From assembly GCF_029937575.1 (NCBI RefSeq), contig NZ_JAPYPS010000013.1, forward strand, positions 1 to 64,000: a stretch of 64,000 nt of DNA, in the 5' to 3' direction. The translations under genes were made by a program, and so were the position numbers. The DNA is from Nocardioides sp. GTDB taxonomy: Bacteria; Actinomycetota; Actinomycetes; Propionibacteriales; Nocardioidaceae. The notes below the pieces were generated by a model. It was given only the letters and a program-made list of their open reading frames with translations. It was not told where the DNA came from and did no database searches. Positions 1 through 64,000 of this stretch are shown here, in pieces. Position 1 is the first letter of the stretch, and every line of letters begins with the position of its first letter.

Positions 1-1
1 G

Positions 2-844
2 GCTGCGGTCGACGATCTCGACGACGACCTGGTGGCGGAGAAGGACACCGCGGAGAAGTACCTCATCGGTGAGGCCGCCCACTTCGATGCCTACGAGCTG
101 CGCCGGCTCGGGGAGAAGCTGTTCGAGGTCCTCGACCCCGAGACCGCCGAGGCTCGTGAGGCGAAGCGGTTGGCCGACCTGGAGGCCGAGGCCCGGAAGA
201 AGGCTGAGGTGAAGTTCCGCAACGGTGGTGACGGGACGGTGCGGGGGTCGTTCGTGCTGCCGGAGTTGCAGGCCGAGATGTTCCGCAAGGCGTTGCAAGC
301 TCTGGCCTCGCCGAAGCATGTGCGCGCCACCGAGGGTGCTGGTGCTTTCGACTTCGAGAGGCCGACGCCGCACAAGCTGGGTCTGGCGTTCATGGAGTAC
401 ATCGAGGGTTACCCCACCGACGGTCTGCCGAAGCAGGGTGGTCTGGCGGCGACCGTGGTGATCAGCGCCCCGGCCGAGACGTTCACCGAGGGCGCGGAGA
501 GGACGGGCCACACCGAGTCCGGGACCGGGGTCTCACCGGGACAGCTGATCCGGTTGGCGTGTGAGGCGAAGGTGTTCCCGGCCGTGCTGGACAAGGGCGG
601 CCACGTCCTCGACCTCGGTCGCGGCCAGCGGTTCCACAACGCCGCCCAGCGGCTGGCGTTGCTTGTCGAGCAGCAGCACTGTCAGCACCCGGCCTGTGAC
701 GTGGCGGGGGCGTTCTGCCACGTCCACCACACCACCCCCTGGTCCGACGGCGGGCACACCAACACTCGCGACGCCGTACTGCTGTGCCCCTTCCATCACC
801 ACCAGGCCCACGCCACCGGCCAGACCTACCCGATGCGGACGTAG
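2..844 (+). CDS. DUF222 / HNH endonuclease domain protein, 5' end outside window
   Basis: The reading frame is open to the left edge, so the true start lies outside the window; the track start at base 32 is only an internal GTG. The visible 280 or so residues are the C-terminal part of a DUF222 (13E12-repeat) protein, a family abundant in actinobacteria. Near the end is an HNH-type nuclease module: CQHPAC, then CHVHHTTPWSDGG, then LLCPFHHHQAH, which supplies the Cys/His metal ligands and catalytic His. By family it is a putative DNA endonuclease; no target or partner can be read from the sequence. No transposase or phage gene lies beside it in the window. The domain call is firm, the function is inferred. 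Confidence 0.85.
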   Translation, partial: AAVDDLDDDLVAEKDTAEKYLIGEAAHFDAYELRRLGEKLFEVLDPETAEAREAKRLADLEAEARKKAEVKFRNGGDGTVRGSFVLPELQAEMFRKALQALASPKHVRATEGAGAFDFERPTPHKLGLAFMEYIEGYPTDGLPKQGGLAATVVISAPAETFTEGAERTGHTESGTGVSPGQLIRLACEAKVFPAVLDKGGHVLDLGRGQRFHNAAQRLALLVEQQHCQHPACDVAGAFCHVHHTTPWSDGGHTNTRDAVLLCPFHHHQAHATGQTYPMRT

Positions 845-966
845 GTCGAGGGGCTGATCCATGACTGACTCGGTGTGCGTCACACCACTGCCACCGCGCG
901 TAGAACCTTCCGCTCATCCCGATGGTCGGCCTGGCGGAGTGTCACGGGTCGGCGCATACTCCTGGC

Positions 967-1425
967 ATGGAGCCCGGTGGAACGGCAACGCGTCCAACAG
1001 TCATGCGCACGGCGTGCACGACACTCGCTCTCATCACCGCAATGCTGCTTACCGGATGCAGTACAGACTCAGACGCGGGTCGCGCGACCTTGCCACCTGA
1101 GGACGCTCAGACGAGTGCCGATCCCACTACCGCTCTCGCGTTGTGTGAGGGCGCAGTAGGCGAACAGGACCACGTGATCGCCGCTGCTCCCACCACCGTC
1201 CAGCAGGTCCTCAATCGGCGCGGTGGACCGGACCCGGGAACGTCACCAGCAAAGACGTCGTGGGCGTCGCTACCATCCGGCGACCTCGCGGCCTGGTGCA
1301 CCGTCGAGACCGGCAACGGCCGATGGACAGTCAGCGCAGCGACCCTCGCAGGGCCATTGGTCGACTTCATGACCAGTACGACCCCGTTGACCGACGCTTA
1401 CAGCGAGGGACCGGCGATTCCGTAG
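967..1425 (+). CDS. Small secreted lipoprotein of unknown function
   Basis: A hydrophobic stretch ending in a lipobox (LITAMLLTGC, cysteine about residue 31 from this start) predicts export and lipid attachment to the outer face of the membrane. The mature part of about 120 residues is acidic and Ser/Thr/Ala rich, with two further cysteines that could pair. No known domain is recognised. I use the ATG at 967; the ATG at 1003 gives a shorter but equally good signal peptide, and the track start at 922 has an implausibly long leader. No clear ribosome binding site precedes any of the three. It stands alone between unrelated genes. Confidence 0.6.
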   Translation: MEPGGTATRPTVMRTACTTLALITAMLLTGCSTDSDAGRATLPPEDAQTSADPTTALALCEGAVGEQDHVIAAAPTTVQQVLNRRGGPDPGTSPAKTSWASLPSGDLAAWCTVETGNGRWTVSAATLAGPLVDFMTSTTPLTDAYSEGPAIP

Positions 1426-1493
1426 AGTATGCGCCCGACTTTGCTTGATATGCGGGTGGTGCGGATTCATCCAGCTTCAGCGATAGTGGCGCA

Positions 1494-1700
1494 ATGAAGT
1501 CGCAAGCAGCGAGGGAAGAGCAGTCCCTCACCATCGCGGCCGGCCTCGGGGTCCTGCTCGGCGTGCTGACGGCAGGCGCCGTGGTCCTCGTGATTGTTGG
1601 CGGCGTCTCGGGCATGTCCGAGACATTCGATGCGGGGTTCCGGTGGGCGATCGCGCTGAGCCTTGTCTGCGGTGGCGTCTACCTCGTGCGTCACCGCTAG
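1494..1700 (+). CDS. Small two-helix membrane protein
   Basis: This 68-residue protein has a charged N-terminus, a first transmembrane helix (about residues 12-37, LGVLLGVLTAGAVVLVIVGG), a short loop, a second helix (about residues 48-63) and a basic tail (VRHR). Composition and two clean helices argue for a real gene, although there is no strong ribosome binding site. No family is recognised. It could be an orphan membrane peptide or a small partner of an unidentified system. Confidence 0.5.
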   Translation: MKSQAAREEQSLTIAAGLGVLLGVLTAGAVVLVIVGGVSGMSETFDAGFRWAIALSLVCGGVYLVRHR

Positions 1701-1753
1701 TAGAGCGAGCGTTCGCATCTGCCGCGATCCGCGCGGACATGCCGATGACAGGG

Positions 1754-2002
1754 CTACTCGGCACGAGCGCGGGGAGCGGCTCCTTCTTCACAGATCCAGA
1801 CGAGCAAGGTCGCGTGCTCAGGGTCGTGCCACGGGGTGTCGTCGTGCGCGAGCGTCCGCTTCTCGTTCTCGGTCAGGAGCGCAACCGGGCCTCCTGGCCA
1901 GGCACCCCGCCATAGGACGTGGTGGCCCAGCAGGCTGGAAACAGCGTGTCGAGCCAGGCCAATCTTCTCGTCGAGTGGAGCCGCCGGTACGAGCGAGTTC
2001 AA
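1754..2002 (-). CDS. Possible small hypothetical protein or gene remnant
   Basis: The leftward frame encodes protein-like sequence of normal composition (for example LLGHHVLWRGAWPGG and DDTPWHDPEHATLLVWIC), unlike the Arg-rich shadows around it. The only available start is TTG at 2002. The same frame stays open and protein-like for about 23 more codons upstream (SGDPQSDDVWLWEVVWTL) to a stop at 2072-2074, without an ATG or GTG. That pattern suggests a gene that has lost its 5' end. No family is recognised. The rest of 1701-2374 shows no supported gene. Confidence 0.35.
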   Translation of the reverse strand: MNSLVPAAPLDEKIGLARHAVSSLLGHHVLWRGAWPGGPVALLTENEKRTLAHDDTPWHDPEHATLLVWICEEGAAPRARAE

Positions 2003-2344
2003 CGTCCAAACGACCTCCCAGAGCCAAACGTCGTCGCTCTGAGGGTCGCCGCTGATCAGTATGCGAGGCGATCAACTGATGGCAGAGCGGAGTTGGCGTC
2101 AGGCATTTGCACAGGATGCCCGAGTACGCACTCAAAGGCCGCACTGTGGGCCTCGAAGCGGCGATCTCTGGTCGGGCTCCGGCTCGCAGCCGCTCGACAC
2201 ACCTAGCTGACAGCTCTAGGGGTCAATTGTGAGCTCCGAGATGCGACCTACTCCTTGGCCCAGGGGAACCAGATGTAACTGATGGCCACCTTGTGTTGCA
2301 CGCGTGCCGGATCCATGTTCGTCAACGAGCATGGAGGACGGCAC

Positions 2345-2374
2345 ATGTAAGGGAACCGGGGTTAGAGTTACATC
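2345..2374 (+). promoter_or_regulatory. Putative leaderless promoter of the Fic gene
   Basis: TAGAGT at 2363-2368 matches a TANNNT -10 element and ends six bases before the GTG start at 2375, the spacing expected for a leaderless transcript. AGTTACATC at 2366-2374 is the exact reverse complement of GATGTAACT at 2272-2280, and ATGTAA recurs at 2345-2350, so an operator may overlap the promoter. No good -35 is seen. Confidence 0.35.
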
Positions 2375-3574
2375 GTGGACCTCTCAATGTTTGCCAACGA
2401 CCACATGGGGAGCCTTGTCCCGATCCATGGAACCGACCCCATTCTCGGACCTTGGAATCACTCCGCCTTCATACCGGTGCCGCTGAACGCTTCGGCGCCG
2501 AGCCTCACTCCTAAGACGTACCTGGAGGTAGCGAATGCCCGCGCCGCCGTCGCCGCTCTGGACAGTTTGGCGCGCCAACTTCCAGATCCGACCCTGCTTC
2601 GCAGGATCGCCCTGAACCGGGAGGCGCAGAGCACCTCAGCTCTTGAAGGGACCTACGTCCCCCTCGCCGAGGTGCTGGTCTCGGGCGATGACGCCCCTCC
2701 GAAGAGTGACAGGCGCGAGGTTCTCAACTACGTGCGGATGGCCTCCTTTGCTTTCAGTGAGATCCAGGAGGGCCGGCCGCTTACGCCCTCACTTCTGTGC
2801 GACCTCCAGTCGATCTTGGTGACTGGGACAAAGGATGAGGGTATCGAAACTGGAATCATTCGTGAGAGTCAAGTGGCCGTCGGGCGACGCTCCGACGCTC
2901 CAGCCGGTGCGTTGCCGGTTCACGCCGCCCGCTTCATCCCTGCGCCGGGCGGGCCCGTGTTGGCGGCGAATGTCCTCGACCTCACGGACTGGATGCGATC
3001 CGACCACGCTGAAGTCCTTGATCCGATTGTCAGCGCAGCCATGGCCCACTACCAGTTTGAAACTCTCCACCCGTTCCACGATGGGAACGGACGGATCGGA
3101 CGCTTGCTGATCATCCTCCAGATGTTCATGCACGGTGTTCTGAGCGAGCCGACGCTGACAGTCTCGCCATGGTTCGAAGCCCGTCGAGTCGAGTACTACG
3201 ACCGCCTGCTTCAAGTGAGTTGTGACGGCGACTGGGATGGGTTCGTTGGATTCTTCGCTCGAGGCATAACGGACTCAGCGAAGCTGACTCAGCGGGAGAT
3301 GTTGGAACTGATCAAGGTGCAAGAGAACATGAAGGAGACCGTCAGAGCCTCGAGGCTGCGGGCCGATACCGCGCTCCAGATGGTCGACTTTGCCGTGGCG
3401 AACGTGTCTTTCACCGTGCGTCAAGCCTCGGAAGGGCTTGGCGTCAGTTACCCACGTGCTAACGGGCTCGCACAACAACTAATTGAGCTCGACATCCTCG
3501 CCGAAACTAAGCTTGAAGGCTCTCCGACCCGGCGCTTCTACGCACCGCAAGTACTTCGGGCCCTCGTCCCTTAG
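2375..3574 (+). CDS. Fic family protein (adenylyltransferase) with inhibitory helix and C-terminal winged helix
   Basis: Fic enzymes transfer AMP from ATP to hydroxyl groups of target proteins. The full active-site motif HPFHDGNGRIGR is present at about residue 232. An N-terminal Fic_N region carries TSALEGT at about residue 87, matching the S/T-x-x-x-E-G/N inhibitory motif whose Glu blocks ATP placement, so this is a self-inhibited (class II type) Fic protein. The last 80 or so residues look like a winged helix (FTVRQASEGLGVSYPRANGLAQQL), as in Fic proteins that bind DNA or regulate themselves. The gene is lower in GC than its neighbours and has no toxin or antitoxin partner beside it. The start is GTG 2375; ATG 2387 and 2405 are alternatives. 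Confidence 0.88.
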   Translation: MDLSMFANDHMGSLVPIHGTDPILGPWNHSAFIPVPLNASAPSLTPKTYLEVANARAAVAALDSLARQLPDPTLLRRIALNREAQSTSALEGTYVPLAEVLVSGDDAPPKSDRREVLNYVRMASFAFSEIQEGRPLTPSLLCDLQSILVTGTKDEGIETGIIRESQVAVGRRSDAPAGALPVHAARFIPAPGGPVLAANVLDLTDWMRSDHAEVLDPIVSAAMAHYQFETLHPFHDGNGRIGRLLIILQMFMHGVLSEPTLTVSPWFEARRVEYYDRLLQVSCDGDWDGFVGFFARGITDSAKLTQREMLELIKVQENMKETVRASRLRADTALQMVDFAVANVSFTVRQASEGLGVSYPRANGLAQQLIELDILAETKLEGSPTRRFYAPQVLRALVP

Positions 3575-3937
3575 TTCACTAGTCTTCCCTGCCGGCGTTC
3601 GTCTCCGTCGACGGTAGTCGAACTCGGGTTCGGGGGAGGAGCGCCCGACCGTGCCGCCCCTCGGGATCCGCCCGACCATCAGCGCATAGTGCGCGCCTCA
3701 GCGCGCGGGTAGCCGGGCGCGTGGGCGACGGAACCGCGGGTGCAACGCTGCCCTGCACCTACTGGGCCGTCGTGTCCTCCGGGTCGTCTGAAGCTGAACT
3801 GGACACCGTGCTGGCCTCGGTACGCGAATCAATGCCTTGATCGTGGCCGGCGTCACCGAGCGCTCCTGCGCCCGATCCCGGGCGTCACACACCGTCGGCT
3901 GTCAGGGTTGTCGGGGCTGCCCGGTAGCGTCTCGCCC
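3575..3937. other. Intergenic region without supported gene
   Basis: Short frames here are Arg/Pro-rich shadows. The track extends tmk leftward to 3740, but that extension lacks conserved sequence. Nothing else is recognised. Confidence 0.6.
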
Positions 3938-4600
3938 GTGACCTCCGCCCCCGGCCCGACCGGTCCCGTGTACGCCGGGCGTGGCGTCTTCGTGTGCTTC
4001 GAGGGCGGCGAGGGCTCGGGCAAGTCCACCCAGTCCGGGCGGTTGCGCGACTGGCTGCTCGCCGAGGGGTACGCCGTACGGCTGACGTTCGAGCCCGGTG
4101 ACACGCCTGTGGGTCGCGAGGTCCGCCGCATCGTGCTGAGTCCCGAGACCGGCGCCTTGGCCGACCGCACCGAGGCACTGCTCTACGCCGCCGACAAGGC
4201 CGAGCACGTCGAGACCCTCGTGCTCCCCGCGCTGGAGCGCGGCGAGGTGGTGATCACCGACCGCTACGTCGACTCGACCCTGGCCTACCAGGGCGCCGGC
4301 CGCTCGCTGGCCGTCGAGGAGGTCGAGGCCGTCGCCCGCTGGGCCACCGGCGACCTCCGCCCGCACCTGACCGTCGTCCTCGACCTCGCCCCGGAGGCGG
4401 GGCTGGGCCGGTTCGCCGGGCGCGACCGGATCGAGGGCGAGTCCCTGGAGTTCCACCAGCGGGTCCGCGAGGCCTTCGTCGCGATGGCCGAGGACGACCC
4501 GGACCACTACCTGGTGCTCGACGCCCGGGCGCCCGTCGACGAGATCGCGGAGCGCGTGCGCGACGCCGTACGCCCCCTGCTGGCGCAGGCGGTCCGGTGA
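3938..4600 (+). CDS. tmk: Thymidylate kinase
   Basis: Phosphorylates dTMP to dTDP with ATP, an essential cytosolic step of dTTP synthesis. The 220-residue length is normal. The P-loop is GGEGSGKST at about residue 23, followed by the dTMP-binding DRY region (ITDRYVDSTLAYQGAG, about residue 107) and the LID region (RFAGRDRIE). I choose GTG 3938 because conserved sequence begins about 15 residues later; the track start at 3740 adds about 66 unsupported residues. The stop overlaps the holB start by four bases (GTGA), so the two are co-translated, a common actinobacterial arrangement. Confidence 0.95.
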   Translation: MTSAPGPTGPVYAGRGVFVCFEGGEGSGKSTQSGRLRDWLLAEGYAVRLTFEPGDTPVGREVRRIVLSPETGALADRTEALLYAADKAEHVETLVLPALERGEVVITDRYVDSTLAYQGAGRSLAVEEVEAVARWATGDLRPHLTVVLDLAPEAGLGRFAGRDRIEGESLEFHQRVREAFVAMAEDDPDHYLVLDARAPVDEIAERVRDAVRPLLAQAVR

Positions 4601-5781
4601 CGGCCGTCGCGGCGGGGGGTCGCGTCGGCGACGTGTGGGCCGACCTCGTCGGGCAGCAGCGCGCGGTCGACGTCCTGCGGCCCGCCACCGCCGGCAAGGG
4701 GATGTCGCACGCCTGGCTCTTCACCGGCCCACCCGGCTCCGGGCGCTCCAACGTGGCGCTCGCCTTCGCCGCAGCGCTGCAGTGCGAGCGGCGCGGCGAC
4801 GAGGCGGGTTGCGGGCAGTGCCACGAGTGCCACACCGCGCTGGCGGGCAGCCACGCCGACATCGGGCTGGTCCGCACCGCCAAGCTGTCCATCGGCGTCG
4901 ACGAGGTGCGCGACCTCGTCCGCCGCTCCGCGCTCGCCCCGGCCGGGCGTCGCTGGCAGATCATCATCGTCGAGGACGCCGACCGCTTGACCGAGCAGGC
5001 CGCCAACGCGCTGCTCAAGGCGATCGAGGAGCCCACCGACCGCACCGTGTGGATGCTCTGCGCCCCCACCGTCGAGGACGTCCTGCCCACGATCCGCTCC
5101 CGCTGCCGCCAGCTCACGCTGGCGACCCCGACCGCGGCTGCCGTGGCCGAGTTCCTGGTGCGCTCCGACGGAGTGAGCCCCGCCCTGGCGGCGTACGCCG
5201 CGCGCGCGAGCCAGGGACACATCGGCCGGGCGCGCGCGTTGGCCCGCGACGAGGCCACCCGCAACCGCCGCCGCGAGATCGTCTCCCTGCCCTTGCGCCT
5301 GACGTCGCTGGGCGCCTGCATGCAGGCCGCGACCAACCTGGCCGAGGTGGCCAAGGAGGAGGCCGAGGCGATCACCAGCGAGCTGGACGACCGGGAGAAG
5401 GTCGACCTCGCCACGACGTACGGCGTGGTCGAGCGCGGTCGTCGTCCGCGGGAGTACGCGCCCGCGCTGTCGGCGCTGGACAAGTCCCAGAAGACCCGCG
5501 CCAAGCGCCGGGTGCTCGACGTCGTGGACCGCGGGCTGATGGACCTCACCTCGGTCTACCGCGACGCGATCGCGGTGGCGGCGAGGGCTCCGGGGTCCCT
5601 GGTCAACGAGGAGATCCGCGGGGACATCGAGGAGCTCGCCCGGACCTCCACGCCGGAGCTCAACCTGCGCCGGATCGGGTGGATCTTCGAGGCCCGCGAG
5701 CAGATGTTGGAGTTCAACGTGCCGGTCGCCCTTGCCCTGGAGGCCATGATGGTGGCGCTGAAGGTGCCCGAGCGGAGCTAG
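4597..5781 (+). CDS. holB: DNA polymerase III subunit delta'
   Basis: Delta' is the stator of the clamp loader that places the beta clamp on DNA. The AAA+ module begins near residue 40 with a P-loop-like GPPGSGRSN, followed by a zinc module (CERRGDEAGCGQCHEC) and the conserved IIIVEDADRLTEQAANALLKAIEEP helix-lid region. SRC (IRSRCR) supplies the arginine finger. The P-loop has Arg-Ser in place of Lys-Thr/Ser, as in delta' subunits that do not hydrolyse ATP. It is translationally coupled to tmk. The 394-residue length is typical. Confidence 0.93.
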   Translation: MTAVAAGGRVGDVWADLVGQQRAVDVLRPATAGKGMSHAWLFTGPPGSGRSNVALAFAAALQCERRGDEAGCGQCHECHTALAGSHADIGLVRTAKLSIGVDEVRDLVRRSALAPAGRRWQIIIVEDADRLTEQAANALLKAIEEPTDRTVWMLCAPTVEDVLPTIRSRCRQLTLATPTAAAVAEFLVRSDGVSPALAAYAARASQGHIGRARALARDEATRNRRREIVSLPLRLTSLGACMQAATNLAEVAKEEAEAITSELDDREKVDLATTYGVVERGRRPREYAPALSALDKSQKTRAKRRVLDVVDRGLMDLTSVYRDAIAVAARAPGSLVNEEIRGDIEELARTSTPELNLRRIGWIFEAREQMLEFNVPVALALEAMMVALKVPERS

Positions 5782-5805
5782 TGGACAGTCGATGGTGAGC
5801 AGCTG

Positions 5806-7386
5806 ATGATGAGCAGGCGGATGACCTTGATCGTGGCCGTGGTGGCGGTGATCGCCCTCGGAGTCGGTGGGGGTGCGACCGCGGCCCTGATCTTCACCGG
5901 CGACGACTCGGCGAGCCCCTCGGCGCCGCGCTCCACCCAGACTCGCGACGCCTCGCCGGTGCCGGGCCCCGACGGAGATCCGGTCAACGTCCCGGCCGGC
6001 CTCGAGCAGTACTACGAGCAGGTGCCCGACTGGCAGGCCTGCGGCTCCAACGACTGCGCCACGCTGACGGTGCCGATCGACTACGCCGAGCCGGAGGGGG
6101 AGACGATCGAGCTCAACCTCGAGCGCGCGCCCGCCAGTGACCAGGCGGCCAAGGTGGGCTCGCTCGTGGTCAACCCCGGCGGCCCCGGCGCCCCCGGCAC
6201 GAGCCTCGTCGACGATCCGTCGTTCGCCTTCGGCGCTCCCTTGCTGGCCCGGATGGACATCGTGGCCTTCGACCCCCGTGGCACCGGCGAGTCCGACCCG
6301 ATCGACTGCGTCTCCGACACCGACCTCGACACCTTCATCGCCCAGGACCCGGCCCCCGACGACGCGGCGGAGGCCGAGCAGTTCACCGAGGAGCAGGACG
6401 ACTTCTTCGCCAGCTGCGTGGAGAGCTCCGACTCCCTGATCGGTCATGTCTCCACCGTCGAGGCGGCGCGCGACATGGACGTCCTGCGCGGTGCGCTGCG
6501 CGAGGAGAAGCTCGCCTACCTCGGCTTCTCCTACGGCACGACCTTGGGTGGCGTCTACGCGGAGCTCTTCGCCGACAACGTCGGGCGCTTCGTCCTCGAC
6601 GCGGCCACCGACCCCGAGCTGGACTTCCGCGAGAACTCCCTGAGCCAGGCGCGCGGCTTCCAGACCGCCCTCAACGCCTACGTCGACGACTGTCTCGCCG
6701 GTGGCAGCTGCTTCCTGGGCACGGACCGCCAGGAGGGGCTGGACACCATCAAGACCCTGCTCGACGACATCGAGGCATCGCCCCTTCCCACGTCGTCGGG
6801 GCGCGACCTGGCGATCGGCAACGCCTTCTACGGCGTCGTCACTCCGCTCTACAGCCGCGACAACTGGCCGTTCCTCGACCAGGCGCTGCAGGAGGGGCTG
6901 GCCGGCAACGGCGACACGCTGCTGCTGCTCTCCGACTTCTACTCCTCCCGCAACGCCTCCGGGGGCTACGACGACAACAGCCTCGAGGCGTTCCTGGCGA
7001 TCAACTGCCTCGACGACCCCACGACGCTGGAGCCGGAGGACATCCCGGCCGAGTACCCCGCCTTCGACGAGGCCTCGCCGACCTTCGGTCGCGTCTTCGC
7101 CTGGGGGCTGATCGGCTGCCACGGCGTCGAGGTGGAGGCTTCCGAGCCGTACCCGACCGTGCGCGGCGAGGGGGCTGACCCCATCGTCGTGCTCGGTACG
7201 ACGCGCGACCCGGCGACGCCGTACGAGGAGGCCGTCGCGCTGGCCGACCAGCTCGACAGCGGCGTCCTGGTCAGCCGCGACGGCGACGGCCATACGGCGT
7301 ACAACAAGGGCAACGCGTGCATCGACGACGCCGTCGAGGGCTACCTGCTCGAGGGGGTCGTCCCCGAGGACGGCCTGGAGTGCTGA
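5806..7386 (+). CDS. Exported alpha/beta hydrolase, TAP-like (tripeptidyl aminopeptidase family)
   Basis: The N-terminus (MSRRMTLIVAVVAVIALGVGGG) is a signal or anchor sequence, so the enzyme acts outside the membrane. The catalytic Ser lies in GFSYGTTLGG (about residue 241). The Asp lies in the TAP-like C-terminal domain (TRDPATPYEEA, about residue 468) and the His in DGDGHTAY (about residue 494). Oxyanion residues fall in VVNPGGPGAPG. The family includes SlpD/E and Mycobacterium CaeA-type peptidases or esterases; the substrate cannot be read here. Six cysteines could form disulfides. Start ATG 5806; a second ATG follows at once. The gene begins 24 bases after holB. Confidence 0.88.
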   Translation: MMSRRMTLIVAVVAVIALGVGGGATAALIFTGDDSASPSAPRSTQTRDASPVPGPDGDPVNVPAGLEQYYEQVPDWQACGSNDCATLTVPIDYAEPEGETIELNLERAPASDQAAKVGSLVVNPGGPGAPGTSLVDDPSFAFGAPLLARMDIVAFDPRGTGESDPIDCVSDTDLDTFIAQDPAPDDAAEAEQFTEEQDDFFASCVESSDSLIGHVSTVEAARDMDVLRGALREEKLAYLGFSYGTTLGGVYAELFADNVGRFVLDAATDPELDFRENSLSQARGFQTALNAYVDDCLAGGSCFLGTDRQEGLDTIKTLLDDIEASPLPTSSGRDLAIGNAFYGVVTPLYSRDNWPFLDQALQEGLAGNGDTLLLLSDFYSSRNASGGYDDNSLEAFLAINCLDDPTTLEPEDIPAEYPAFDEASPTFGRVFAWGLIGCHGVEVEASEPYPTVRGEGADPIVVLGTTRDPATPYEEAVALADQLDSGVLVSRDGDGHTAYNKGNACIDDAVEGYLLEGVVPEDGLEC

Positions 7387-7435
7387 TCACGGGAGGCCCG
7401 CGGTTAGCCCGCGCCGATCCGGGCACCCTGGCCCC

Positions 7436-7885
7436 ATGTCGCTCGCACCCGTGTTCGGGATCGTCCTGGTCGTGCTGGGCGTCCTGTTCATCGCCCTGGG
7501 GGTCCGGGTGGGGCGCCACCACCGCGAGTTCGAGCGCAGGTCACGCCTGGCCGACGCCCAGGTGATCGAGCTGTTGCACCAGGTCATCGGGACGCCCGAT
7601 GTGCCGGGACGCGACGGCATCTGGAAGCCCGTCGTCCGCTTCGTCCTCCCCGACGGCCGGCCGATCGAGGTCGAGACCACGCACGGCAGCAACCCGCCGC
7701 CGGCCCAGCCCGGCCAGTGGGTCCAGGTGCGCTACGACCCCGAGCGGCCCACGTCGGTCAGGCTCGCCGTCGGCCCGAGCTCGGGAGGTCTGCTCTCCCC
7801 GTTGTTCGTGGTGGTCGGCTGCGTGGTCGCGGTCGGCGGGCTCGTCACCCTGGCGCTCGGGTTGCTGGCAGCACGGTTCCTGTGA
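7436..7885 (+). CDS. DUF3592 family membrane protein
   Basis: The 149 residues have one N-terminal transmembrane helix (residues 5-22), an outside beta-rich domain with the DUF3592 pattern (VVRFVLPDGRPIEVET, then PGQWVQVRYDPERPTSVRL) and a C-terminal helix (about residues 122-145). No enzymatic function is known for the family. It is convergent with the VWA gene that ends 36 bases downstream; no strong terminator is visible between them. Confidence 0.75.
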   Translation: MSLAPVFGIVLVVLGVLFIALGVRVGRHHREFERRSRLADAQVIELLHQVIGTPDVPGRDGIWKPVVRFVLPDGRPIEVETTHGSNPPPAQPGQWVQVRYDPERPTSVRLAVGPSSGGLLSPLFVVVGCVVAVGGLVTLALGLLAARFL

Positions 7886-7921
7886 CGCTCGGACCGGCTC
7901 AGGGGCGCTCGGTTGAGGGGG

Positions 7922-8878
7922 TCAGGGCAGCCGGGCGAACCAGCGCAACGACATCGCCGCTGCGAGCAGCCCCAGCAGCAGCGCGATGGCGATGACGTAC
8001 GGCGTGACGTCGCGCTGCTCGGTGGTGAAGCCGATCGAGGACTGGATGTCGTCGTAGACCTCGTCGAGCGCCTCGGCGGTCTCGGCGGCGTACCCGATCC
8101 CACCCGTGGCCTGGGCCAGGGCGTCGAGCGAGGCCTGGTCGACGGGCACCGGCACGAGCTGGCCGTCGACGGTGACGGTGCCGGTCGGGGTGCCGTAGGC
8201 GATCGTCGAGACCGGCACCTCGGCCTCGGCGGCGGCGCCGGCGGCCTGGTCGAGGCTGCTGCCGACGGTGTTGGTGCCATCGCTGAGCAGCACGATCTGG
8301 GCCGGCACGTCGGTGTCGAGGCCGGTCCCGTCGGTGGCGGCGGTCGACTCGATCTGCGCGAGCGAGGTCATCACGCCGTCGCCGATCGCGGTGCCCTCGT
8401 CGAGGCGCAGGTTGTCCAGGGCCGTCACGGCGGCCTCGTGGTCGGAGGTCGGGGTGGCCAGCACCGTGGCCGACCCGGCGAACGAGACCACGCCGACGTT
8501 GAACCCGCTGGGGAGTCCGTCCACGAAGCCCTGCGCCGCGTCGCTGGCCGCAGAGAGACGGTCGGGGGCGACGTCGGTCGCCTGCATCGAGAGCGACACG
8601 TCGACGACCACGATCACGGTCGCGCGTTCGCGCGGCACCTGCTCGTCGACCTGGGGGCGCGCCGCGGCCACGGTCAGCACGACGAAGGTGAGCAGCAGCA
8701 GCGTCGCCGGCAGGTGACGGCGCCAGCCCGGCTTCTCCGGCGTGAGGCGCTCCAGCATCGGCAGGGTCGCGAACGTGACGGCGTACTGACTGCGGCGCTT
8801 GGCCTGGACCAGGTACGACGCGGCGAGCGCCGCGACCGGGAGCAACAGGAGCAGCCAGGCGGGGGAGGCGAGGCTCAT
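7922..8878 (-). CDS. VWA domain membrane protein (BatA-like)
   Basis: Third gene of a MoxR-DUF58-VWA operon. Two N-terminal transmembrane segments (about residues 5-22 and 57-73) precede a von Willebrand A domain with a complete MIDAS start DVSLSM (about residue 92) and later LLSDGTN. A C-terminal helix (about residues 289-307) re-enters the membrane. By family, such proteins bind divalent metal and are proposed to work with MoxR AAA+ ATPases in cell-envelope or protein-assembly tasks. Its start codon overlaps the stop of the DUF58 gene (ATGA), indicating coupled translation. Confidence 0.85.
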   Translation of the reverse strand: MSLASPAWLLLLLPVAALAASYLVQAKRRSQYAVTFATLPMLERLTPEKPGWRRHLPATLLLLTFVVLTVAAARPQVDEQVPRERATVIVVVDVSLSMQATDVAPDRLSAASDAAQGFVDGLPSGFNVGVVSFAGSATVLATPTSDHEAAVTALDNLRLDEGTAIGDGVMTSLAQIESTAATDGTGLDTDVPAQIVLLSDGTNTVGSSLDQAAGAAAEAEVPVSTIAYGTPTGTVTVDGQLVPVPVDQASLDALAQATGGIGYAAETAEALDEVYDDIQSSIGFTTEQRDVTPYVIAIALLLGLLAAAMSLRWFARLP

Positions 8879-9849
8879 CAGGCCGCCCCTCCGCGGGCCG
8901 GGGCTCCGTGCTTGAGGGGCCGGCCGTGCACGTGACGCGCGAGGTCGCGCACCCAGTCGCGGTCGGTGCGCAGCAGCACGTGGCCGGCGCGGGCGGAGCG
9001 GACGGCCTCGGCCGTGGCGGTGCGGTGGGCGGCGGTCATCGCGGCGTAGCGCTCCCGCACGCGACGGTCGGAGGTCCAGACCTCGCGGCGGCGTCCGCTC
9101 TCGGGATCCACGAGGGTGACCGCACCGACGTCGGGCAGCGTGAGCTCGCGCGGGTCGACGACCTCGACGACGAGAGTCTCGTGGGAGGCCGCGAGGCGGC
9201 GCAGTGGTCGCTCCCAGGCGAAGGGTCGCTCGACGACGCCGTGCGGGTCGAGCAGGTCGGTGACGATCACCCGCACGCCGGGTCGGGAGTGACGGGCGCC
9301 GAAGCCGCGCAGGGCCTCGGTGAGGTCGCCGCCCCCACCCGCGGAGGCGGCGCCGCGCGACGTACGGCGTCGCAGCGAGCGGTGGGCGGCGGCGCGCGAC
9401 GGGACAGGCGCCTCCCAGCGCAACCCGGCCCCGGTGAGGGTCGCCGTGCCGAGCCTGTTGCCGGGGCCGGCGGTCAGCAGGGCGATCGCGGCGGTGACGC
9501 CGGCGGCGATGTCGCGCTTCTCCAGCGCGATCGTGCCGAAGGCCATGCTGGGGGTGTCGTCGACGAGCACCCAGGTCTCCAGCTCGTGCTGGGCGAGCGT
9601 GCGCCAGACGTGGGGCACGCCGGCGGAGCGGGCGGTGACGTTCCAGTCGATGCGGCGTACGTCGTCCTCGCCGGGGCGGTAGCGCACGACCTCCTCCGGG
9701 TCGGAGCCCGAGCCGAGCCGCAGCCCCTGCTGGTCGCCGTGCATCCGGCCGGGGAGGCGGCGTCGTACGGCGAGGTCCAGGGCCGCGAAGACGGCCTCGG
9801 GCTCGGTGTCGTCGCCGAGAGGCGGCAGGTCGGGGGCGTGGGAGGTCAC
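8878..9849 (-). CDS. DUF58 domain protein
   Basis: Soluble 323-residue protein of the DUF58 family, typically encoded beside moxR. The signature PGEDDVRRIDWNVTARS is at about residue 65, followed by a VWA-like fold beginning LETWVLVDDTPSMAF. The GTG start at 9849 overlaps the moxR stop (GTGA); the track continues the frame far upstream through moxR, but that is antisense-like Arg/Pro-rich sequence. By context it acts with the MoxR ATPase and the VWA protein. Confidence 0.87.
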   Translation of the reverse strand: MTSHAPDLPPLGDDTEPEAVFAALDLAVRRRLPGRMHGDQQGLRLGSGSDPEEVVRYRPGEDDVRRIDWNVTARSAGVPHVWRTLAQHELETWVLVDDTPSMAFGTIALEKRDIAAGVTAAIALLTAGPGNRLGTATLTGAGLRWEAPVPSRAAAHRSLRRRTSRGAASAGGGGDLTEALRGFGARHSRPGVRVIVTDLLDPHGVVERPFAWERPLRRLAASHETLVVEVVDPRELTLPDVGAVTLVDPESGRRREVWTSDRRVRERYAAMTAAHRTATAEAVRSARAGHVLLRTDRDWVRDLARHVHGRPLKHGAPARGGAA

Positions 9850-10964
9850 GGGTGCTCCACGAACTCCGCGGTGTCCTGGTGCGCGGTGTCCTGGTGCGCG
9901 GGGGCCGGAGGCTCGGGGCCGTCGGCCGCGCTGTTCGCCGGGCTGTCCGCCGGGCGGCGACCGTCCGGGTCCTCCCGGGAGGCGACGGTCGGCTGGGGGA
10001 CGGCGGCGATGACCTCGCGGACGATGTCGCGGGGGTCGGCCCCGTCGGCGATGGCGTCGAAGGAGAGCAGCAGCCGATGACTCATCACGTCGGAGGCGAC
10101 CTCGACGATGTCCGAGGGCAGCACGTAGGAACGTCCGCGCAACAAGGCCATCGCGCGTCCAGCGGCGAGCATGCCCAGCGAGGCGCGCGGGCTGACACCG
10201 AGCTCGATGGCGCCGCTGAGGTGGGCCAGGCCGTAGCGCTCGGGCGATCGGGTGGCGACGGTCAGGTTGACGAGGTAGGAGGCCACCGAGTGGTGGACGA
10301 AGAGGCTGTCGGCGACCTTCTGCAGCCGGACGACGTCGGACGGCTCGAAGACCTGCTCGGCACGGGGCGGGTCGACCGACATCCGGTGCAGGATCGTGAA
10401 CTCCTCCTGCCCCGTCGGGTACGGCACGTCGACCTTGAGCAGGAACCGGTCGCGCTGGGCCTCGGGCAGACGGTAGACCCCTTCGGACTCGACCGGGTTC
10501 TGGGTGGCGAGCACCAGGAACGGATCGGGCAGCGGATGGCTGCGACCGGCGATGGAGACCTGCTTCTCGGCCATCGCCTCGAGCAGCGCCGACTGCACCT
10601 TGGCGGGGGCGCGGTTGATCTCGTCGGCGAGGACGAGGTTGGCGAAGATCGGTCCTCGCTCGACGTCGAACGTCTCGGTGCTCGCGCGCCACACCCGTGT
10701 GCCGGTGATGTCGCCGGGCATCAGGTCGGGGGTGAACTGCAGCCGCGAGAAGCTCCCGCCCACGACGTCGGCCAGCGTGCGCACGGCCAGCGTCTTGGCC
10801 ACGCCCGGCACCCCCTCGAGGAGCAGGTGACCTCGGGCGAGCAGCCCGATCATCATCCGCTCGACCATCGCGTCCTGCCCGACGACGACCTTCTTGACCT
10901 CGATCAGGGCGCGCTCGAGCAGGTGGGCTGCTTCGGCGACCTCGCGCTCGTGTGCCTGCGACAT
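9846..10964 (-). CDS. MoxR family AAA+ ATPase
   Basis: First gene of the MoxR-DUF58-VWA operon. Walker A is GVPGVAKT (about residue 52), Walker B LVLADEINRAP (about residue 112), followed by sensor sequence LATQNPVESEG and the C-terminal lid. MoxR proteins act as chaperone-like ATPases on metal-binding VWA partners. The last 45 residues are a low-complexity Pro/Ala/Asp tail with the tandem hexapeptide-like HQDTAHQDTA. It starts 47 bases from the 3' end of the lysR gene, which is transcribed the same way. Confidence 0.9.
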   Translation of the reverse strand: MSQAHEREVAEAAHLLERALIEVKKVVVGQDAMVERMMIGLLARGHLLLEGVPGVAKTLAVRTLADVVGGSFSRLQFTPDLMPGDITGTRVWRASTETFDVERGPIFANLVLADEINRAPAKVQSALLEAMAEKQVSIAGRSHPLPDPFLVLATQNPVESEGVYRLPEAQRDRFLLKVDVPYPTGQEEFTILHRMSVDPPRAEQVFEPSDVVRLQKVADSLFVHHSVASYLVNLTVATRSPERYGLAHLSGAIELGVSPRASLGMLAAGRAMALLRGRSYVLPSDIVEVASDVMSHRLLLSFDAIADGADPRDIVREVIAAVPQPTVASREDPDGRRPADSPANSAADGPEPPAPAHQDTAHQDTAEFVEHP

Positions 10965-11011
10965 GGTCCTAGTTCAGCATGCACCTGTTCACCGGGTCGT
11001 CCCAGCCGACC

Positions 11012-11941
11012 TCAGCCCATCTCGGGGTGCACGATCGAGTTGATCCGCGCGGTCGCCAGCTCGATCATCAGCCGTGCCGCGGGGGAGAGGGTCGCACCCG
11101 CACGGTGCACGATCGCCAACGTGTCGTACTGCCGTGGCCGCAGGCTCACCCAGCCTGCGGCGGGAGCCAGCCGCGGCAGCAGCTGCTCGGCGGCGCCGCG
11201 GGGGATGACGGAGTCGGCCAGGCCCATCCCGACGAGCTCGACGGCGGTCTCGACGTCCTCGACCTCGATCCGGGTCTGCGGGTTGCGGCCGGTCTCGTGG
11301 AGCATCTGGCGCAGCACCAGCCGGGTCGAGTCGACGGCGCGCCACGTGGTCTCGGGCATCACCAGCGAGGCGAGCGACAGCCGGTGAGCGCTGACCGGCG
11401 TCTCGAGCCGGGCCGGGTCGGCGCTGATGTAGACCAGCTCGTCGCGCGCGACCGGGGTGAACTCGAGTCCCTCGCTACCCATCTGCGGTACGGCGATCAT
11501 CGCCGCCTCGAGGCGTCCGCGGCGCAGCTCCTCCTGCACGTCGGTGGAGTTCTGCCCGATCAGCTCGACGCGGACGCCGGGGTAGCGCGCGAGCACGTCG
11601 GCGACCAGCCCGGCGCCGGCGTACAACCGCGCCGTGCCGAACATCCCGAACCGGATCGTCCCGGTCTCGAAGGACTTCGCGCTCTGCACGGCCTTGCGAG
11701 CCTCCTCGACGCTGCCGAGCACGCGCTCGGCGTGCGGGCGCAGCTCGTCGGCGACCGTGGTCGGTACGACGCCCCGGCCGACGCGGCGGAACAGCTCGAC
11801 GCCGAGCGTCTTCTCCAGGGCGCGCACCTGCTCGGAGACCGACGGCTGCGCGTAGCCGAGCTCCTCGGCGGCGGCGGTCAACGAACCCTGCTCGTAGGTG
11901 GCGAGGAAGCAGGTCAGCTGATGCAACGAGAGCACGGTCAC
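11012..11941 (-). CDS. LysR family transcriptional regulator
   Basis: Residues 1-60 are the LysR winged helix (LHQLTCFLATYEQGSLTAAAEELGYAQPSVSEQVRALE), followed by a linker helix and a periplasmic-binding-like effector domain to residue 309. It is divergent from the small gene at 12019, the usual layout for a LysR regulator and its target. The GTG start lies six bases from a perfect ATAGG-N5-CCTAT palindrome, which suggests a leaderless or very short leader and autoregulation. The effector is unknown. Confidence 0.9.
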   Translation of the reverse strand: MTVLSLHQLTCFLATYEQGSLTAAAEELGYAQPSVSEQVRALEKTLGVELFRRVGRGVVPTTVADELRPHAERVLGSVEEARKAVQSAKSFETGTIRFGMFGTARLYAGAGLVADVLARYPGVRVELIGQNSTDVQEELRRGRLEAAMIAVPQMGSEGLEFTPVARDELVYISADPARLETPVSAHRLSLASLVMPETTWRAVDSTRLVLRQMLHETGRNPQTRIEVEDVETAVELVGMGLADSVIPRGAAEQLLPRLAPAAGWVSLRPRQYDTLAIVHRAGATLSPAARLMIELATARINSIVHPEMG

Positions 11942-11946
11942 ATGCT

Positions 11947-11961
11947 ATAGGTAAGTCCTAT
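11947..11961. promoter_or_regulatory. LysR-type operator ATAGG-N5-CCTAT
   Basis: ATAGGTAAGTCCTAT is a perfect inverted repeat that contains T-N11-A, the core of LysR-regulator sites, and also fits the ATAG-N7-CTAT pattern. It sits immediately upstream of the lysR start and about 57 bases before the divergent small gene. Confidence 0.6.
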
Positions 11962-12006
11962 CGATCGTGCAGGAAAGGCAGGCTACCCCTATCTGTTGAG
12001 CACGCT

Positions 12007-12021
12007 CATACTTTCAGTATG
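12007..12021. promoter_or_regulatory. Palindrome CATACT-TTC-AGTATG over a start codon
   Basis: A perfect six-base inverted repeat with a three-base spacer whose right arm contains the ATG of the small gene at 12019. It could be an operator blocking expression of that gene. TACTTT inside it could also act as a -10 for a leaderless mRNA. The cognate regulator is not identified. Confidence 0.4.
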
Positions 12022-12192
12022 TTCACTCACACCTGCTCCGCGTGCTCGCGCCGCCAGCTCATCTTCAGCACCCAGATCACCTCCGTCACGTCGGTCGACG
12101 CCGGCATCGCCTACCACTTCACCTGCTGGTGCGGCGAGCAGCAGTCGGCCGTCCAGGTCACCGACCGCAGCCAGACCGTCCGCATCGCCTGA
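12019..12192 (+). CDS. 57-residue cysteine-pair (zinc-ribbon-like) protein
   Basis: This gene is too short for the supplied ORF track. The frame from ATG 12019 to TGA 12190-12192 reads MFTHTCSACSRRQLIFSTQ, continuing to CWCGEQQSA and ending QTVRIA. Cysteines occur as CSAC near residue 6 and CWC near residue 38, the arrangement of a small zinc ribbon. High third-position GC, protein-like composition and its place divergent from lysR support it as real. It may bind zinc and act as a small adaptor or regulator; function is not known. Confidence 0.6.
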   Translation: MFTHTCSACSRRQLIFSTQITSVTSVDAGIAYHFTCWCGEQQSAVQVTDRSQTVRIA

Positions 12193-12240
12193 GGCCGCAG
12201 GCTCGCGCGAGGGACGAGCGCGGGCCGTTGCGGGCGAAGA

Positions 12241-12292
12241 TTGAGTAAGCGCGGCGAGCGAGGAACGAGCGCGCGACGCGCGCATCGAAATC
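12241..12292. repeat. REP-like intergenic palindromic element
   Basis: The element begins TTGAGTA and ends ATCGAAA, with a GC-rich interior of short inverted GAGCG/CGCTC-type words. Such TTGAGTA...ATCGAAA units recur between genes in Nocardioidaceae and relatives (recollection of genomes, not searched here). It separates convergent genes and may serve as a bidirectional terminator. Confidence 0.45.
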
Positions 12293-12303
12293 CGGTGACG
12301 TGC

Positions 12304-12891
12304 CTACCGACGGAGCCAGGGTCCGGCGCCTGGGGTGAGCGCCGCGAACGCCGACTCCAGGTGCCCGGCAAGTGATCCGGCGTCCTCGCCCAGCCAGCGC
12401 GTGATCGACCCCTGCCACACCGCGATCGCCGCCTCGGCGGTCACCTCGGCCTCCAGCGACCCGAAGCCGGCCTCCACCAGCGCGGCCGCGAGCGTGCGCT
12501 GCCAGGTGTGGACGACGTCGTACAGCCGACCGCGCAGGACCGGTGAGGTCACCGCGGCCCGGCGGCGCAGCAGCATGGTGTCCCGCTCGGCCTCGAAGTC
12601 GGGGGCGATCGCGACGAGCGCCGTCGCGGCGACCTGCATCGCCGTACGACGGGCCGCTGCGACGGCGACGACCTCGGCCTGCAGCCGGGCCTGGCGCTGC
12701 TCGCGGTCGGGCGTGAGGACCTCGTCCTTGGTGGCGAAGTAGCGGAAGAAGGTGCGCTCGGTGACCCCGGCGGCCCGGGCGATAGCGCCTGCCGACGTGG
12801 CCTCGTAGCCGTCGCGGGCGAAGAGGCCCAGGGCGGCGTCCTCCAGGGCGCGCCTGGTCGAGCGCTTGTGCTGCTCCCGCAGTCCGGCCAC
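12304..12891 (-). CDS. TetR family transcriptional regulator
   Basis: The N-terminal TetR helix-turn-helix is clear (GLFARDGYEATSAGAIARAAGVTERTFFRYFATKDEVL, residues 23-60), with a C-terminal ligand domain of about 130 residues. It lies four bases downstream of the arylsulfatase stop on the same strand, so the two form an operon. It probably controls that operon, perhaps through the palindrome at 15210-15225. The ligand is unknown. Confidence 0.88.
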   Translation of the reverse strand: MAGLREQHKRSTRRALEDAALGLFARDGYEATSAGAIARAAGVTERTFFRYFATKDEVLTPDREQRQARLQAEVVAVAAARRTAMQVAATALVAIAPDFEAERDTMLLRRRAAVTSPVLRGRLYDVVHTWQRTLAAALVEAGFGSLEAEVTAEAAIAVWQGSITRWLGEDAGSLAGHLESAFAALTPGAGPWLRR

Positions 12892-12895
12892 GTCG

Positions 12896-15187
12896 TCAGT
12901 CCGAGGCCAGCGCCGAGCGCAGCAGCGTCTCGTCGTCGGCGCGAGCCGTCGGGTTGCCGCTGGTGATCACCACGTCCCGGAGCTCGCCGGTGAAGGCGAA
13001 CGGGGGGCGGTAGTCGTGGCACAGCGGCAGGCCGCGGTCACGCCCGATGAGCATCCCGGTCGCGGCGGTCGAGAGGTTGGGGAAGAAGAACAGTCCCGCC
13101 AGGGGAGCCGACCCGCCCTCGACGCCGTCGACGAGCAGACGCGCCCGCGGGGAGGCTCCTGGCACGTACTGCACCGAGACCTCGTGCTCGCCCGGCGCGA
13201 CCGGCTCGTCGCACGCCACGCGGACCAGCCCGTCGAGCATCGCGAACGCCGCGACCAGTCGCCCCTCCAGCAGGTAGCAGCCCCAGCCTCCGTGGGCGTC
13301 GCCGATCGCGGCGATGATCCCCTCGGCCCGGTGGGTGTCGCCCTCGGGGACGACGATGCGCGCGGTCAGGTCGAAGCCGCCGAGCGTCGAGGGCAGCTGG
13401 CTCTCCTGGATCGGCCCGCCGCCGGGGGCGTACGTCGCCGTGGCCGGCTGCGGGTAGGCGCCGGGGTGCATGTGCGCCATCGAGTCGGGGAACTCGAAGA
13501 GCGGCAGCACCTGGTTGCGTCCGGCCTCGGCCCACCACAGCTCCTCGAGCCGCTTGACCGTCTCGGGGTGCTCGGCGGCGACGTCGGCTGACTCGGAGAA
13601 GTCGTCGGTCAGCCGGAAGAGCGACCAGCGGTCGGTGTCGAAGTCGAAGCTGCCGGTCATCACCTCGCGCTCGCCGAACTGGTTGGGCACGAAGTCGGTT
13701 GTGGCCTTCCACCCGTCGGCGTAGATGGCGCGGCTGCCCATCATCTCGAAGTACTGCAGGCTCCGGTGCTCCGCGGCGCCAGGATCGGTGATGCCGGCGA
13801 GCATCGAGGTGCCGTCGACCGGCTGTTGGGTGACACCGTCGACGGAGTCCGGTACGGCGATCCCGGCGGCGTCGAGGACCGTGCTGAACAGGTCGACGGC
13901 GTGGCAGAACTGCCCGCGGATCCCCCCGGGGTCGGTGACCCGGGCGCCCCAGCCGACGACGAGCGGCGTACGGACTCCGCCGAGCCAGGCGTGGCGCTTC
14001 CACAGGCGCAGCGGGGTGTTGCCGGCCCAGGCCCAGCCGAAGGGGTAGTGGTTGTAGGCGTCGTGTCCGCCGATCTCGTCGATCCGCTCGATCGAGGCCT
14101 CGACGTCCTCCTGGTGCCCGAGCCAGCCGGCCGCCTCGTTGAGGGTGCCGGTGACCCCGCCCTCGGCGCTGGCGCCGTTGTCGGAGAGCACCATGACGAT
14201 GGTGTCGTCGGCGATGCCGCGCGCCTCGAGGGCGTCGAAGAGCCGACCGAGGTGATGGTCGGTGTGGGTCACGAAGCCGGCATACACCTCCATGTAGCGG
14301 GCGAAGAGCCGGCGCTGCTCAGCAGGGATCGTCGACCACTCGGGCACCCAGGCGGGTCGCTCGGTGAGGACGGTGTCGGCCGGTACGACGCCTGCCGCGA
14401 CCTGGTTGGCGAAGACCTCCTCGCGCCACGCCTCCCAGCCGTCGTCGAACTTCCCGTAGTAGGGCTCGACCCACTCCTCGGTGACCTGGTGCGGGGCGTG
14501 CGCGGCGCCGGTGGCGAGGTGGAGGAAGAAGGGCTTGCTGGCCTCGGCCTGCTGCTGGTCCTGGATCATCCGGATCGACTCGTCGACCAGGTCCTCGGTG
14601 AGGTGGTAGCCCTCCTCAGGGGTGCGTGGTGGGTCGACGTGCGTGTTGTCGCGCACCAGCTCGGGCGCCCACTGGCTCGTCTCGGCACCGAGGAAGCCGT
14701 AGAAGCGCTCGAAGCCGACGCCCAGTGGCCACTGGCCGAACGGCCCGGCCGCGGAGTAGTCGGTCTTCGGCGTCATGTGCCACTTGCCGACCGACATCGT
14801 GTTGTAGCCGCCGTCCTTGAGGATGCGTGCAAGCATCGCGGCGGACTTGGGGATGCGGCCGGTGTAGCCGGGGAAGCCGAGCGCCGCCTCCTCGGTGACC
14901 CCCATGCCGACGGCGTGGTGGTTGCGGCCGGTGTGCAGCGCGGCGCGCGTCGACGAGCACACCGAGGTCACGTGGAAGCGGTTGTAGCGCAGGCCCCGGC
15001 TCGCCAGCCGGTCGATGTTGGGGGTCGCGATCGTGGCGCCGAAGCACCCCAGCTGCGCGAAGCCGACGTCGTCGAGCACGACCATGACCACGTTGGGCGC
15101 GCCGACGGGTGCCACGGCGTACTCGACGAAGCGTGGCTGGGAGTCGGCGACCCGCGAGCTGATGACCTGGCTGTCCATGGACGGCAC
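12896..15187 (-). CDS. Arylsulfatase family protein with variant active-site motif
   Basis: Type I sulfatase fold: metal-binding VVMVVLDDVGFAQLGCFG at about residue 33, ATPNIDRLASRG, then the active-site segment at residue 77. There the sequence is CSSTRAALHTGRN, so the cysteine that would become formylglycine and the arginine are present but the usual Pro/Ala of C-x-P/A-x-R is Ser. Later SDNGAS and TPLRLWKRHAWLGGVRTP are typical. The last 200 residues look like the beta-sandwich extension of the large (about 760-790 residue) actinobacterial arylsulfatases. It likely hydrolyses sulfate esters if the Cys is matured. No signal peptide is seen and no formylglycine-generating enzyme gene lies in the window. 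Confidence 0.88.
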   Translation of the reverse strand: MPSMDSQVISSRVADSQPRFVEYAVAPVGAPNVVMVVLDDVGFAQLGCFGATIATPNIDRLASRGLRYNRFHVTSVCSSTRAALHTGRNHHAVGMGVTEEAALGFPGYTGRIPKSAAMLARILKDGGYNTMSVGKWHMTPKTDYSAAGPFGQWPLGVGFERFYGFLGAETSQWAPELVRDNTHVDPPRTPEEGYHLTEDLVDESIRMIQDQQQAEASKPFFLHLATGAAHAPHQVTEEWVEPYYGKFDDGWEAWREEVFANQVAAGVVPADTVLTERPAWVPEWSTIPAEQRRLFARYMEVYAGFVTHTDHHLGRLFDALEARGIADDTIVMVLSDNGASAEGGVTGTLNEAAGWLGHQEDVEASIERIDEIGGHDAYNHYPFGWAWAGNTPLRLWKRHAWLGGVRTPLVVGWGARVTDPGGIRGQFCHAVDLFSTVLDAAGIAVPDSVDGVTQQPVDGTSMLAGITDPGAAEHRSLQYFEMMGSRAIYADGWKATTDFVPNQFGEREVMTGSFDFDTDRWSLFRLTDDFSESADVAAEHPETVKRLEELWWAEAGRNQVLPLFEFPDSMAHMHPGAYPQPATATYAPGGGPIQESQLPSTLGGFDLTARIVVPEGDTHRAEGIIAAIGDAHGGWGCYLLEGRLVAAFAMLDGLVRVACDEPVAPGEHEVSVQYVPGASPRARLLVDGVEGGSAPLAGLFFFPNLSTAATGMLIGRDRGLPLCHDYRPPFAFTGELRDVVITSGNPTARADDETLLRSALASD

Positions 15188-15209
15188 CGTAGTGGCGCCG
15201 CGCCGATCC

Positions 15210-15225
15210 TGTCAGCCGACTGACA
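15210..15225. promoter_or_regulatory. Palindromic operator TGTCAG-N4-CTGACA
   Basis: Perfect 6+6 inverted repeat 23 bases upstream of the arylsulfatase ATG (leftward). Its size and symmetry suit a TetR-family dimer, and the downstream gene of the same operon is a TetR regulator. Confidence 0.5.
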
Positions 15226-15239
15226 AGATCGGGTAGTCC

Positions 15240-17348
15240 TCAGAGAAAGGCGTCAGCCGTCACCGGGAGGTCGCGCACCCGGACCCCGGTCGCGTGCCAG
15301 GCGGCGTTCGCGATCGCGGCCGCCGTGCCGACGATGGCGATCTCGCCGATGCCGCGGCCGCCGAACGGGGTGGACAGGGTGTCGGACTCCTCCAGCCACC
15401 GGGCGTCGAGGTCGGGAGGCACGTCGGCGTGGGCGGCGACGTGGTAGGTCGCGAGGTCCTGCGTGACGACGTGCCCGAACCTCGGGTCGCGCACGCCCTC
15501 CTCGTGCAGCGCGGCGGACAGCCCCATGAGCAGGCCGCCCAGCAGCTGCGAGCGGGCCGTCATCGGATTGACGATCCGCCCGACTGAGTAGGTGCCGTGC
15601 AGACGCGACACCCGCACCTCGCCGGTCCAGCGATCGACCCGCACCTCGGCGAAGACGGCGCCGAACGAGTGCAGGGCGTGGCCCGCCATGTCCGGGTAGG
15701 ACTCGGTGGTGGTCTGGGTGTGCAGACCGGGAGCGGGCTCCGGGCCGTGGTCGGCCCGGAACTGTTGCGCGGTCTGGACGATGGCGGTGCCCCACGAGCC
15801 GGTCCCGGACGAGCCTCCGGCGACGGTCGCGGCCGGGAGCGAGGTGTCGCCGATCGCGAGGTCGATCGCGCTGACGGGGACGTCGAGGGCGTCGGCGGCG
15901 ATCTGCTGCAGCACGGTGCGGGCGCCCGTGCCGATGTCGACCGCGCCGATCCCGACGGCGTACCGGCCGCCGGTGCGGGACTCGATGCGAGCGCCGTTGC
16001 CGGGCATCCACAGGGTCGGGTACGTCGCTGCCGCCACGCCGGTGCCCACGAGCCAGTCGCCGTCGGTCGTCGTCCGCGGCTCCGGAGAGCGCCCGCTCCA
16101 GCCGAAGCGCTCCGCGCCCTGCTCGAGGCACTCCACCAGGCGGCGGTCGTTCCACGGATTGCCGGTCTCGGGGTCGGTGGCCGGCTCGTTGCGCAGCCGC
16201 AGGTCGATCGGGTCGACGTCGCAGGCGACGGCGAGCTCGTCCATCGCGACCTCGGTGGCGAAGGTGCCCGGCATCTCGCCGGGCGCTCGCATCCAGGACG
16301 ACACGTTGATGTCGAGCGCCGCGGCGCGGTGGGTCGTACGGCGAGCCGGGGCGGCATACATCATCCGGGAGATGGTCGCGGTCTGCTCGACGAACTCCTT
16401 GACCGCCGCAGAGGGCGCGACAGCGTCGTGCTCGATCGCGAGCAGGCGGCCGTCGGGCTCGGCCGCGAGACGGATGCGCGAGCGCGACTGGCTCCGGTAG
16501 CCGGTCATCGCGAACATCTGCTGACGCGTGACCGCGAGGCGCACCCACCGGCCCGGCACCGCCATCGCGGCCAGCGCGGCAGCCACCTCCGGGGAGTGGG
16601 GGAGGCCCTTGCTGCCGAAGCCGCCGCCAACGTACGGCGCCCGCACGCGCACCTGCTCGACCTCGAGGCCGAGCATCGGGGCCAGCGTCGACGCGACCGC
16701 GTGCACCGCCTGGGTGGAGTCCCACATGGTGAGCACCTCGCCGTCCCAGTGGGCGGTGGCGGCGTGCGGCTCGAGCGGGTTGTTGTGCTCGTAGGGGATC
16801 GAGTAGTCGCCCTCGACGACGACCGTGGCGCCGGCCCTGGCTGCGTCGACGTCGCCGTCCGACCAGTCGGTCTCGTGGCCGGCGTTGACCTCCTCGGGGG
16901 CGTAGAGCTCGGCCTCCTCGGAGTCCAGGTCGGCGACGTGGTCGCCGGCCTCGACCTGCACGTGCACGAGGCGGGCGCCCTCGCGGGCCGCCTCGGCGCT
17001 CTCGGCGAGCACGATCGCCACGATCTGTCCGCGGTAGTGGATGCGGTCGTCCTGGAGGATCGCGAGCTCGCCGTCCCCCTGCTCGCCCGTGTCGTCGAGG
17101 CGGCGCGCACTCTCGTGGTCGACGACCGACACGACGCCGGCAGTGGCGAGGGCCTGGGTGGCGTCGACGCGCAGCACGCGACCCTTGGCCACGGGGGCGC
17201 CGACGAGCCAGGCGGTCAGGTGCTCGGAGACACCCTCGTCGGGGCCGTGCTCGACGGCGTACCGCGCGTGGCCGGTGACCTTGAGCGGGCCGTCGACCCG
17301 GTCGTGGTGGGCGCCGACGGCGCGGGTCTCGATGGGGCGGGCGATCAT
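15240..17348 (-). CDS. Molybdenum hydroxylase large (molybdopterin-binding) subunit, xanthine dehydrogenase family
   Basis: The 702-residue catalytic subunit of an Mo-Fe-S-flavin hydroxylase. The conserved AYVGGGFGSKG substrate/Mo region (about residue 225) and a C-terminal FGGRGIGEIAIVG, supplying the active-site Glu, are present. The start is ATG 17348, overlapping the FAD subunit stop; the track extends further into shadow sequence. The XDH/aldehyde oxidase/CO dehydrogenase family covers many substrates (purines, aldehydes, aromatic CoA esters); this sequence alone does not decide. No XdhC or molybdopterin insertion gene is next to it. Confidence 0.88.
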   Translation of the reverse strand: MIARPIETRAVGAHHDRVDGPLKVTGHARYAVEHGPDEGVSEHLTAWLVGAPVAKGRVLRVDATQALATAGVVSVVDHESARRLDDTGEQGDGELAILQDDRIHYRGQIVAIVLAESAEAAREGARLVHVQVEAGDHVADLDSEEAELYAPEEVNAGHETDWSDGDVDAARAGATVVVEGDYSIPYEHNNPLEPHAATAHWDGEVLTMWDSTQAVHAVASTLAPMLGLEVEQVRVRAPYVGGGFGSKGLPHSPEVAAALAAMAVPGRWVRLAVTRQQMFAMTGYRSQSRSRIRLAAEPDGRLLAIEHDAVAPSAAVKEFVEQTATISRMMYAAPARRTTHRAAALDINVSSWMRAPGEMPGTFATEVAMDELAVACDVDPIDLRLRNEPATDPETGNPWNDRRLVECLEQGAERFGWSGRSPEPRTTTDGDWLVGTGVAAATYPTLWMPGNGARIESRTGGRYAVGIGAVDIGTGARTVLQQIAADALDVPVSAIDLAIGDTSLPAATVAGGSSGTGSWGTAIVQTAQQFRADHGPEPAPGLHTQTTTESYPDMAGHALHSFGAVFAEVRVDRWTGEVRVSRLHGTYSVGRIVNPMTARSQLLGGLLMGLSAALHEEGVRDPRFGHVVTQDLATYHVAAHADVPPDLDARWLEESDTLSTPFGGRGIGEIAIVGTAAAIANAAWHATGVRVRDLPVTADAFL

Positions 17349-18331
17349 GACGTGGCCTCCGAGAGTCGGACGAGGGCGCGAGCGGTGATGCCGGTGAGCA
17401 TCGCGACCTTGTAGTCGCTGTCGGGTCCGGTGGCTGCTGCGCGCAGCTCCTCGGCCGCGGCGTCGCGCACCCGTTGCTCGTCGAGCGGACCGTCGCGCAG
17501 GAGGTCCTCGGCGGTGCGGGCCCGCCACGGCTTGTGCGCCGCCCCACCCCAGGCGATGCGTACGTCGGCGACGCGGTCGCCGTCGAGCTCCAGGGCGGCG
17601 GCCACCGACACCAGCGCGAAGGCGTACGACGCCCGGTCGCGCGCCTTCTCGTACGTCGACGTGCGTGCGGCGCCCGAGCGGCTCAGCTCGACGGCCGTGA
17701 TCAGCTCGCCGTGCGCCAGGGTCGTGTCACGCTCCGGGTGGTGGCCCGGGAGGCGGTGGAGGTCCTCCAACGGGATGCGTCGCTCACCCTCGGCGCCGAG
17801 GACGACGACCTGGGCGTCGAGCGCGGACATCGCGACCGCCATGTCGGAGGGGTGCACGGCGACGCAGGCCTCGCTGGCGCCGAGCACGGCGTTGTAGCGG
17901 CCGTAGCCCTCGATCGCGGAGCAGCCGCTGCCGGGCTCGCGCTTGTTGCACGGGGTGGTGGGGTCCTGGAAGTAGACGCAGCGGGTGCGTTGCAGCAGGT
18001 TGCCCGCCGTCGTCGCCTGGTTGCGGATCTGGCCGGAGGCGCCGGCGAGCAGTGCCCGGCTGAGGGCCGGGAAGTCGGAGCGGACGACCGGGTGCGCGGC
18101 GAGGTCGCTGTTGCGGACCGCGGCGCCGATGCGCAGCCCGGTCCCGGTGTCCTCGACGGTGTCGAGCGGCAGGCGGCTGACGTCCACCAGTACCTCGGGG
18201 GTGGTGATGCCCAGCTTGAGGTGGTCGGTCAGGTTGGTCCCGCCGCCGAGGTACTGCGCCCGCGGGTCGTCGGTCACCGCCTCGACCGCCTCGGCCGCGC
18301 TCGTGGCCCGCACGTAGGTGAGCTCCTTCAT
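17345..18331 (-). CDS. Molybdenum hydroxylase FAD-binding subunit
   Basis: The 328-residue medium subunit. The FAD PCMH signature AQYLGGGTNLTDHLKLG is at about residue 24 and AGASGQIRNQATTAGNLLQRTRCVYF at about residue 100, followed by the CO dehydrogenase flavoprotein C-terminal domain. It passes electrons from the Fe-S subunit to an acceptor. TRCVYFQDPTTPCNKREPGSGC is a cysteine-rich insert seen in some members. It overlaps both neighbours by four bases (ATGA), giving a tight three-gene operon. Confidence 0.9.
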   Translation of the reverse strand: MKELTYVRATSAAEAVEAVTDDPRAQYLGGGTNLTDHLKLGITTPEVLVDVSRLPLDTVEDTGTGLRIGAAVRNSDLAAHPVVRSDFPALSRALLAGASGQIRNQATTAGNLLQRTRCVYFQDPTTPCNKREPGSGCSAIEGYGRYNAVLGASEACVAVHPSDMAVAMSALDAQVVVLGAEGERRIPLEDLHRLPGHHPERDTTLAHGELITAVELSRSGAARTSTYEKARDRASYAFALVSVAAALELDGDRVADVRIAWGGAAHKPWRARTAEDLLRDGPLDEQRVRDAAAEELRAAATGPDSDYKVAMLTGITARALVRLSEATS

Positions 18332-18864
18332 CGGGCACCGCCCGTCCCGTTGCCCGCCTCGGCGTGGACCTGCCGGACCGCGTCGAGGATGCCGGCGTAC
18401 GCGCCGCAGCGGCAGAGGTTGCCACTCATCCGCTCGCGGATCTCGTCGTTGCTGAGGTCGATCAGGGCCTCGGGGTCGAGGTCGGAGGTCACGTGGCTGG
18501 GGTGCCCCTGCGCCGCCTCCTCGAGCATGCCGACCACCGAGCACACCTGTCCGGGCGTGCAGTAGCCGCACTGGTAGCCGTCGTGGTCGAGGAAGGCCTG
18601 TTGCACCGGGTGCGGCTCGTCCATCGAGCCGAGCCCGGAGGCGGTCACGACGTCGGCACCCTCGTGGGCGACCGCGAGGGCCAGGCAGGACAGGCTGCGG
18701 CGTCCGTCGAGCAGCACGGTGCACGACCCGCACTGCCCGTGGTCGCAGCCCTTCTTCGGGGCCGTCACCTCGAGCCGTTCGCGCAGCGCGTCGAGCAGGG
18801 ACGTTCTCGAGTCGATCTCGACCTTGCGGGCGACGCCGTCGACGGTCAGGCGGAGAGTAGGCAC
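18328..18864 (-). CDS. Molybdenum hydroxylase 2Fe-2S subunit
   Basis: First gene of the operon, 178 residues from GTG 18864; the track start at 18954 adds sequence outside the family. The N-terminal plant-type ferredoxin cluster uses GCDHGQCGSCTVLLDG with a later Cys (LSCLALA). The C-terminal helical domain holds the second cluster (CGYCTPGQVC and CRCGAY). It carries electrons from the Mo site to FAD. Confidence 0.9.
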   Translation of the reverse strand: MPTLRLTVDGVARKVEIDSRTSLLDALRERLEVTAPKKGCDHGQCGSCTVLLDGRRSLSCLALAVAHEGADVVTASGLGSMDEPHPVQQAFLDHDGYQCGYCTPGQVCSVVGMLEEAAQGHPSHVTSDLDPEALIDLSNDEIRERMSGNLCRCGAYAGILDAVRQVHAEAGNGTGGAR

Positions 18865-18949
18865 GCATCCACTGTGGCGAGCAGGTGCCGGGCTCGCGTC
18901 GACCCTGCGGGTGAGAGTGGAGGACCGCGTCGTCGGATCCGGCGCCGGT

Positions 18950-18979
18950 TTCACGCCGCGCCCGGTCGGTCCGTATAGT
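18950..18979 (+). promoter_or_regulatory. Putative tRNA promoter
   Basis: TATAGT at 18974-18979 is a good -10 about 35 bases before the tRNA. TTCACG at 18950-18955 is a weak -35 with 18 bp spacing. Confidence 0.4.
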
Positions 18980-19013
18980 TCCCCACGGTCGTCGGTCCCA
19001 CGGACCGACGCCG

Positions 19014-19086
19014 GCCGCCTTAGCTCAGTCGGTAGAGCGAGTCACTCGTAATGACTAGGTCGTCAGTTCGATTCTGACAGGCGGCT
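19014..19086 (+). tRNA. tRNA-Thr (anticodon CGT)
   Basis: All arms fold: acceptor GCCGCCT with AGGCGGC, D stem GCTC/GAGC, anticodon stem AGTCA/TGACT around loop CTCGTAA (anticodon CGT, reading ACG), variable AGGTC, T stem GTCAG/CTGAC with TTCGATT. The discriminator base is T. CCA is not encoded; the next bases are CAC. Confidence 0.96.
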
Positions 19087-19208
19087 CACGTATAGGCCTC
19101 TGACCAGCAGTGATGCGGTTGGAGGCCTTGTGCATTCAGAGCCACTTGGCCTCAACTCCGGTAAAACTCCGGTGAAACTCCGCGCTTCGCCGTGGAGGTC
19201 GTCAGTTC
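19057..19208 (+). repeat. 13-bp direct repeat of tRNA sequence plus AAACTCCGG tandem repeats
   Basis: AGGTCGTCAGTTC occurs in the tRNA variable/T arm (19057-19069) and again at 19196-19208. Between them, 19154-19183 has three near copies of AAACTCCGGT. This pattern downstream of a tRNA could be an integration-site scar, but the duplicated block does not reach the tRNA 3' end and no integrase is present. Confidence 0.4.
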
Positions 19209-19271
19209 TTCTCGGTCCTAGGTGAGCCCAGGTGCGAACGTCTGCTGAAGCGGACTCGTTAGTGCCCGTCC

Positions 19272-19748
19272 GTGAGCAAATTCGAACCCGAGGCCGACTG
19301 CGGTCGCACCCTCGACGACATCACCCATGACCTAGAAGTTTCCGACGACGTCATCACCCGACTCGAGCTTCTCCGCGAACTGCACGACTGGCTCGAAGCC
19401 GCCCAGACCGTGGCCGTCGGTTTGGCGATGGCACAGCGGTACACCGGGAAGGAGATCGGCGCGGCTCTGGGCGTGTCGCAGCAAGCGATCTCCAAGCGGT
19501 ATGGGTGCGCGAAGGACGACGAACCGGGGGAGCCCTCGCCACAGCGGGAGAAGACTCCACGGGCCAAACAAGGCCTCATGAACTACGGCACGGATGGCGA
19601 GTACGTCGGGTACTCGATGCCAGTCTCTGTCGACAAGCTGCCGCCTGTGGGCGACCCGCGAGAGGCGCGTCCGCGTCGTTCCCGCGGCAGGATCCGACGG
19701 ATCCTCGCCCGCGGCACCACGGACCCAGCCGATCCCTTGGACGGCTAG
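19272..19748 (+). CDS. Helix-turn-helix protein of unknown function
   Basis: The GTG start gives 158 residues. Residues 20-80 are helical with a sigma/MarR-like helix-turn-helix (YTGKEIGAALGVSQQAISKRYGCA). The C-terminal half is polar, with a basic tail (RPRRSRGRIRRILARG). It probably binds DNA. It is alone in a gene-poor stretch after the tRNA, the kind of place left by integrated elements. Target and role are unknown. Confidence 0.6.
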   Translation: MSKFEPEADCGRTLDDITHDLEVSDDVITRLELLRELHDWLEAAQTVAVGLAMAQRYTGKEIGAALGVSQQAISKRYGCAKDDEPGEPSPQREKTPRAKQGLMNYGTDGEYVGYSMPVSVDKLPPVGDPREARPRRSRGRIRRILARGTTDPADPLDG

Positions 19749-20349
19749 GCCAACAGCCGGGAACAACCCGAGTTGTGCGCCTACAAGCGGGGTTGTGGCC
19801 CAGGCGGGGAACGCCGACCGGACGGTCGGCTGCGGGCGCCTCCCCAATGACCGCGGGAGGTCCCATGAAGCGCAGCCGATCATCTTCTGGGCGCCGGCAC
19901 CGGTTGCAGTGATCAATCACCCAGGGAAGTCCGACCCTCTACAGAACCAGGGCGATTCGGCCCCTTCGGTGGACGAGTCAGAGGTGTCAGGGTCGATGGT
20001 TGCGAGTCTTTCACCGGACCGCGCAGGGCCTGGACTCGCGATAGATGGGTATTCCGCATCTGGTGCAGAGCGATCAGGAGGCAATCCCCGCCTTGGGGAG
20101 CGGGGTGAGGCCAAGGTATCCGCAGCCTCGCAGCCATCACGAACACCCATAGGCATCTAGGCACACGCCCCAGCAGGCCCAACCTCGGGCGAACGTCTGA
20201 CCCGCAGACGCGCGGTGAGAGCGACAGCGGTCACGCGGAAGACAGTGATCGTGCATCGGACCCGCCACGCAGTATCGCGTCGCCGTCGTACGGTGACCAC
20301 CTTGAACGCGAGCACGCGCTATCAGCGCGTGCCCTGCCATGCTGGCCTG
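19749..20349. other. Gene-poor stretch
   Basis: No supported gene in 600 bases; the frames are Arg/Ser/Pro-rich shadows. ACAACCCG at about 19764 pairs imperfectly with CGGGGTTGT at about 19789 and may form a weak hairpin after the HTH gene. The track extends the next CDS into this stretch, without conserved sequence. Confidence 0.5.
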
Positions 20350-21381
20350 GTGCAGCGTCTTGATGTGACCGACCTGGTTGACGGCGCCGCCCGCCTCGAG
20401 TTGTCGTCCAACGGAGTGGTCGAGGAGCCCGTTGTTGCGGTCGACCTGGACGGTGCCGACTGGTCGCTCGCCCCGCGCGTGATGGTCATGCTCGCCGCGC
20501 AGCGCAACAAGATTCTGATCGGTGTCGCCAGCTCTCCGCTGCCGCCTGCGGCGCGCGAGCTGATGGAGGCGTTGGCGTTCACGGTTGCTCCAGGAGGTCC
20601 CGGACAGTCGTGGATCGATGCCGGCTCGACCGGCGACGTGGTCTTGGAGCAGGTCGGCTCGGTGGTGGCGAGCGCGCCGCTGGCGGCGCTCACGCTCCGA
20701 GACCTTCTCGACGTGACGTCGTCCTGCTCGGTCGAGCACGGTCTAGTCGCTGAGTCGTTGGCCTACTCGACACTGCTGGCCGGACCGGAGTTCGGCCAGT
20801 GGCGTACGACGACGCCTCGCCGCGAGGTCCCGGCAGGAGACATCCCGGTTCTGGTGAGCCGTGAGGGGGCAGTCCTGCAGGTCGTGCTCAACCGGCCGGC
20901 GCGGCACAACGCCTTCGGCCACGAGGTCCGCAACGGGTTGCTCGAAGCGCTCGAGGTAGCGCGCCTGGATGACAGCATCGCCCGAGTCGAGCTGTCGGGT
21001 GCGGGTCCCTCGTTCTGCAGCGGTGGTGACCTGGACGAGTTCGGCACGACGCCGGACGTCGTGACGGCCCACGTGGTGCGCCTGGCTGCGAGCGCGGGGC
21101 TTGCGGTGCACCGGCTGCGCGACGTGGTCCGGCCGGTGCTGCACGGTGCCTGCATCGGTGCCGGCATCGAGGTGCCGGCGTTCGCGGCGCGGGTGCGGGC
21201 CCGACCGGGTACGTCATTCGCCCTGCCGGAGACCGGTTTCGGGCTCGTGCCCGGAGCCGGTGGCACGGTCAGCGTGACCCGGCGGATCGGCCGCTGGCGC
21301 ACGGCGTGGCTCGCCCTCACCGGTCACCGGCTCGACCTCGATCGAGCCCTGGCTTGGGGGTTGGTCGATGAGCTCGTCTGA
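20350..21381 (+). CDS. Enoyl-CoA hydratase/isomerase family protein with N-terminal extension
   Basis: The crotonase core occupies the C-terminal 230 or so residues: VLQVVLNRPARHNAFG, oxyanion-hole SFCSGGDLDEFG, HGACIGAGIEVPAFA and ALPETGFGLVPGAGG, which carries the Glu/Gly region. About 110 residues precede it without recognised domain. I use GTG 20350; the track start at 20215 has Arg-rich, unconserved leader. By family it hydrates or isomerises an acyl-CoA. It is the first of three overlapping genes with the CoA-transferase-like and amidohydrolase genes. Confidence 0.75.
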   Translation: MQRLDVTDLVDGAARLELSSNGVVEEPVVAVDLDGADWSLAPRVMVMLAAQRNKILIGVASSPLPPAARELMEALAFTVAPGGPGQSWIDAGSTGDVVLEQVGSVVASAPLAALTLRDLLDVTSSCSVEHGLVAESLAYSTLLAGPEFGQWRTTTPRREVPAGDIPVLVSREGAVLQVVLNRPARHNAFGHEVRNGLLEALEVARLDDSIARVELSGAGPSFCSGGDLDEFGTTPDVVTAHVVRLAASAGLAVHRLRDVVRPVLHGACIGAGIEVPAFAARVRARPGTSFALPETGFGLVPGAGGTVSVTRRIGRWRTAWLALTGHRLDLDRALAWGLVDELV

Positions 21382-22534
21382 ACGAACGACGGACAGTGGC
21401 CCGGAGGGTGCCCTGCGGGACTGGGCCGCGTCGGGCGCGATGGCTCTGACCGGGTCGCCGGACGGTCCGCCCCGGGCGGCGCCGGGCCGCGCCGCGAGCC
21501 TGGTCCGTGACGCGGTGCAGCGAGTCGTCGGGTACGAGATCTCAGGCCTGCTCGGTGAGCGGGCGGCGTACGCCGGGCTGCGACGCAACGCTCCGTGGTC
21601 GTGCGGCGGTGCGGCGCGGACGCTCCCGACCGCGGACGGGCACCTGGTGCTGTCGATGCCGCGCGCCAGCGACCGGTCGCTGGTGCCCGCGCTGGTCGAG
21701 GAGGACCTCGGGGACGACGTGGACCCCTGGGAAGCGGTCGCCGGCTGGGCTGCGGCACGCCCTGGCGCCGACGCCGAGGAGCGGCTGCGGCTGCTGGGGA
21801 TGGCTGGGGGAGTGGTGCCCGCCCAGCCGCCGACGGACCGGCCGCCCGTGCTGACGTCGGTCCTGGGGCAGCGTCGTACGACGGAGCGGCCGCTGGTGGT
21901 CGACCTGACCAGTCTGTGGGCGGGCCCGCTGTGTGCCCACCTGCTGGGACTGCGGGGGGTCGAGGTGGTCAAGGTGGAGAGCCGCTCGCGACCCGACGGG
22001 GCGAGGTCCGGGCCTCCTGCCTTCTTCGAGCTGCTGCACGCCAGGTCGCGGAGCCTGGTCCTCGACCTCGACGCCGAGCTCGATACCCTCCGAGCCCTGG
22101 TGGCGCGGGCGGACCTCGTGCTCGAGGCCTCACGTCCCAGGGCGCTGAGGCAGCTCGGGCTGGTAGCGGAGGAGGTCGTGGCCGCGGGAACCTCCTGGTT
22201 GTCGATCACCGCGCGTGGACGGAACTCCGATGCCGTGGGCTTCGGCGACGACGTGTCTGTCGCCGGTGGATTATGGCTGCGGGAAGGGGCGTGCCCCGTG
22301 CCGGTCGGTGACGCGGTCGCCGACCCCCTCGGTGGTGTGACGGCCGCGCTGCACGCGGTCGAGGCGATGGCCTCGGAGGACGCTCGGCTGGTCGACGTCT
22401 CGATGCTCCACGTCGCCGCCGAGGCCGCGTCCGGAGCCGGGGCCGAGCACGCCGTACGTCAGCGTGACGACGCCTGGTGGGTCGAGTGTGCCGACGGTGA
22501 GTTCCCGGTCGCCGATCCGACGAGGCGCCGGTGA
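21368..22534 (+). CDS. CaiB/BaiF CoA-transferase family protein, unusual domain order
   Basis: The recognisable CaiB Rossmann start (RPLVVDLTSLWAGPLCAHLLGLRGVEVVKVES) appears only at about residue 178, followed by ADLVLEASRPRALRQLG and GGVTAALHAVEAM. The first 170 residues (LPTADGHLVLSMPRASDR, ERLRLLGMAGGVVPAQ) look like the C-terminal part of a CaiB domain. The protein thus resembles a permuted or half-deleted version of double-CaiB proteins. Family members move CoA between acids. Activity is uncertain. It overlaps both neighbours. Confidence 0.65.
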   Translation: MSSSERTTDSGPEGALRDWAASGAMALTGSPDGPPRAAPGRAASLVRDAVQRVVGYEISGLLGERAAYAGLRRNAPWSCGGAARTLPTADGHLVLSMPRASDRSLVPALVEEDLGDDVDPWEAVAGWAAARPGADAEERLRLLGMAGGVVPAQPPTDRPPVLTSVLGQRRTTERPLVVDLTSLWAGPLCAHLLGLRGVEVVKVESRSRPDGARSGPPAFFELLHARSRSLVLDLDAELDTLRALVARADLVLEASRPRALRQLGLVAEEVVAAGTSWLSITARGRNSDAVGFGDDVSVAGGLWLREGACPVPVGDAVADPLGGVTAALHAVEAMASEDARLVDVSMLHVAAEAASGAGAEHAVRQRDDAWWVECADGEFPVADPTRRR

Positions 22535-23796
22535 GGACCACGCTCCTGACGCGGGTCGAGGTCGCGGGGCAGCTGGTCGACGTACGGCTCCGCCGTGATC
22601 GCATCGTCAACGTCGAACCGAGACTGGCTGCCGAGGAGTCCGACGAGGTCGTCGACGGGGGCGAGGCAGCGCTGCTACCGGGGCTGCACGACCACCACCT
22701 GCACCTGTTGGCGCTCGCCGCGGCTCGTGCCTCGGTCGATTGCCGCGACGGGCTGACCGCGCTGGCTGCGGCGCCGGGCGACGGGTGGGTTCGCGGAGTC
22801 GGCCTCCCCTGGTCGCCCGACCGGCACGACCTCGATGCTGTGCAGGCCCGTCGTCCGGTGCGGGTGCAGCACCGCAGCGGCGCCTTGTGGGTCCTCAACT
22901 CGGCGGCCCTGGCGGCGGTCGACCACGTGCTCGACGACAGTCCCGACGTCGAGCGCGACCCGTCGGGTGCGCCGACTGGTCGGTTGTGGCGCTACGACGA
23001 CCGGCTCCGGCCGGCCCTGCCGCAGACCGCACTCGACCTCGGTGCCCTGGGTCGCGAGCTTGCTGCGTTCGGCATCACCTCGGTCACCGACGCCACCCCT
23101 GACCTCGAGGGCTTCGAGGGCCAGGACCTGCTGCCCCAGCGGATCTGGTTCCTCGGGCGACGCAAGCTGCTGCTCCGCGACCACGACCTGCCCTCCTTCG
23201 ATGAGCTGTGCGCGACGATCGCCGAGCGTCATGGCGCAGGGGAGCCGGTGGCCGTGCACTGCGTGACGCGGGAGTCGTTGCTGCTGACGCTCGCGGCTCT
23301 CGACGAGGTGGGCAGGCTGCCAGGTGACCGGATCGAGCACGCGGCGGTGGTGCCGCCCGGCGTGACCGAGCGCCTGCGCGGCCTGCGCGTGGTGATGCAG
23401 CCGGGCTTCCTCGCCGACCGGGGCGACGACTACCGCGCCCGGGTGGACCCCGACGACCTGCCGCACCTCTACCCCTTCGGAAGTCTCCTCGCGGCGGGGG
23501 TCGACGTAGCGGCCAGCAGCGATGCGCCCTACGGCCCACTCGACCCCTGGGCCGTCATCGCCGCAGCGCGCGACCGGCGCACGGGCTCCGGAGTTGTGCT
23601 GGGTGAGGCCGAGCGGGTGGCCGCGCGGGTCGCCCTGGCCGGCTACCTGACCGACGAGCACGGTGGTCCACGGCGGGTGCGGCCCGGAGAACCGGCCGAC
23701 CTGGTGCTGCTGTCGACGACCCTCGACGAGGCGCTGGCCGTTCCTCGCCACGAGGCCGTCCGAGCGGTCTGGTGTGGCGGGGTGAGGTCGCGCTGA
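22531..23796 (+). CDS. Amidohydrolase family protein (amidohydrolase_3 type)
   Basis: Metal-dependent hydrolase of 421 residues. A beta-sandwich N-terminus leads to metal-binding LLPGLHDHHLHL (about residue 49); later AVHCVTRES, RIEHAAVV and ASSDAPYGPLDPW supply further ligands and the catalytic Asp. The C-terminus VRPGEPADLVLLS is typical of urease-superfamily enzymes. It is the last gene of the three-gene unit; the GTG start overlaps the previous stop. The substrate may be an amide, lactone or ring C-N/C-O bond; it cannot be told here. Confidence 0.75.
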   Translation: MRTTLLTRVEVAGQLVDVRLRRDRIVNVEPRLAAEESDEVVDGGEAALLPGLHDHHLHLLALAAARASVDCRDGLTALAAAPGDGWVRGVGLPWSPDRHDLDAVQARRPVRVQHRSGALWVLNSAALAAVDHVLDDSPDVERDPSGAPTGRLWRYDDRLRPALPQTALDLGALGRELAAFGITSVTDATPDLEGFEGQDLLPQRIWFLGRRKLLLRDHDLPSFDELCATIAERHGAGEPVAVHCVTRESLLLTLAALDEVGRLPGDRIEHAAVVPPGVTERLRGLRVVMQPGFLADRGDDYRARVDPDDLPHLYPFGSLLAAGVDVAASSDAPYGPLDPWAVIAAARDRRTGSGVVLGEAERVAARVALAGYLTDEHGGPRRVRPGEPADLVLLSTTLDEALAVPRHEAVRAVWCGGVRSR

Positions 23797-23939
23797 ACTC
23801 CCCGGTGGCCGTCCGGGTGCCACACCCCAGTGGCGCGCATTTGGCGCTAACGTCAGTAGATAGTTGAAGCGCATAACAGTCATGATCGCTGAACACTGGG
23901 GCCGCTCACGAGGCAGACCCCGTTGCGATCCCTCGATTT

Positions 23940-23955
23940 CTGACGATATCGTCGG
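23940..23955. promoter_or_regulatory. Weak copy of the island palindrome, over a start codon
   Basis: CTGACGATATCGTCGG matches TTGACG-N4-CGTCAA at 9 of 12 positions; its core GACGATATCGTC is itself a perfect palindrome. It ends at the base before ATG 23956, so binding would block initiation. Confidence 0.45.
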
Positions 23956-24447
23956 ATGAAAGACAGCGAGCTCTTCGCACCGAAGGAGCTGCTGCACGGG
24001 TATGGGAGAGCCGCCATCGACATTCGTGAGATCAACCGCCGTGTCATCGCCCAGTTTCGCGCGGGGGAGGAGGTCGAGGGCATGCAGCGCGACGACCTGT
24101 TGCTGCTGACCACGACCGGCGCTCGCTCGGGCGAGCCGAGGACGAGTCCGATGATGTTCCACCGCGAGGGCGAGCGCCTCTTCGTGATCGGCTCCGCCAA
24201 CGGGGCTCGTCGCGACCCGAGCTGGTGCCACAACCTGCGAGCTCGACCGGCGGTGACCGTGGAGATCGGACGCCGGGCCTACCGTGCCTCGGCCGTCGTG
24301 CTTGAGGGGGCGGCGCGAGCAGGCGCCTGGTCGTCCATCACCGCGGCACACCCGTTCTTCCACGACCATGAGGCCTCCGCCGCGCCTCGGGTCATTCCCG
24401 TCGTCGAGCTCGTCCCGCACGAGGAGTCGCACGAGGATCAGCGGTAG
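23956..24447 (+). CDS. DUF385 / deazaflavin (F420)-dependent nitroreductase family protein
   Basis: The 163-residue Ddn-like split-barrel protein shows the family core LLLLTTTGARSGEPRTSPMMFH (about residue 49), RLFVIGSANGARRDPSWCHNLRARPAVTVEIG and a C-terminal helix. Members bind F420H2 and reduce enones, quinones or nitro compounds. In this context it may reduce an alpha,beta-unsaturated intermediate. It is convergent with the thioesterase gene, overlapping it by 10 bases. Confidence 0.85.
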   Translation: MKDSELFAPKELLHGYGRAAIDIREINRRVIAQFRAGEEVEGMQRDDLLLLTTTGARSGEPRTSPMMFHREGERLFVIGSANGARRDPSWCHNLRARPAVTVEIGRRAYRASAVVLEGAARAGAWSSITAAHPFFHDHEASAAPRVIPVVELVPHEESHEDQR

Positions 24448-25298
24448 CGGACCAGGCCTTCCTGCATTGTGGTGGCGCACAGCTGGCCGGCCTCGTCGTA
24501 CATTTCCCCATGGCACAGGGCGCGGCCGCGTCCGGCCCATCGTGACTCCTGGTCGTAGCGAAACCACTCGTCGACTCGTAGCGGCGCATGGAACCAGATC
24601 GTGTGGTTGATGGTCGCGAACGCGATCCGCTCGTCCTGCAGGGTCAGCCGGTGCGGACCCAGTGCAGTGGCCAGCAGCAGCATGTCGCTGAGGTAAGCCA
24701 CTCCTGCATCCCGCAGGACGGCCTCGCTCCCGATTCCCTGGCGGGTCCTGGCCCAGACCTGCTGTCGAGCGGGCACCGCGACTCCCCGCATGGCGGGCAC
24801 GCGGACCGGAGGATAGGGGAAGCGCAGCTCGACGTCGAGGAAGTCGGCGAGATGGTCGGCCCACGCACGGTTGACAGGGTCCGCGGCGAACAGCTCTCCC
24901 GGTGCGGAGGAGTCGAGCGGAGCAGGTCCGTCGTGGAGCTCGGGCTGGTGCTCGGGTCCTGCGGCCGGCGCCTGGTAGGAAGCCGACATCGCGAAGATCG
25001 CGCGGTCCCCCTGCCGCGCCTCCACCCGACGAGCGCTGAAGGAGCCCCCGTCGCGCACGTCCTCGACCTCGAAGTCGATCGGCAGGGTGGTGTCACCGGG
25101 CAGCAGGAAACTCATGTGGGCGGAGTGGAGGGAGCGATCATCCGGCACCGTGCCTCCGGCCGCGCAGATCGCCTGGGCGGCGACCTCACCGCCGTAGCTG
25201 CGCCGTGCCGGAGGGGGCTTCGTCTGGCCGCGGAAGGTCCGGGGCGCGACCTGCTCGAGAGCGAGTAGTTCGTGCAGGTCGGTGGGTGGCATGCGCAT
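24438..25298 (-). CDS. Acyl-CoA thioesterase II (TesB-like)
   Basis: The 286-residue double-hotdog protein shows FRGQTKPPPARRSYGGEVAAQAI (first hotdog, residues 22-45), SLHSAHMSFLLPGDTTLPIDFEVEDVRDGGSFSARRV and a second hotdog with ATINHTIWFHAPLRVDEWFRYDQES, the family's Asp/Thr/Gln region. It hydrolyses acyl-CoA to free acid and CoA. The track fuses it to unrelated upstream sequence; ATG 25298 (or 25292) is the natural start. Confidence 0.87.
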   Translation of the reverse strand: MRMPPTDLHELLALEQVAPRTFRGQTKPPPARRSYGGEVAAQAICAAGGTVPDDRSLHSAHMSFLLPGDTTLPIDFEVEDVRDGGSFSARRVEARQGDRAIFAMSASYQAPAAGPEHQPELHDGPAPLDSSAPGELFAADPVNRAWADHLADFLDVELRFPYPPVRVPAMRGVAVPARQQVWARTRQGIGSEAVLRDAGVAYLSDMLLLATALGPHRLTLQDERIAFATINHTIWFHAPLRVDEWFRYDQESRWAGRGRALCHGEMYDEAGQLCATTMQEGLVRYR

Positions 25299-25367
25299 CA
25301 GTATCGGGGCGAGCCGGCCCGCGGCGTCCCTGGGTCCATGTGGCCGTCCCGTGGCAGTGTGACCGGC

Positions 25368-26147
25368 ATGGGCCTCGTGGACTACTCCTTCGCCGATGAC
25401 ACCGCACGCATAACGCTGGTCGACCCCGAGCGCGGCAACCCGCTCCACCCAGCGTCGGTTCACGAGCTGCGTGGCTCCGTACGTCGTGCGCGCGCCGACC
25501 AGGCTCGGGTCATCGTGCTGGCCGCCACGGGTCGTTTCTTCTGCGTCGGTGGCGACCTGCCGGCCTTCGCCGGTGCTGCCGACATGGGTGAGCTCGTCGA
25601 CGACCTCGCGGCGGAGCTGCACCAGGTGATCTCCGAGCTGGTGCGCTCGGAGGCGATCGTCGTCTCGGTGGTGCAGGGAGCGGCGGCGGGGGCCGGGTTC
25701 CCACTGGCGATGGCGGCCGACCTCGTGGTGGCGGCCGACGCGGCTTCCTTCACCTGTGCCTACACGAAGGTCGGGTTGAGCGTCGACGGGAGCACCAGCC
25801 TGCTCGTGCACAGCATCGGACTCCACCGAGCATTGCGTCTGGCCCTCCTCAACGACACGCTGACAGCAGCGGAGGCACACCTGGCCGGACTCGTGGCGAG
25901 GGTGGTGCCTGCCGCCGAGCTGGACGCCGCAGTCGACGACGTCGTCGCGCGAGTGCTCACCAGCGCACCGGTGGCTCTCGCGCTCACTAAGCGGCTCCTG
26001 CGCGACGTGGCCGAGCCGGCGCCCGAAAGTGCGATGCGGCTCGAGGCCATCGGCATCCGCGCGGCGGCGACCACGTCGGACGCACGCGAGGGCGTCAGCG
26101 CGTTCGTGGAGAAGCGGGCGCCCCGCTTCGGTCCTCAGCAGCACTGA
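25368..26147 (+). CDS. Enoyl-CoA hydratase/isomerase family protein
   Basis: Crotonase-fold protein of 259 residues: oxyanion FFCVGGDLPAFAG (about residue 59) and VQGAAAGAGFPLAMAADLVVAA (about residue 101), then YTKVGLSVDGSTSLLV. The position of the second hydratase Glu reads Ser/Asp-Gly, closer to isomerase (PaaG-like) than to classic hydratase members. The C-terminus SAFVEKRAPRF is typical. ATG 25368 is chosen since the extra 32 residues in the track are not conserved. It is divergent from the thioesterase, with 69 bases between the starts. Confidence 0.85.
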   Translation: MGLVDYSFADDTARITLVDPERGNPLHPASVHELRGSVRRARADQARVIVLAATGRFFCVGGDLPAFAGAADMGELVDDLAAELHQVISELVRSEAIVVSVVQGAAAGAGFPLAMAADLVVAADAASFTCAYTKVGLSVDGSTSLLVHSIGLHRALRLALLNDTLTAAEAHLAGLVARVVPAAELDAAVDDVVARVLTSAPVALALTKRLLRDVAEPAPESAMRLEAIGIRAAATTSDAREGVSAFVEKRAPRFGPQQH

Positions 26148-26182
26148 CCTCAGGCTAGGCACTCGCGGCAGGCGTATCCCGC

Positions 26183-26198
26183 TTGACTTGACCGTCAC
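26183..26198. promoter_or_regulatory. Secondary island palindrome upstream of the ABC importer
   Basis: TTGACTTGACCGTCAC matches the consensus at 10 of 12 positions, 127 bases upstream of the perfect site. Two sites could allow looping or cooperative binding. Confidence 0.4.
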
Positions 26199-26309
26199 GT
26201 GGTCTTCGGATGCGGGCCAGAACCGGCGTCTCAGCATGCCTATTTGACGTCGCGAGCACGCCCGCATCTGCGTTGTTGAGCGGCATTGCGACCCAATTGG
26301 GAGTATTGC

Positions 26310-26325
26310 TTGACGAGAACGTCAA
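26310..26325. promoter_or_regulatory. Perfect island palindrome TTGACG-N4-CGTCAA upstream of the ABC importer
   Basis: TTGACGAGAACGTCAA matches all 12 positions and lies 95 bases before the substrate-binding protein start. TTGACG could serve as a -35; a -10 at 17-18 bp spacing is weak (TGACTC). Confidence 0.75.
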
Positions 26326-26420
26326 AAACGTGTGACTCTGCTCACGCTCGATCTCTCGGGCGAGTGATCCTTCGCCAGCACGTCACATGACTTTCCGTTG
26401 AGGAAGCAAGGGAGCCCCCG

Positions 26421-27632
26421 ATGAAGAACCGCACCAGGCACGCAGTCGCAGTCGCCGCACTGACGCTGACCGCCGGCTTGCTCACCGGCTGTGGAAACGA
26501 CGGTGGTGCCGATGGCACCGACCCCGGTGACGGCAGCGCGAGCAGCGGCGAGCCCACCATCAAGATCATGAACATCGGGCCGACCGGCACTCCGGCCACG
26601 AACTTCGCCACCGACACCGTCGCCCAGGCCTACATCGACCAGCTCAACGCCGAAGGCGGGATCAACGGCGTCGACGTCGAGATGGTCTACTGCAACGAAA
26701 AGTACGACCCCAACGAGGCCACCGCGTGCGCCCGTGAGGCCGTGCAGGAGGACGTCGTCGCCCTTGTCGGAGGCTTCGCCGGCTTCGAGGAGGAGGTCCT
26801 CAAGGTCATCGAGCCGGCCGGGATCCCATGGATCGGCGCTCCGTCGTCCACCCCAACGGCGTTGACGAGCGAGCTCTCGTTCCCGGTCTGGGCAGGGGCC
26901 CTGGGCTACGTCTACCTCGGCGGCGTGGCAGCCCAGACCTGTGAGTCGCCGACACCGGTGATCCTCGACACCGCCGCCGCCGCAGGGGTGCTCGCATTCG
27001 GCGAGAGCGCGCTCGCGGCCGCGGGCAAGTCCTTCGCCGACCCGGTCAAGGTCGCCCAGACGACCGTCGACTTCACGCCGATCGCCCAGGCCCTCGACGG
27101 CGCCGACTGCGCCTTCACCGCCCTGCCGACCTCCATGTACGCGCCGCTCGTGGCTGCCATGGACCAGCTCGGTGTCAGCTCGCGCATCCTGGCGCCGGCA
27201 GCGACCTTCGACAACGCCGTGGTCGACAGCTTCGGCGAGCAGCTCGAGGGATCGGTCATCTCGGGCAACTTCCCGACCCTGGACGACCCGGCCTGGGCCG
27301 ATGCGGTGGCCGCGGTGCCGAGCGACCTCGACTTCAGCGGTGAGGTCCTCCAGCTCACCTGGGTGGCGATGAAGGTGTTCAGCGAGGTGGTTGCGACCAT
27401 CGACGGCGAGGTCACCGCCGAGTCCGTTGCCGAAGCCATGAGCGCGGCCTCGGCGGTCGACACCGGCGGCATCACCCCGCCCATCGACTTCACCACTCCG
27501 CTGCCCGTGCCGCCGCTAGCGCGCACCTTCAACACCACGGCGGTCCCGAAGACGGTCAGCGGCGGCGAGCTGGTCGCTCAAGGCGACCCCGTCGACCTGG
27601 GGCCCGCCATCGCGGCGGCTCTCGGCGGCTGA
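26421..27632 (+). CDS. Branched-chain amino acid-type ABC transporter substrate-binding lipoprotein (LivK family)
   Basis: The signal peptide ends in lipobox LTAGLLTGC (Cys about residue 24). The mature 380 residues form a type I periplasmic-binding fold: KIMNIGPTGTPATNF, AYIDQLNAEGGINGVDVEMVYCNEKYDPNEATACAREAV and the SBP_6-type EVLKVIEPAGIPWIGAPSSTP. It captures the ligand outside the membrane for the LivF/LivHMG pump. In catabolic islands such proteins often bind aromatic or carboxylate growth substrates rather than amino acids. RBS GGAAGCAAGGGAG lies before the ATG. Confidence 0.9.
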   Translation: MKNRTRHAVAVAALTLTAGLLTGCGNDGGADGTDPGDGSASSGEPTIKIMNIGPTGTPATNFATDTVAQAYIDQLNAEGGINGVDVEMVYCNEKYDPNEATACAREAVQEDVVALVGGFAGFEEEVLKVIEPAGIPWIGAPSSTPTALTSELSFPVWAGALGYVYLGGVAAQTCESPTPVILDTAAAAGVLAFGESALAAAGKSFADPVKVAQTTVDFTPIAQALDGADCAFTALPTSMYAPLVAAMDQLGVSSRILAPAATFDNAVVDSFGEQLEGSVISGNFPTLDDPAWADAVAAVPSDLDFSGEVLQLTWVAMKVFSEVVATIDGEVTAESVAEAMSAASAVDTGGITPPIDFTTPLPVPPLARTFNTTAVPKTVSGGELVAQGDPVDLGPAIAAALGG

Positions 27633-27663
27633 GGCCCGCGCCAGCACACCAAGGAGCTCCGAC

Positions 27664-27691
27664 GACGGCGGGGTCACCTGACCCCGCCGTC
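27664..27691 (+). terminator. Strong hairpin between livK and livF
   Basis: GACGGCGGGGTCA pairs perfectly with TGACCCCGCCGTC around a two-base gap. No T-run follows. As in many ABC operons it probably thins transcription so that the binding protein is made in excess. Confidence 0.7.
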
Positions 27692-27722
27692 GCCGGCACC
27701 ATCCGCCCAGTCAGCAACAACC

Positions 27723-28493
27723 GTGGGAGTCGCAGTGGGACCGAGTCACGTCACGAACCCGCCCGAGGAGCTCAGCACGCGTCGCCCGGCGCCCGTGGCG
27801 ATCTCGACCGACCACCTCGTGGTGCGCTACGGCGCGGGGAATGCGGCCGTGCACGACGTGAGCCTCGAAGTACGCCGCGGCGAGGTCGTCGCGTTGCTCG
27901 GGGCGAACGGCGCCGGCAAGACCTCGACCATCCACGCGTTGGCCGGAGAGGTGCCGGCCGCCGGCGGCACGGTGCTGGTCAGTGGAGAGAAGACCTCGGC
28001 ACCGCTCCATCGGCGCGTGCGGCAGGGCATCGGGTTGCTGACCGAGGAACGCTGCGTCTTCACCGGCCTCACGGTCCGCGACAACCTCCGCCTGGGACGT
28101 GGAAGTGTGTCGGATGCCCTCGACCTCTTCCCCGAGCTGCACGACCACCTCGACCGTCCGGCAGGATTGCTGTCAGGTGGTCAGCAGCAGATGCTCGCGC
28201 TCGGCCGGGTGCTGGCGGCACGGCCGTCGGTGCTGCTTGCCGACGAGCTGTCGCTGGGTCTGGCACCGGTGATCGTCCAGCGGTTGCTGAAAGCCGTGCG
28301 CGCTGCCGCTGACAGCGGGGTTGCCGTCCTGCTCGTCGAGCAGCACGTCCACCTGGCCATCGAGGCGGCCGACCACGTCTACGTCCTGCGCCGCGGCAAA
28401 GTCGTCCACGACGGGGCCGCCGCACCCTTGCGCGGTGCCCCCGACGCCATCGCCGAGCTCTACCTCGACCGCGCCGAGGAGCGTGCCTCATGA
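27723..28493 (+). CDS. ABC transporter ATP-binding protein (LivF family)
   Basis: The 256-residue ATPase has Walker A LLGANGAGKTS (about residue 58), a Q-loop region, signature LLSGGQQQMLALGRVLAARPSVLLADELSLGLAP (about residue 142) and switch His in VLLVEQHVH. VRYGAGNAAVHDVSLEV is the usual A-loop region. It pairs with the LivG domain of the next protein. The start may be GTG 27723 or GTG 27798. It overlaps the downstream fusion gene by four bases. Confidence 0.9.
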   Translation: MGVAVGPSHVTNPPEELSTRRPAPVAISTDHLVVRYGAGNAAVHDVSLEVRRGEVVALLGANGAGKTSTIHALAGEVPAAGGTVLVSGEKTSAPLHRRVRQGIGLLTEERCVFTGLTVRDNLRLGRGSVSDALDLFPELHDHLDRPAGLLSGGQQQMLALGRVLAARPSVLLADELSLGLAPVIVQRLLKAVRAAADSGVAVLLVEQHVHLAIEAADHVYVLRRGKVVHDGAAAPLRGAPDAIAELYLDRAEERAS

Positions 28494-31186
28494 GTGACTT
28501 CGTCCAGTTCGCAGCCCTGGGACTGGGGTTGGGATCGGTCTACGCCCTGCTCGCCGTCGGGCTGGTGCTGATCTACCGCGGCTCGGGAACCATCAACCTC
28601 GCTCACGGGCACTTTGCCGTGCTCGCCGCCTTCCTTTTCGTGGAGCTGCGCGACAACCGGGGCCTGAGCACCGCCGTGACCCTGGTCCTGGTCGTCCTCC
28701 TCACGGCCGCGGTCGGCGGCTTGGTGCAGCTCTGCGTGATGCGGCCCTTGCGCGGGGCCAGCCCGATATCGCGGGTGATCGCCACGCTGGGGGTCCTCAC
28801 GGTCGTCAACGAGAGCCTGGCTCTCGCGTTCGGTGCCGAGCAGCAGGCGACCGAGCCGCTGCTGCCCACGGAGACCGTGCAGGTCGCGGGCGTCGTCCTC
28901 GGACGGCAGTCGCTCTACCTCGCGGTGATCGCCGTGCTCGTCGTCGCCGCACTCGTGGCGAGCTCCCGCACCCGCTTCGGCCTGGCACTCACCGCCTCCG
29001 CCGAGAACCCCCGCGCGGCCCGCGCCCTGGGGTGGTCACCCGAGGTCCTCGCGATGGCTACGTGGATCGTCGGCGGCGCGCTCGCCGGCCTCGCCGGGTC
29101 CCTGGTCTTCTCCACGACCTCCGGCTACTTCACGCTGGGGGGGCTCTCGCTGCTCATCGTCGGCGCGCTGGCAGCGGCTCTGTTCGCCCAGTTCAGGTCC
29201 TATCCGATGGCGCTGCTCGCCGGGTGGCTGCTCGCGATCGTGCAGAGCGAGGCCACGCAGTACACCGACATCACCGGCGTCTCCGACGCCATCCCGTTCA
29301 TCGCGATCGTGGTGATGCTCGTGATCCGGGGGCGCGGTCTCCCGGTGCGCGGCACGACCGCCGACCGGCTCCCGAGCGTGGGCAACGGACGGGTGCGGGC
29401 GGTGCCGGCACTGGTCGCGACCGGGCTGCTGGTCCTCCTGATGCAGACCACCTGGAAGCTGGACTACGACCTGCTCCAAGCGATCGTGGTCTCGATGTCG
29501 GTGGGGATCGTGGCACTCTCCATCGTCGTCCTGACCGGGTACGCCGGGCAGCTGAGCCTGGCCCAGATGGCACTGGCGGGCGTCGGCGCCTACGCCGCGG
29601 GCCGGCTGGTCGACGCACAGGGCTGGACCTTCGGACCGGCGTTGGTGGCGGGAATCGTCGCGGCCGGACTGGTCGGTCTCCTGCTCGGCCTCCCGGCCCT
29701 GCGCACGCGCGGGGTCAACCTGACGGTGGTCACGTTCGGGCTGGGCTTCGCCGTCTACGCCGTCCTCTTCAGCAGCACCGAGCTCACGGGAGGAACCGAC
29801 CAGACACAGATTCCCTTCCAGACCCTGTTCGGCCTCGAGATCGACCCCGTCCTCCACCTGCACACCTACGCCAGCGTGTGCGTGGTCGCTTTCGCGCTCG
29901 TCGCGCTGCTCATCGCGAACCTGCGTCGCGGTCGCGTCGGGCGCCGGCTGCTGGCCGTCCGCGTGAACGAGCGGGCGGCGGCCTCCATCGGGGTGAGTGT
30001 CTTCGCGGCCAAGCTCTATGCCTTCTCCCTCGCTGCCGCCATCGCAGGACTGGGTGGGGTGCTGCTGGCGTTCTCGTACTCCACGATCCTCTATGCCAAC
30101 CTGTTCGGGCCCTTCTCCTCGATCAACGTGATGACGGTGGCCGTGGTCGGGGGCGTCGGATACGCCCTCGGGCCCGCACTCGGCGTTCCGCTGGTCACGG
30201 GCGGGGTCGGGACCATCATCGCCGCGCAGCTCTCCGAGAGCATCGATGCTTACGTCCCGCTCGCCGGTGGCGTGATCCTGATCCTCTTGCTCATCGCCAG
30301 CCAGAACGGCGCTGCCGCAGCCATCAGCGCAGCCATTCCCGCCCGACTGCGCGCCTGGAGGTTGCCGCTCGGGGGCCGCCTGGTTCACGAGGTCGCGACA
30401 CCTCGCCAGGTCGAACCGATCGAGTCGCACTCACTCACCGTCAGCGGCGTCGTCCAACGATTCGGTGGGGTCACCGCCCTCTCGGAGGTGTCCCTGTTCG
30501 TGGAGCCCGGCAAGGTGCTGGGCCTCCTGGGACCCAATGGTGCCGGCAAGACCACCCTCGTCGACGTCGTCACGGGCTACGCCAGCCCGGCGCAGGGACG
30601 TGTGCTGCTCGGGAAGAACGACATCACCTCGTGGTCTGCGACCAAGCGGGCGCGCGCCGGCCTCGGCCGTACCTTCCAGAGCCTCGAGCTCTTTGACGAT
30701 CTCTCGGTGCGCGAGAACCTTCTCGCCGCCTCGGACCAGCGCGACGCGCTGGGCTACGTCACCGACCTGTTCTGGCCGGGTCGCGGTCGACTCACCACCA
30801 CGGCCGCGGCTGCGGTGGAGGAGCTCGGTCTCGGCGACGTCCTCGACAAGCTCCCCACCGAGCTCTCCTACGGGCAACGCCGCCTGGTCGCCATCGCTCG
30901 GGCCGTGTCCACGCGGCCCTCGGTCCTCCTCCTCGACGAGCCGGGAGCGGGCCTCGACGAGTCCGAGACCGCTGAGCTGGGTCACCTGATCCGGCGTCTG
31001 GCCCACGAGTGGGGCATGGGAGTTCTGCTCATCGAGCACGACGTCGCGATGGTGCTGCGGACCTCCGACGACGTGGTGGTGCTCGACTTCGGACGCACGA
31101 TCTTCACTGGTGCGCCCGGCCGGGTCAGCGACGATCCGACCGTGCGCACCGCCTACCTCGGCCTCCCGGCCACGGCAGACGTCTGA
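28490..31186 (+). CDS. LivH-LivM-LivG fusion: two permeases and one ATPase in a single polypeptide
   Basis: One 898-residue frame holds three normally separate subunits. Residues 1-290 are a LivH permease (LGLGSVYALLAVGLVLIYRGSGTINLAHG). Residues 300-615 are a LivM permease (IVVLTGYAGQLSLAQMALAGVGAY, LLGLPALRTRGVNLTVVTFGLGFAVY). Residues 645-895 are a LivG ATPase (Walker A LLGPNGAGKTTL, signature LSYGQRRLVAIARA, Walker B VLLLDEPGAGLDE, switch His LLIEHDVAMV). With livK and livF it forms a complete importer of fixed 1:1:1 stoichiometry. LivH-LivM or LivM-LivG fusions are known in actinobacteria; the triple is less usual in my experience. No internal stop or frameshift is visible. Confidence 0.9.
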   Translation: MSDFVQFAALGLGLGSVYALLAVGLVLIYRGSGTINLAHGHFAVLAAFLFVELRDNRGLSTAVTLVLVVLLTAAVGGLVQLCVMRPLRGASPISRVIATLGVLTVVNESLALAFGAEQQATEPLLPTETVQVAGVVLGRQSLYLAVIAVLVVAALVASSRTRFGLALTASAENPRAARALGWSPEVLAMATWIVGGALAGLAGSLVFSTTSGYFTLGGLSLLIVGALAAALFAQFRSYPMALLAGWLLAIVQSEATQYTDITGVSDAIPFIAIVVMLVIRGRGLPVRGTTADRLPSVGNGRVRAVPALVATGLLVLLMQTTWKLDYDLLQAIVVSMSVGIVALSIVVLTGYAGQLSLAQMALAGVGAYAAGRLVDAQGWTFGPALVAGIVAAGLVGLLLGLPALRTRGVNLTVVTFGLGFAVYAVLFSSTELTGGTDQTQIPFQTLFGLEIDPVLHLHTYASVCVVAFALVALLIANLRRGRVGRRLLAVRVNERAAASIGVSVFAAKLYAFSLAAAIAGLGGVLLAFSYSTILYANLFGPFSSINVMTVAVVGGVGYALGPALGVPLVTGGVGTIIAAQLSESIDAYVPLAGGVILILLLIASQNGAAAAISAAIPARLRAWRLPLGGRLVHEVATPRQVEPIESHSLTVSGVVQRFGGVTALSEVSLFVEPGKVLGLLGPNGAGKTTLVDVVTGYASPAQGRVLLGKNDITSWSATKRARAGLGRTFQSLELFDDLSVRENLLAASDQRDALGYVTDLFWPGRGRLTTTAAAAVEELGLGDVLDKLPTELSYGQRRLVAIARAVSTRPSVLLLDEPGAGLDESETAELGHLIRRLAHEWGMGVLLIEHDVAMVLRTSDDVVVLDFGRTIFTGAPGRVSDDPTVRTAYLGLPATADV

Positions 31187-31188
31187 CG

Positions 31189-31248
31189 GCCCCCGACGAG
31201 GCCCCCGACGAGGCCTCCGACGGGGCCTCCGACGGGGCCGCCGACGGG
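31189..31248. repeat. Five tandem 12-bp repeats between convergent genes
   Basis: GCCCCCGACGAG occurs twice, then GCCTCCGACGGG twice and GCCGCCGACGGG once. The array starts two bases after the transporter stop and ends before the thioesterase stop. GGCCC/GGCCTC-type words allow foldback, so it may end both convergent transcripts. Confidence 0.8.
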
Positions 31249-31265
31249 GCCTCCGCGTCAGCGGA

Positions 31266-31883
31266 TCAGGAAGTTCGCACGGCGACGAACAACCCGTGGC
31301 TCTCGGCGCACACCACGTCACCGTGCCGGATCTCTCCGCGCATGACCCGCTTGCGGCCGTCCTCCGAGTCCAGCCACACGGCCAGGTCGAGGGGGACGTC
31401 GCCTGGCGTCGGGTTGCGGTAGTCCACGTGCAGGAACGCCGTGCGGGACCACGGCCGCCCCCCAGCGCTGCACAGGAGTCCGAGCACCTCGTCGAAGACC
31501 AGAGCCACGGCGCCGCCGTGCGCCACCTCCCCGCCGAGGTGGAAGTACTCGGTGAACGTCACCGTCGCCTCGACGCGGTCGGCGCTGACGCGATCGATCG
31601 TCAGGGGCGGCACGAGGGTCTGGCCACGGTCCGGCAACCCGAGCTGTCGTGCGAAGGGTGCAGGTCCCACGCCCGCCGAGGCTCGGAGCTGCTCGCTGAT
31701 CGTGCTCAGGCTGTCGGTGAGCTCGAGCATCGTGGCGCGATCCGGCTCCGCGTCGACGATCGCGTCCTGGACGCTGCGCAGCGAGGCGAGCAGGTCGCCG
31801 TACGCCGTCACGTCGGAGGGGTCGGTGAGTGGCTCGGTGTCCGGGACCCAGCTGGAGTCGGCGAACGGTGCGGCGGCGGTCAT
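31266..31883 (-). CDS. Hotdog-fold thioesterase (PaaI-like) family protein
   Basis: The 205-residue protein has a helical N-terminal part of about 90 residues and a single hotdog domain: ATVTFTEYFHLGGEVAHGGAVALVFDEVLGLL, where GGxxHGGxxxxxxDE is the PaaI/4HBT signature, then TAFLHVDYRNPTPGDVPLDL. It would hydrolyse an acyl-CoA. It overlaps the thiolase stop by four bases and so is co-expressed with it. Confidence 0.82.
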   Translation of the reverse strand: MTAAAPFADSSWVPDTEPLTDPSDVTAYGDLLASLRSVQDAIVDAEPDRATMLELTDSLSTISEQLRASAGVGPAPFARQLGLPDRGQTLVPPLTIDRVSADRVEATVTFTEYFHLGGEVAHGGAVALVFDEVLGLLCSAGGRPWSRTAFLHVDYRNPTPGDVPLDLAVWLDSEDGRKRVMRGEIRHGDVVCAESHGLFVAVRTS

Positions 31884-33049
31884 GCCACCTCGATCACGAC
31901 GGCGCCGGCCTGGCCCCCGCCCGCACACATCGCGGCAACCGCGATGCCGCCGCCACGGCGGCCGAGCTCGTGGGTGAGGGTGGTGAGCATCCGGGCGCCG
32001 CTGGCAGCGACCGGGTGGCCGAGGCTGCAGCCGCTGCCAAAGACGTTGACGCGGTCCTCGTCGATGCCATGGACGCGACATGCGGCGAGCGGGACGGAGG
32101 CGAAGGCCTCGTTGATCTCCCAGAGCTCGACGTCGGCCATCGTCAGGCCGGCGCGGTCGAGGATGAAGGGGATCACGTCGACGGCACCCATCCCGGTGCG
32201 TGACGGGTCGACACCGATGGCCCCCCAGGCACGGACGTGAGCCAGGGGATCGAGCCCCTCACGACTGGCGACCTCGGAGCTCGTCAGGGTCAGTGCCGCC
32301 GCGGCGTCGTTGACGCCGCTGGCGTTGCCGGCGGTGACGCTGAAGCCATCGATCTCAGGGTGCAGCGGCTTCAGGGCGGCGAGCTTGTCCAGCGTGGTGG
32401 TGCGCCGCGGGCCCTCGTCGACTGCGAACTCGACCACGGACCCGTCGGCCTGAGGCACCTTGACCGTGACGATCTCGTCGTCGAACGTGCCGGCGTCGAT
32501 CGCCGCGACGGCGCGCATGTGGGAGCGATGGGCCCAGGCGTCCACCTCGTCGCGACGGAGCCCCACCTCGATCGCGGGGGCCCAACCGGTCGTGATGGTG
32601 ACGTCGTCGCCGGGACCCTCGGCGTACGGGTACGTCGGCGGGATGCCGACGCGCGGCTCAGTCGATCCGGGGACGCGCCAGTGCATGGTGGGCATCATCG
32701 ATGTCGACATCGCGCCGCCGGCGACCACGACACGGTCCATCCCGGCCCGGATGCTCGCCGCGGCGTTGCCCACCGCGGTCAGGCTGCCCGCGCAGTGCCG
32801 GTTGACGGCCTGCCCGGGCACCCGGGTCAGACCGAGACCGACCGCGGCGTGGCGAGCCAGGTCGCCACCGCCGTAGAGCGACTCGGCAAGGATCACGTCG
32901 TCGACCAGGTCCGCCGACAGTCCAGAGCGGGCGATCGCCTCGCCGACAGCCACCTGGGCGAGGTGCTCGGCGGAGGTGTCCCGCAGAGTTCCCTTGAAGG
33001 CCACCCCGATCGGAGTTCGTACGGCACTGACGATGACGGCCTCGGACAT
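31880..33049 (-). CDS. Acetyl-CoA acetyltransferase (thiolase) family protein
   Basis: Complete 389-residue thiolase. The nucleophile Cys is in VNRHCAGSLTAVGNAA (about residue 85), where the common CASG is CAGS. The other catalytic pieces are present: NEAFAS, GSGCSLGHPVAASGARM (His) and AAMCAGGGQAGAVVIE (second Cys). It should perform thiolytic cleavage of a 3-ketoacyl-CoA. It is the first gene of a leftward pair; a perfect island palindrome lies 80 bases upstream. Confidence 0.9.
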   Translation of the reverse strand: MSEAVIVSAVRTPIGVAFKGTLRDTSAEHLAQVAVGEAIARSGLSADLVDDVILAESLYGGGDLARHAAVGLGLTRVPGQAVNRHCAGSLTAVGNAAASIRAGMDRVVVAGGAMSTSMMPTMHWRVPGSTEPRVGIPPTYPYAEGPGDDVTITTGWAPAIEVGLRRDEVDAWAHRSHMRAVAAIDAGTFDDEIVTVKVPQADGSVVEFAVDEGPRRTTTLDKLAALKPLHPEIDGFSVTAGNASGVNDAAAALTLTSSEVASREGLDPLAHVRAWGAIGVDPSRTGMGAVDVIPFILDRAGLTMADVELWEINEAFASVPLAACRVHGIDEDRVNVFGSGCSLGHPVAASGARMLTTLTHELGRRGGGIAVAAMCAGGGQAGAVVIEVA

Positions 33050-33128
33050 GCGAGCTACCTCTTCCTGGGGTGGGTGCGTGATCGCGCGGCGCGTCTCAAC
33101 ACCACGGGCACCTCCAGCATCGCTTCAA

Positions 33129-33144
33129 TTGACGGTATCGTCAA
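33129..33144. promoter_or_regulatory. Perfect island palindrome upstream of the thiolase
   Basis: TTGACGGTATCGTCAA, 12 of 12. Read leftward, TTGACG is a possible -35 and GATGCT, 17 bp on, a weak -10 for the thiolase-thioesterase pair. Confidence 0.75.
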
Positions 33145-33588
33145 CTATGGCGCTTCCGCGGCAATAGCAGCCACGATCTGTTGAGCCGTGGAGCCCGTCG
33201 TGAAACCGCTGAACCGCACCGATCTCTCGCGGAACTGCCACCGGCCCTCCGCGTGCACCAGGTGGTCGCGGTAGGTGCCCCAGTGGTCGATGCCGTGCGG
33301 GGCGAAGAAGGCGAAGACGCTGCTGGCGGTGGCGTGGTCGTCCTCGACCTCGACCAGTCGGGAGCCCACGTGGTGGAAGCCCGGAAGGAGACGTCCTGCC
33401 TGTGCCATCTGGGTTCCTTGCTCCGTGGCGAAGGCCATCACCCCGGCGGGCCCGACGAACGCCCGGCCGGCCACCCGTAGGACGCCGTCGTCGGCGAAGA
33501 GCGAGGCGAACTCCTCGACGCGACCGGCGTCGCCGTAGGCGGTGTAGCGCGCCAGCAGGTTCTCGATCTCGCAGCGGGGGTCGGTCAT
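33145..33588 (-). CDS. SnoaL-like / nuclear transport factor 2-fold protein
   Basis: The 147-residue protein has the SnoaL_4-type pattern: EIENLLARYTAYGDAGRVEEFASLFADDGVLRV at residues 7-40, then GFHHVGSRLVEVEDDHATASSVFAFF and a tryptophan-rich YRDHLVHAEGRWQFRERSV. Family members include dehydratases, isomerases and small oxygenase subunits. It overlaps the LLM gene stop by four bases, so they probably act in one step or adjacent steps. Confidence 0.75.
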   Translation of the reverse strand: MTDPRCEIENLLARYTAYGDAGRVEEFASLFADDGVLRVAGRAFVGPAGVMAFATEQGTQMAQAGRLLPGFHHVGSRLVEVEDDHATASSVFAFFAPHGIDHWGTYRDHLVHAEGRWQFRERSVRFSGFTTGSTAQQIVAAIAAEAP

Positions 33589-34484
33589 CGCAGTGTGACC
33601 AGGTGGGGGCCGAGGCGCTCCAGCTCCTGCAGGCAGTCAGCCATCGACCGCGATGCGCACTGCCAGGTCAGCCATCCGACGCCGGCGTCGCGAAGCGCCG
33701 GGGTGTGGCGCTCGAGGTAGGACACCAGCGCGTCCGCGGTCCCGACGCCGTACGGGGCGAAGCAGACCTCGACCTGCTCGTCGCGACCCAGCTCTCGGCG
33801 TTCGGCCTTGATCTCCGTCACGCCGCGGGCGAGCTCGTCCACCGAGGACAGCACGTCGGTGCCCGTCACTGCCGCGGAGGCTGCACCCTGCTCGAACGGC
33901 ATCCACCCGTCGGCGAGCTCGGCGACGCGTCGTCGTGCGCGCCTGCTGTTCCCGCCGATCCAGATGGGAGGCCCTCCGGCCTGCGCCGGCCTCGGCAGCA
34001 TGACGTGGGAGTCGGTCGAGCCCGTGGGTTGAAAAGGCTCACCTGACCACGCCGTGCGCAGGTTGGCGATGGCAGTGTCGAAGCGAGCGCCACGTCCGGC
34101 GAAGTCGGCCTCGAGGGCCGCGAACTCGGAATCCACGTAGCCGGCACCCATGCCGAGGACGACCCGACCGCCGGAGAGCAGGTCGAGGCTCGCAGCGGCC
34201 TTGGCCGTGACGTAGGGGCTGCGATAGCCGGCGATGGCGAGGTTGGTCAACAAGGTGGTACGACGCGTGCTGGCGGCCATGAAGGCGAGCCCGACGAACG
34301 GGTCGAAGGAGTGGTGGCCGCCACGGGCCAGCCACGACTCGGCCGGAACGGGATGGTCGGTCGTCGACACGGCAGCGAACCCGGCCGCCTCGGCCGCGGC
34401 GGCGAGCTCGCCGAGACCTTCGGTCCCGGTCCACTCCGCGTAGTGCTTCACGGCGCGGGTCGGCATTTGGAAGTTGATCTGCAT
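33585..34484 (-). CDS. LLM class flavin/F420-dependent oxidoreductase
   Basis: Luciferase-like TIM barrel of 299 residues: AAAAEAAGFAAVSTTDHPVPAESW, TLLTNLAIAGYRSPYVTAKAAASLDLLSGGRVVLGMGAGYVDSEFAALE and PPIWIGGNSRRARRRVAELADGWMPFE, which match the F420 subgroup (TIGR03619-like) rather than FMN monooxygenases. Probably redox on a hydroxyl or enone of the pathway intermediate. It heads a two-gene leftward unit with the SnoaL-like gene; no island palindrome lies directly upstream. Confidence 0.82.
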   Translation of the reverse strand: MQINFQMPTRAVKHYAEWTGTEGLGELAAAAEAAGFAAVSTTDHPVPAESWLARGGHHSFDPFVGLAFMAASTRRTTLLTNLAIAGYRSPYVTAKAAASLDLLSGGRVVLGMGAGYVDSEFAALEADFAGRGARFDTAIANLRTAWSGEPFQPTGSTDSHVMLPRPAQAGGPPIWIGGNSRRARRRVAELADGWMPFEQGAASAAVTGTDVLSSVDELARGVTEIKAERRELGRDEQVEVCFAPYGVGTADALVSYLERHTPALRDAGVGWLTWQCASRSMADCLQELERLGPHLVTLR

Positions 34485-34510
34485 CGAGGCTCCTCATGGG
34501 TCACGACGAG

Positions 34511-34547
34511 CGCGACCGCCTCCACCGCAGTGGTGGAGGCGGTCGCG
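34511..34547 (-). terminator. Hairpin terminator after the amidohydrolase gene
   Basis: GCGACCGCCTCCACC pairs with GGTGGAGGCGGTCGC around GCAGT, a 15-16 bp perfect stem 11 bases beyond the leftward amidohydrolase stop and upstream of the LLM gene. Confidence 0.8.
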
Positions 34548-34557
34548 AAGGGTGAGG

Positions 34558-35733
34558 TCAGGACGTCCGCGGGAAGCGGAAAAGCTCGCGGGCGTTGGTC
34601 TCGGCGATCTTGGTGACGACGTCGTCGGGCACGTCGGCCAGGACCTCGCCGGCGCGCTTGCGGCTGTTGGGCCAGTTGGAGTCGGAGTGGGGGTAGTCGA
34701 TCTCGAGCATCACCTTGTCGTGACCGATGAGGTCGAGGTTCTTCACCCCGAACTCGTCGTCGATGAAGCAGCCCCACAGGTGCTTCTTGAACAGCTCCGA
34801 GGGTCGGCTGTCGAAGTCGATGTTCTTCATGTAGTGCCGGTGGCGCTCCCAGACGAAGTCGGACCGCTCGAGGATGTAGGGGATCCAGCCGATGCCACCC
34901 TCGGCAAGTGAGAACTTCAGATTGGGGTGCCGCTGCAGCGCACCGGAGAAGAGCAGGTCGACCGTCGTCCACATCAGGTTGCTGGAGAACAGTGTGATCG
35001 CGACGGCGAACGGGGCGTCCGGCATCCGCATCTGTCCGGGCACGGCCTGCATGCCGGAGAAGGAGAACCCGGGAACGTACCCGGAGGAGCCGAAGTGCAG
35101 GGAGAGCACCATGTCGGTCTCCTCGCAGGCCCGGAAGAAGGGGGTCCACTCCTCGCTGTGAAAGCTGGGGAGGCCGAGCGGGACAGGGCTGTCGGGGAAC
35201 GAGATGGTTCGCGACCCCATGGCCGCGGTCCGGTAGACCTCGGCCGTGGCGAGCTCGATGTCCCAGATCGGGACGATGCTCATGGGGATGTAGCGGTCCG
35301 GGTAGGCCTGGCACCACTCCTCGGCGTAGTAGTCGTTCCATGCCTGCACCCCGAGGTGGGCGAGCTCCTTGTCCTCGGCGCGGAAGAAGACGCCACCGCC
35401 GAAGCCCGGGAACGACGGGAACAGCATCGCGGCCTGGACGCCGTCGAGGTCCATGTCCTTGACGCGGGCGGCCGGGTCGTAGCACCCGGGGATCATGTCC
35501 TCGTAGCGAACGGGGTCGAGCCCCCACTCCTCCGGCGGCTTGCCGGCGACCGCGTTCAGTCCGACGGTCGGGAAGACGTTGCCGTCGTAGACCCAGATGT
35601 GCTTGTCGTCCTTCTCGATGATCCGCGGGCCACGCTCCTTGAACTTCTCCGGCAGACGGTCCTGCCAGACGCGGGGGTGCTCGATGAGGTGGTCGTCGAC
35701 CGACACGATCTGGTGGTGCTCCTGCAGCGGCAT
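34558..35733 (-). CDS. Amidohydrolase_2 family metal-dependent hydrolase
   Basis: The 391-residue TIM-barrel protein opens with QIVSVDDHLIEHP, where the Asp-x-His pair replaces the classic HxH. Other landmarks are GVQAAMLFPSFPG, LHFGSSGYVPGFSFSG, SLAEGGIGWIPYILERSDFVWERHR and MLEIDYPHSDSNWPNS, the Asp/His near the metal. The family includes ACMSD-type decarboxylases and lactone/ring hydrolases; it is common in actinobacterial acyl-CoA islands. It is divergent from the 35857 gene around an island palindrome. Confidence 0.8.
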   Translation of the reverse strand: MPLQEHHQIVSVDDHLIEHPRVWQDRLPEKFKERGPRIIEKDDKHIWVYDGNVFPTVGLNAVAGKPPEEWGLDPVRYEDMIPGCYDPAARVKDMDLDGVQAAMLFPSFPGFGGGVFFRAEDKELAHLGVQAWNDYYAEEWCQAYPDRYIPMSIVPIWDIELATAEVYRTAAMGSRTISFPDSPVPLGLPSFHSEEWTPFFRACEETDMVLSLHFGSSGYVPGFSFSGMQAVPGQMRMPDAPFAVAITLFSSNLMWTTVDLLFSGALQRHPNLKFSLAEGGIGWIPYILERSDFVWERHRHYMKNIDFDSRPSELFKKHLWGCFIDDEFGVKNLDLIGHDKVMLEIDYPHSDSNWPNSRKRAGEVLADVPDDVVTKIAETNARELFRFPRTS

Positions 35734-35795
35734 GGCGGATCCGTCTCCCTGGATTGATGGGTGGATGTGCTGGACATGTGGTGTGAGTCACGTCC

Positions 35796-35824
35796 ACCAT
35801 AGAGGCAGTTGACGATTTCGTCAC
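35796..35824 (-). promoter_or_regulatory. Island palindrome with leftward promoter
   Basis: TTGACGATTTCGTCAC at 35809-35824 matches 11 of 12. Read leftward, GTGACG is followed after 17 bp by TATGGT (rc of 35796-35801), a good -10 for the amidohydrolase. The rightward -10 is poor. Confidence 0.65.
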
Positions 35825-35856
35825 CTACCCGTCAGGATTCTCTCCAGGAGGCTGCG

Positions 35857-36141
35857 ATGAGTGAACCGACCCCGGTCGAGCGCGAGGACGAGGACGACCA
35901 CGACCTGCTCACCTACGGCGAGGCGGGCTTCCGCCTCTACGAAGCAGTACGTGACCAGCGAGCCCTGGTACAGCGGCTTCGCGAAGCCGGGTCGCCTGGG
36001 ATCGACGCAGCCGAGGCGCGTTTGAGCGGCTTGCAGGAGGCGGCCGACCGCAACTCTCGCCAACCGATCAACGACGAGAACTTCGAGCGGTTCTTCGGGT
36101 ACCCGGGGTTCGCCAAGCGCAATACGAAGGGTCAGGACTGA
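35857..36141 (+). CDS. Small conserved-looking protein of catabolic island, unknown function
   Basis: Starts at ATG 35857, behind a good ribosome site (CAGGAGG), not at the track start 35809. The 94 residues are acidic at the front (EREDEDDHDLL), then TYGEAGFRLYEAVRDQRALVQRLREAG and a helical remainder ending FFGYPGFAKRN. Its position, first before an acyl-CoA dehydrogenase pair and six bases from it, suggests an accessory or assembly role. No domain is recognised. Confidence 0.65.
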   Translation: MSEPTPVEREDEDDHDLLTYGEAGFRLYEAVRDQRALVQRLREAGSPGIDAAEARLSGLQEAADRNSRQPINDENFERFFGYPGFAKRNTKGQD

Positions 36142-36146
36142 CGACG

Positions 36147-37274
36147 GTGTCAACTTCGCTGGACGTCGCCCCGGGGCCGGTCTCGACGCTCGATGAGCTG
36201 CGCGGGGAGGTCCGGGCGTTCCTCGCCGGCCAGACGTTCACCCCGCGGTGCGACCCCTGGGTGCGCGGCTTCGACCCGGGCTTCTCCCGAGCCGTGGGGG
36301 AGCGGGGCTGGATCGGGATGACCTGGCCGACCGAGCGCGGAGGTGGAGGCTCCTCGAACGTCGAGCGGTGGGTGGTGGCTGAGGAGTTGCTGCGCGCGGG
36401 CGCGCCGGTGGCCGGCCACTGGACGGCCGACCGCCAGACCGGCCCCTCGTTGCTCCGCTTCGGCACGCCGGCCTTGCAGGCTGAGCTGCTCCCCGCAATC
36501 CGGCGTGGGGAGGTCGTCGTCGGGCTCGGGATCAGCGAGTCGGAGGCCGGCTCCGACCTGGCCGCCCTGCGCACCGGCGCCAAGCGTGTCGACGGAGGGT
36601 GGGAGATCAGCGGCACCAAGATCTGGTCGTCCTCGGCTCACCACGCCACGCATGTCTACGTCTTGGCTCGCACTGACTCCTCGGGCTCACGGCACGACGG
36701 GATGACCGAGTTCCTGATCGACGCCGGCGCTGCGGGCCTGGAGGTGCGCCCGATTCTGGACCTCACCGGCGAGCACCACTTCAACGAGATGTACTTCGAC
36801 CGGGTCTTCGCACCCGACGCGCGCGTCCTCGGCGAGGTCGGTGCCGGCTGGAAGCAGATCACCGACCAGCTTGCCTTCGAGCGCGGCGGGCCGGATCGCT
36901 ACCTGAGCACCTACCCGCTGGTGCGCGCCATGCTGCGCCGGCTGCGACGTGCGCCGGACCGGGCGGCTACCGAGCGTCTGGGGGCTCTCACCGCTCGGCT
37001 GCTCGGGCTGAGACGCCTCGGGCTGGAGTTGGCCCACGAGCTCGACTCTGGCCGGGCGCCGAGCCAGAAGGGGGCTCGGCTCAAGCTGCTCGGCACGCTC
37101 TTCGAGCAGGACGTAGTGGAGACGGCGCGCTACGTCCTCGATGTCTGCGGGGCCGAGCCTGAGGACCTCGCCCTGTTGCACGACGCCATCCAGGTGGCAC
37201 CCGGAGCGACCATCCGCGGCGGCACCAGCGAGATCATGCGCACCGTCGTGGCGAGAGCAGAGGTCGGCCGATGA
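36147..37274 (+). CDS. Acyl-CoA dehydrogenase, alpha-type of a pair
   Basis: The 375-residue ACAD has VVGLGISESEAGSDLAALRTGAKRVDGGWEISGTKIWSS (flavin/substrate loop, about residues 120-160), a helical C-terminal domain and GGTSEIMRTVVA at the end, binding the FAD ADP part. Introduces a 2,3 double bond into an acyl-CoA. The next gene is a shorter ACAD-like partner overlapping by four bases, as in alpha2beta2 enzymes such as ChsE4-ChsE5 of cholesterol side-chain oxidation. GTG start. Confidence 0.88.
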   Translation: MSTSLDVAPGPVSTLDELRGEVRAFLAGQTFTPRCDPWVRGFDPGFSRAVGERGWIGMTWPTERGGGGSSNVERWVVAEELLRAGAPVAGHWTADRQTGPSLLRFGTPALQAELLPAIRRGEVVVGLGISESEAGSDLAALRTGAKRVDGGWEISGTKIWSSSAHHATHVYVLARTDSSGSRHDGMTEFLIDAGAAGLEVRPILDLTGEHHFNEMYFDRVFAPDARVLGEVGAGWKQITDQLAFERGGPDRYLSTYPLVRAMLRRLRRAPDRAATERLGALTARLLGLRRLGLELAHELDSGRAPSQKGARLKLLGTLFEQDVVETARYVLDVCGAEPEDLALLHDAIQVAPGATIRGGTSEIMRTVVARAEVGR

Positions 37275-38215
37275 CCTGGAGTGCTGACCTGGCGCCGGTG
37301 GTCGACGACGTCCTGTCCGCCACGCCCCGCGAACGGCTCTGGGAGACCGTCGTCGACCTCGACTGGACCACCGTCGGCGTCGACGAGACCGCCGGAGGCG
37401 CCGGAGGCGACGTGCGCGACCAGGCGGAGCTCGCCGGGGGCGCCGGGCGCCACGCGATCGGGATCCCACTGTGGGAGACCGCTCACGCGGCGTGGGCGAT
37501 GACCCGAGCAGGGCTCGAGCTGCCTGAGCGCGGTCAGCCTGCGGTCGTGGTGACCGACCCCTCCCGCGCGGTCGCGTGGGGCGATCACGACACCGTGGTG
37601 TTGCTGGTGCACGCCGACTCGCTCATGAGAGTCCCGGCGCGATGCAGGATCGCACCCGATTCCGCAACCCTGGCGGGGGAGCCCGCCGGTCTCCTGGACC
37701 TCGACGCCGCGGCCCCGGGCGACATCGGCGGCGTGTCCCTCGATCCCGCTCTGGCCGAGGAGATCCGGGGCCGTGGGGCTCTGCTGCGGGCCGCAGCCCT
37801 TCACGGTGCGATGCACTCAGCCTGTGAGCTCACCCGCGAGCACGTGCAGAGCCGCGAACAATTCGGCCGTCCACTCGCCTCGCACCAGGCCGTCGCCCAC
37901 GCCCTCGCGACCATGGTGCTCGAACGTGACCGTGTCCGGGCCGGCATCGACGAGGCACTGGACCGCGGCGGGCCGGGACCGGCTGAGGCGGCGCGCGCCG
38001 CGGCAGCAGCAGCGGCAGGTCAGGTCGCCTCGGCCGCCCACCAGCTCCTTGGCGCGATGGGAACCACCCGCGAGCACTCCTTGCACCACTTCACCCGACG
38101 GCTGTGGTCGTGGCGTGACGCCGACGGCAGCCAGCACACGTGGGAGCGGCGGGTCGGAGAGCGCGCGCTGGCCGGGGACGACGACGACGCCCTGTGGAGT
38201 CTGGTCACCGGTTGA
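37271..38215 (+). CDS. Acyl-CoA dehydrogenase-like beta-type partner
   Basis: Only 314 residues. It keeps the C-terminal helical domain of ACADs (ALHGAMHSACELTREHVQSREQFGRPLASHQAVAHALA; the FGRPL-x-SHQ motif contacts FAD) and GAMGTTREHSLHHFTRRL, but lacks the GGTSE loop and has a shortened N-terminal domain. This is the pattern of the non-catalytic or complementary subunit of heteromeric ACADs. It overlaps the alpha gene. Confidence 0.8.
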   Translation: MTWSADLAPVVDDVLSATPRERLWETVVDLDWTTVGVDETAGGAGGDVRDQAELAGGAGRHAIGIPLWETAHAAWAMTRAGLELPERGQPAVVVTDPSRAVAWGDHDTVVLLVHADSLMRVPARCRIAPDSATLAGEPAGLLDLDAAAPGDIGGVSLDPALAEEIRGRGALLRAAALHGAMHSACELTREHVQSREQFGRPLASHQAVAHALATMVLERDRVRAGIDEALDRGGPGPAEAARAAAAAAAGQVASAAHQLLGAMGTTREHSLHHFTRRLWSWRDADGSQHTWERRVGERALAGDDDDALWSLVTG

Positions 38216-38439
38216 GCCGGACCTGCCTCGAACGCTGCAGCGGACGCAGCGAGATCTTCGCGTCCTACGTCATCGACCAGCGCGAGACCGACGGCCCCGA
38301 CGGCTACCGGCGCCGTCTCGACGAGGCCAAGGGCGCACTGCCCGACGACCTCGCGATCTGGAACCACCAGGTCTTCGTCGACCCGCCCGCGCTTGCGACG
38401 TGGGCTGACCGACCTGTGCCCCCTCAGGATCGGCTCTGA
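38212..38439 (+). pseudogene. Probable C-terminal remnant of a Rieske-type oxygenase
   Basis: After the beta ACAD stop, a frame with strong coding character reads SEIFASYVIDQRETDGPDGYRRRLDEAKGALPDDLAIWNHQVFVDPPALAT. The DxxIW...PPAL pattern resembles the extreme C-terminus of ring-hydroxylating Rieske oxygenases of the KshA kind. Only a TTG (38212) or GTG (38194) could start it, and no Rieske (CxH...CxxH) domain precedes it. I take it as the leftover of a deletion; a short genuine protein is the alternative. Confidence 0.4.
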
Positions 38440-38515
38440 CCATGTCGTCAGCACTGCGGCAGGGCCTCCCGGGCTCCGACCTCACCGGCGCCTTGAGATT
38501 CACCTCCCGAACTAC

Positions 38516-38544
38516 TTGGCAGTTTCGTCAAGTTTGGCTAGTGT
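38516..38544 (+). promoter_or_regulatory. Island palindrome and promoter of the CaiB operon
   Basis: TTGGCAGTTTCGTCAA matches 10 of 12, and the flanks extend symmetry (ACTTG...CAAGT). TTGGCA as -35, 17 bp spacer and TAGTGT at 38539-38544 form a good promoter 84 bases before ATG 38628. Confidence 0.65.
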
Positions 38545-38627
38545 CCTGAGTCACAGGTGACCGAGACGTCGCCTCGGCCATGCGAACCCGGCGCAACGGT
38601 GCGTCGACCGACCCAAAGGTGCCTGAC

Positions 38628-39857
38628 ATGAACACAGAGCAGACCCCGTCCCCCGTCCTCGACGGAATCAAGGTGGTGGAAGTCGCCGCCTGGACGTTCG
38701 TGCCGACCGCCGGCGCCGTGCTGGCCGACTGGGGCGCCGACGTGATCAAGGTCGAGCACCCCGAGACCGGCGACCCGCAGCGTGCCCTGATCAGCTCCGG
38801 CGTCGTGGCCGGCGCGGGGTCGGTGAACCACTTCGTCGAGCAGCCCAACCGCGGCAAGCGCAGTGTTGGCATCGACATGCGGACCCCGGAGGGCCTCGAG
38901 GTGCTCATGCGCCTGGTCGAGACCGCCGACGTCTTCATCACCAACATGCTCCCGAGCTCGCGCAAGAAGCTCGGGATCGACGTCGACGCGATCCAGGCCC
39001 GCAACCCGAAGATCATCTACGCCCGGGGGAGCGGTTACGGACCCCAGGGGGACGAGGCCGACCGGGGCGCCTACGACCTCGCCGCCTACTGGTCGCGCGG
39101 CGGCATCGCAGACGGCTACACGGGCATCGGTGCGGAGTACCCGCCTGCGCAGCGGCCTGCCTTCGGTGACCTGTTCGGCGGGTTCGCGATCGCCTCGGGC
39201 GTCGCCGCGGCTCTGTTCAAGCGGGAGCGCACCGGCGAGCCGTCGGTCGTCGACGTCTCCCTGCTGCACCTGGCGATGTGGCAGGTCTCGACCGACATCG
39301 TCGGCGCCGGGGTGACCGGCTCCGCCATCCCCAAGTTCGACCTGGCCGACATGCCCAACCCGGTAGCCAACATCTTCCGCACAGGTGACGATCGACACGT
39401 CTCGTTCGTGCTGCTCCAGGCGGACAGGTTCTGGGAGGGCTTCTGCACCCGGATCGGTCGACCCGACATGGTCGCCGACGAGCGGTTCAACGGGATGGGG
39501 CCGCGCTTCGTCAACCGGGCAGAGTGCATCGCCGAGATCCGCGGCGAGTTCGCCAAGCACCCGCTGGAGCACTGGGAGAAGGCCTTCGCCGACTTCGATG
39601 GAGTCTGGGACGTCGTCAAGACGCCGGTCGAGCTGCACTCGGACCCGGCTGCGATCGCCAACGGCTACCTGCCCCAGATCGACTCCGGCAACGGTGACAC
39701 GTTCGCCTTGGTCGACAGCCCGGTCCAGTTCGACCTCCGACCCAACGCCAAGACTCGTGCCCCCGAGCACGGTGAGCACACCGAGCTGGCCCTGGTCGAG
39801 GCGGGCTACGACTGGGACGAGATCGCCGAGCTGAAGAAGACCGGCGCCATCCGATGA
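38628..39857 (+). CDS. CaiB/BaiF family CoA-transferase
   Basis: Complete 409-residue family III CoA-transferase: LDGIKVVEVAAWTFVPTAGAVLADWGADVIKVEHPETGDPQR, ADVFITNMLPSSRKKLGID, and the catalytic Asp in GAYDLAAYWSRGG. It moves CoA between carboxylates and probably activates the island's substrate or an intermediate without ATP. I start at ATG 38628; the track start at 38580 lies in leader. It is the first gene of a rightward run (38628-45807) with tight overlaps. Confidence 0.9.
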   Translation: MNTEQTPSPVLDGIKVVEVAAWTFVPTAGAVLADWGADVIKVEHPETGDPQRALISSGVVAGAGSVNHFVEQPNRGKRSVGIDMRTPEGLEVLMRLVETADVFITNMLPSSRKKLGIDVDAIQARNPKIIYARGSGYGPQGDEADRGAYDLAAYWSRGGIADGYTGIGAEYPPAQRPAFGDLFGGFAIASGVAAALFKRERTGEPSVVDVSLLHLAMWQVSTDIVGAGVTGSAIPKFDLADMPNPVANIFRTGDDRHVSFVLLQADRFWEGFCTRIGRPDMVADERFNGMGPRFVNRAECIAEIRGEFAKHPLEHWEKAFADFDGVWDVVKTPVELHSDPAAIANGYLPQIDSGNGDTFALVDSPVQFDLRPNAKTRAPEHGEHTELALVEAGYDWDEIAELKKTGAIR

Positions 39858-40795
39858 CGGTCCCGTCGGAGGCGAGCGTCGAGGTCGACCCGCACGCGGC
39901 CGCCGTTCACGCGGTGCTGCACTGCAACTTGAACAGCCTCGACGCCGCTGGCGCAGCCGCCTTCTGGGAGCAGCTCGCCTTCACCCGGCGGATGCGCAAC
40001 CAGAGCGACGACACCGATGCCCGGTTCCTCGGACTCGGGGAGCACACCGCCTCCGACACCTGGTTCATGTACGACGTCCGCGGACCGCGCGCGGCCCCGG
40101 CGATCGAGATCTGCGAGTGGACCGACCCGCCCGTCGAGCCGCGGACGCCCGGAGAGGCCGCCCGCGCGGTGGGCTTCACCGGACTCGGTGTCCGCGTCGC
40201 CTCGCTGGGCGAAGAGACCGGGGACTCGGCCTACGTCAGTGAGCAGCCGCGGCACGCGGCCTGGGTGCGTGGGCGGCTGCGCCAGGCCCAGCACGTCGCC
40301 GCACCCGACGGCGTGACGGTCGAGGTCGTCGAGATCGACCCGCCCGCGGGCGATCCGGAGGACCAGGGCGCGGCCTTCTCGCACGCGCGCCTGCGCTGCA
40401 CCGATCTCGAGGCCAGCGTCGCGTGGTACGAGCGACTGGGGTGGCGCGTGGTCGAGCCGAGCGAACCTCGCGTCGACGGGGTCTCGCTCGTGGTCGACGA
40501 GGACCCGACCTTCTCCTTGGAGCTTGAGGTCGACCCCGACGCGGTGCCCTCGACGATGCAGGCCAACACGCAAGGGGTCTTCCGCATCGCCCTCGGGTGC
40601 GAGGACGTGCCCGGGGCGGTGCAGCTGCTGCGGGCCGCCGGCGTCGAGGCGCCCGACGCGGTTTTCACCGCGATGCCGGACGTGCCGACCGGCGGCTTCA
40701 GTGTCGCAGTCCTGCGTGACCCCGACGGCACCATGGTCGAGCTGGTCTCGCGCCCCCGCGCGGAGGTGCGCCGACCGATGGAGCCTGCCGGATGA
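39854..40795 (+). CDS. VOC (glyoxalase/dioxygenase fold) family protein, two domains
   Basis: The 313-residue protein has two betaalphabetabetabeta-type modules: residues 15-120 (VLHCNLNSLDAAGAAAFWEQLAFTRRM) and residues 175-305 (FSHARLRCTDLEASVAWYERLGWRVVEPSEPRVDGVSLVV, AVLRDPDGTMVELVSRP), typical of VOC metal enzymes. Possible epimerase, lyase or extradiol-like activity. It overlaps both neighbours (ATGA), so it is tied to the CaiB and ACAD steps. Confidence 0.8.
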   Translation: MTVPSEASVEVDPHAAAVHAVLHCNLNSLDAAGAAAFWEQLAFTRRMRNQSDDTDARFLGLGEHTASDTWFMYDVRGPRAAPAIEICEWTDPPVEPRTPGEAARAVGFTGLGVRVASLGEETGDSAYVSEQPRHAAWVRGRLRQAQHVAAPDGVTVEVVEIDPPAGDPEDQGAAFSHARLRCTDLEASVAWYERLGWRVVEPSEPRVDGVSLVVDEDPTFSLELEVDPDAVPSTMQANTQGVFRIALGCEDVPGAVQLLRAAGVEAPDAVFTAMPDVPTGGFSVAVLRDPDGTMVELVSRPRAEVRRPMEPAG

Positions 40796-41916
40796 GCATC
40801 TCCGTCGCCGAGCGCGCCGAGCTGCGCGAGGTCGTGCGCCAGCTCGTCGAGAAGCGCTCCTCCGAGCCCGACGTACGCCGGGTCATGGCGTCCTCGACCG
40901 GCCACGACGTCGAGCTGTGGGCCACCATGGCCGGCGAGATCGGTCTGCAGGGACTGGCCGTTCCCGAGGAGCACGGCGGCGCCGGTGCCGGCTGGGCCGA
41001 GGTAGCAGTGGTGATGGAGGAGCTCGGCCGTGCACCGGCCTGTGTCCCCTTCCTGGCCACGGTCGGCTTGGCGCTCCCTGCACTACTCGCCGCCGGCGGC
41101 GAGGCCACGCGGTGGCTCCCCGGGATCGCTGACGGCACCCTCGTCGCGACCGCCGCGGTCTTGGGCGCACCCCGAACCGGACCCGACGACGTGCCGGTCA
41201 CGGCCGAGCGGGTGGGGGGTCAGTGGTTCCTCAGCGGCACCGAGCGCTACGTCCTCGACGGCGGCGGCGCCGACCTGGTGCTGGTGCCAGCATGCAGCGG
41301 TGACCAGGTGGGGCTCTTCGCGCTCGAAGGTGGCCGAGGGCTCAGCGTGGAGACGGTGCGGACCTCCGACCAGACCCGCCGCTTCGCACACCTCACCTTC
41401 GACCACGCACCGGCCGCTGTGGTCGGCGCCGTCGACGACGGGCTGCAGCTGGTGGACCGCGCCCGCGAGATCGCCACCCTGTTGCTGGCCTGGGAGCAGG
41501 TCGGCGGTGCCAGTGCCACGCTCGACATGGCCGTCGCCCACGCCCGCACGCGCCACCAATTCGGCCGTCCGATCGGTTCCTTCCAGGCCGTCAAGCACCT
41601 GTGCGCCGACATGCTCGTCGCCATCGAGACGGCCAGGGCCGCCGCCTGGGGCCTGCTGCGATCGGTCCAGGCCGAGGCCGACGACCTGGGCCTGGTCAGC
41701 GCGATCGCCCGCACGGTGTGCAGCGAGCGCTACGACTTCTGCGCCACCACCAACGTCCAGGTGCACGGCGGCATCGCCTTCACCTGGGAGCACCCCGCCC
41801 ACCTGCACCTCAAGCGGTCCCGTGGCTCCGCCGTGCTGCTGGGCTCCGCGCTCGACAACCGTGAGCTCCTCACCGGCCTGGTTCCGGTGCTCACCACCAC
41901 GAAAGGTTCCGGCTGA
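40792..41916 (+). CDS. Acyl-CoA dehydrogenase, beta-type (FadE-like)
   Basis: ACAD fold of 374 residues: LQGLAVPEEHGGAGAGWAEVAVVMEELGRA, ARTRHQFGRPIGSFQAVKHLCADMLVAIETARAA and TNVQVHGGIAFTWEHPAHLHLKRSRGSA. It lacks the GGTSE loop and the N-terminal SEPxAGSD loop of full enzymes. This class pairs with a longer ACAD, here most likely 43512. Translationally coupled to the VOC gene and, by one base, to the DUF35 gene. Confidence 0.85.
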   Translation: MSISVAERAELREVVRQLVEKRSSEPDVRRVMASSTGHDVELWATMAGEIGLQGLAVPEEHGGAGAGWAEVAVVMEELGRAPACVPFLATVGLALPALLAAGGEATRWLPGIADGTLVATAAVLGAPRTGPDDVPVTAERVGGQWFLSGTERYVLDGGGADLVLVPACSGDQVGLFALEGGRGLSVETVRTSDQTRRFAHLTFDHAPAAVVGAVDDGLQLVDRAREIATLLLAWEQVGGASATLDMAVAHARTRHQFGRPIGSFQAVKHLCADMLVAIETARAAAWGLLRSVQAEADDLGLVSAIARTVCSERYDFCATTNVQVHGGIAFTWEHPAHLHLKRSRGSAVLLGSALDNRELLTGLVPVLTTTKGSG

Positions 41917-42362
41917 TGACTCAAGTGCCCATCGCTCCCGATCTGTTCACCTGGCCCTCGGACGACCCCGCCCTGATCGCAGGTCGCTCCTCGGACGGCG
42001 TGCTCGTATTCCCCTACCGCAAGCAGAAGCTCGTCGAGGGAACTCGCGAGGAGCTGGAGAAGGTCGAGCTGCCCCGCCACGGCACCTTGTGGAGCTTCAC
42101 CACCCAGCGCTTCCGGCCGCCCGCACCGCCATACGCCGGCGCTGACGACGCCGAGAGCTTCGAGCCGTTCACGGTGGGTTACGTCGAGCTGCCCGACGCC
42201 CTGCTGATCGAGGCGCGGCTGACCGAGCCCGATCACGAGAAGCTCTCGATCGGCCAGGAGATGGAGCTGCGGATCGTGCCCTTCGGCACTGACGCCGACG
42301 GCAACGAAACGATGATCTACGCCTTCGCGCCGGTCGGCGCCGCGGATCGAGGAGCGAACTGA
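41916..42362 (+). CDS. DUF35 (OB-fold) protein without zinc-ribbon cysteines
   Basis: The 148-residue protein has the DUF35 layout: rubredoxin-like hook (GRSSDGVLVFPYRKQK), linker, OB fold (GTLWSFTTQRFRPPAPPY, FTVGYVELPDALLIEARLTE, LSIGQEMELRIVPFG). The normal four cysteines are absent. In the steroid pathway a DUF35 domain holds the Ltp2 aldolase in place; here it is next to a thiolase-fold gene that starts in its stop codon, so the two should form a complex. Confidence 0.82.
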   Translation: MTQVPIAPDLFTWPSDDPALIAGRSSDGVLVFPYRKQKLVEGTREELEKVELPRHGTLWSFTTQRFRPPAPPYAGADDAESFEPFTVGYVELPDALLIEARLTEPDHEKLSIGQEMELRIVPFGTDADGNETMIYAFAPVGAADRGAN

Positions 42363-43510
42363 TGAGCACCCCCGACGTCGCCATCATCGGCACCGGCCTG
42401 CACCCGTTCGGCCGCTACGAGGGAAAGTCCGCCTTGCAGATGGGGGAGGACGCGGTCATCGAGGCCCTCGCCGACGCCGGCGTGGCCTGGGAGCAGGTCC
42501 AGGCCCTGTGGGCCTCCAGCATGGAGGTCACCAACCCCGAGGCCATCCTCGGTCTCCTCGGTCGCACGGGCATCCCGGCACGTGCGACGTTCACCGGCTG
42601 CGCGTCCGGCGGCACCGTGCTCGCCCAGGCCGCCAACGCGATCCGCATGGGTGACGCCGACATCACCGTGGCGGTCGGGATGGACAAGCACCCTCGTGGG
42701 GCGTTCTCCGCCCACCCGTCGGTGGCCGGGCTTCCCGACTGGTACGGCGAGGCGGGGTTGTTCCTGACGACCCACTTCTTCGGCCTCAAGGCCAACCGCT
42801 ACCTGCACGACCACGGCATCAGCCACGAGACGCTGGCCCGGGTGGCGGCGAAGGCGACGCGCAACGGCGAGCGCACCCCGCACGCGTGGCGCCGCAAGCC
42901 ACTCTCGGTCGAGGAGATCATGGCCTCGCCGGTGCTGAACTACCCCCTGCGCCAGTACATGTACTGCAATCCCGACGAGGGCGGTGCCGCGGTCGTGCTG
43001 TGCCGCGCCGACCAGGCACACAAGTACACCGACACGCCGCTGTACCTGCGTGCCAGCACGCTGTTCAGCGGCCGGGACGGCGCCTTCGACCTCCTCAGCC
43101 CGTCCCTGCCACTGGCGGCCCAGCCGAGTCCCACCGTGTTCGCCTCGCAGGCCGCCTTCGAGCAGGCCGGCCTCGGGCCGAGCGACGTCGACGTCATCCA
43201 GCTCCAGGACACCGACGCCGGCTCGGAGATCATCCACATGGCCGAGAACGGCTTCTGCGCCGACGGCGACCAGGAGCGCCTGCTGGCCGACGGGGAGACA
43301 GAGATCGGCGGGTCGTTGCCGATCAACACCGACGGTGGCCTGATCGCCAACGGCGAGCCCGTCGGCGCCTCCGGGCTACGCCAGGTCTACGAGCTCGCCA
43401 ACCAGCTGCGGGGCCGCTGCGGCGAGCGGCAGGTCAGCGACGCCAAGGTGGGGTACGCCCAGCTCTACGGATCGCCGGGCACCGCAGCCGTCACGATCGT
43501 CTCCACCTGA
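42362..43510 (+). CDS. Thiolase-fold (lipid-transfer/SCP-x type) protein with altered catalytic residues
   Basis: The 382-residue protein keeps the nucleophile-like Cys (FTGCASGGTVLAQAANAIRMGDAD, about residue 80) but the usual GHP is GEP (INTDGGLIANGEPVGASG), so the catalytic His is missing, and the C-terminal Cys-Gly-Gly is absent (YAQLYGSPGTAAV). It is fused by overlap to the DUF35 gene. It may be a non-thiolytic C-C lyase (retro-aldolase) or a degenerate thiolase. Confidence 0.8.
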   Translation: MSTPDVAIIGTGLHPFGRYEGKSALQMGEDAVIEALADAGVAWEQVQALWASSMEVTNPEAILGLLGRTGIPARATFTGCASGGTVLAQAANAIRMGDADITVAVGMDKHPRGAFSAHPSVAGLPDWYGEAGLFLTTHFFGLKANRYLHDHGISHETLARVAAKATRNGERTPHAWRRKPLSVEEIMASPVLNYPLRQYMYCNPDEGGAAVVLCRADQAHKYTDTPLYLRASTLFSGRDGAFDLLSPSLPLAAQPSPTVFASQAAFEQAGLGPSDVDVIQLQDTDAGSEIIHMAENGFCADGDQERLLADGETEIGGSLPINTDGGLIANGEPVGASGLRQVYELANQLRGRCGERQVSDAKVGYAQLYGSPGTAAVTIVST

Positions 43511-43511
43511 A

Positions 43512-44654
43512 GTGGATATGCAGACCGCCGAGTCGTTCCGCTCCGAGCTACGCGAGTGGCTCACGCAGGCGCCGCGGCCCGAGGGGCTGCACGACTACGG
43601 TCCCACCCCGCTGGACACCGACATGGTGGCCGCCCGCGCATGGCATGCCCAGCTCGCTGCGGCGGGCTACGCCTGCCTGCGCTGGCCCGTGGAGCACGGT
43701 GGGCGGGGTGCCTCGGTGGCCGAGCAGGCGATCTTCGCCGAGGAGACGGCTTACGCCGACGTGCCACGCCAGCTCAACATCGTCGGGCCGGACCTGGTCG
43801 GTCCGGTGCTGATGCGCTACGGGCGCCCGGACCAGCAGGAGCGCTACCTGCCGCGGATCGTCAGCGGCGAGGACATGTGGTGCCAGCTGTTCAGCGAGCC
43901 CGACGCCGGCTCGGACCTGGCGGGCGTCCGCACCCGCGCTCGTCGCACCGACAGCGGTTGGGCAGTCGACGGTCAGAAGGTGTGGACCAGCGGGGGAGCC
44001 AGCGCAGAACTCGGCATCCTGCTCGCCCGCACCGGCGGTCCCGGGCACGGCGGGCTGTCGGCGTTCGTGGTTCCGATGCGTGCCGCCGGGGTCGAGGTGC
44101 GTCCGCTGGTGCAGATCGACGGGGAGAGCAAGTTCAACGAGGTCTACCTCACCGACGTGCGTCTCGACCACGACGCCCTCATCGGCGACGAGGGCCAGGG
44201 CTGGGCCGTGGCGATGACCACCCTGGGCAACGAGCGGCTGTCCTTGGGCGCGAACGCCGTCGGGATGTTCCGGGCGCTCGACGACATGGCGGCCGCCGCG
44301 GGCGAGCGCGGCCGCCTGGGCGCGGCGCAACAGGCCTCGCTCACCGACCTGTGGGTCAGGACATGGATCCTGCGCACGACCTGGGAGCGCGCGATCGCCG
44401 AGGGGGCCGAGCCCGGGGACGCCTCGTTCTCGGTGCTCAAGGTGATGGCCTCGGAGACCTACCGCGACATCGGTAACGCCGGCGTGGAGATGCTCGGTCT
44501 CGACGCCCTGGTCAGCGAGGACCACGAGCCGCTCGTCCAGCGGATGCTCGTGGGGCACGCCCAGACCTTGCTCGGTGGCACCAGCGAGATCCAGCGCAAC
44601 ATCCTCGCCGAGCGCCTGCTCGGTCTGCCTCGCGAGCCCCAGCTCACCCGATGA
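43512..44654 (+). CDS. Acyl-CoA dehydrogenase, alpha-type
   Basis: Complete 380-residue ACAD: MWCQLFSEPDAGSDLAGVRTRARRTDSGWAVDGQKVWTSGG, NEVYLTDVRLDHDALIGDEGQGWAVAMTTLGNERL and MLVGHAQTLLGGTSEIQRNILAERLLGLPREP. Probable alpha partner of the beta-type 40792 product in the same operon. Starts at GTG 43512 or ATG 43518. Confidence 0.9.
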   Translation: MDMQTAESFRSELREWLTQAPRPEGLHDYGPTPLDTDMVAARAWHAQLAAAGYACLRWPVEHGGRGASVAEQAIFAEETAYADVPRQLNIVGPDLVGPVLMRYGRPDQQERYLPRIVSGEDMWCQLFSEPDAGSDLAGVRTRARRTDSGWAVDGQKVWTSGGASAELGILLARTGGPGHGGLSAFVVPMRAAGVEVRPLVQIDGESKFNEVYLTDVRLDHDALIGDEGQGWAVAMTTLGNERLSLGANAVGMFRALDDMAAAAGERGRLGAAQQASLTDLWVRTWILRTTWERAIAEGAEPGDASFSVLKVMASETYRDIGNAGVEMLGLDALVSEDHEPLVQRMLVGHAQTLLGGTSEIQRNILAERLLGLPREPQLTR

Positions 44655-44664
44655 TGGCGGAGCA

Positions 44665-45807
44665 GTGAGCCTGGCCGCACTCCTCACGCCGGGGTGCCGC
44701 GTCGCGGTGGCGGACGGCCTCGGCGCGCCGCGCTCAGCGTCGGCCGAGCTCAGCCGGGCGGCCGCCGGGGTCGGTGGTGTGCAGCTCGTGCTCGGGTGGC
44801 TCCCGACACCCGACCCCGACCTCGACCTGACGTCGTACCACGACGTAGCGGCCCTGATGGGCGGCTGGGGCATGCGGGACGCCATTCGCGCGGGCTACGC
44901 GCGCGGCATCCCTGTGCGCTGGTCGCAGGTGCCCGGCTTGATGCAGGGCCGCCTGCGGCCCGACATCCTGCTCGCCGGAGTCGTCCCCGCCCGCGACGGT
45001 GGCCTGACCTTCGGTTCTGAGGTGTCGTGGATGCACGCCGCGGTCGCCGCGGGCGCGCAGGTCGCAGCGGTCGTCCACCATGGCGCACCCCGAGCGTACG
45101 ACGGTCCGTCGCTGCCGGCCGAGCACGTCGTGGTCGTAGGGGAGTCGAGCGTGCCGCTGACCCCGTTGGGCTTCACCGCGCCCGACGACGTCCACCGCGA
45201 GGTCGCCGACCGGGTTGCCGGTCTGGTGCCGGCGGGCGCCCGGATCCAGGTCGGGCCAGGAGCGCTGGGCAGCGCGATCATGGCGGCGGTGACAGTGCCG
45301 GTGCGCGTGGACTCCGGGTTGCTCGTCGACGGGATCCTCGACCTCGAGCGGCGCGGTCTCCTGCTCGGGACCCCGATCGGCACCTACCTGGCCGGCGGCG
45401 AAAAGCTGCTCGCGTGGGCTGACGGCCGCGGCCTGCTCCACCCGGTCGAGCACACGCACGACCCGACCAGACTGAGCACCGGGGAGCCCTTCGTCTCGAT
45501 CAACACCGCGCTCGAGATCGATACCCAGGGCAACGTCGGGATCGAGGGTCCCCCCGACAAGCCAGTGGCGAGCCCGGGCGGGCACCCCGACTACGCGGCA
45601 GCCGGAGCCCGATCCGCCGAGGGGCTGTCGATCATCGCCCTGCCGACCGCCCACCGGGGCCGGCCGGCGCTCGTCGACCGGCTCTCGGGGCCGGTGACGA
45701 CGCCCGGTCACGACGTCGACGTCGTGGTCACCGAGCGAGGCACGGCAGACCTCCGCGGTCTCGACCGAGTCGGCCGGTCGCGGGCGCTGACCACACTCTG
45801 GGAGTGA
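44665..45807 (+). CDS. Acetyl-CoA hydrolase/transferase-type (family I) CoA-transferase
   Basis: The 380-residue protein from GTG 44665 (RBS GGCGGAG) ends with the AcetylCoA_hyd_C layout: DSGLLVDGILDLERRG, GTYLAGGEKLLAWADG, FVSINTALEIDTQGNVGIEG and ITEP-like VVVTERGTADLRG. It would move CoA between acyl groups or hydrolyse it. The track start at 44575 lies inside the previous gene. It is the last gene of the run and convergent with 45814. Confidence 0.83.
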   Translation: MSLAALLTPGCRVAVADGLGAPRSASAELSRAAAGVGGVQLVLGWLPTPDPDLDLTSYHDVAALMGGWGMRDAIRAGYARGIPVRWSQVPGLMQGRLRPDILLAGVVPARDGGLTFGSEVSWMHAAVAAGAQVAAVVHHGAPRAYDGPSLPAEHVVVVGESSVPLTPLGFTAPDDVHREVADRVAGLVPAGARIQVGPGALGSAIMAAVTVPVRVDSGLLVDGILDLERRGLLLGTPIGTYLAGGEKLLAWADGRGLLHPVEHTHDPTRLSTGEPFVSINTALEIDTQGNVGIEGPPDKPVASPGGHPDYAAAGARSAEGLSIIALPTAHRGRPALVDRLSGPVTTPGHDVDVVVTERGTADLRGLDRVGRSRALTTLWE

Positions 45808-45813
45808 CCCGCG

Positions 45814-46953
45814 TCAGACGCCCCAGCGCTCGAGCAGGCGCTCGTAGTAGACCGCCGGTCCGCCGAACATCAGCTGGGACACCTTGGCCCGCCGGAAGTA
45901 GAGGTGGGCCGGGTGCTCCCAGGTGAAGCCGATGCCACCGTGCACCTGGATGGTCTGCTGGGCGATGAACATGAACGCCTCGGAGCAGACGGCGTGTGCG
46001 ACTGCTGCGGCCTCGCCCGCGGGGGGTGCGTCGGGCAGGCCGTCGACGGCGCGGGCGGCCTCGGTCGCAGCGGCTTCGGCGACCTCGAGCCGGGTGAACA
46101 TGTCGGCGCACATGTGCTTGACCGCCTGGAAGGAGCCGATCGGTCGCCCGAACTGCACACGCTGGCGGGCGTAGGCCACGCTCATCTCGAGGCAGGCGCG
46201 GGCCGCTCCGACCTGCTCGGCAGCCAGGGCGGCGGTGGCGCGGTCGAGCAGGTGCTCGAGGGCCGCGGTGCCGTTCCCCGGCCGACCGAGGGCGGCGGCC
46301 GGCGTCCCGGTCAGGGTCAGGCGGCCGACACGACGGGTCGGGTCCAAGGCCCTGAGGCCGGTGACCTCGAGGCCGGCCGCACCCGACTCGACCAGGAACA
46401 GTCCGGGTCCGTGCGGAGTATCGGCGGCGACGACGTAGAGGTCGGCCCCCACGGCGTCGAGCACGAGAGATTTCTCCCCGTCGAGGGTCCACGAAGCCTC
46501 CCCGTCCTCGCGGGCGCGAGTCGTGAACCCGTGGGTGCGCCACTGGCCGTCGGTCTCGATGACCGCGAGCGTCGCGAGGGTGGTGCCTGCGGCGATTCCG
46601 GGAAGGTGCGCGGCCATCGCGGACTCGTCCTGGGCAGCGAGCAGCGCGCCAGCCCCCAGGACGACCGAGGAGAAGAACGGCCCTGGCACGAGGGCACGGC
46701 CGAGCTCACGCAGCGCTACGCCGAGCTCCACCTGACCGAACCCGGCACCCCCGTGATGCTCGGGCACGGCCAGCGACTGCACCCCGACCTGATCGGCGAG
46801 CTGACGCCACACGCTCGCGTCGTAGCCCAGGTCGGACTCCATCACCTCGCGGACCCGCGACTCGTCGGACTTGTCGGCGAGCAGGGACCGCACGGAGAGC
46901 CGCAGGTCCTCCAGCTCCTCGGCGCCGGCGATAGCTGTGGTGGTCACGGTCAT
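45814..46953 (-). CDS. Acyl-CoA dehydrogenase, beta-type
   Basis: The 379-residue ACAD-like protein shows VQSLAVPEHHGGAGFGQVELGVALRELGRALVPGPF, ARQRVQFGRPIGSFQAVKHMCADMFTRLEVAEA and QTIQVHGGIGFTWEHPAHLYFRRAKVSQLMFGG. It lacks the GGTSE loop. It overlaps the longer ACAD 46950 upstream, so the two form an alpha/beta pair. It closely resembles 40792 in layout, indicating duplication of the pair. Confidence 0.88.
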   Translation of the reverse strand: MTVTTTAIAGAEELEDLRLSVRSLLADKSDESRVREVMESDLGYDASVWRQLADQVGVQSLAVPEHHGGAGFGQVELGVALRELGRALVPGPFFSSVVLGAGALLAAQDESAMAAHLPGIAAGTTLATLAVIETDGQWRTHGFTTRAREDGEASWTLDGEKSLVLDAVGADLYVVAADTPHGPGLFLVESGAAGLEVTGLRALDPTRRVGRLTLTGTPAAALGRPGNGTAALEHLLDRATAALAAEQVGAARACLEMSVAYARQRVQFGRPIGSFQAVKHMCADMFTRLEVAEAAATEAARAVDGLPDAPPAGEAAAVAHAVCSEAFMFIAQQTIQVHGGIGFTWEHPAHLYFRRAKVSQLMFGGPAVYYERLLERWGV

Positions 46954-48284
46954 GACTGCTCTCCCGTCGGCGCGCGGAACGGCGCTTTGGTGTCGGTGCC
47001 GGGCTCCTTGGGGAGGCCCAGGACGCGTTCGCCGATGATGTTCTTCATGATCTCCTCGGTGCCGCCCAGGATGCGCAGGGCCGGCGTGCCGAGGAGCAGC
47101 TCGTTCCACGAGAAGGTTCCCCAGTCGCCGGTCTCGGCGATCATCCGCGGGCCCACCATCTCTGCGGCGAGGTGGGAGGCGGCGGCCAGGTTGTGGGAGA
47201 ACATCAGCTTGCTGGCTGATGCCTCCGGTCCCGGCGCGCGCCCGTCGAGCAGGGTGCGCAGGGACTGCTGGTTGAGGTAGCCGGTCGCCGTCAGGTCGGC
47301 CAGCACCTCGGCGAGCCGGCGTCGCGCTGCGGCGTCCCGGGACAGCCCCATCGCCTCCAGCATCGCCGTCAGGTAGGAGCGTGAGACCGCCCGCTCGACC
47401 GGACCGGCACCTTCGCCGCCGACACTGGCCCGCTCGCTCATCAACGTGGTCATCGTGACCCGCCAGCCGTCGTCGACCTCGCCCAGGCGGTGGTCGTCGG
47501 GGACGCGGACGTCGGTCAGGAAGACCTCGTTGAACTCCGCGCCGCCGGTCATCTGGCGCAGCGGCCGCACCTCCACCCCCGGCAGCGACATGTCGACGAG
47601 GAAGGCGGTGATCCCCCGGTGCTTGGGCTGCGACGGGTCGCTGCGACAGACCGCCATCCCGAGCTCGGCGTGGTGCGCTACCGAGGTCCACACCTTCTGG
47701 CCGTTGAGCACCCACTCCTCGCCGTCGCGCACAGCCCTGGTCGCGACGTTGGCCAGGTCGGAGCCGGCGCCGGGCTCGCTGAACAGCTGGCAGGCGATCG
47801 CGTCCCCGCGGAACATCGCAGGTAGGTAGCGCTGCTTGATCTCCTCGCGGGCGTGGGCCAGGATCGTGGGCCCGATCATGCCGAGCCCGATGAGGGAGAT
47901 CACGCCGGTGTCCGGCACGTCGTACCCCGCCTCGAGCTGGTCGTACACCAGGTCGTGCAGGGGGCTGAGCGCGCGGCCGCCGTACTCCGTGGGGCCCGTG
48001 ATCCAGCCGAATCCGTGTTCGTGGCGGGTTCGTTGCCACGCCCGCGCCGCGTCGACCTTCGCCTTGTCGACCTCGGGCGGTTCGTCGCCGAAGTAGGAGA
48101 TCCGGTCCTCGCCCTCGCCCCAGACGACGCGGGCAGTACCGGTGGGCCGCCGGGTGGCGTGCTCGTCGAGGAACGCGCTGGCCTCCTCGACGAAGGCCTC
48201 GATCGAGGACGACGAAGCGGTCGGGGACGACGAAGCGGTCGGGGAGGCCGGGGTGGCCGGTGTGGCAGGTGCGGATGCTGTCAT
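46950..48284 (-). CDS. Acyl-CoA dehydrogenase, alpha-type, with low-complexity N-terminus
   Basis: 444 residues. The first 30 are an Ala/Pro/Ser/Thr stretch (PTASSSPTASSSS) not part of the fold. Then GFGWITGPTEYGGRALSPLHD, IACQLFSEPGAGSDLANVATRAVRDGEEWVLNGQKVWTSVAHHAE, NEVFLTDVRVPDDHRLGEVDDGWRVTMTTLMSERA and LRILGGTEEIMKNIIGERVLGLPKEP are a full ACAD. Partner of 45814. Confidence 0.9.
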   Translation of the reverse strand: MTASAPATPATPASPTASSSPTASSSSIEAFVEEASAFLDEHATRRPTGTARVVWGEGEDRISYFGDEPPEVDKAKVDAARAWQRTRHEHGFGWITGPTEYGGRALSPLHDLVYDQLEAGYDVPDTGVISLIGLGMIGPTILAHAREEIKQRYLPAMFRGDAIACQLFSEPGAGSDLANVATRAVRDGEEWVLNGQKVWTSVAHHAELGMAVCRSDPSQPKHRGITAFLVDMSLPGVEVRPLRQMTGGAEFNEVFLTDVRVPDDHRLGEVDDGWRVTMTTLMSERASVGGEGAGPVERAVSRSYLTAMLEAMGLSRDAAARRRLAEVLADLTATGYLNQQSLRTLLDGRAPGPEASASKLMFSHNLAAASHLAAEMVGPRMIAETGDWGTFSWNELLLGTPALRILGGTEEIMKNIIGERVLGLPKEPGTDTKAPFRAPTGEQS

Positions 48285-48302
48285 GACGTGTCGCTCTCGC
48301 TC

Positions 48303-49241
48303 TCAGGTGGTGACGACGGGGTGCAGGTCTGCGCCGGCGAGCGCGGCAGAACCGACCTCGTCGGCAAGTCGGAGGTGGCCGCCGAGGAGGGCGTCGAGCG
48401 CCGCACCCCGGCTGACGTAGCGGTGCATGTCGCTCTCCAGCGTGATGCCCATCGCACCGAGCACCTGGACCGTGCGGCGCAGCACCGTGGACTGGGTCGC
48501 ACCGGCGCGCAGCTTGGCGACCGTCGCTGCCCAGGCGGCAACGTCCTCGGCGGCACTCCACGCCACGTCCAGGGTGACCCGGGCCGCCTCGAGCGCGGCA
48601 TGCGCCTCGGCGAGCTGGTGTCGCACCGACTGGAAGGACCCGAGCGGCCGGCCGTACTGGTGACGCACGCTGGTGTGTGTGACCGCGAGCTCGAGGGCTG
48701 CCGTGCACACGCCGATGATCTCGGCGGCCAGGGCGCGTCGACCAGTAGCGACGGCGCGTTCCCATGCGGCGCCGACCGGAACGCTGTCGGGCTGGAGCGC
48801 GGCGCCGAGGGTGACGAGCTGCCAGCCCGAGCCCGGGTCGAAGCCGCCGGCAGGACGGGTGACCAGCGAAGAACGCTCGATGGTTGCCAGCACGACGCCG
48901 TCGGGGGTCGCGCGAGGCACCACGACCACCTCGGCCGTCGAGGCGAGCAGGACGCCCGTCGGACCTGGGTGCGAGCCGAGGCGTGGGTGGGGTAGCAGCA
49001 GGGTGTGTGTCCCGGGGGCGTAGCCCGGGAGCTCGGCCAGCATGGTGTCGGCCAGCAGGCCGCTGGAGGCCAGGGCTCGTCCTTGTTCGCCGAAAAGCAC
49101 GGTGGTGGCGATGGACGGGTCCTCCTCGAGGACCTCGGCCCAGCCCAGCTCGTCGAGCGCTGGGGCCACCGGCCGTCCTGTGGCGAAGACTTCGCGCAGC
49201 GAGCCGCGCACAACCTCGACGGTGGCGTCGTCCAGGCTCAT
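48303..49241 (-). CDS. Acyl-CoA dehydrogenase-like, beta-type, short
   Basis: 312 residues, with a compact N-terminal domain and the ACAD C-terminal helical core (TSVRHQYGRPLGSFQSVRHQLAEAHAALEAARVTL, QVLGAMGITLESDMHRYVSRGAALDALLGG). No GGTSE loop. It overlaps the 49238 alpha ACAD by four bases, so it is the beta subunit of a third pair, similar in build to 37271. Confidence 0.82.
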   Translation of the reverse strand: MSLDDATVEVVRGSLREVFATGRPVAPALDELGWAEVLEEDPSIATTVLFGEQGRALASSGLLADTMLAELPGYAPGTHTLLLPHPRLGSHPGPTGVLLASTAEVVVVPRATPDGVVLATIERSSLVTRPAGGFDPGSGWQLVTLGAALQPDSVPVGAAWERAVATGRRALAAEIIGVCTAALELAVTHTSVRHQYGRPLGSFQSVRHQLAEAHAALEAARVTLDVAWSAAEDVAAWAATVAKLRAGATQSTVLRRTVQVLGAMGITLESDMHRYVSRGAALDALLGGHLRLADEVGSAALAGADLHPVVTT

Positions 49242-50452
49242 CGCGACGACTCCTGGGGCAGGCCGAGCACGTGGTCGGCGAGGATGGTGCGCTGGACCTC
49301 AGCGGAGCCGCCGAGGATCGTGGAGGACCGGCTGTACCACCACTCGGCTCGCCAGGCTGTGGAGTCGAGTGCGTGCGGGTCCTGGGGATCGGCCAGAAGG
49401 AAGTCGGCGCCGAGCGCGTCGCGGGCCAGGTCGTGCAGACCGGTCTCGACCGTGGCGAGGAGGATCTTGTCGACACTGGCCTCCGGCCCGACGGTGTCGC
49501 CTGCGGCGAGGCGGCGGATCGTGGCGGCCGAGCGCGAGCGGAGCGTGACGATGTCGGCGTACGTCGACCCGAGACGGCTCGTGGTCCCGTCCGGCAGCGG
49601 GGTGCCCGACGAAGCCAGTCGGTCGCGCAGGTCGCGCAGTCGCCGCAGGGCGATCCCGGCGCTCTGCCAGGCGAACATCGAGCGCTCGAACTGCAGGAGG
49701 TACATCGCCACCGCCCAGCCCTGGTCCTCTGCACCGATCGCTCGCGAGAGGGGCACGCGGACATCGTCGAAGAAGACCTCGGAGACCTCCTCCTGGCCAC
49801 TGGCCAACGCAACCGGACGTCGGGAGACACCGGGCGCGTCGGCGTCGATCATCAGCATGGTCAGCCCGCGGTGGCGCGCCTCCGGTGTCCCGGTGCGCAC
49901 CAGGCACACGAAGCGGTGGGCCGTGGCTCCGAAGCTCATCCAGAGCTTCTGACCGGACACGACGTAGTGGTCGCCGTCGCGCCGTGCCCGGCACCGCAGG
50001 GCGGCCAGGTCGCTTCCCGCCTCGGGCTCGGAGAAGCCCTGCCCCCACCACTGCGCGCCGGTGAAGAGTGCCGGCATCACCTCCGCGGCCAGGGTGGGGG
50101 CGAAGTGCACCACCGGGTTGCCCAGCGTCTCGAGCACCAGGCACTGGTCGGGCACCGGGAGTCCGGCGCTCGACAGCTCGTCGTAGAGCGCGGCGCGGTG
50201 GCGGGGGTCGCCGCCGAGTCCGGCCGGCTCGGGCCATCCGTACCGCGTCCAACCGCCGTCGTCGTGCAGGGCTCGCAGGAGGGCTGCGTGGTGGTGGTTG
50301 CGCTCCGCGACCGTCATCGGCTCGTGGCCGCGCCACCGGTCGTAGTCCGCTGAGTTGTCGGCCAGGTGCTCGCGCAGGGCCAGCGCGTAGGCAACGGGGT
50401 CGACAGCGAGCTCCGCGGCTCGGGGGCCGAGAGGTGCTGTCGAGGTGCTCAT
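49238..50452 (-). CDS. Acyl-CoA dehydrogenase, alpha-type
   Basis: 404 residues from ATG 50452; the track extends the frame to 51019 through the opposite reading of the crotonase gene. Features: WWGQGFSEPEAGSDLAALRCRARRDGDHYVVSGQKLWMSFGATAHRF, SEVFFDDVRVPLSRAIGAEDQGWAVAMYLLQFERS and TILGGSAEVQRTILADHVLGLPQ. Alpha partner of 48303. Confidence 0.88.
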   Translation of the reverse strand: MSTSTAPLGPRAAELAVDPVAYALALREHLADNSADYDRWRGHEPMTVAERNHHHAALLRALHDDGGWTRYGWPEPAGLGGDPRHRAALYDELSSAGLPVPDQCLVLETLGNPVVHFAPTLAAEVMPALFTGAQWWGQGFSEPEAGSDLAALRCRARRDGDHYVVSGQKLWMSFGATAHRFVCLVRTGTPEARHRGLTMLMIDADAPGVSRRPVALASGQEEVSEVFFDDVRVPLSRAIGAEDQGWAVAMYLLQFERSMFAWQSAGIALRRLRDLRDRLASSGTPLPDGTTSRLGSTYADIVTLRSRSAATIRRLAAGDTVGPEASVDKILLATVETGLHDLARDALGADFLLADPQDPHALDSTAWRAEWWYSRSSTILGGSAEVQRTILADHVLGLPQESSR

Positions 50453-51246
50453 GCCGAGGCCGCGCTCTTCTGCTTGCTCCGCTCGAGGAACGAAGTGACC
50501 AGAGCCTGGTGCTCGGAGGTGTCGAAGGACTTGAACTCCTCCGACAGGGCGTACTCGATGACGCCGCTGATCGCCCGCTCCAGGTGCATGTTCAAGGCTC
50601 GCTTGGTGCTCTGGATCGCCTGCGGGGGTTGGGCCGCGAGCCGCTCGGCGACCTTCACGGCCTCGGCGAGCAGGTCGGCGTCGGGCACCATCCTCGTCGC
50701 GAGGCCCAGCTCCACCGCGGTGGCGGCTGGAATGCGCTTGCTGGTCAGCAGGTATTCCTTGGCGCGCAGCATGCCCATGAGGAGCGGCCACGTGGGCGCC
50801 CCGCCGTCGGCGGCGGTGAGCCCGACACCGACGTGCGGATCCTGCAGGAACGCCGACTCGGCGATGAGGACGACGTCGCTGCTGGCGGCGAGATTGCACC
50901 CCAGTCCGACGGCAGGCCCGTTGACCGCCGCGACCAGAGGCAACGGGAACGCGAGGATCTCGCGAAGCAGCTGGCCGGCGCCGTCGATCTCCTTCTGCCG
51001 GCTCGCCGGGTCGTTCCACAGCTCGACGAAGTGCTCCATGTCACCACCGGCGCTGAAGGCGCGGCCGGCTCCGGTCAGGACGACGGCGCGTGCGTCCGGG
51101 TCGGCTGCGAGATGCTTCCAGACCCCGATGAGCGCTCCGTGCAGGGCCTCGTTCGTGGCGTTCATCGCCTCGGGGCGGTTGAGTGTCACGAGGCGCACGG
51201 CGCCGATCTCCTCGATCAGCAGCTCGGGTGCGAAGGGGTGATCCAT
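50449..51246 (-). CDS. Enoyl-CoA hydratase/isomerase family protein
   Basis: The 265-residue crotonase shows AVVLTGAGRAFSAGGDMEHFVE (oxyanion, about residue 60), LVAAVNGPAVGLGCNLAASSDVVLIAESAFLQDPHVGVGLTAADGGAPTWP and the C-terminal helices. The second hydratase Glu position is Ala-Asp-Gly, so it may be an isomerase or accept a special substrate. It heads the leftward block 45814-51246; the island palindrome F is upstream. Confidence 0.87.
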   Translation of the reverse strand: MDHPFAPELLIEEIGAVRLVTLNRPEAMNATNEALHGALIGVWKHLAADPDARAVVLTGAGRAFSAGGDMEHFVELWNDPASRQKEIDGAGQLLREILAFPLPLVAAVNGPAVGLGCNLAASSDVVLIAESAFLQDPHVGVGLTAADGGAPTWPLLMGMLRAKEYLLTSKRIPAATAVELGLATRMVPDADLLAEAVKVAERLAAQPPQAIQSTKRALNMHLERAISGVIEYALSEEFKSFDTSEHQALVTSFLERSKQKSAASA

Positions 51247-51286
51247 GAGTCCTCCAAAAGGTGGCCGCGGTCACGGCGTGAGTCGC

Positions 51287-51328
51287 AGTCCAACGTCAAT
51301 TGACGAATCTGTCAAGTGACGTTAGCGT
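51287..51328. promoter_or_regulatory. Island palindrome and divergent promoters
   Basis: TTGACGAATCTGTCAA at 51300-51315 matches 11 of 12. Rightward: TTGACG, 17 bp, TAGCGT (51323-51328). Leftward: TTGACA (51315-51310), 17 bp, TGGACT. An extra half-site makes CGTCAATTGACG at 51294-51305, and AACGTCA/TGACGTT arms flank the whole. Clear divergent control region. Confidence 0.75.
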
Positions 51329-51384
51329 CCGATCTGGAAGCACTCGACCGGGTGCGATCCGGTCGAGACGAGGGAGCCGAGCAC

Positions 51385-52350
51385 GTGAGCGTTGGGGTGA
51401 AGGTCGAAGCGGTCGCCGATCCCGGGACGACGCACGGCCTGCTGGCCGGTCGGGTCGTCCTGGTGACGGGCGGTGGTCGCGGTATCGGGCGCTCTCACTG
51501 CCTCGAGCTGGCACGACACGGCGCCACGGTCGTGGTCAACGACCTCGGTGTCGGCCTCGGCGGGGAGGACTCGGAAGAGGATCCCGCGACCGAGGTCGTG
51601 TCCGAGATCGAGGCAGCCGGTGGCAGCGCCATCGCGGTCGGCGGCTCCGTCAGCGACTGGACGGCGATGGCAGACCTGGTCGGCCACGTCGTGGCGAACC
51701 ACGGGCAAATCGACGCTGTCGTCAACAATGCCGGGATCTTGCGCGACAAGACCATCACCTCGATGGACGAGCGCGACTGGGACGCCGTCGTCGACGTCCA
51801 CCTCAAGGGCACTTTCACGCTGACCAAGCACCTGTGCGACCACTGGCGCGCCGAGCACCGGGCGGGGCGCCCGGTCGCTGCCCGGATCGTCAACACCACC
51901 TCCGGCACCGGGTTGGCCGGCAACGTCGGCCAGGCGGCGTACGGCGCCGCCAAGGCCGCTATCGCGAACCTCACCATCACCTCGGCCCTGGAGGGCACCC
52001 GCTACGGGATGACCGCCAACGCGATCTCGCCGGTCGCCGCGACGCGGATGACCGCGAGCGTAGGAATCGACGCCGGCGGCCGCGATGGCTTCGACCGGCT
52101 CGACCCTGCGAACTCGTCCCCGGTGGTCGCCTGGTTGTGCTCGGAGCAGTCGGGATGGCTCACCGGGCAGGTGCTCCGCATCGACGGTGGCACCGTCCAC
52201 CCGGTGCGCGGATGGTCTGTCCAGGAGGGCTATCGGGCCCAGGGTGGGTCACGTCTGGAGGCGCAAGAGCTCGACGCCGGCCTCCGTCGCACGCTCGGCG
52301 TGCTGCCCCCGGGCCTCGCCGGCCTCGTCGCTCCGGGCGGTGCCCGATGA
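51385..52350 (+). CDS. SDR family dehydrogenase (multifunctional enzyme 2 type)
   Basis: 321 residues from GTG 51385, behind GGGAG. Rossmann start VVLVTGGGRGIGRSHC (about residue 25), NDLGVGLGGEDSEEDPA as in 17beta-HSD4/MFE-2 dehydrogenases, VVNNAGILRDKTI and catalytic YGAAKAAI (Tyr about residue 185). Oxidises a 3-hydroxyacyl-CoA or a sterol-like hydroxyl with NAD. It is first in the rightward block to 59275; its stop overlaps the next start. Confidence 0.88.
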   Translation: MSVGVKVEAVADPGTTHGLLAGRVVLVTGGGRGIGRSHCLELARHGATVVVNDLGVGLGGEDSEEDPATEVVSEIEAAGGSAIAVGGSVSDWTAMADLVGHVVANHGQIDAVVNNAGILRDKTITSMDERDWDAVVDVHLKGTFTLTKHLCDHWRAEHRAGRPVAARIVNTTSGTGLAGNVGQAAYGAAKAAIANLTITSALEGTRYGMTANAISPVAATRMTASVGIDAGGRDGFDRLDPANSSPVVAWLCSEQSGWLTGQVLRIDGGTVHPVRGWSVQEGYRAQGGSRLEAQELDAGLRRTLGVLPPGLAGLVAPGGAR

Positions 52351-53549
52351 GTCACCTCGCCGCCCTCGGCACCTACCTCCCCACCTGGGGCGAGGAGCAG
52401 GATCGCCGACCCGGCCCCGACGAGGACGCGGTGACCCTGGCCGTTGCAGCGGGCCGCGCAGCCCTCGGCTGCCTCGACGAGCCGGACGTCGACCAGGTGG
52501 TGCTGGTCTCACGCGACCTGCCGCTGCTCGAGGGTGGCAACGCCGCGGCGCTGCTGGCGGGTCTGGGCCTACCGGCGGACCTCCCGGTGACCGAGCAGGT
52601 GGGCGGGTGCCCTGCCACGCTCGACGTGCTCACCGCCGCGGCACCGGGCACCCTCGTCCTGGCAGCCGATCTGGCACCCGCCGGGGCAGCGGCCGCCCTT
52701 GTGGGTGCCGATGGGCTCGAGGTGCTGCCGTGCGCCCGTCGGGTGGGCAGCTTGCCCGTCCAGAGTCGCGGCAGGGACGGTGTCGCGCGCGACTACGAGG
52801 ACGCCCGGCTCGGCTGGGACCGTGGCGGCTTGGCCGCGGTGAGCGCCCTCGATCTTGCTGAGAAGCCGGTCGTGGTGGCCGGCGCCACTGCTCGCCAGGC
52901 CGGTGTCCTCACCCAGGGACCTGCCCCCGCGCTGCCGGTCACCGGTGCCAGCGCTGCACTGTTCGCGCTCGCCGCGCTCGCCGACCTCGGGGAGACCGGT
53001 GTCGCAGTCGCCGTCGAGCAGGCCTCCGCCACCGCCGTACGCACCGGCCGCGGCACGACCCGCCTCTGCCTGGCCCGCGACGAGCCAGCCGCGCAGTCAC
53101 CTGCCACGCTGCGTGAGACACCCGGCCCCGAGATCGCGATCTCGCTGGCGGCCTACGCCCGTGCCTTCGACGCCAAGCTGCGGTGGGAGGCCGGCGCGTG
53201 CGACGCCTGCGGCACCCTCGCGCTCCCGCCCCGGCTGCGCTGTCTCGAGTGCGGCTCCGAGGAGGGATGGTCGCTCGCCCCGCTGCCCCGCACCGGCTCG
53301 GTCTACACCGCGGTCACCGTGCACGTCCCCGTGCCCGGGCTGCCGACGCCCTACTCGTTGGCGATCGTCGAGCTCGACGGGGTCGACGTCCGCGCGCTGG
53401 TCAAGGTCACCGGTGCACCCGCCGGTGGCACCGCGATCGGCGACCGAGGCCGCCTGGTGCTGCGCCGGGTGGCGCTGCGATCGGGCATCCCCGACTACGG
53501 CTACGCGCTGCTGCCCATCGACACCGATCCGACAACGGAGGACATCTGA
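52347..53549 (+). CDS. HMG-CoA synthase-like / DUF35 (zinc ribbon + OB) fusion
   Basis: 400 residues. The first 260 form a degenerate thiolase/HMG-CoA synthase fold (LAALGTYLPTWG, GGCPATLDVLTAAAPGTLVLAADLAP, GASAALFALAALADLG). The last 120 are DUF35: zinc ribbon CDACGTLALPPRLRCLECG (about residue 283) and OB fold (GSVYTAVTVHVPVPGLPTPYSLAIVELDG). The two parts usually occur as separate chains in the thiolase-DUF35 systems; here they are covalently joined. Probably a scaffold or active partner for thiolase 53549. Confidence 0.8.
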   Translation: MSHLAALGTYLPTWGEEQDRRPGPDEDAVTLAVAAGRAALGCLDEPDVDQVVLVSRDLPLLEGGNAAALLAGLGLPADLPVTEQVGGCPATLDVLTAAAPGTLVLAADLAPAGAAAALVGADGLEVLPCARRVGSLPVQSRGRDGVARDYEDARLGWDRGGLAAVSALDLAEKPVVVAGATARQAGVLTQGPAPALPVTGASAALFALAALADLGETGVAVAVEQASATAVRTGRGTTRLCLARDEPAAQSPATLRETPGPEIAISLAAYARAFDAKLRWEAGACDACGTLALPPRLRCLECGSEEGWSLAPLPRTGSVYTAVTVHVPVPGLPTPYSLAIVELDGVDVRALVKVTGAPAGGTAIGDRGRLVLRRVALRSGIPDYGYALLPIDTDPTTEDI

Positions 53550-54709
53550 TGAGGCGCGTAGCGATGGTCGGGGCTGGGATGACCGAGTTCAAGGAGCACT
53601 TCGACCTCGGCATCAAGGAGCTCGTACCGATGGCCGTCTCCGAGATGGCTGCCTCGGTCGACAAGGGCCTGGACCGCTCCGACATCGAGGCGGCGTGGTT
53701 CGGCGAGCTCACCACCAGCGACGGCTTCCCGGCCGGCATCCTGGCCGACAGCTGCGGACTGCTCGACATCCCCGTCACCCGGGTCGAGAACGCCTGCGCG
53801 ACCGGCAACGACGCCGTGCGCAACGCGATGTACGCCGTGGCATCGGGCATCGTCGACGTCGCCCTGGTCGTGGGGGCCGACAAGGTGCGTGAGTCGTCCT
53901 CGCGCAGCACGTTCTGGGAGTGGGCGGCGCTCACGCGCGACGTGGCGTGGGACTATCCCCTCGGCCTGGTCGCGCCTGCCAACTTCGCCCTCCACGCCGC
54001 CCGCTACCTGCATGAGTCGGGCGCCACTCGTGAGCACATGGCGATGGTCGCAGTGAAGAACCACCGTCACGCCCTGACCAACCCCAAGGCGCAGCTTCGC
54101 TTCGAGATCACCGTCGAGCAGGTCCTGCGCGCGCCGACGGTGGTCGAACCGTTCGGCCTCTACGACTGCACGCCGCAGAGTGACGGCGCCGCTGCGGTCC
54201 TCCTCGTCTCCGAGGAGGTGGCCGACCGCTACACCGACCGGCCGGTGTGGGTGCGCGGCGTCGGGCTCGGCCTCGACCGGGTGATGCACCAGCACAAGCA
54301 GGACATGACCTCCTTCCCCCCGACCGTGAAAGCGGCCCGGGCCGCCTACGCGATGGCCGGGATCGGGCCCGCCGACATTGACGTGGCCGAGGTGCACGAC
54401 TGCTTCAGCGCCGTCGAGCTGATCAGCTACGAGGACCTCGGGTTCTGTGACAGGTTCGGTGCGGCCGCGCTCGTCGAGAGCGGCGCCACGACGTTCGAGG
54501 GGAGTCGGCCGGTGAACCTCAGCGGTGGGTTGAAGGCCAAGGGGCACCCGCCGGGTGCTACGGGCGTCTCGCAGAACGTCGAGCTCTTCGAGCAGCTTCG
54601 TGGCGACGCGCACAACCAGCTCGACACACCGACGTACGCGCTCGCGCACAACATCGGCGGGCCGACGGCCGTCTCCGCCGTGACGATCCTCAGCACGGAG
54701 AAGGACTGA
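53549..54709 (+). CDS. Thiolase family protein (acetyl-CoA acetyltransferase type)
   Basis: The 386-residue thiolase fold keeps the nucleophile (ENACATGNDAVRNAMYAVASG, about residue 87) and the GHP His (NLSGGLKAKGHPPGATGVSQ); EVHDCFSAVE supplies the third region, as in SCP-x thiolases. It therefore should be an active 3-ketoacyl-CoA thiolase, perhaps for branched substrates. It is bracketed by two DUF35 modules with one-base overlaps. Confidence 0.87.
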   Translation: MRRVAMVGAGMTEFKEHFDLGIKELVPMAVSEMAASVDKGLDRSDIEAAWFGELTTSDGFPAGILADSCGLLDIPVTRVENACATGNDAVRNAMYAVASGIVDVALVVGADKVRESSSRSTFWEWAALTRDVAWDYPLGLVAPANFALHAARYLHESGATREHMAMVAVKNHRHALTNPKAQLRFEITVEQVLRAPTVVEPFGLYDCTPQSDGAAAVLLVSEEVADRYTDRPVWVRGVGLGLDRVMHQHKQDMTSFPPTVKAARAAYAMAGIGPADIDVAEVHDCFSAVELISYEDLGFCDRFGAAALVESGATTFEGSRPVNLSGGLKAKGHPPGATGVSQNVELFEQLRGDAHNQLDTPTYALAHNIGGPTAVSAVTILSTEKD

Positions 54710-55185
54710 TGGCCCAGACCTACACCCGCCCCGACTTCCGGCTCACCCCTACGCCCGAGGGCGATGACGTCGCCTTCTGGACCGGCGGCGAGGACGACCG
54801 GCTGATGGTCCACCGGTGTCGCAGCTGTGAGCAGTACTTCCATCCGCCGGCGCCCGCGTGCTTCCGGTGCCGCAGCCGTGACGTCGCCTCGGAGCCGGTC
54901 AGCGGACGCGGCCGGGTCGCCACGTTCACCGTCAACCGCCAGCCGTGGTTGCCGACCCTTCCGCCCCCCTACGTGATCGTGCTGGTCGAGCTCGAGGAGC
55001 AGCCCGACGTCCGGATCTTCAGCCAGCTGGTCGACGTCGACCCCGCGGAGGTCCGGATCGGCGACGAGGTCGAGGTGTTCTTCGAGCACTGGGCCCCCGA
55101 GGGCGGCACCGAGGTGTGGCTGCCGCTCTTCCGCCCGGTGCCGCCCTCGGTCGACGCGGCGACGGTTCCGGGGGAGGAAGCATGA
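54709..55185 (+). CDS. DUF35 zinc-ribbon/OB-fold protein
   Basis: 158 residues with the zinc ribbon (CRSCEQYFHPPAPACFRCRS, four Cys at about residues 40-58) and OB fold (GRGRVATFTVNRQPWLPTLPPPYVIVLVELEEQPDVRIFSQLVD, GDEVEVFFEHW). By analogy with the ChsH2 DUF35 domain it should hold the neighbouring Ltp2-like protein. The start overlaps the thiolase stop, and its stop overlaps the 55182 start. Confidence 0.87.
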   Translation: MAQTYTRPDFRLTPTPEGDDVAFWTGGEDDRLMVHRCRSCEQYFHPPAPACFRCRSRDVASEPVSGRGRVATFTVNRQPWLPTLPPPYVIVLVELEEQPDVRIFSQLVDVDPAEVRIGDEVEVFFEHWAPEGGTEVWLPLFRPVPPSVDAATVPGEEA

Positions 55186-56381
55186 GCGGCGGTCCCTTCG
55201 ACGGCAAGGCCGTGATCACCGGCGCCGGCAAGTCCCAGGTCGGCCGCAGGCTGATGCGCGGCGGTCTCGACCTGACCCTCGAGGCATCTCTGCGGGCGAT
55301 CGCCGACGCCGGGCTCACCCCCGACGACATCGACGGGGTCGCAAGCTACCCCGGCCCCGGGGCGCCGCAGCGGGGCTTCTCCGGCGCCGACGTGCACGAG
55401 GTCCGCAACGCCCTGGGCCTGCGGACGTCGTGGTACATGAGCGGGATCGAGACTGCCGGGCAGATCGGGCCCGTCATCGAGGCTTGCATGGCGGTCACCC
55501 TCGGCTTCGCCAACCACGTCCTGGTCTTCCGGTCGGTCTGGGAGTCCACCGCACAGGCGGATGGCGGCCGCGCCTCGGTGCTCTTCGACGGGGGGAAGCT
55601 GCCCCCGCACATGGCCTGGACAGCCCCCTTCGGTGCGCTCTCGCCGGCCAACTGGCTCGCCCTGCCCGCGCAGCGCTACATGCACGACCACGGCCTCACC
55701 CGGGAACACCTGGGCACGGTCGCGCTGACGGCGCGTCGCCACGCGGCGCTCAACCCGGACGCGGTCTTCCGTGACCCGCTGAGCATGGAGGACTACCTCG
55801 GTGCGCGGATGATCTCCGAGCCCTTCGGTCTCTACGACTGCGACGTGCCCTGTGACGGGGCCACCGCGGTGATCGTGTCGAGGCGTGATGCTGCGGCCGG
55901 CTTGCCGCGGCATCCGCTCACCGTCGAGTCAGCTGGCACCGGCATGTTCGAGCGCGCCACGTGGGACCAGCGGATCGATCTGACCACGATGGCCGCGCAC
56001 GACGCGGCCGCCACGCTGTGGGACCGGACGACGCTGACACCCGCCGACGTGGACGTGGCCCAGCTCTACGACGGTTTCACCTTCTTGACGGTGCAGTGGC
56101 TCGATGCGCTCGGCTTCGCCGCGCACGGCGAGGTCGGCGCACTCCTCGAGGACGGCGCACTCCTCGCTCTGGACGGGGACCTCCCGCTCAACACCTCCGG
56201 TGGGCAGCTCTCGGGTGGCCGGCTCCACGGGATGGGCTTTCTCCACGAGGCGTGCGTGCAGCTCTGGGGCGAGGGCCAGGAGCGCCAGGTTGGGGGTGCG
56301 GTGGGGTCACGTCCCGACGTCGCGGTCGTCGCCGTCGGTGGAGGGCCTGTGGCCGGGGCGATGCTCCTGAGTCATGGCTGA
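55182..56381 (+). CDS. Ltp2-like thiolase-fold protein, probable acyl-CoA retro-aldolase
   Basis: 399 residues. The nucleophile position reads GIETAGQIGPV with no Cys. Ltp2-like features are RYMHDHGLTREHLGTVALTARRHAALNPDAVFRDPLSMEDYLGARMISEPFGLYDCDVPCDGATAV, AQLYDGFTF and LNTSGGQLSGGRLHGMGFLHEA. Ltp2 cleaves a 3-hydroxyacyl-CoA C-C bond in cholesterol side-chain removal and needs a DUF35 partner; both are present side by side here. The start at 55182 overlaps the DUF35 stop. Confidence 0.8.
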   Translation: MSGGPFDGKAVITGAGKSQVGRRLMRGGLDLTLEASLRAIADAGLTPDDIDGVASYPGPGAPQRGFSGADVHEVRNALGLRTSWYMSGIETAGQIGPVIEACMAVTLGFANHVLVFRSVWESTAQADGGRASVLFDGGKLPPHMAWTAPFGALSPANWLALPAQRYMHDHGLTREHLGTVALTARRHAALNPDAVFRDPLSMEDYLGARMISEPFGLYDCDVPCDGATAVIVSRRDAAAGLPRHPLTVESAGTGMFERATWDQRIDLTTMAAHDAAATLWDRTTLTPADVDVAQLYDGFTFLTVQWLDALGFAAHGEVGALLEDGALLALDGDLPLNTSGGQLSGGRLHGMGFLHEACVQLWGEGQERQVGGAVGSRPDVAVVAVGGGPVAGAMLLSHG

Positions 56382-56889
56382 GCCACGCATCGACCTCACC
56401 GACGTGAGCTCGGCCGGTGGCGCGCTCGTCGTCCCAGGCCTGGAGGGCCTCCGTGGGATCGTCGGGCGCGAGCTGGGCCCGACCGCGTGGCTGACGGTCG
56501 ACCAAACGCGCATCGACGGCTTCGCCGACGACACCATGGACCACCAGTGGATCCACGTCGATCCGATCCGTGCGGCCGAGGGCCCGTTCGGGGCGCCGGT
56601 CGCCCACGGGCTGTTGACGCTGTCGCTGGTGCCGTACTTCGTCAACCAGCTGCGACGCTTCGACGGGGCATTGATGGGAGTCAACTACGGGCTCGACCGG
56701 GTCCGGTTCCCCAGCCCGGTCCTAGCCGGTAGTCGGGTGCGAGCCCGGATGACCGTGACCGGGCTGGACGAGCTGTCGTCGAGCTCGGCTCAGTTCGTGA
56801 CCCGGGTCGTTGTCGAGGTCGAGGGCGGCGCCAAGCCTGCGTGCGTCGCCGACCTGGTGTCGCGCTATCACTTCGAGGAGAGTCGATGA
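56374..56889 (+). CDS. MaoC family enoyl-CoA hydratase
   Basis: The 171-residue hotdog protein shows the hydratase motif FADDTMDHQWIHVDPIRAAEGPFGAPVAHGLLTLSL (Asp/His catalytic pair near residue 52) and NYGLDRVRFPSPVLAGSRVRARM. It hydrates the enoyl-CoA made by the ACADs, giving the 3-hydroxyacyl-CoA that the Ltp2-like enzyme could cleave. Overlaps both neighbours. Confidence 0.88.
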   Translation: MAEPRIDLTDVSSAGGALVVPGLEGLRGIVGRELGPTAWLTVDQTRIDGFADDTMDHQWIHVDPIRAAEGPFGAPVAHGLLTLSLVPYFVNQLRRFDGALMGVNYGLDRVRFPSPVLAGSRVRARMTVTGLDELSSSSAQFVTRVVVEVEGGAKPACVADLVSRYHFEESR

Positions 56890-58505
56890 GCGAGTCGACC
56901 AGGGGTTCGTGGCCGTGGATGATCGAGGCCGACACGGTGCTTCAGCTGCTCGAGCGGCGGGCCGCGCTTACGCCGGACGCCCTGGCTCTCCTCGACGAGG
57001 AGGGCCGGAGGGTGACCTGTCGGCAGCTCCTCGGCATGGTCGAGCAGTACGCGGCGCTGCTCGCGGAGCTGGGGATCGAGTCCGGGACCCGCGTGGCGTG
57101 GCAGCTCCCGACCAGGATCAGCACGTACGCCGTCATGCTCGCGCTGCGTCGGCTGGGCGCCGTGCAGGCGCCCATCATCCCGCTCTACCGCGAGCGTGAG
57201 GTGACGGCCTGCCTCGCGGCGGTCGAGGCCGAGCACTTCCTCGTGCCCGGCACCTGGAAGGGACACGACTTCGTCGCCATGGCGGAGCGTCTGGACCTCC
57301 CGGAGCGCGTGCGCCCCCGAGTGATCGTCATCGATCTCGACCCGACCGGCGCCGATCACGAGGTGGCCACGGTGACGACACCGGCGGCTGACCCCGACGA
57401 CGTCCGGTGGATCTATTTCACCTCGGGCTCCTCGGGCATGCCTAAGGGAGTGCGTCACACCGACGACAGCCTGCTGACCGGCGGCCTCGGCTTCGCCGGG
57501 AGGGGGCGGCTCGGAGCCGAGCCCGACGAGCTCGCGGCTGCCGCGTTCCCCATCGCCCACGTCGGAGGAGTCCTCTACCTCATCGCAGCGCTCGGCGGTG
57601 GCTACCCGATCCTCCTCCAGGAGGCCTTCGTGCCGGGGCCGGCGGCGGAGGCGATGCACATGCACGGCGTCACCGTCACCGGAGGCGCTCCTCCCTTCTA
57701 CCAGGCGCTCGTGGCCCTGGCGCAGGACGCTGGCGTGCAGCCGTTCCTTCCGTCGCTGCGCGTGCTCAAGGGAGGGGGCGCGCCCTGCTCGGTCGAGCTG
57801 TTCGAGCAGGTGCGTGACGTCCTCGGGACCGTCGTGGCCCACGACTACGGGATGACCGAGGTCCCGATGATCGCGGCAGGTGACCCGCACGACCCCGGTG
57901 ACCTCCTTGCACGGACCGATGGGGGCGTCGTGCCTGGGAACGAGGTGCGCGCAGTGGGTCCCTCCGGTGAGCCGCTGCCGTCTGGCGAGTCCGGTGAGCT
58001 GCAGGTCAGCGGACGGGGGGTCTGTCGTGGTTACCTGGATCACTCCGAGACCGAACGCGCTTTCACCGCCGACGGTTGGTTCCGCACCGGCGACCTGGGC
58101 ATCGTCCACGACAGCGGTCACGTCGAGGTGGTCGGACGGTTGAAGGACGTGATCATCCGCAAGGGCGAGAACCTCGTCCCGTTCGAGATCGAGCTGGTTC
58201 TCGGCACCTTCCCCGGTGTGGCCGAGGTGGCAGTGGTAGGGCTGCCCGACGAGGAGCGCGGCGAGCTCGTGTGCGCCGTCGTCGCCGTCCGTCCGGGCCA
58301 CCCCCGTCCGAGCCTGGTCGACCTCGCCGAGCACCTTGCCGCCGCGGGACTCATGCGGCAGAAGTGGCCCGAGCGGCTCGAGGTCGTCGACGAGCTGCCG
58401 CGCACCGGTCTGGCGAAGGTCGCCAAGGCCGAGCTCAAGCGCCGGTTCGGCGCTCCTGAAACTCCTCCGGCGACCGTCGGAGCAACCGAGAGGAACCACG
58501 CATGA
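56886..58505 (+). CDS. AMP-binding acyl-CoA synthetase
   Basis: 539-residue adenylate-forming ligase: P-loop YFTSGSSGMPKGVRH (about residue 176), YGMTEVPM (about residue 320), GWFRTGDLG (about residue 397), LKDVIIRKGENLVP hinge and the catalytic Lys in RTGLAKVAKAEL. Activates a carboxylate to its CoA thioester. Substrate not predictable. Probably supplies the pathway with acyl-CoA from imported acid. Confidence 0.9.
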   Translation: MSESTRGSWPWMIEADTVLQLLERRAALTPDALALLDEEGRRVTCRQLLGMVEQYAALLAELGIESGTRVAWQLPTRISTYAVMLALRRLGAVQAPIIPLYREREVTACLAAVEAEHFLVPGTWKGHDFVAMAERLDLPERVRPRVIVIDLDPTGADHEVATVTTPAADPDDVRWIYFTSGSSGMPKGVRHTDDSLLTGGLGFAGRGRLGAEPDELAAAAFPIAHVGGVLYLIAALGGGYPILLQEAFVPGPAAEAMHMHGVTVTGGAPPFYQALVALAQDAGVQPFLPSLRVLKGGGAPCSVELFEQVRDVLGTVVAHDYGMTEVPMIAAGDPHDPGDLLARTDGGVVPGNEVRAVGPSGEPLPSGESGELQVSGRGVCRGYLDHSETERAFTADGWFRTGDLGIVHDSGHVEVVGRLKDVIIRKGENLVPFEIELVLGTFPGVAEVAVVGLPDEERGELVCAVVAVRPGHPRPSLVDLAEHLAAAGLMRQKWPERLEVVDELPRTGLAKVAKAELKRRFGAPETPPATVGATERNHA

Positions 58506-59275
58506 AGCTGACTAATACGTCGACCATCGTGACCGGGGGTGCCGGCGGCCTCGGCGAGGCCGTGGTGCGTGCCGTCGTCGCGGCCGGCGGGCACGCGGTG
58601 ATCGCTGACCTGGCCGACGCCAAGGGCGAGGCCCTCGCCGTCGAGCTCGGCGACGCCGTTCGCTACGTGCGCACCGACGTGCTCGACGACGACACCGTGC
58701 GGGGCGCCATCGCCGCCGCTGGCGAACTGGCCCCGCTGCGGTACGCCGTCACTGCGCACGGTGGGTGGGGGGTGGCGGAGAAGATCGTCCAGCGCGACGG
58801 CTCGCCCGCCGGGCTCGAGGGCTTCACCAAGACCCTCGATCTGTATCTCACCGGCACCTACAACGTCCTACGCCTCACGGCCGCTGCGATTGCGACGAGC
58901 GAGCCGGACACTGAGGACGGTCAGCGAGGCGCTGTCGTCACTACGGCCAGCATCGCCGCGTACGAGGGTCAGATGGGTCAATCGGCGTACGCCGCTGCCA
59001 AGGCCGGGGTCGCCGGCCTCACCCTGGTGGCGGCTCGCGACCTCGCTGCGGTCGGCATCCGGGTCGTCTGTATCGCCCCCGGCACGATGCGGACCCCCAT
59101 CATGGAGTCGGTCGGTGAGGAGATGATCGAGAAGTTCGGTGCGGCAGTGCCGTTCCCGAAGCGGTTGGGCCGTCCTGGCGAGTTCGGCGACCTCGCCGTG
59201 CACGCCTTGACCAACACCTACCTCAACGGCGAGACCATCCGACTCGACGGGGCGCAACGCTTCCAGCCGCGTTGA
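58502..59275 (+). CDS. SDR family 3-hydroxyacyl-CoA dehydrogenase-like protein
   Basis: 257 residues: TSTIVTGGAGGLGEAVVRAVVAAGG (Rossmann), VTAHGGWG, TTASIAAYEGQMGQSAYAAAKAGVAGLT with catalytic Ser/Tyr/Lys, and IAPGTMRTPI. The layout is that of HSD17B10-type (3-hydroxy-2-methylbutyryl-CoA) dehydrogenases, which act on branched acyl-CoA and steroids. Last gene of the 51385-59275 block; convergent with tetR. Confidence 0.87.
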   Translation: MKLTNTSTIVTGGAGGLGEAVVRAVVAAGGHAVIADLADAKGEALAVELGDAVRYVRTDVLDDDTVRGAIAAAGELAPLRYAVTAHGGWGVAEKIVQRDGSPAGLEGFTKTLDLYLTGTYNVLRLTAAAIATSEPDTEDGQRGAVVTTASIAAYEGQMGQSAYAAAKAGVAGLTLVAARDLAAVGIRVVCIAPGTMRTPIMESVGEEMIEKFGAAVPFPKRLGRPGEFGDLAVHALTNTYLNGETIRLDGAQRFQPR

Positions 59276-59296
59276 GGGACCGGTCGGCCGACTGCA

Positions 59297-59989
59297 TCAT
59301 GACTGGTCGTGGTCGCGGCCGCCGAGGATGTCCATGATCGAGTGGGCGATGGTCAAGATCATGTCGTCGTCGCTGACCGGCAAGGCCTGGGCGCGCACGA
59401 AGAACCAGGAACGGTCGAGCATCGCGATCACCATCAGCCCCAAAGCCTCGGGTGCCGGGGTGGGAGAGGGTTGGCGCGAGCGAAGCGCCACCCCGAAGAG
59501 GAACGCGGCGCGCATCTGCATCCGGCGGGCCTGCTGCCGGTAATCGTCCTCCCCGTCCTTGGGAACGAATTGGCTGGCCGAGAACACGAATGCGCCGTGG
59601 CGGTCCATGTACCGGAAGTATTGGTGCACCCAGTCCACGATCTCGTCGAGCTGCGCCGGGCGGCTGATCCGGTCCCACTCGCCGAGCACCCCGAGGATGT
59701 CGGCGTAGGCCGACTCACCTAGGACATTCGCGATCGCGCGCTTGTCCTTGAAGTAGGTGTAGAAGCCAGCACGCGAGATCCCGCACGCGTCGGTGATGTT
59801 GTTGATGCGGGTGCCGGCATAACCGCGTTCGAGGAAGAGCTGCCGAGCCGCATCGATGATGGTCTGGCGTGTGCGCAGCGCCCGCAAGCCGAGGCCGCCG
59901 TCCTCGTCGTCCGGTTCGACGGCGGGGGGGTCGGTCGCGTCGACGTCGGGATGGGGGGCAGCGTCCTCCGCAGTCTCGCTGGTGGTCAT
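59297..59989 (-). CDS. TetR family regulator, candidate controller of the island
   Basis: 230 residues from ATG 59989; the track start at 60049 adds an unlikely leader. After an acidic N-terminal tail (PAVEPDDEDGG) the TetR HTH is RQTIIDAARQLFLERGYAGTRINNITDACGISRAGFYTYFKDKRAIANVL (residues 43-92), then a helical ligand domain. It is divergent from the 60214 amidohydrolase; a perfect palindrome and a degenerate one (GTGACGGGTTCGTTGA, 60055-60070) lie between. Presumably ligand is an acyl-CoA of the pathway; inference only. Confidence 0.88.
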   Translation of the reverse strand: MTTSETAEDAAPHPDVDATDPPAVEPDDEDGGLGLRALRTRQTIIDAARQLFLERGYAGTRINNITDACGISRAGFYTYFKDKRAIANVLGESAYADILGVLGEWDRISRPAQLDEIVDWVHQYFRYMDRHGAFVFSASQFVPKDGEDDYRQQARRMQMRAAFLFGVALRSRQPSPTPAPEALGLMVIAMLDRSWFFVRAQALPVSDDDMILTIAHSIMDILGGRDHDQS

Positions 59990-60144
59990 GGTCCTCGATC
60001 CGGTGCGCGCAGTGGCTGGTCGCCACGCCTGGTCATGTGTCGACCCCATGTTATGTGACGGGTTCGTTGACGCTCGTTCAGATCGTCGAACCGGCCCGAT
60101 GGCAGTCCTCCAGTGTGGTCACAGAAGTGGGCGGACCGGCTTTG

Positions 60145-60173
60145 TTGACGCTTTCGTCAAACACGTCTAGGTT
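60145..60173 (+). promoter_or_regulatory. Perfect island palindrome and promoter of the 60214 operon
   Basis: TTGACGCTTTCGTCAA (60145-60160), 12 of 12. TTGACG as -35, 17 bp spacer and TAGGTT (60168-60173) as -10 give a promoter with start point about 34 bases before ATG 60214. The palindrome covers the -35 and spacer, as expected for repression. Confidence 0.8.
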
Positions 60174-60213
60174 GAGGGCTCCAACGACTGCGCGACCGCG
60201 AGAGGAACGGGTC

Positions 60214-61428
60214 ATGACCACGTTCACCGATGTGCCGATCTTCGATGCCGACACCCACATGTACGAGACCACCGAGGCGCTCACGAAGTTCCTCCCGGAG
60301 AAGTACAAGTCGGCCGTCCAGTTCATCCAGGTGGGTCGTCAGACCCGCATCTCGATCCTGGGCAAGATCCGCGACTACATCCCCAACCCGACGTTCGACA
60401 GGGTGGCAGCGCCCGGCGCCTGGGAGAAGTTCTTCGCCGGCCAGAACGAGGAGGGGCGCTCCCTGCGCGAGATGGCGGTGGAAAAGTCGATGGACTCGAT
60501 CCCAGCCTTCCGGGAGCCGGGTCCACGCCTGGAGGCGATCGACGCCCAGGGCGTCGACGAGGCCATCGTCTACCCGACGCTGGCCAATCTCGTCGAGGCC
60601 TCGGCCAGCGAGGACCCCGAGCTCTGCTCGGCGATGATCCACGCTCTCAACCGCTGGATGCTCGAGACCTGGGGATTCACCCACGCCGACCGCCTCTTCA
60701 TGACCCCGGTGATCAACCTGGGCCAGCTCGACGAGGGCCTGAAGGAGCTGGAGTACGTTCAGGAGAACGGTGCGAAGGTCATCTTGATCAAGCCGTCGCC
60801 GGTCAAAAACTGGAAGGGCTGGCGCTCGCCCGCACTGCCCGAGTTCGACCCGTTCTGGCGCGAGGTCGAGGCCAGCGGCATGCCCGTCGTCCTGCACGCA
60901 AGCCAGCCGCCGCTCGACTCCTACATCAACATGTGGGAGCCGCCCAACAGCCAGGTGTTCACCGAGATGAGCGCCTTCCGCTGGATCGCGCTCGGCCACC
61001 GCGAGATCACCGACATGTTGACCAGCCTCATCACCCACGGCACCCTGACGCGCTTCCCCAAGCTGCGTATCGCCAGCGTCGAGAACGGCAGCTCGTGGCT
61101 CCACCCGCTCTTCGACGACTTCGAGCTCTACTACAAGAAAATGCCGCAGGCATTCCCCGAGCACCCCATCGACGTCTTCCGTCGTAACGTGTGGATCAGC
61201 CCGTTCTGGGAGGGCTCGGTCGAGGACGTCGTGGAGACCGTCGGCTGGGACCGCGTCATGTTCGGCTCGGACTTCCCGCATCCGGAGGGCCTCGAGGAGC
61301 CCAAGGGGATCTTCCGTTACAACGAAGAGGACCTCAGCGAGAAGCGGATGTACGACTTCATGGGTGACAACGCCCGGCGGTTCCTGGGTCTGCCCGTGCG
61401 CAACCCCGCCGAGATGGTGCCCGCCTGA
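60214..61428 (+). CDS. Amidohydrolase_2 family metal-dependent hydrolase
   Basis: 404 residues opening VPIFDADTHMYETTEALTKFLPEKY (metal Asp-x-His). Later: IDAQGVDEAIVYPTLANL, MPVVLHASQPP, ASVENGSSWLHPLFDDFELYYKK and VMFGSDFPHPEGLEEP (metal/catalytic Asp). It is a distant paralogue of 34558. Probably a ring or ester hydrolase or decarboxylase. RBS GAGAGGAACGGG. Its stop overlaps the next start by one base. Confidence 0.82.
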   Translation: MTTFTDVPIFDADTHMYETTEALTKFLPEKYKSAVQFIQVGRQTRISILGKIRDYIPNPTFDRVAAPGAWEKFFAGQNEEGRSLREMAVEKSMDSIPAFREPGPRLEAIDAQGVDEAIVYPTLANLVEASASEDPELCSAMIHALNRWMLETWGFTHADRLFMTPVINLGQLDEGLKELEYVQENGAKVILIKPSPVKNWKGWRSPALPEFDPFWREVEASGMPVVLHASQPPLDSYINMWEPPNSQVFTEMSAFRWIALGHREITDMLTSLITHGTLTRFPKLRIASVENGSSWLHPLFDDFELYYKKMPQAFPEHPIDVFRRNVWISPFWEGSVEDVVETVGWDRVMFGSDFPHPEGLEEPKGIFRYNEEDLSEKRMYDFMGDNARRFLGLPVRNPAEMVPA

Positions 61429-62582
61429 TGAGCGCCGGACGCACCATCTTCGAGACCGAGCACGACGACTTCCGAGCGCTGGTCCGCGAGTTCATCGCCC
61501 GCGAGGTCGCCCCCCACGCCGAGGAGTGGAACGACGCCGGCATGGTCGACAAGCAGGTCTACAAGGCGGCCGCGGCGGCTGGTGTCATGGGGTTCAACGT
61601 CCCCGAGGCCTACGGAGGCCTGGGCATCGACGACTTCCGCTACAACGCCATCGTTGCCGAGGAGATGAACATCGCCGGTTCGGGCGCCAACGGCTTGGCC
61701 CTGACACTCATCAACGACATCCTCGCGCCCTACCTGCTCCGCCTCACCACCGAGGAGCAGCGCGAGCGTTGGTTGGGTCCGATGGCCTCCGGCTCGCTGC
61801 TGTTCTCGATTGCGATGAGCGAGCCCGGTGCCGGCAGCGACCTGGCAGGGGCTCGCACCTCTGCGGTGCGCGACGGCGAGCACTGGGTGCTCAACGGCCA
61901 GAAGACCTTCATCTCCGGCGGCCTTCTCTGTGATGCCGTCGTGGTCTTCTGCCGCACCGACCCGGACGCCGGCCACAAGGGCTTCAGCCTGATCGTCGTG
62001 GAGGACGGCACCCTCGGTTTCGAGAAGGGCCGCAAGCTCGACAAGATCGGCCTCAAGAGCCAGGACACTGCAGAGCTCTTCTTCGCCGACTGCCGGGTGC
62101 CGGTCACCAACCTCCTCGGCACCGAGGGCATGGGCTTCCGACACCTGATGGAGAACCTCCCGGCCGAACGGCTCTCGATCGGCGTCGGGGCGGTCGCCGG
62201 CGCGCGCCGTACGTTTGACGACACCGTCAAGTATGCTCACGACCGACAGGCCTTCGGGCAGTCGATCGGGTCTTTCCAGGCCAACCGGTTCATGCTTGCC
62301 GAGATGGCGACCGAGCTCGACATCGCTCAGACCTACATCGACGACTGCATCCGACGAGTGCTGACCGACGATCTCTCCGCCGTCGACGCGGCCAAGGCCA
62401 AGTGGTGGTGCACCGAGCTGCACAAAAAGGTTGTGGACCAGTGCCTGCAGCTCCATGGAGGATGGGGCTACATGCTCGAGTATCCGGTGGCCCGCGACTA
62501 CCAGGACGTCCGCATCTCCACGATCCTCGGTGGCACCACCGAGATCATGAAGGAGATCATCGGACGGGACCTGGGGTTCTGA
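61428..62582 (+). CDS. Acyl-CoA dehydrogenase, stand-alone
   Basis: Full 384-residue ACAD: FSIAMSEPGAGSDLAGARTSAVRDGEHWVLNGQKTFISGG, FFADCRVPVTNLLGTEGMGF, AHDRQAFGQSIGSFQANRFMLAEMATELDIAQ and LHGGWGYMLEYPVARDYQDVRISTILGGTTEIMKEIIG, with the Glu of GYMLEYP in the position used by long-chain/isovaleryl-type enzymes. No beta partner lies beside it. Contains a perfect copy of the island palindrome (62215-62230). Confidence 0.92.
   Translation: MSAGRTIFETEHDDFRALVREFIAREVAPHAEEWNDAGMVDKQVYKAAAAAGVMGFNVPEAYGGLGIDDFRYNAIVAEEMNIAGSGANGLALTLINDILAPYLLRLTTEEQRERWLGPMASGSLLFSIAMSEPGAGSDLAGARTSAVRDGEHWVLNGQKTFISGGLLCDAVVVFCRTDPDAGHKGFSLIVVEDGTLGFEKGRKLDKIGLKSQDTAELFFADCRVPVTNLLGTEGMGFRHLMENLPAERLSIGVGAVAGARRTFDDTVKYAHDRQAFGQSIGSFQANRFMLAEMATELDIAQTYIDDCIRRVLTDDLSAVDAAKAKWWCTELHKKVVDQCLQLHGGWGYMLEYPVARDYQDVRISTILGGTTEIMKEIIGRDLGF
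62215..62230. promoter_or_regulatory. Exact island palindrome inside a coding region
   Basis: TTGACGACACCGTCAA matches 12 of 12 within the ACAD gene (codons for F-D-D-T-V-K). It may be chance or an internal binding site; no promoter or divergent gene is near. Confidence 0.35.
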
Positions 62583-63352
62583 TGGGCTCGGAGGACGCCG
62601 TTCTGACCGAACGACACGGCTCGGTGCTGCTGGTCACCATCAACCGGCCCGACGCCCGCAACGCGCTCGATGGTGCGGTCGCCCTCGGAGTGGCGGCCGC
62701 GATCGACGAGCTCGACGCCGACGACTCGCTGTTCGTCGGGGTCCTCACTGGGGCCGGCGGGACCTTCAGCTCCGGGATGGACCTCAAGGCCTTCCTCGCG
62801 GGCGAGTCGCCGCTGGTGGGCGACAGGGGACTGTGCGGCATCACGATGGCCCCACCCCGCAAGCCGCTGATCGGGGCGGTCGAGGGGTGGGCGGTCGCCG
62901 GAGGCTTCGAGCTGCTCCTGGCTTGCGACATGGTCGTCGCCGCCGAGGATGCCCGCCTCGGGGTGCCGGAGGTCAAGCGCGCCCTGGTCGCAGGAGGTGG
63001 CGCCGCCCTGCACTTGTCGCGGCGACTGCCGCTGGCCATCGCCCTGGAGCTGTTGCTGACCGGCGACCCGATCACGGCCTCGCGGGCCGCCGAGCTCGGG
63101 CTTGTCAACCGGGTGGTGGCACCTGGCGAGGCCGTGGGCGCTGCCCTCGAGCTGGCCGGTGTGGTCGCGGCGAACGGACCACTGGCCGTCGCGGTGACCA
63201 AGCAGATCGCCCGTTCGGCACCCGACTGGAGCTTCGAGGAAGGCTGGAAGCAGCAGGAACCGCTCATGATGCCGGTGTTCTCCTCGGTCGACGCCCGCGA
63301 GGGTGCGGCTGCGTTCGCGGAGAAGCGGAGTCCCGTGTGGACCGGCGCGTAA
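62582..63352 (+). CDS. Enoyl-CoA hydratase/isomerase family protein
   Basis: 256 residues: VTINRPDARNALDG, FVGVLTGAGGTFSSGMDLKAFLAG (oxyanion), IGAVEGWAVAGGFELLLACDMVVAAEDARLGVPEVKRALVAGGGAALHL (first Glu region) and the C-terminal AFAEKRSPVW. Likely hydratase following the 61428 dehydrogenase; TGATG overlap with it. The track start at 62402 lies inside the ACAD. Confidence 0.88.
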   Translation: MGSEDAVLTERHGSVLLVTINRPDARNALDGAVALGVAAAIDELDADDSLFVGVLTGAGGTFSSGMDLKAFLAGESPLVGDRGLCGITMAPPRKPLIGAVEGWAVAGGFELLLACDMVVAAEDARLGVPEVKRALVAGGGAALHLSRRLPLAIALELLLTGDPITASRAAELGLVNRVVAPGEAVGAALELAGVVAANGPLAVAVTKQIARSAPDWSFEEGWKQQEPLMMPVFSSVDAREGAAAFAEKRSPVWTGA

Positions 63353-63386
63353 CAACTCAACGATGAGAACCGAAGGAAGTGCAACC

Positions 63387-63692
63387 ATGAAGCTCAAGGT
63401 GGGCCAGGCCCTTGTCAGCGTCGTCGACGACACCGCGGTCATCGCGACCAAGGTGCCTGACGGCGACGTCGTACTTACGTGCGGCGGCGCGCCGTTGGTA
63501 CCCAAGGGATCCGAGGTCACGCCGGCCGACGCCGATCCGGCGCACCTGCAGGGCAGCCTGCTGGGCAAGCGCTACGTGGACGCAGACGGCACCGTCGAGG
63601 TTCTCTGCACCAAGGCCGGACCTGCTTCCCTGGCCCTCGACGGTGTCCTCCTGGCCACCGCCGAAGCCAAGGCGCTGCCGTCCTCCGACTGA
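63387..63692 (+). CDS. Small conserved-looking protein, unknown function
   Basis: 101 residues from ATG 63387 behind GAAGGAAG. Beta-rich: MKLKVGQALVSVVDDTAVIATKVPDGDVVLTCGGAPLVP, then LLGKRYVDADGTVEVLCTKAGPASLALDGVLL and PLPSSD. I recall similar short proteins beside acyl-CoA ligases in actinobacterial islands, but no function. Lies between the crotonase gene and the edge-cut ligase gene; likely an accessory to the latter. Confidence 0.65.
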   Translation: MKLKVGQALVSVVDDTAVIATKVPDGDVVLTCGGAPLVPKGSEVTPADADPAHLQGSLLGKRYVDADGTVEVLCTKAGPASLALDGVLLATAEAKALPSSD

Positions 63693-63706
63693 GACGGGAG
63701 TCTTCG

Positions 63707-64000
63707 ATGAACCTCACGATGTTGCTCGACATGGCCGCCGACGGATTCGGAGACCGTGTCATCGCCGGCACCAGGGCCAGCGGGCTGACCGCCGTTGCGC
63801 TACGCGATGCCGCTCAGCGCGGGGCCCGTCTCGTCGCCGATCGGGGGGCGGACGCGATCGTCTACACCGACGTCAACGGATTGGGCTTCCCGGTCGCGAT
63901 GTTCGCCGCAGCCTACGCCGGTGTGCCGCTCGTGCCGCTCAACTACCGGCTCGGCGCCGAGCAGTTGGACGCACTGCGCGCCCGGCATCCCGGAGCGTTC
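63707..64000 (+). CDS. AMP-binding acyl-CoA ligase, cut by right edge
   Basis: Not in the ORF track. ATG 63707, 14 bases after the previous stop, opens a frame to the window end: MNLTMLLDMAADGFGDRV, then TAVALRDAAQRGARLVADRGADAIVYTDVNGLGFPVAMFAAAYAGVPLVPLNYRLGAEQL. The AYAGVPLVPLNYRLG pattern is the N-terminal hallmark of ANL-superfamily acyl-CoA synthetases. Only the first 98 residues are here. Confidence 0.8.
   Translation, partial: MNLTMLLDMAADGFGDRVIAGTRASGLTAVALRDAAQRGARLVADRGADAIVYTDVNGLGFPVAMFAAAYAGVPLVPLNYRLGAEQLDALRARHPGAF

Follow-up and report, generated by a model that had tools for sequence, protein, structure and literature searches.

The closest described relatives of the locus analyzed here are thiolase-fold enzymes that work with DUF35 proteins. 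In Ltp2-ChsH2, accompanied by the ChsH1-ChsH2 MaoC hydratase (M. tuberculosis igr operon; T. curvata structure 6OK1), the thiolase fold lacks a nucleophilic Cys, a Tyr is the base, the DUF35 domain carries a C4 zinc site, and the active site includes the oxyanion His296 of a YDHF motif and the acid Tyr344 (PMC12329534). The bile acid aldolase Sal-Shy of C. testosteroni (9MYR) forms a distinct clade with Tyr302/Cys304 (YDCY), Gln352 in place of Ltp2 Tyr344, and a C3H1 zinc site in its DUF35, showing that the reaction can survive replacement of the acid residue (PMC12329534). In M. neoaurum, a stand-alone DUF35 and its aldolase, Atf1-ChsH4, lie outside the main sterol cluster (PMC10398937), in an HBC operon comprising aldolase, DUF35, the dehydrogenase/reductase ChsE6, and the regulator KstR3. 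Three further systems offer parallels for a thiolase: the archaeal acetoacetyl-CoA thiolase system (6esq), which unites a thiolase with an HMGS fold and a DUF35; the Friedel-Crafts acyltransferase PhlACB (5M3K), with an HMGS-like subunit lacking catalytic residues (PhlA), a DUF35 (PhlB), and a working thiolase-like subunit (PhlC); and benzoylsuccinyl-CoA thiolase BbsAB (7PXP), a DUF35-thiolase pair with SDR partners that acts on a bulky branched 3-ketoacyl-CoA.

The operon compared with these systems lies in a 64-kb window, meaning the whole stretch of DNA analyzed, from a soil actinobacterium that is a close relative of Nocardioides cremeus. Its eight plus-strand genes, running from 51385 or 51397 to 59275, overlap by 1 to 8 bases at seven of seven junctions (Table 1). 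Pfam recognizes SDR, DUF35 (OB_ChsH2_C plus zf-ChsH2, in two proteins), thiolase, MaoC, AMP-binding, and SDR domains, with thiolase-C the sole Pfam domain matched in the Ltp2-like protein. The top NCBIfam model for the ligase is cyclohexanecarboxylate-CoA ligase, at a score far under its cut-off. Gene order of all eight is kept in a Marmoricola metagenome-assembled genome, at protein identities of 59 to 86%, a synteny that rules out chance open reading frames and bears out the sequence-only reading of eight mostly overlapping genes. Gene content, pairings, active-site residues, and operator distribution, as given below, are read directly from sequence.

Table 1. Features of the operon and its surroundings (positions in the window)
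Feature	Position	Strand	Evidence and remarks
Branched-chain-amino-acid-type ABC importer	26421..31186	+	Pfam; exact palindrome upstream at 26310
Upstream half of island	36147..45807	+	ACAD pair, CoA-transferase III, glyoxalase-like, ACAD, DUF35/thiolase-like pair, ACAD, 4-hydroxybutyrate CoA-transferase-like
Two acyl-CoA dehydrogenase (ACAD) pairs (45814/46950, 48303/49238)	45814..50431	-	
Enoyl-CoA hydratase (ECH)	50449..51246	-	Divergent from operon, common operator spacer; PF00378 1.9e-47; 80% identity to Marmoricola
Palindrome TTGACGAATCTGTCAA	51300..51315	.	ECH/SDR1 divergent spacer; presumed TetR-type operator; one of five exact genomic copies
SDR1, short-chain dehydrogenase	51385..52350	+	GTG start at 51385 or 51397; Pfam adh_short 2.9e-41; 71% identity to Marmoricola; also adjoins HMGS-THL in Frankia
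Predicted HMGS/KAS-III-fold domain fused to DUF35 (zinc ribbon + OB fold)	52347..53549	+	DUF35 by Pfam; fold matches 6et9_I, 9skh, 9vbo
THL, SCP2-type thiolase	53549..54709	+	6esq_A archaeal acetoacetyl-CoA thiolase 1.6e-64; residue check
DUF35, C-x2-C-x10-C-x2-C zinc ribbon	54709..55185	+	6ok1_B ChsH2 DUF35 1.1e-18
Ltp2-like aldolase candidate, YDG...Arg clade	55182..56381	+	6ok1_A Tc Ltp2 1.7e-55
MaoC hydratase	56374..56889	+	Pfam MaoC 4.3e-25; Asp/His (DHQWIHVD) kept in orthologue alignment
Acyl-CoA ligase	56886..58505	+	AMP-binding 9e-66; TIGR03208 298.6 of 792 bits
SDR2, short-chain dehydrogenase	58502..59275	+	Pfam adh_short 2.3e-28; 83% identity to Marmoricola
TetR-family regulator	59297..60049	-	PF00440 3.1e-14; start may lie further in; beside the amidohydrolase gene in relatives too
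Amidohydrolase_2 protein	59869..61428	+	PF04909 5.9e-26; 4dzi_A 1e-70
Palindrome TTGACGCTTTCGTCAA	60145..60160	.	Between TetR and amidohydrolase; same place in Marmoricola, Tomitella, Knoellia

Comparison of loci indicates that the operon joins two separable units, each putatively C-C cleaving, one made up of the thiolase and the HMGS-DUF35 protein and the other of the second DUF35 and the Ltp2-like protein. The genes had been read from sequence as one possible aldolytic module, with HMGS-DUF35 among its members. The units occur apart, however, with HMGS, thiolase, MaoC, and ligase genes present in Tomitella without the DUF35 and Ltp2-like genes, and SDR1-HMGS-THL-SDR2 in Frankia; in M. branderi, the Ltp2-like protein (78 to 80% identity) is encoded in a different cluster, together with genes for OB-fold, aldehyde dehydrogenase, and CaiB proteins. 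HMGS-DUF35 goes with the thiolase, which it adjoins in 80 of 80 loci, rather than with the aldolase candidate; the pair is present in at least 80 actinobacterial loci.

The thiolase, already described as active looking, has a complete SCP2-type active site, with the nucleophilic Cys (ENACATG) and the HDCF and GHP motifs. A Pfam search of the HMGS-DUF35 protein gave no match in its N-terminal part, for which an HMGS/KAS-III fold is predicted on the single basis of a structural model; residue blocks within positions 1 to 250 mostly have pLDDT values of 65 to 96, and matches include archaeal HMGS 6ET9 and PhlA-type chains (best Foldseek E of ~1e-10). This domain is short (~250 amino acids versus 347), and the position of the catalytic Cys is Ala or Gly in aligned relatives, with Cys, among the rows compared, only in the window copy. 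On account of the short domain and the lack of a conserved Cys in relatives, we rejected a working HMG-CoA synthase; the protein probably is not one, and a scaffold subunit of the thiolase is its probable role. A viral scan with this protein as the query returned no relatives. HMGS-like, DUF35, and thiolase parts are adjacent in 80 loci and may form a complex of the PhlACB type; unlike in PhlACB, the A and B parts are fused, the thiolase is nearer CoA thiolases, and the operon is catabolic. The archaeal system, which provides the best solved match of the thiolase, differs in that here the short HMGS is fused to DUF35, its catalytic Cys is absent from aligned relatives, and the setting is catabolic. 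Our literature search found no function for the thiolase/HMGS-DUF35 pair.

In the second unit, a residue check against Ltp2 shows that the Ltp2-like protein retains the base Tyr294 as YDGF, carries Gly at the His296 position and Arg at that of Tyr344, lacks a nucleophilic Cys, and has a GHP region shortened as in Ltp2. YDG and Arg are uniform across a 35-row clade that is separate from Ltp2, whereas the genome's own Ltp2 on contig C83 has YDHF and Tyr; against NF005892, the Ltp2-containing NCBIfam model (cut-off, 469 bits), the two score 259 and 689 bits, respectively. Like Sal, the protein belongs to a distinct clade of DUF35-dependent aldolase type with a changed acid residue, but where Sal has YDCY with the catalytic Cys304, it has YDGF and no Cys, together with Arg and a C4 partner. 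The adjoining DUF35, whose C4 zinc ribbon is kept in aligned orthologues, is its predicted partner, and the two are fused as one chain in 24 Nocardiaceae/Gordoniaceae loci. Unlike in Ltp2-ChsH2, this DUF35 is unfused to MaoC and the thiolase/HMGS-DUF35 pair is joined to the unit, a pair not reported in the HBC operon of M. neoaurum either.

The suggestion that these genes contain an aldol cleavage set thus stands in part: DUF35, Ltp2-like protein, and MaoC make up an aldolase-type set, but of the three Ltp2 active-site residues the Ltp2-like protein keeps just one, and it falls below the subfamily cut-off. Aldol cleavage is plausible, and is deduced from the fold because our literature search found no described enzyme of the YDG/Arg clade. 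Arg serves poorly as a general acid, so a different reaction is conceivable. The Ltp2-like protein might be a different kind of thiolase-fold enzyme, whether a decarboxylase, a lyase, or a hydrolase, or else have a structural role, which would leave thiolysis as the sole route of C-C cleavage here. We consider this unlikely, if the strongest of the alternatives, since the loss of the His296 and Tyr344 equivalents, the Arg in place of the acid, the low score, and the relatives that have the thiolase pair without it have to be set against the retained base Tyr, the absent nucleophilic Cys, the shortened GHP region, a DUF35 partner that carries the canonical C4 zinc site and occurs in natural fusions, the MaoC gene next door in the window, and the precedent of Sal, which changes the acid residue yet keeps the reaction (PMC12329534).

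Rather than a free-standing steroid side-chain module, the eight genes belong to a much larger, probably co-regulated island (~20 to 65 kb), about 40 kb in size. Many CoA-thioester genes surround the operon, including four ACAD pairs, and a PaaA-type oxygenase gene lies downstream. The Amidohydrolase_2 match starts at residue 118, so the true start of that gene is probably near 60.2 kb. Relatives in Mycobacterium and Nocardia have P450 (best PDB match, P450cin), aldehyde dehydrogenase, and CoA-transferase genes; in contrast, no aldehyde dehydrogenase gene adjoins the module in the window. The palindrome TTGAC-N6-GTCAA has five exact copies in the 4.35-Mb genome, all within the island (reversed-pattern control, 0), and with up to one mismatch there are 10 sites in the window versus 0.56 expected. 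In 13 of 13 group-1 loci, an exact copy immediately precedes SDR1 or HMGS, and Marmoricola has comparable sites; one of the exact copies, at 62215, falls within an ACAD gene and perhaps does not serve as an operator. The TetR-family protein is the presumed regulator of the island, and its position suggests the match to this palindrome.

On balance, we favor the view that the operon is part of a dedicated island degrading, through CoA thioesters, a bulky carboxylic acid that is probably alicyclic or terpenoid, with its own TetR control at TTGAC-N6-GTCAA rather than KstR and with two C-C-cleaving complexes. We infer the reactions, their order, the substrate class, and the pairing of regulator and operator. 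The ligase would activate the free acid. In a Claisen-type, thiolytic complex, the SDRs would oxidize a 3-hydroxyacyl-CoA; cleavage of the 3-ketoacyl-CoA would fall to the thiolase, which an inert HMGS-fold-DUF35 subunit would hold. In an aldolytic complex, MaoC would hydrate an alpha,beta-enoyl-CoA to a beta-hydroxyacyl-CoA, which the Ltp2-like protein, in complex with its DUF35, may split by retro-aldol cleavage into a ketone or aldehyde and an acyl-CoA, with the Tyr of YDGF as the putative base and the Arg probably binding either the enolate or a carboxylate of the substrate. An Mce importer is directly beside the thiolase pair in many mycobacteria. Like the missing aldehyde dehydrogenase gene, the branched-chain amino acid-type importer here speaks against this view, pointing to a substrate that is smaller or more polar than that of the Mce-linked relatives. 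No described pathway with this gene set was found in the literature searched.

An aromatic-acid or benzylsuccinate-like pathway, in which the thiolase pair, two SDRs, and CoA-transferase III would correspond to BbsAB, BbsCD, and BbsEF acting on a 2-substituted succinyl-CoA-like intermediate, seems improbable. The Frankia SDR1-HMGS-THL-SDR2 arrangement resembles BbsCD plus BbsAB, a PaaA-type oxygenase is encoded downstream, and the BbsA and BbsB models match both DUF35s and the thiolases, all under cut-off (36 and 33 of 250 bits for BbsA; 195 of 750 bits for BbsB). However, the thiolase is nearer the archaeal acetoacetyl-CoA thiolase (1.6e-64) than BbsB (6.8e-52), the solved BbsAB structures have no HMGS-like partner, and the PaaA region has no match in the Marmoricola stretch compared.

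We searched the genome by family, protein, and pattern. The statement that no steroid ring genes are in view is correct if limited to the window, but other contigs of the genome do carry typical steroid genes: the suggested search for kshA located KshA on contig C95, along with a FadA5-family thiolase, and the true Ltp2 is on C83. CoA_trans matches, sought with IpdAB in mind, are limited genome-wide to two neighboring frames on C1 and one longer frame on C25, indistinguishable here from 3-oxoacid CoA-transferases. A pattern search for the KstR box motif, TNNAACNNGTTNNA, gave 0 sites in the 64-kb window, and no KstR2 box was found there; sampled stretches of C95 and C83, the canonical steroid contigs, contain five KstR-type boxes. 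Separate canonical steroid genes and separate regulation lower the standing of a steroid side-chain module and fit the earlier suggestion of a nonsteroid substrate. A second module for sterol or bile acid side chains, such as C24-branched or C5 ones, is the least probable alternative: ChsH2-DUF35/Ltp2 as the closest solved homologues, steroid genes in the genome, mycobacterial Mce porters, and the M. neoaurum pair outside the main sterol cluster (PMC10398937) speak for it, and the missing boxes, an operator confined to the island, the absent Ltp2 acid and oxyanion residues, and further ACAD, CoA-transferase, and amidohydrolase sets suggestive of a longer pathway speak against it.

Within the proposed dedicated island, the Ltp2-like protein may tentatively be placed in a third class of thiolase-fold C-C lyases that depend on DUF35, pairing a Tyr base with Arg where Ltp2 has Tyr/Tyr and Sal has Tyr/Cys. 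It would work alongside a thiolase widespread among actinobacteria that has an HMGS-fold protein, turned scaffold, as its constant partner, in an undescribed pathway for nonsteroid polycyclic or terpenoid acids. Steroid aldolases are sought as biocatalysts, and the literature searched described only two active-site solutions, those of Ltp2 and Sal. The operator TTGAC-N6-GTCAA offers a direct route to the inducer and hence the substrate. If true, a conserved third arrangement, together with the expression-ready natural DUF35 fusion, would make it possible to test how the fold moves between thiolytic and aldolytic cleavage.

The window (G000:C82:1-64000) belongs to a 4.35-Mb actinobacterial genome, and its operon comprises eight plus-strand genes, most of them backed by codon-position GC, with all seven junctions overlapping by 1-8 bases. 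The observation is confirmed, with families as described in the sequence-only reading apart from an HMGS half without a Pfam match; residues 1-250 of HMGS-DUF35 are predicted by structure modeling to adopt a KAS-III/HMGS fold. Among named genomes, this protein is 99% identical to its Nocardioides cremeus SOB44 counterpart. The interpretation as an aldolytic side-chain module is supported in part. The operon appears to join a thiolytic and an aldolytic unit, as these occur apart: Frankia (SDR1-HMGS-THL-SDR2) and Tomitella (HMGS-THL-MaoC-ligase) have no intervening DUF35/LTP2, and in Mycobacterium branderi an Ltp2-like protein of 78-80% identity sits in a different cluster, among genes for OB-fold, aldehyde dehydrogenase and CaiB proteins.

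The thiolase (THL), with its nucleophilic Cys in ENACATG and with HDCF and GHP both present, is most similar to 6ESQ, an archaeal acetoacetyl-CoA thiolase, and lies directly downstream of HMGS-DUF35 in 80/80 loci kept from 217 relatives found, with 3-281 bases separating the matched parts. In the aligned rows, the HMGS catalytic Cys is present only in the window copy, and all relatives have Ala or Gly. PhlA, a subunit of the PhlACB acyltransferase, is likewise without the HMGS Cys and Glu and is not directly catalytic (PMC6392133). In Mycobacterium and Nocardiaceae, the pair neighbors a CoA-transferase in 66/80 loci, an aldehyde dehydrogenase in 64 and a P450, whose closest solved relative is P450cin, in 57. 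In about 25 mycobacterial loci a Mce importer follows, and an M. branderi plasmid carries the pair with ACAD (acyl-CoA dehydrogenase) genes, a CoA-transferase-like gene and a Mce set. In L084 (10001-15304) and further Mycobacterium loci, the pair follows aldehyde dehydrogenase and CoA-transferase genes and stands immediately 5' of the importer, which suggests a unit for import and degradation. Thiolases of Mycobacterium (L084 11274-12443 and others), Nocardia and Gordonia keep the nucleophilic Cys and have HDFF or HDYF for HDCF, and the aligned Mycobacteriaceae-group HMGS-DUF35 proteins have lost the zinc-ribbon Cys residues.

The Ltp2-like protein and the separate DUF35 are closest to Ltp2 (6OK1_A) and the ChsH2 DUF35 (6OK1_B) of T. 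curvata. Ltp2 uses Tyr294 as base, His296 in the oxyanion hole and Tyr344 as acid, and Sal uses Tyr302 and Cys304 (PMC12329534); the Ltp2-like protein, in contrast to Ltp2, retains only Tyr294, with Gly for His296 and Arg for Tyr344, and YDG plus Arg is uniform across its 35-row clade. In a tree that left out Sal, this clade stands apart from Ltp2 (support 99/94, long branches flagged), and the genome's own Ltp2 clusters with that of T. curvata (100/99). Fusion of DUF35 and Ltp2-like parts into one protein in 24 loci of Nocardia, Rhodococcus, Williamsia, Aldersonia and Gordonia directly links the two, and these natural fusions (L106 1261-2964 and 23 others) are good expression candidates. MaoC retains its Asp/His pair.

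The operon is part of an island lying between positions of about 20 and 65 kb, also present, with partly rearranged edges, in a Marmoricola MAG (G114:C158), from a different genus within the family, where all eight operon proteins are 59-86% identical. Full-length HMGS-DUF35 occurs in this 1 further genome among 150 searched in the family, so the island is patchily distributed. An inverted repeat in the spacer between SDR1 and the divergent enoyl-CoA hydratase gene (ECH) yielded the palindrome TTGAC-N6-GTCAA, whose five exact copies genome-wide all fall inside the island; the reversed pattern has no match in the genome. Allowing one mismatch, the window holds 10 sites versus 0.56 expected, with no shuffle reaching ten; two are intragenic. 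Sites recur at corresponding places in the Marmoricola island, and an exact copy precedes SDR1 or HMGS in 13/13 group-1 loci (L052-L062, L065, L066), spanning Nocardioides, Marmoricola, Pseudonocardia, Frankia, Tomitella, Knoellia and two further MAGs. From its position, the TetR gene is the likely island regulator.

Features of the island, its palindrome sites and nearby genes
Feature	Position	Remark
ACAD pairs		island; n=4; one member IpdE2-like, 206 of 450 bits
CoA-transferase III		island
Second DUF35/thiolase-like pair	41916-43510	island
4-Hydroxybutyrate-CoA-transferase-like protein		island
Amidohydro_2 proteins		island; n=2
Luciferase-like oxidoreductase		island
Classical thiolase		island
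Branched-chain-amino-acid-type ABC importer		island
TetR gene	59297	putative regulator; palindrome at 60145
Exact palindromes	26310, 33129, 51300, 60145, 62215	62215-62230 within ACAD gene 61428-62582
One-mismatch-search sites	35809, 36138	ahead of AMH1 (amidohydrolase)/ACAD
One-mismatch-search site	38516	ahead of CoA-transferase
One-mismatch-search site	51710	within SDR1
Two ORFs	20215-22534	ECH and partial CoA-transferase III domains cover only part of frame; starts uncertain
Fic/DOC family protein	2375-3574	close to DUF222 protein, at contig start
Reduced phenylacetyl-CoA-epoxidase-like set	contig C82, about 65954-69840 (L004 1954-5840)	PaaA-family oxygenase subunit (TIGR02156, 491 bits, cut-off 280), second PaaA_PaaC protein, flavin/2Fe-2S reductase; adjoins CoA ligase and SDR

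The thiolase-like member of the second pair keeps its nucleophilic Cys (FTGCASG), with QDTD replacing HDCF and GEP replacing GHP; as the pair is 80% identical in Marmoricola and ~83% in Tomitella, an unusual chemistry seems conserved.

The island appears to be separate from the canonical steroid system, which the genome carries on other contigs: kshA, suggested as a gene to seek, has a match on C95 (1.4e-83), as does a FadA5-type steroid thiolase (683 bits, cut-off 515), a true Ltp2 lies on C83 (689 bits, cut-off 469), and three groups of Mce genes lie on C75 and C83. Scans with a KstR-type box motif found three boxes in sampled C95 stretches, two in a C83 stretch and none in the 64-kb window, where KstR2-type boxes were likewise absent.

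The sequence itself shows the genes, residues, pairings and operator; the reactions, their order and the substrate are inferred. An acid would be activated by the ligase or CoA-transferase, desaturated by the ACAD pairs and hydrated by ECH or MaoC. Cleavage could then be Claisen-type, by the SDRs and thiolase complex, or retro-aldol, by the DUF35/Ltp2-like complex, where the hydroxylated carbon cannot be oxidized to a ketone. A bulky acid, alicyclic or terpenoid, is the probable substrate, and the ABC importer favors one smaller or more polar than the substrates of the Mce-linked relatives.
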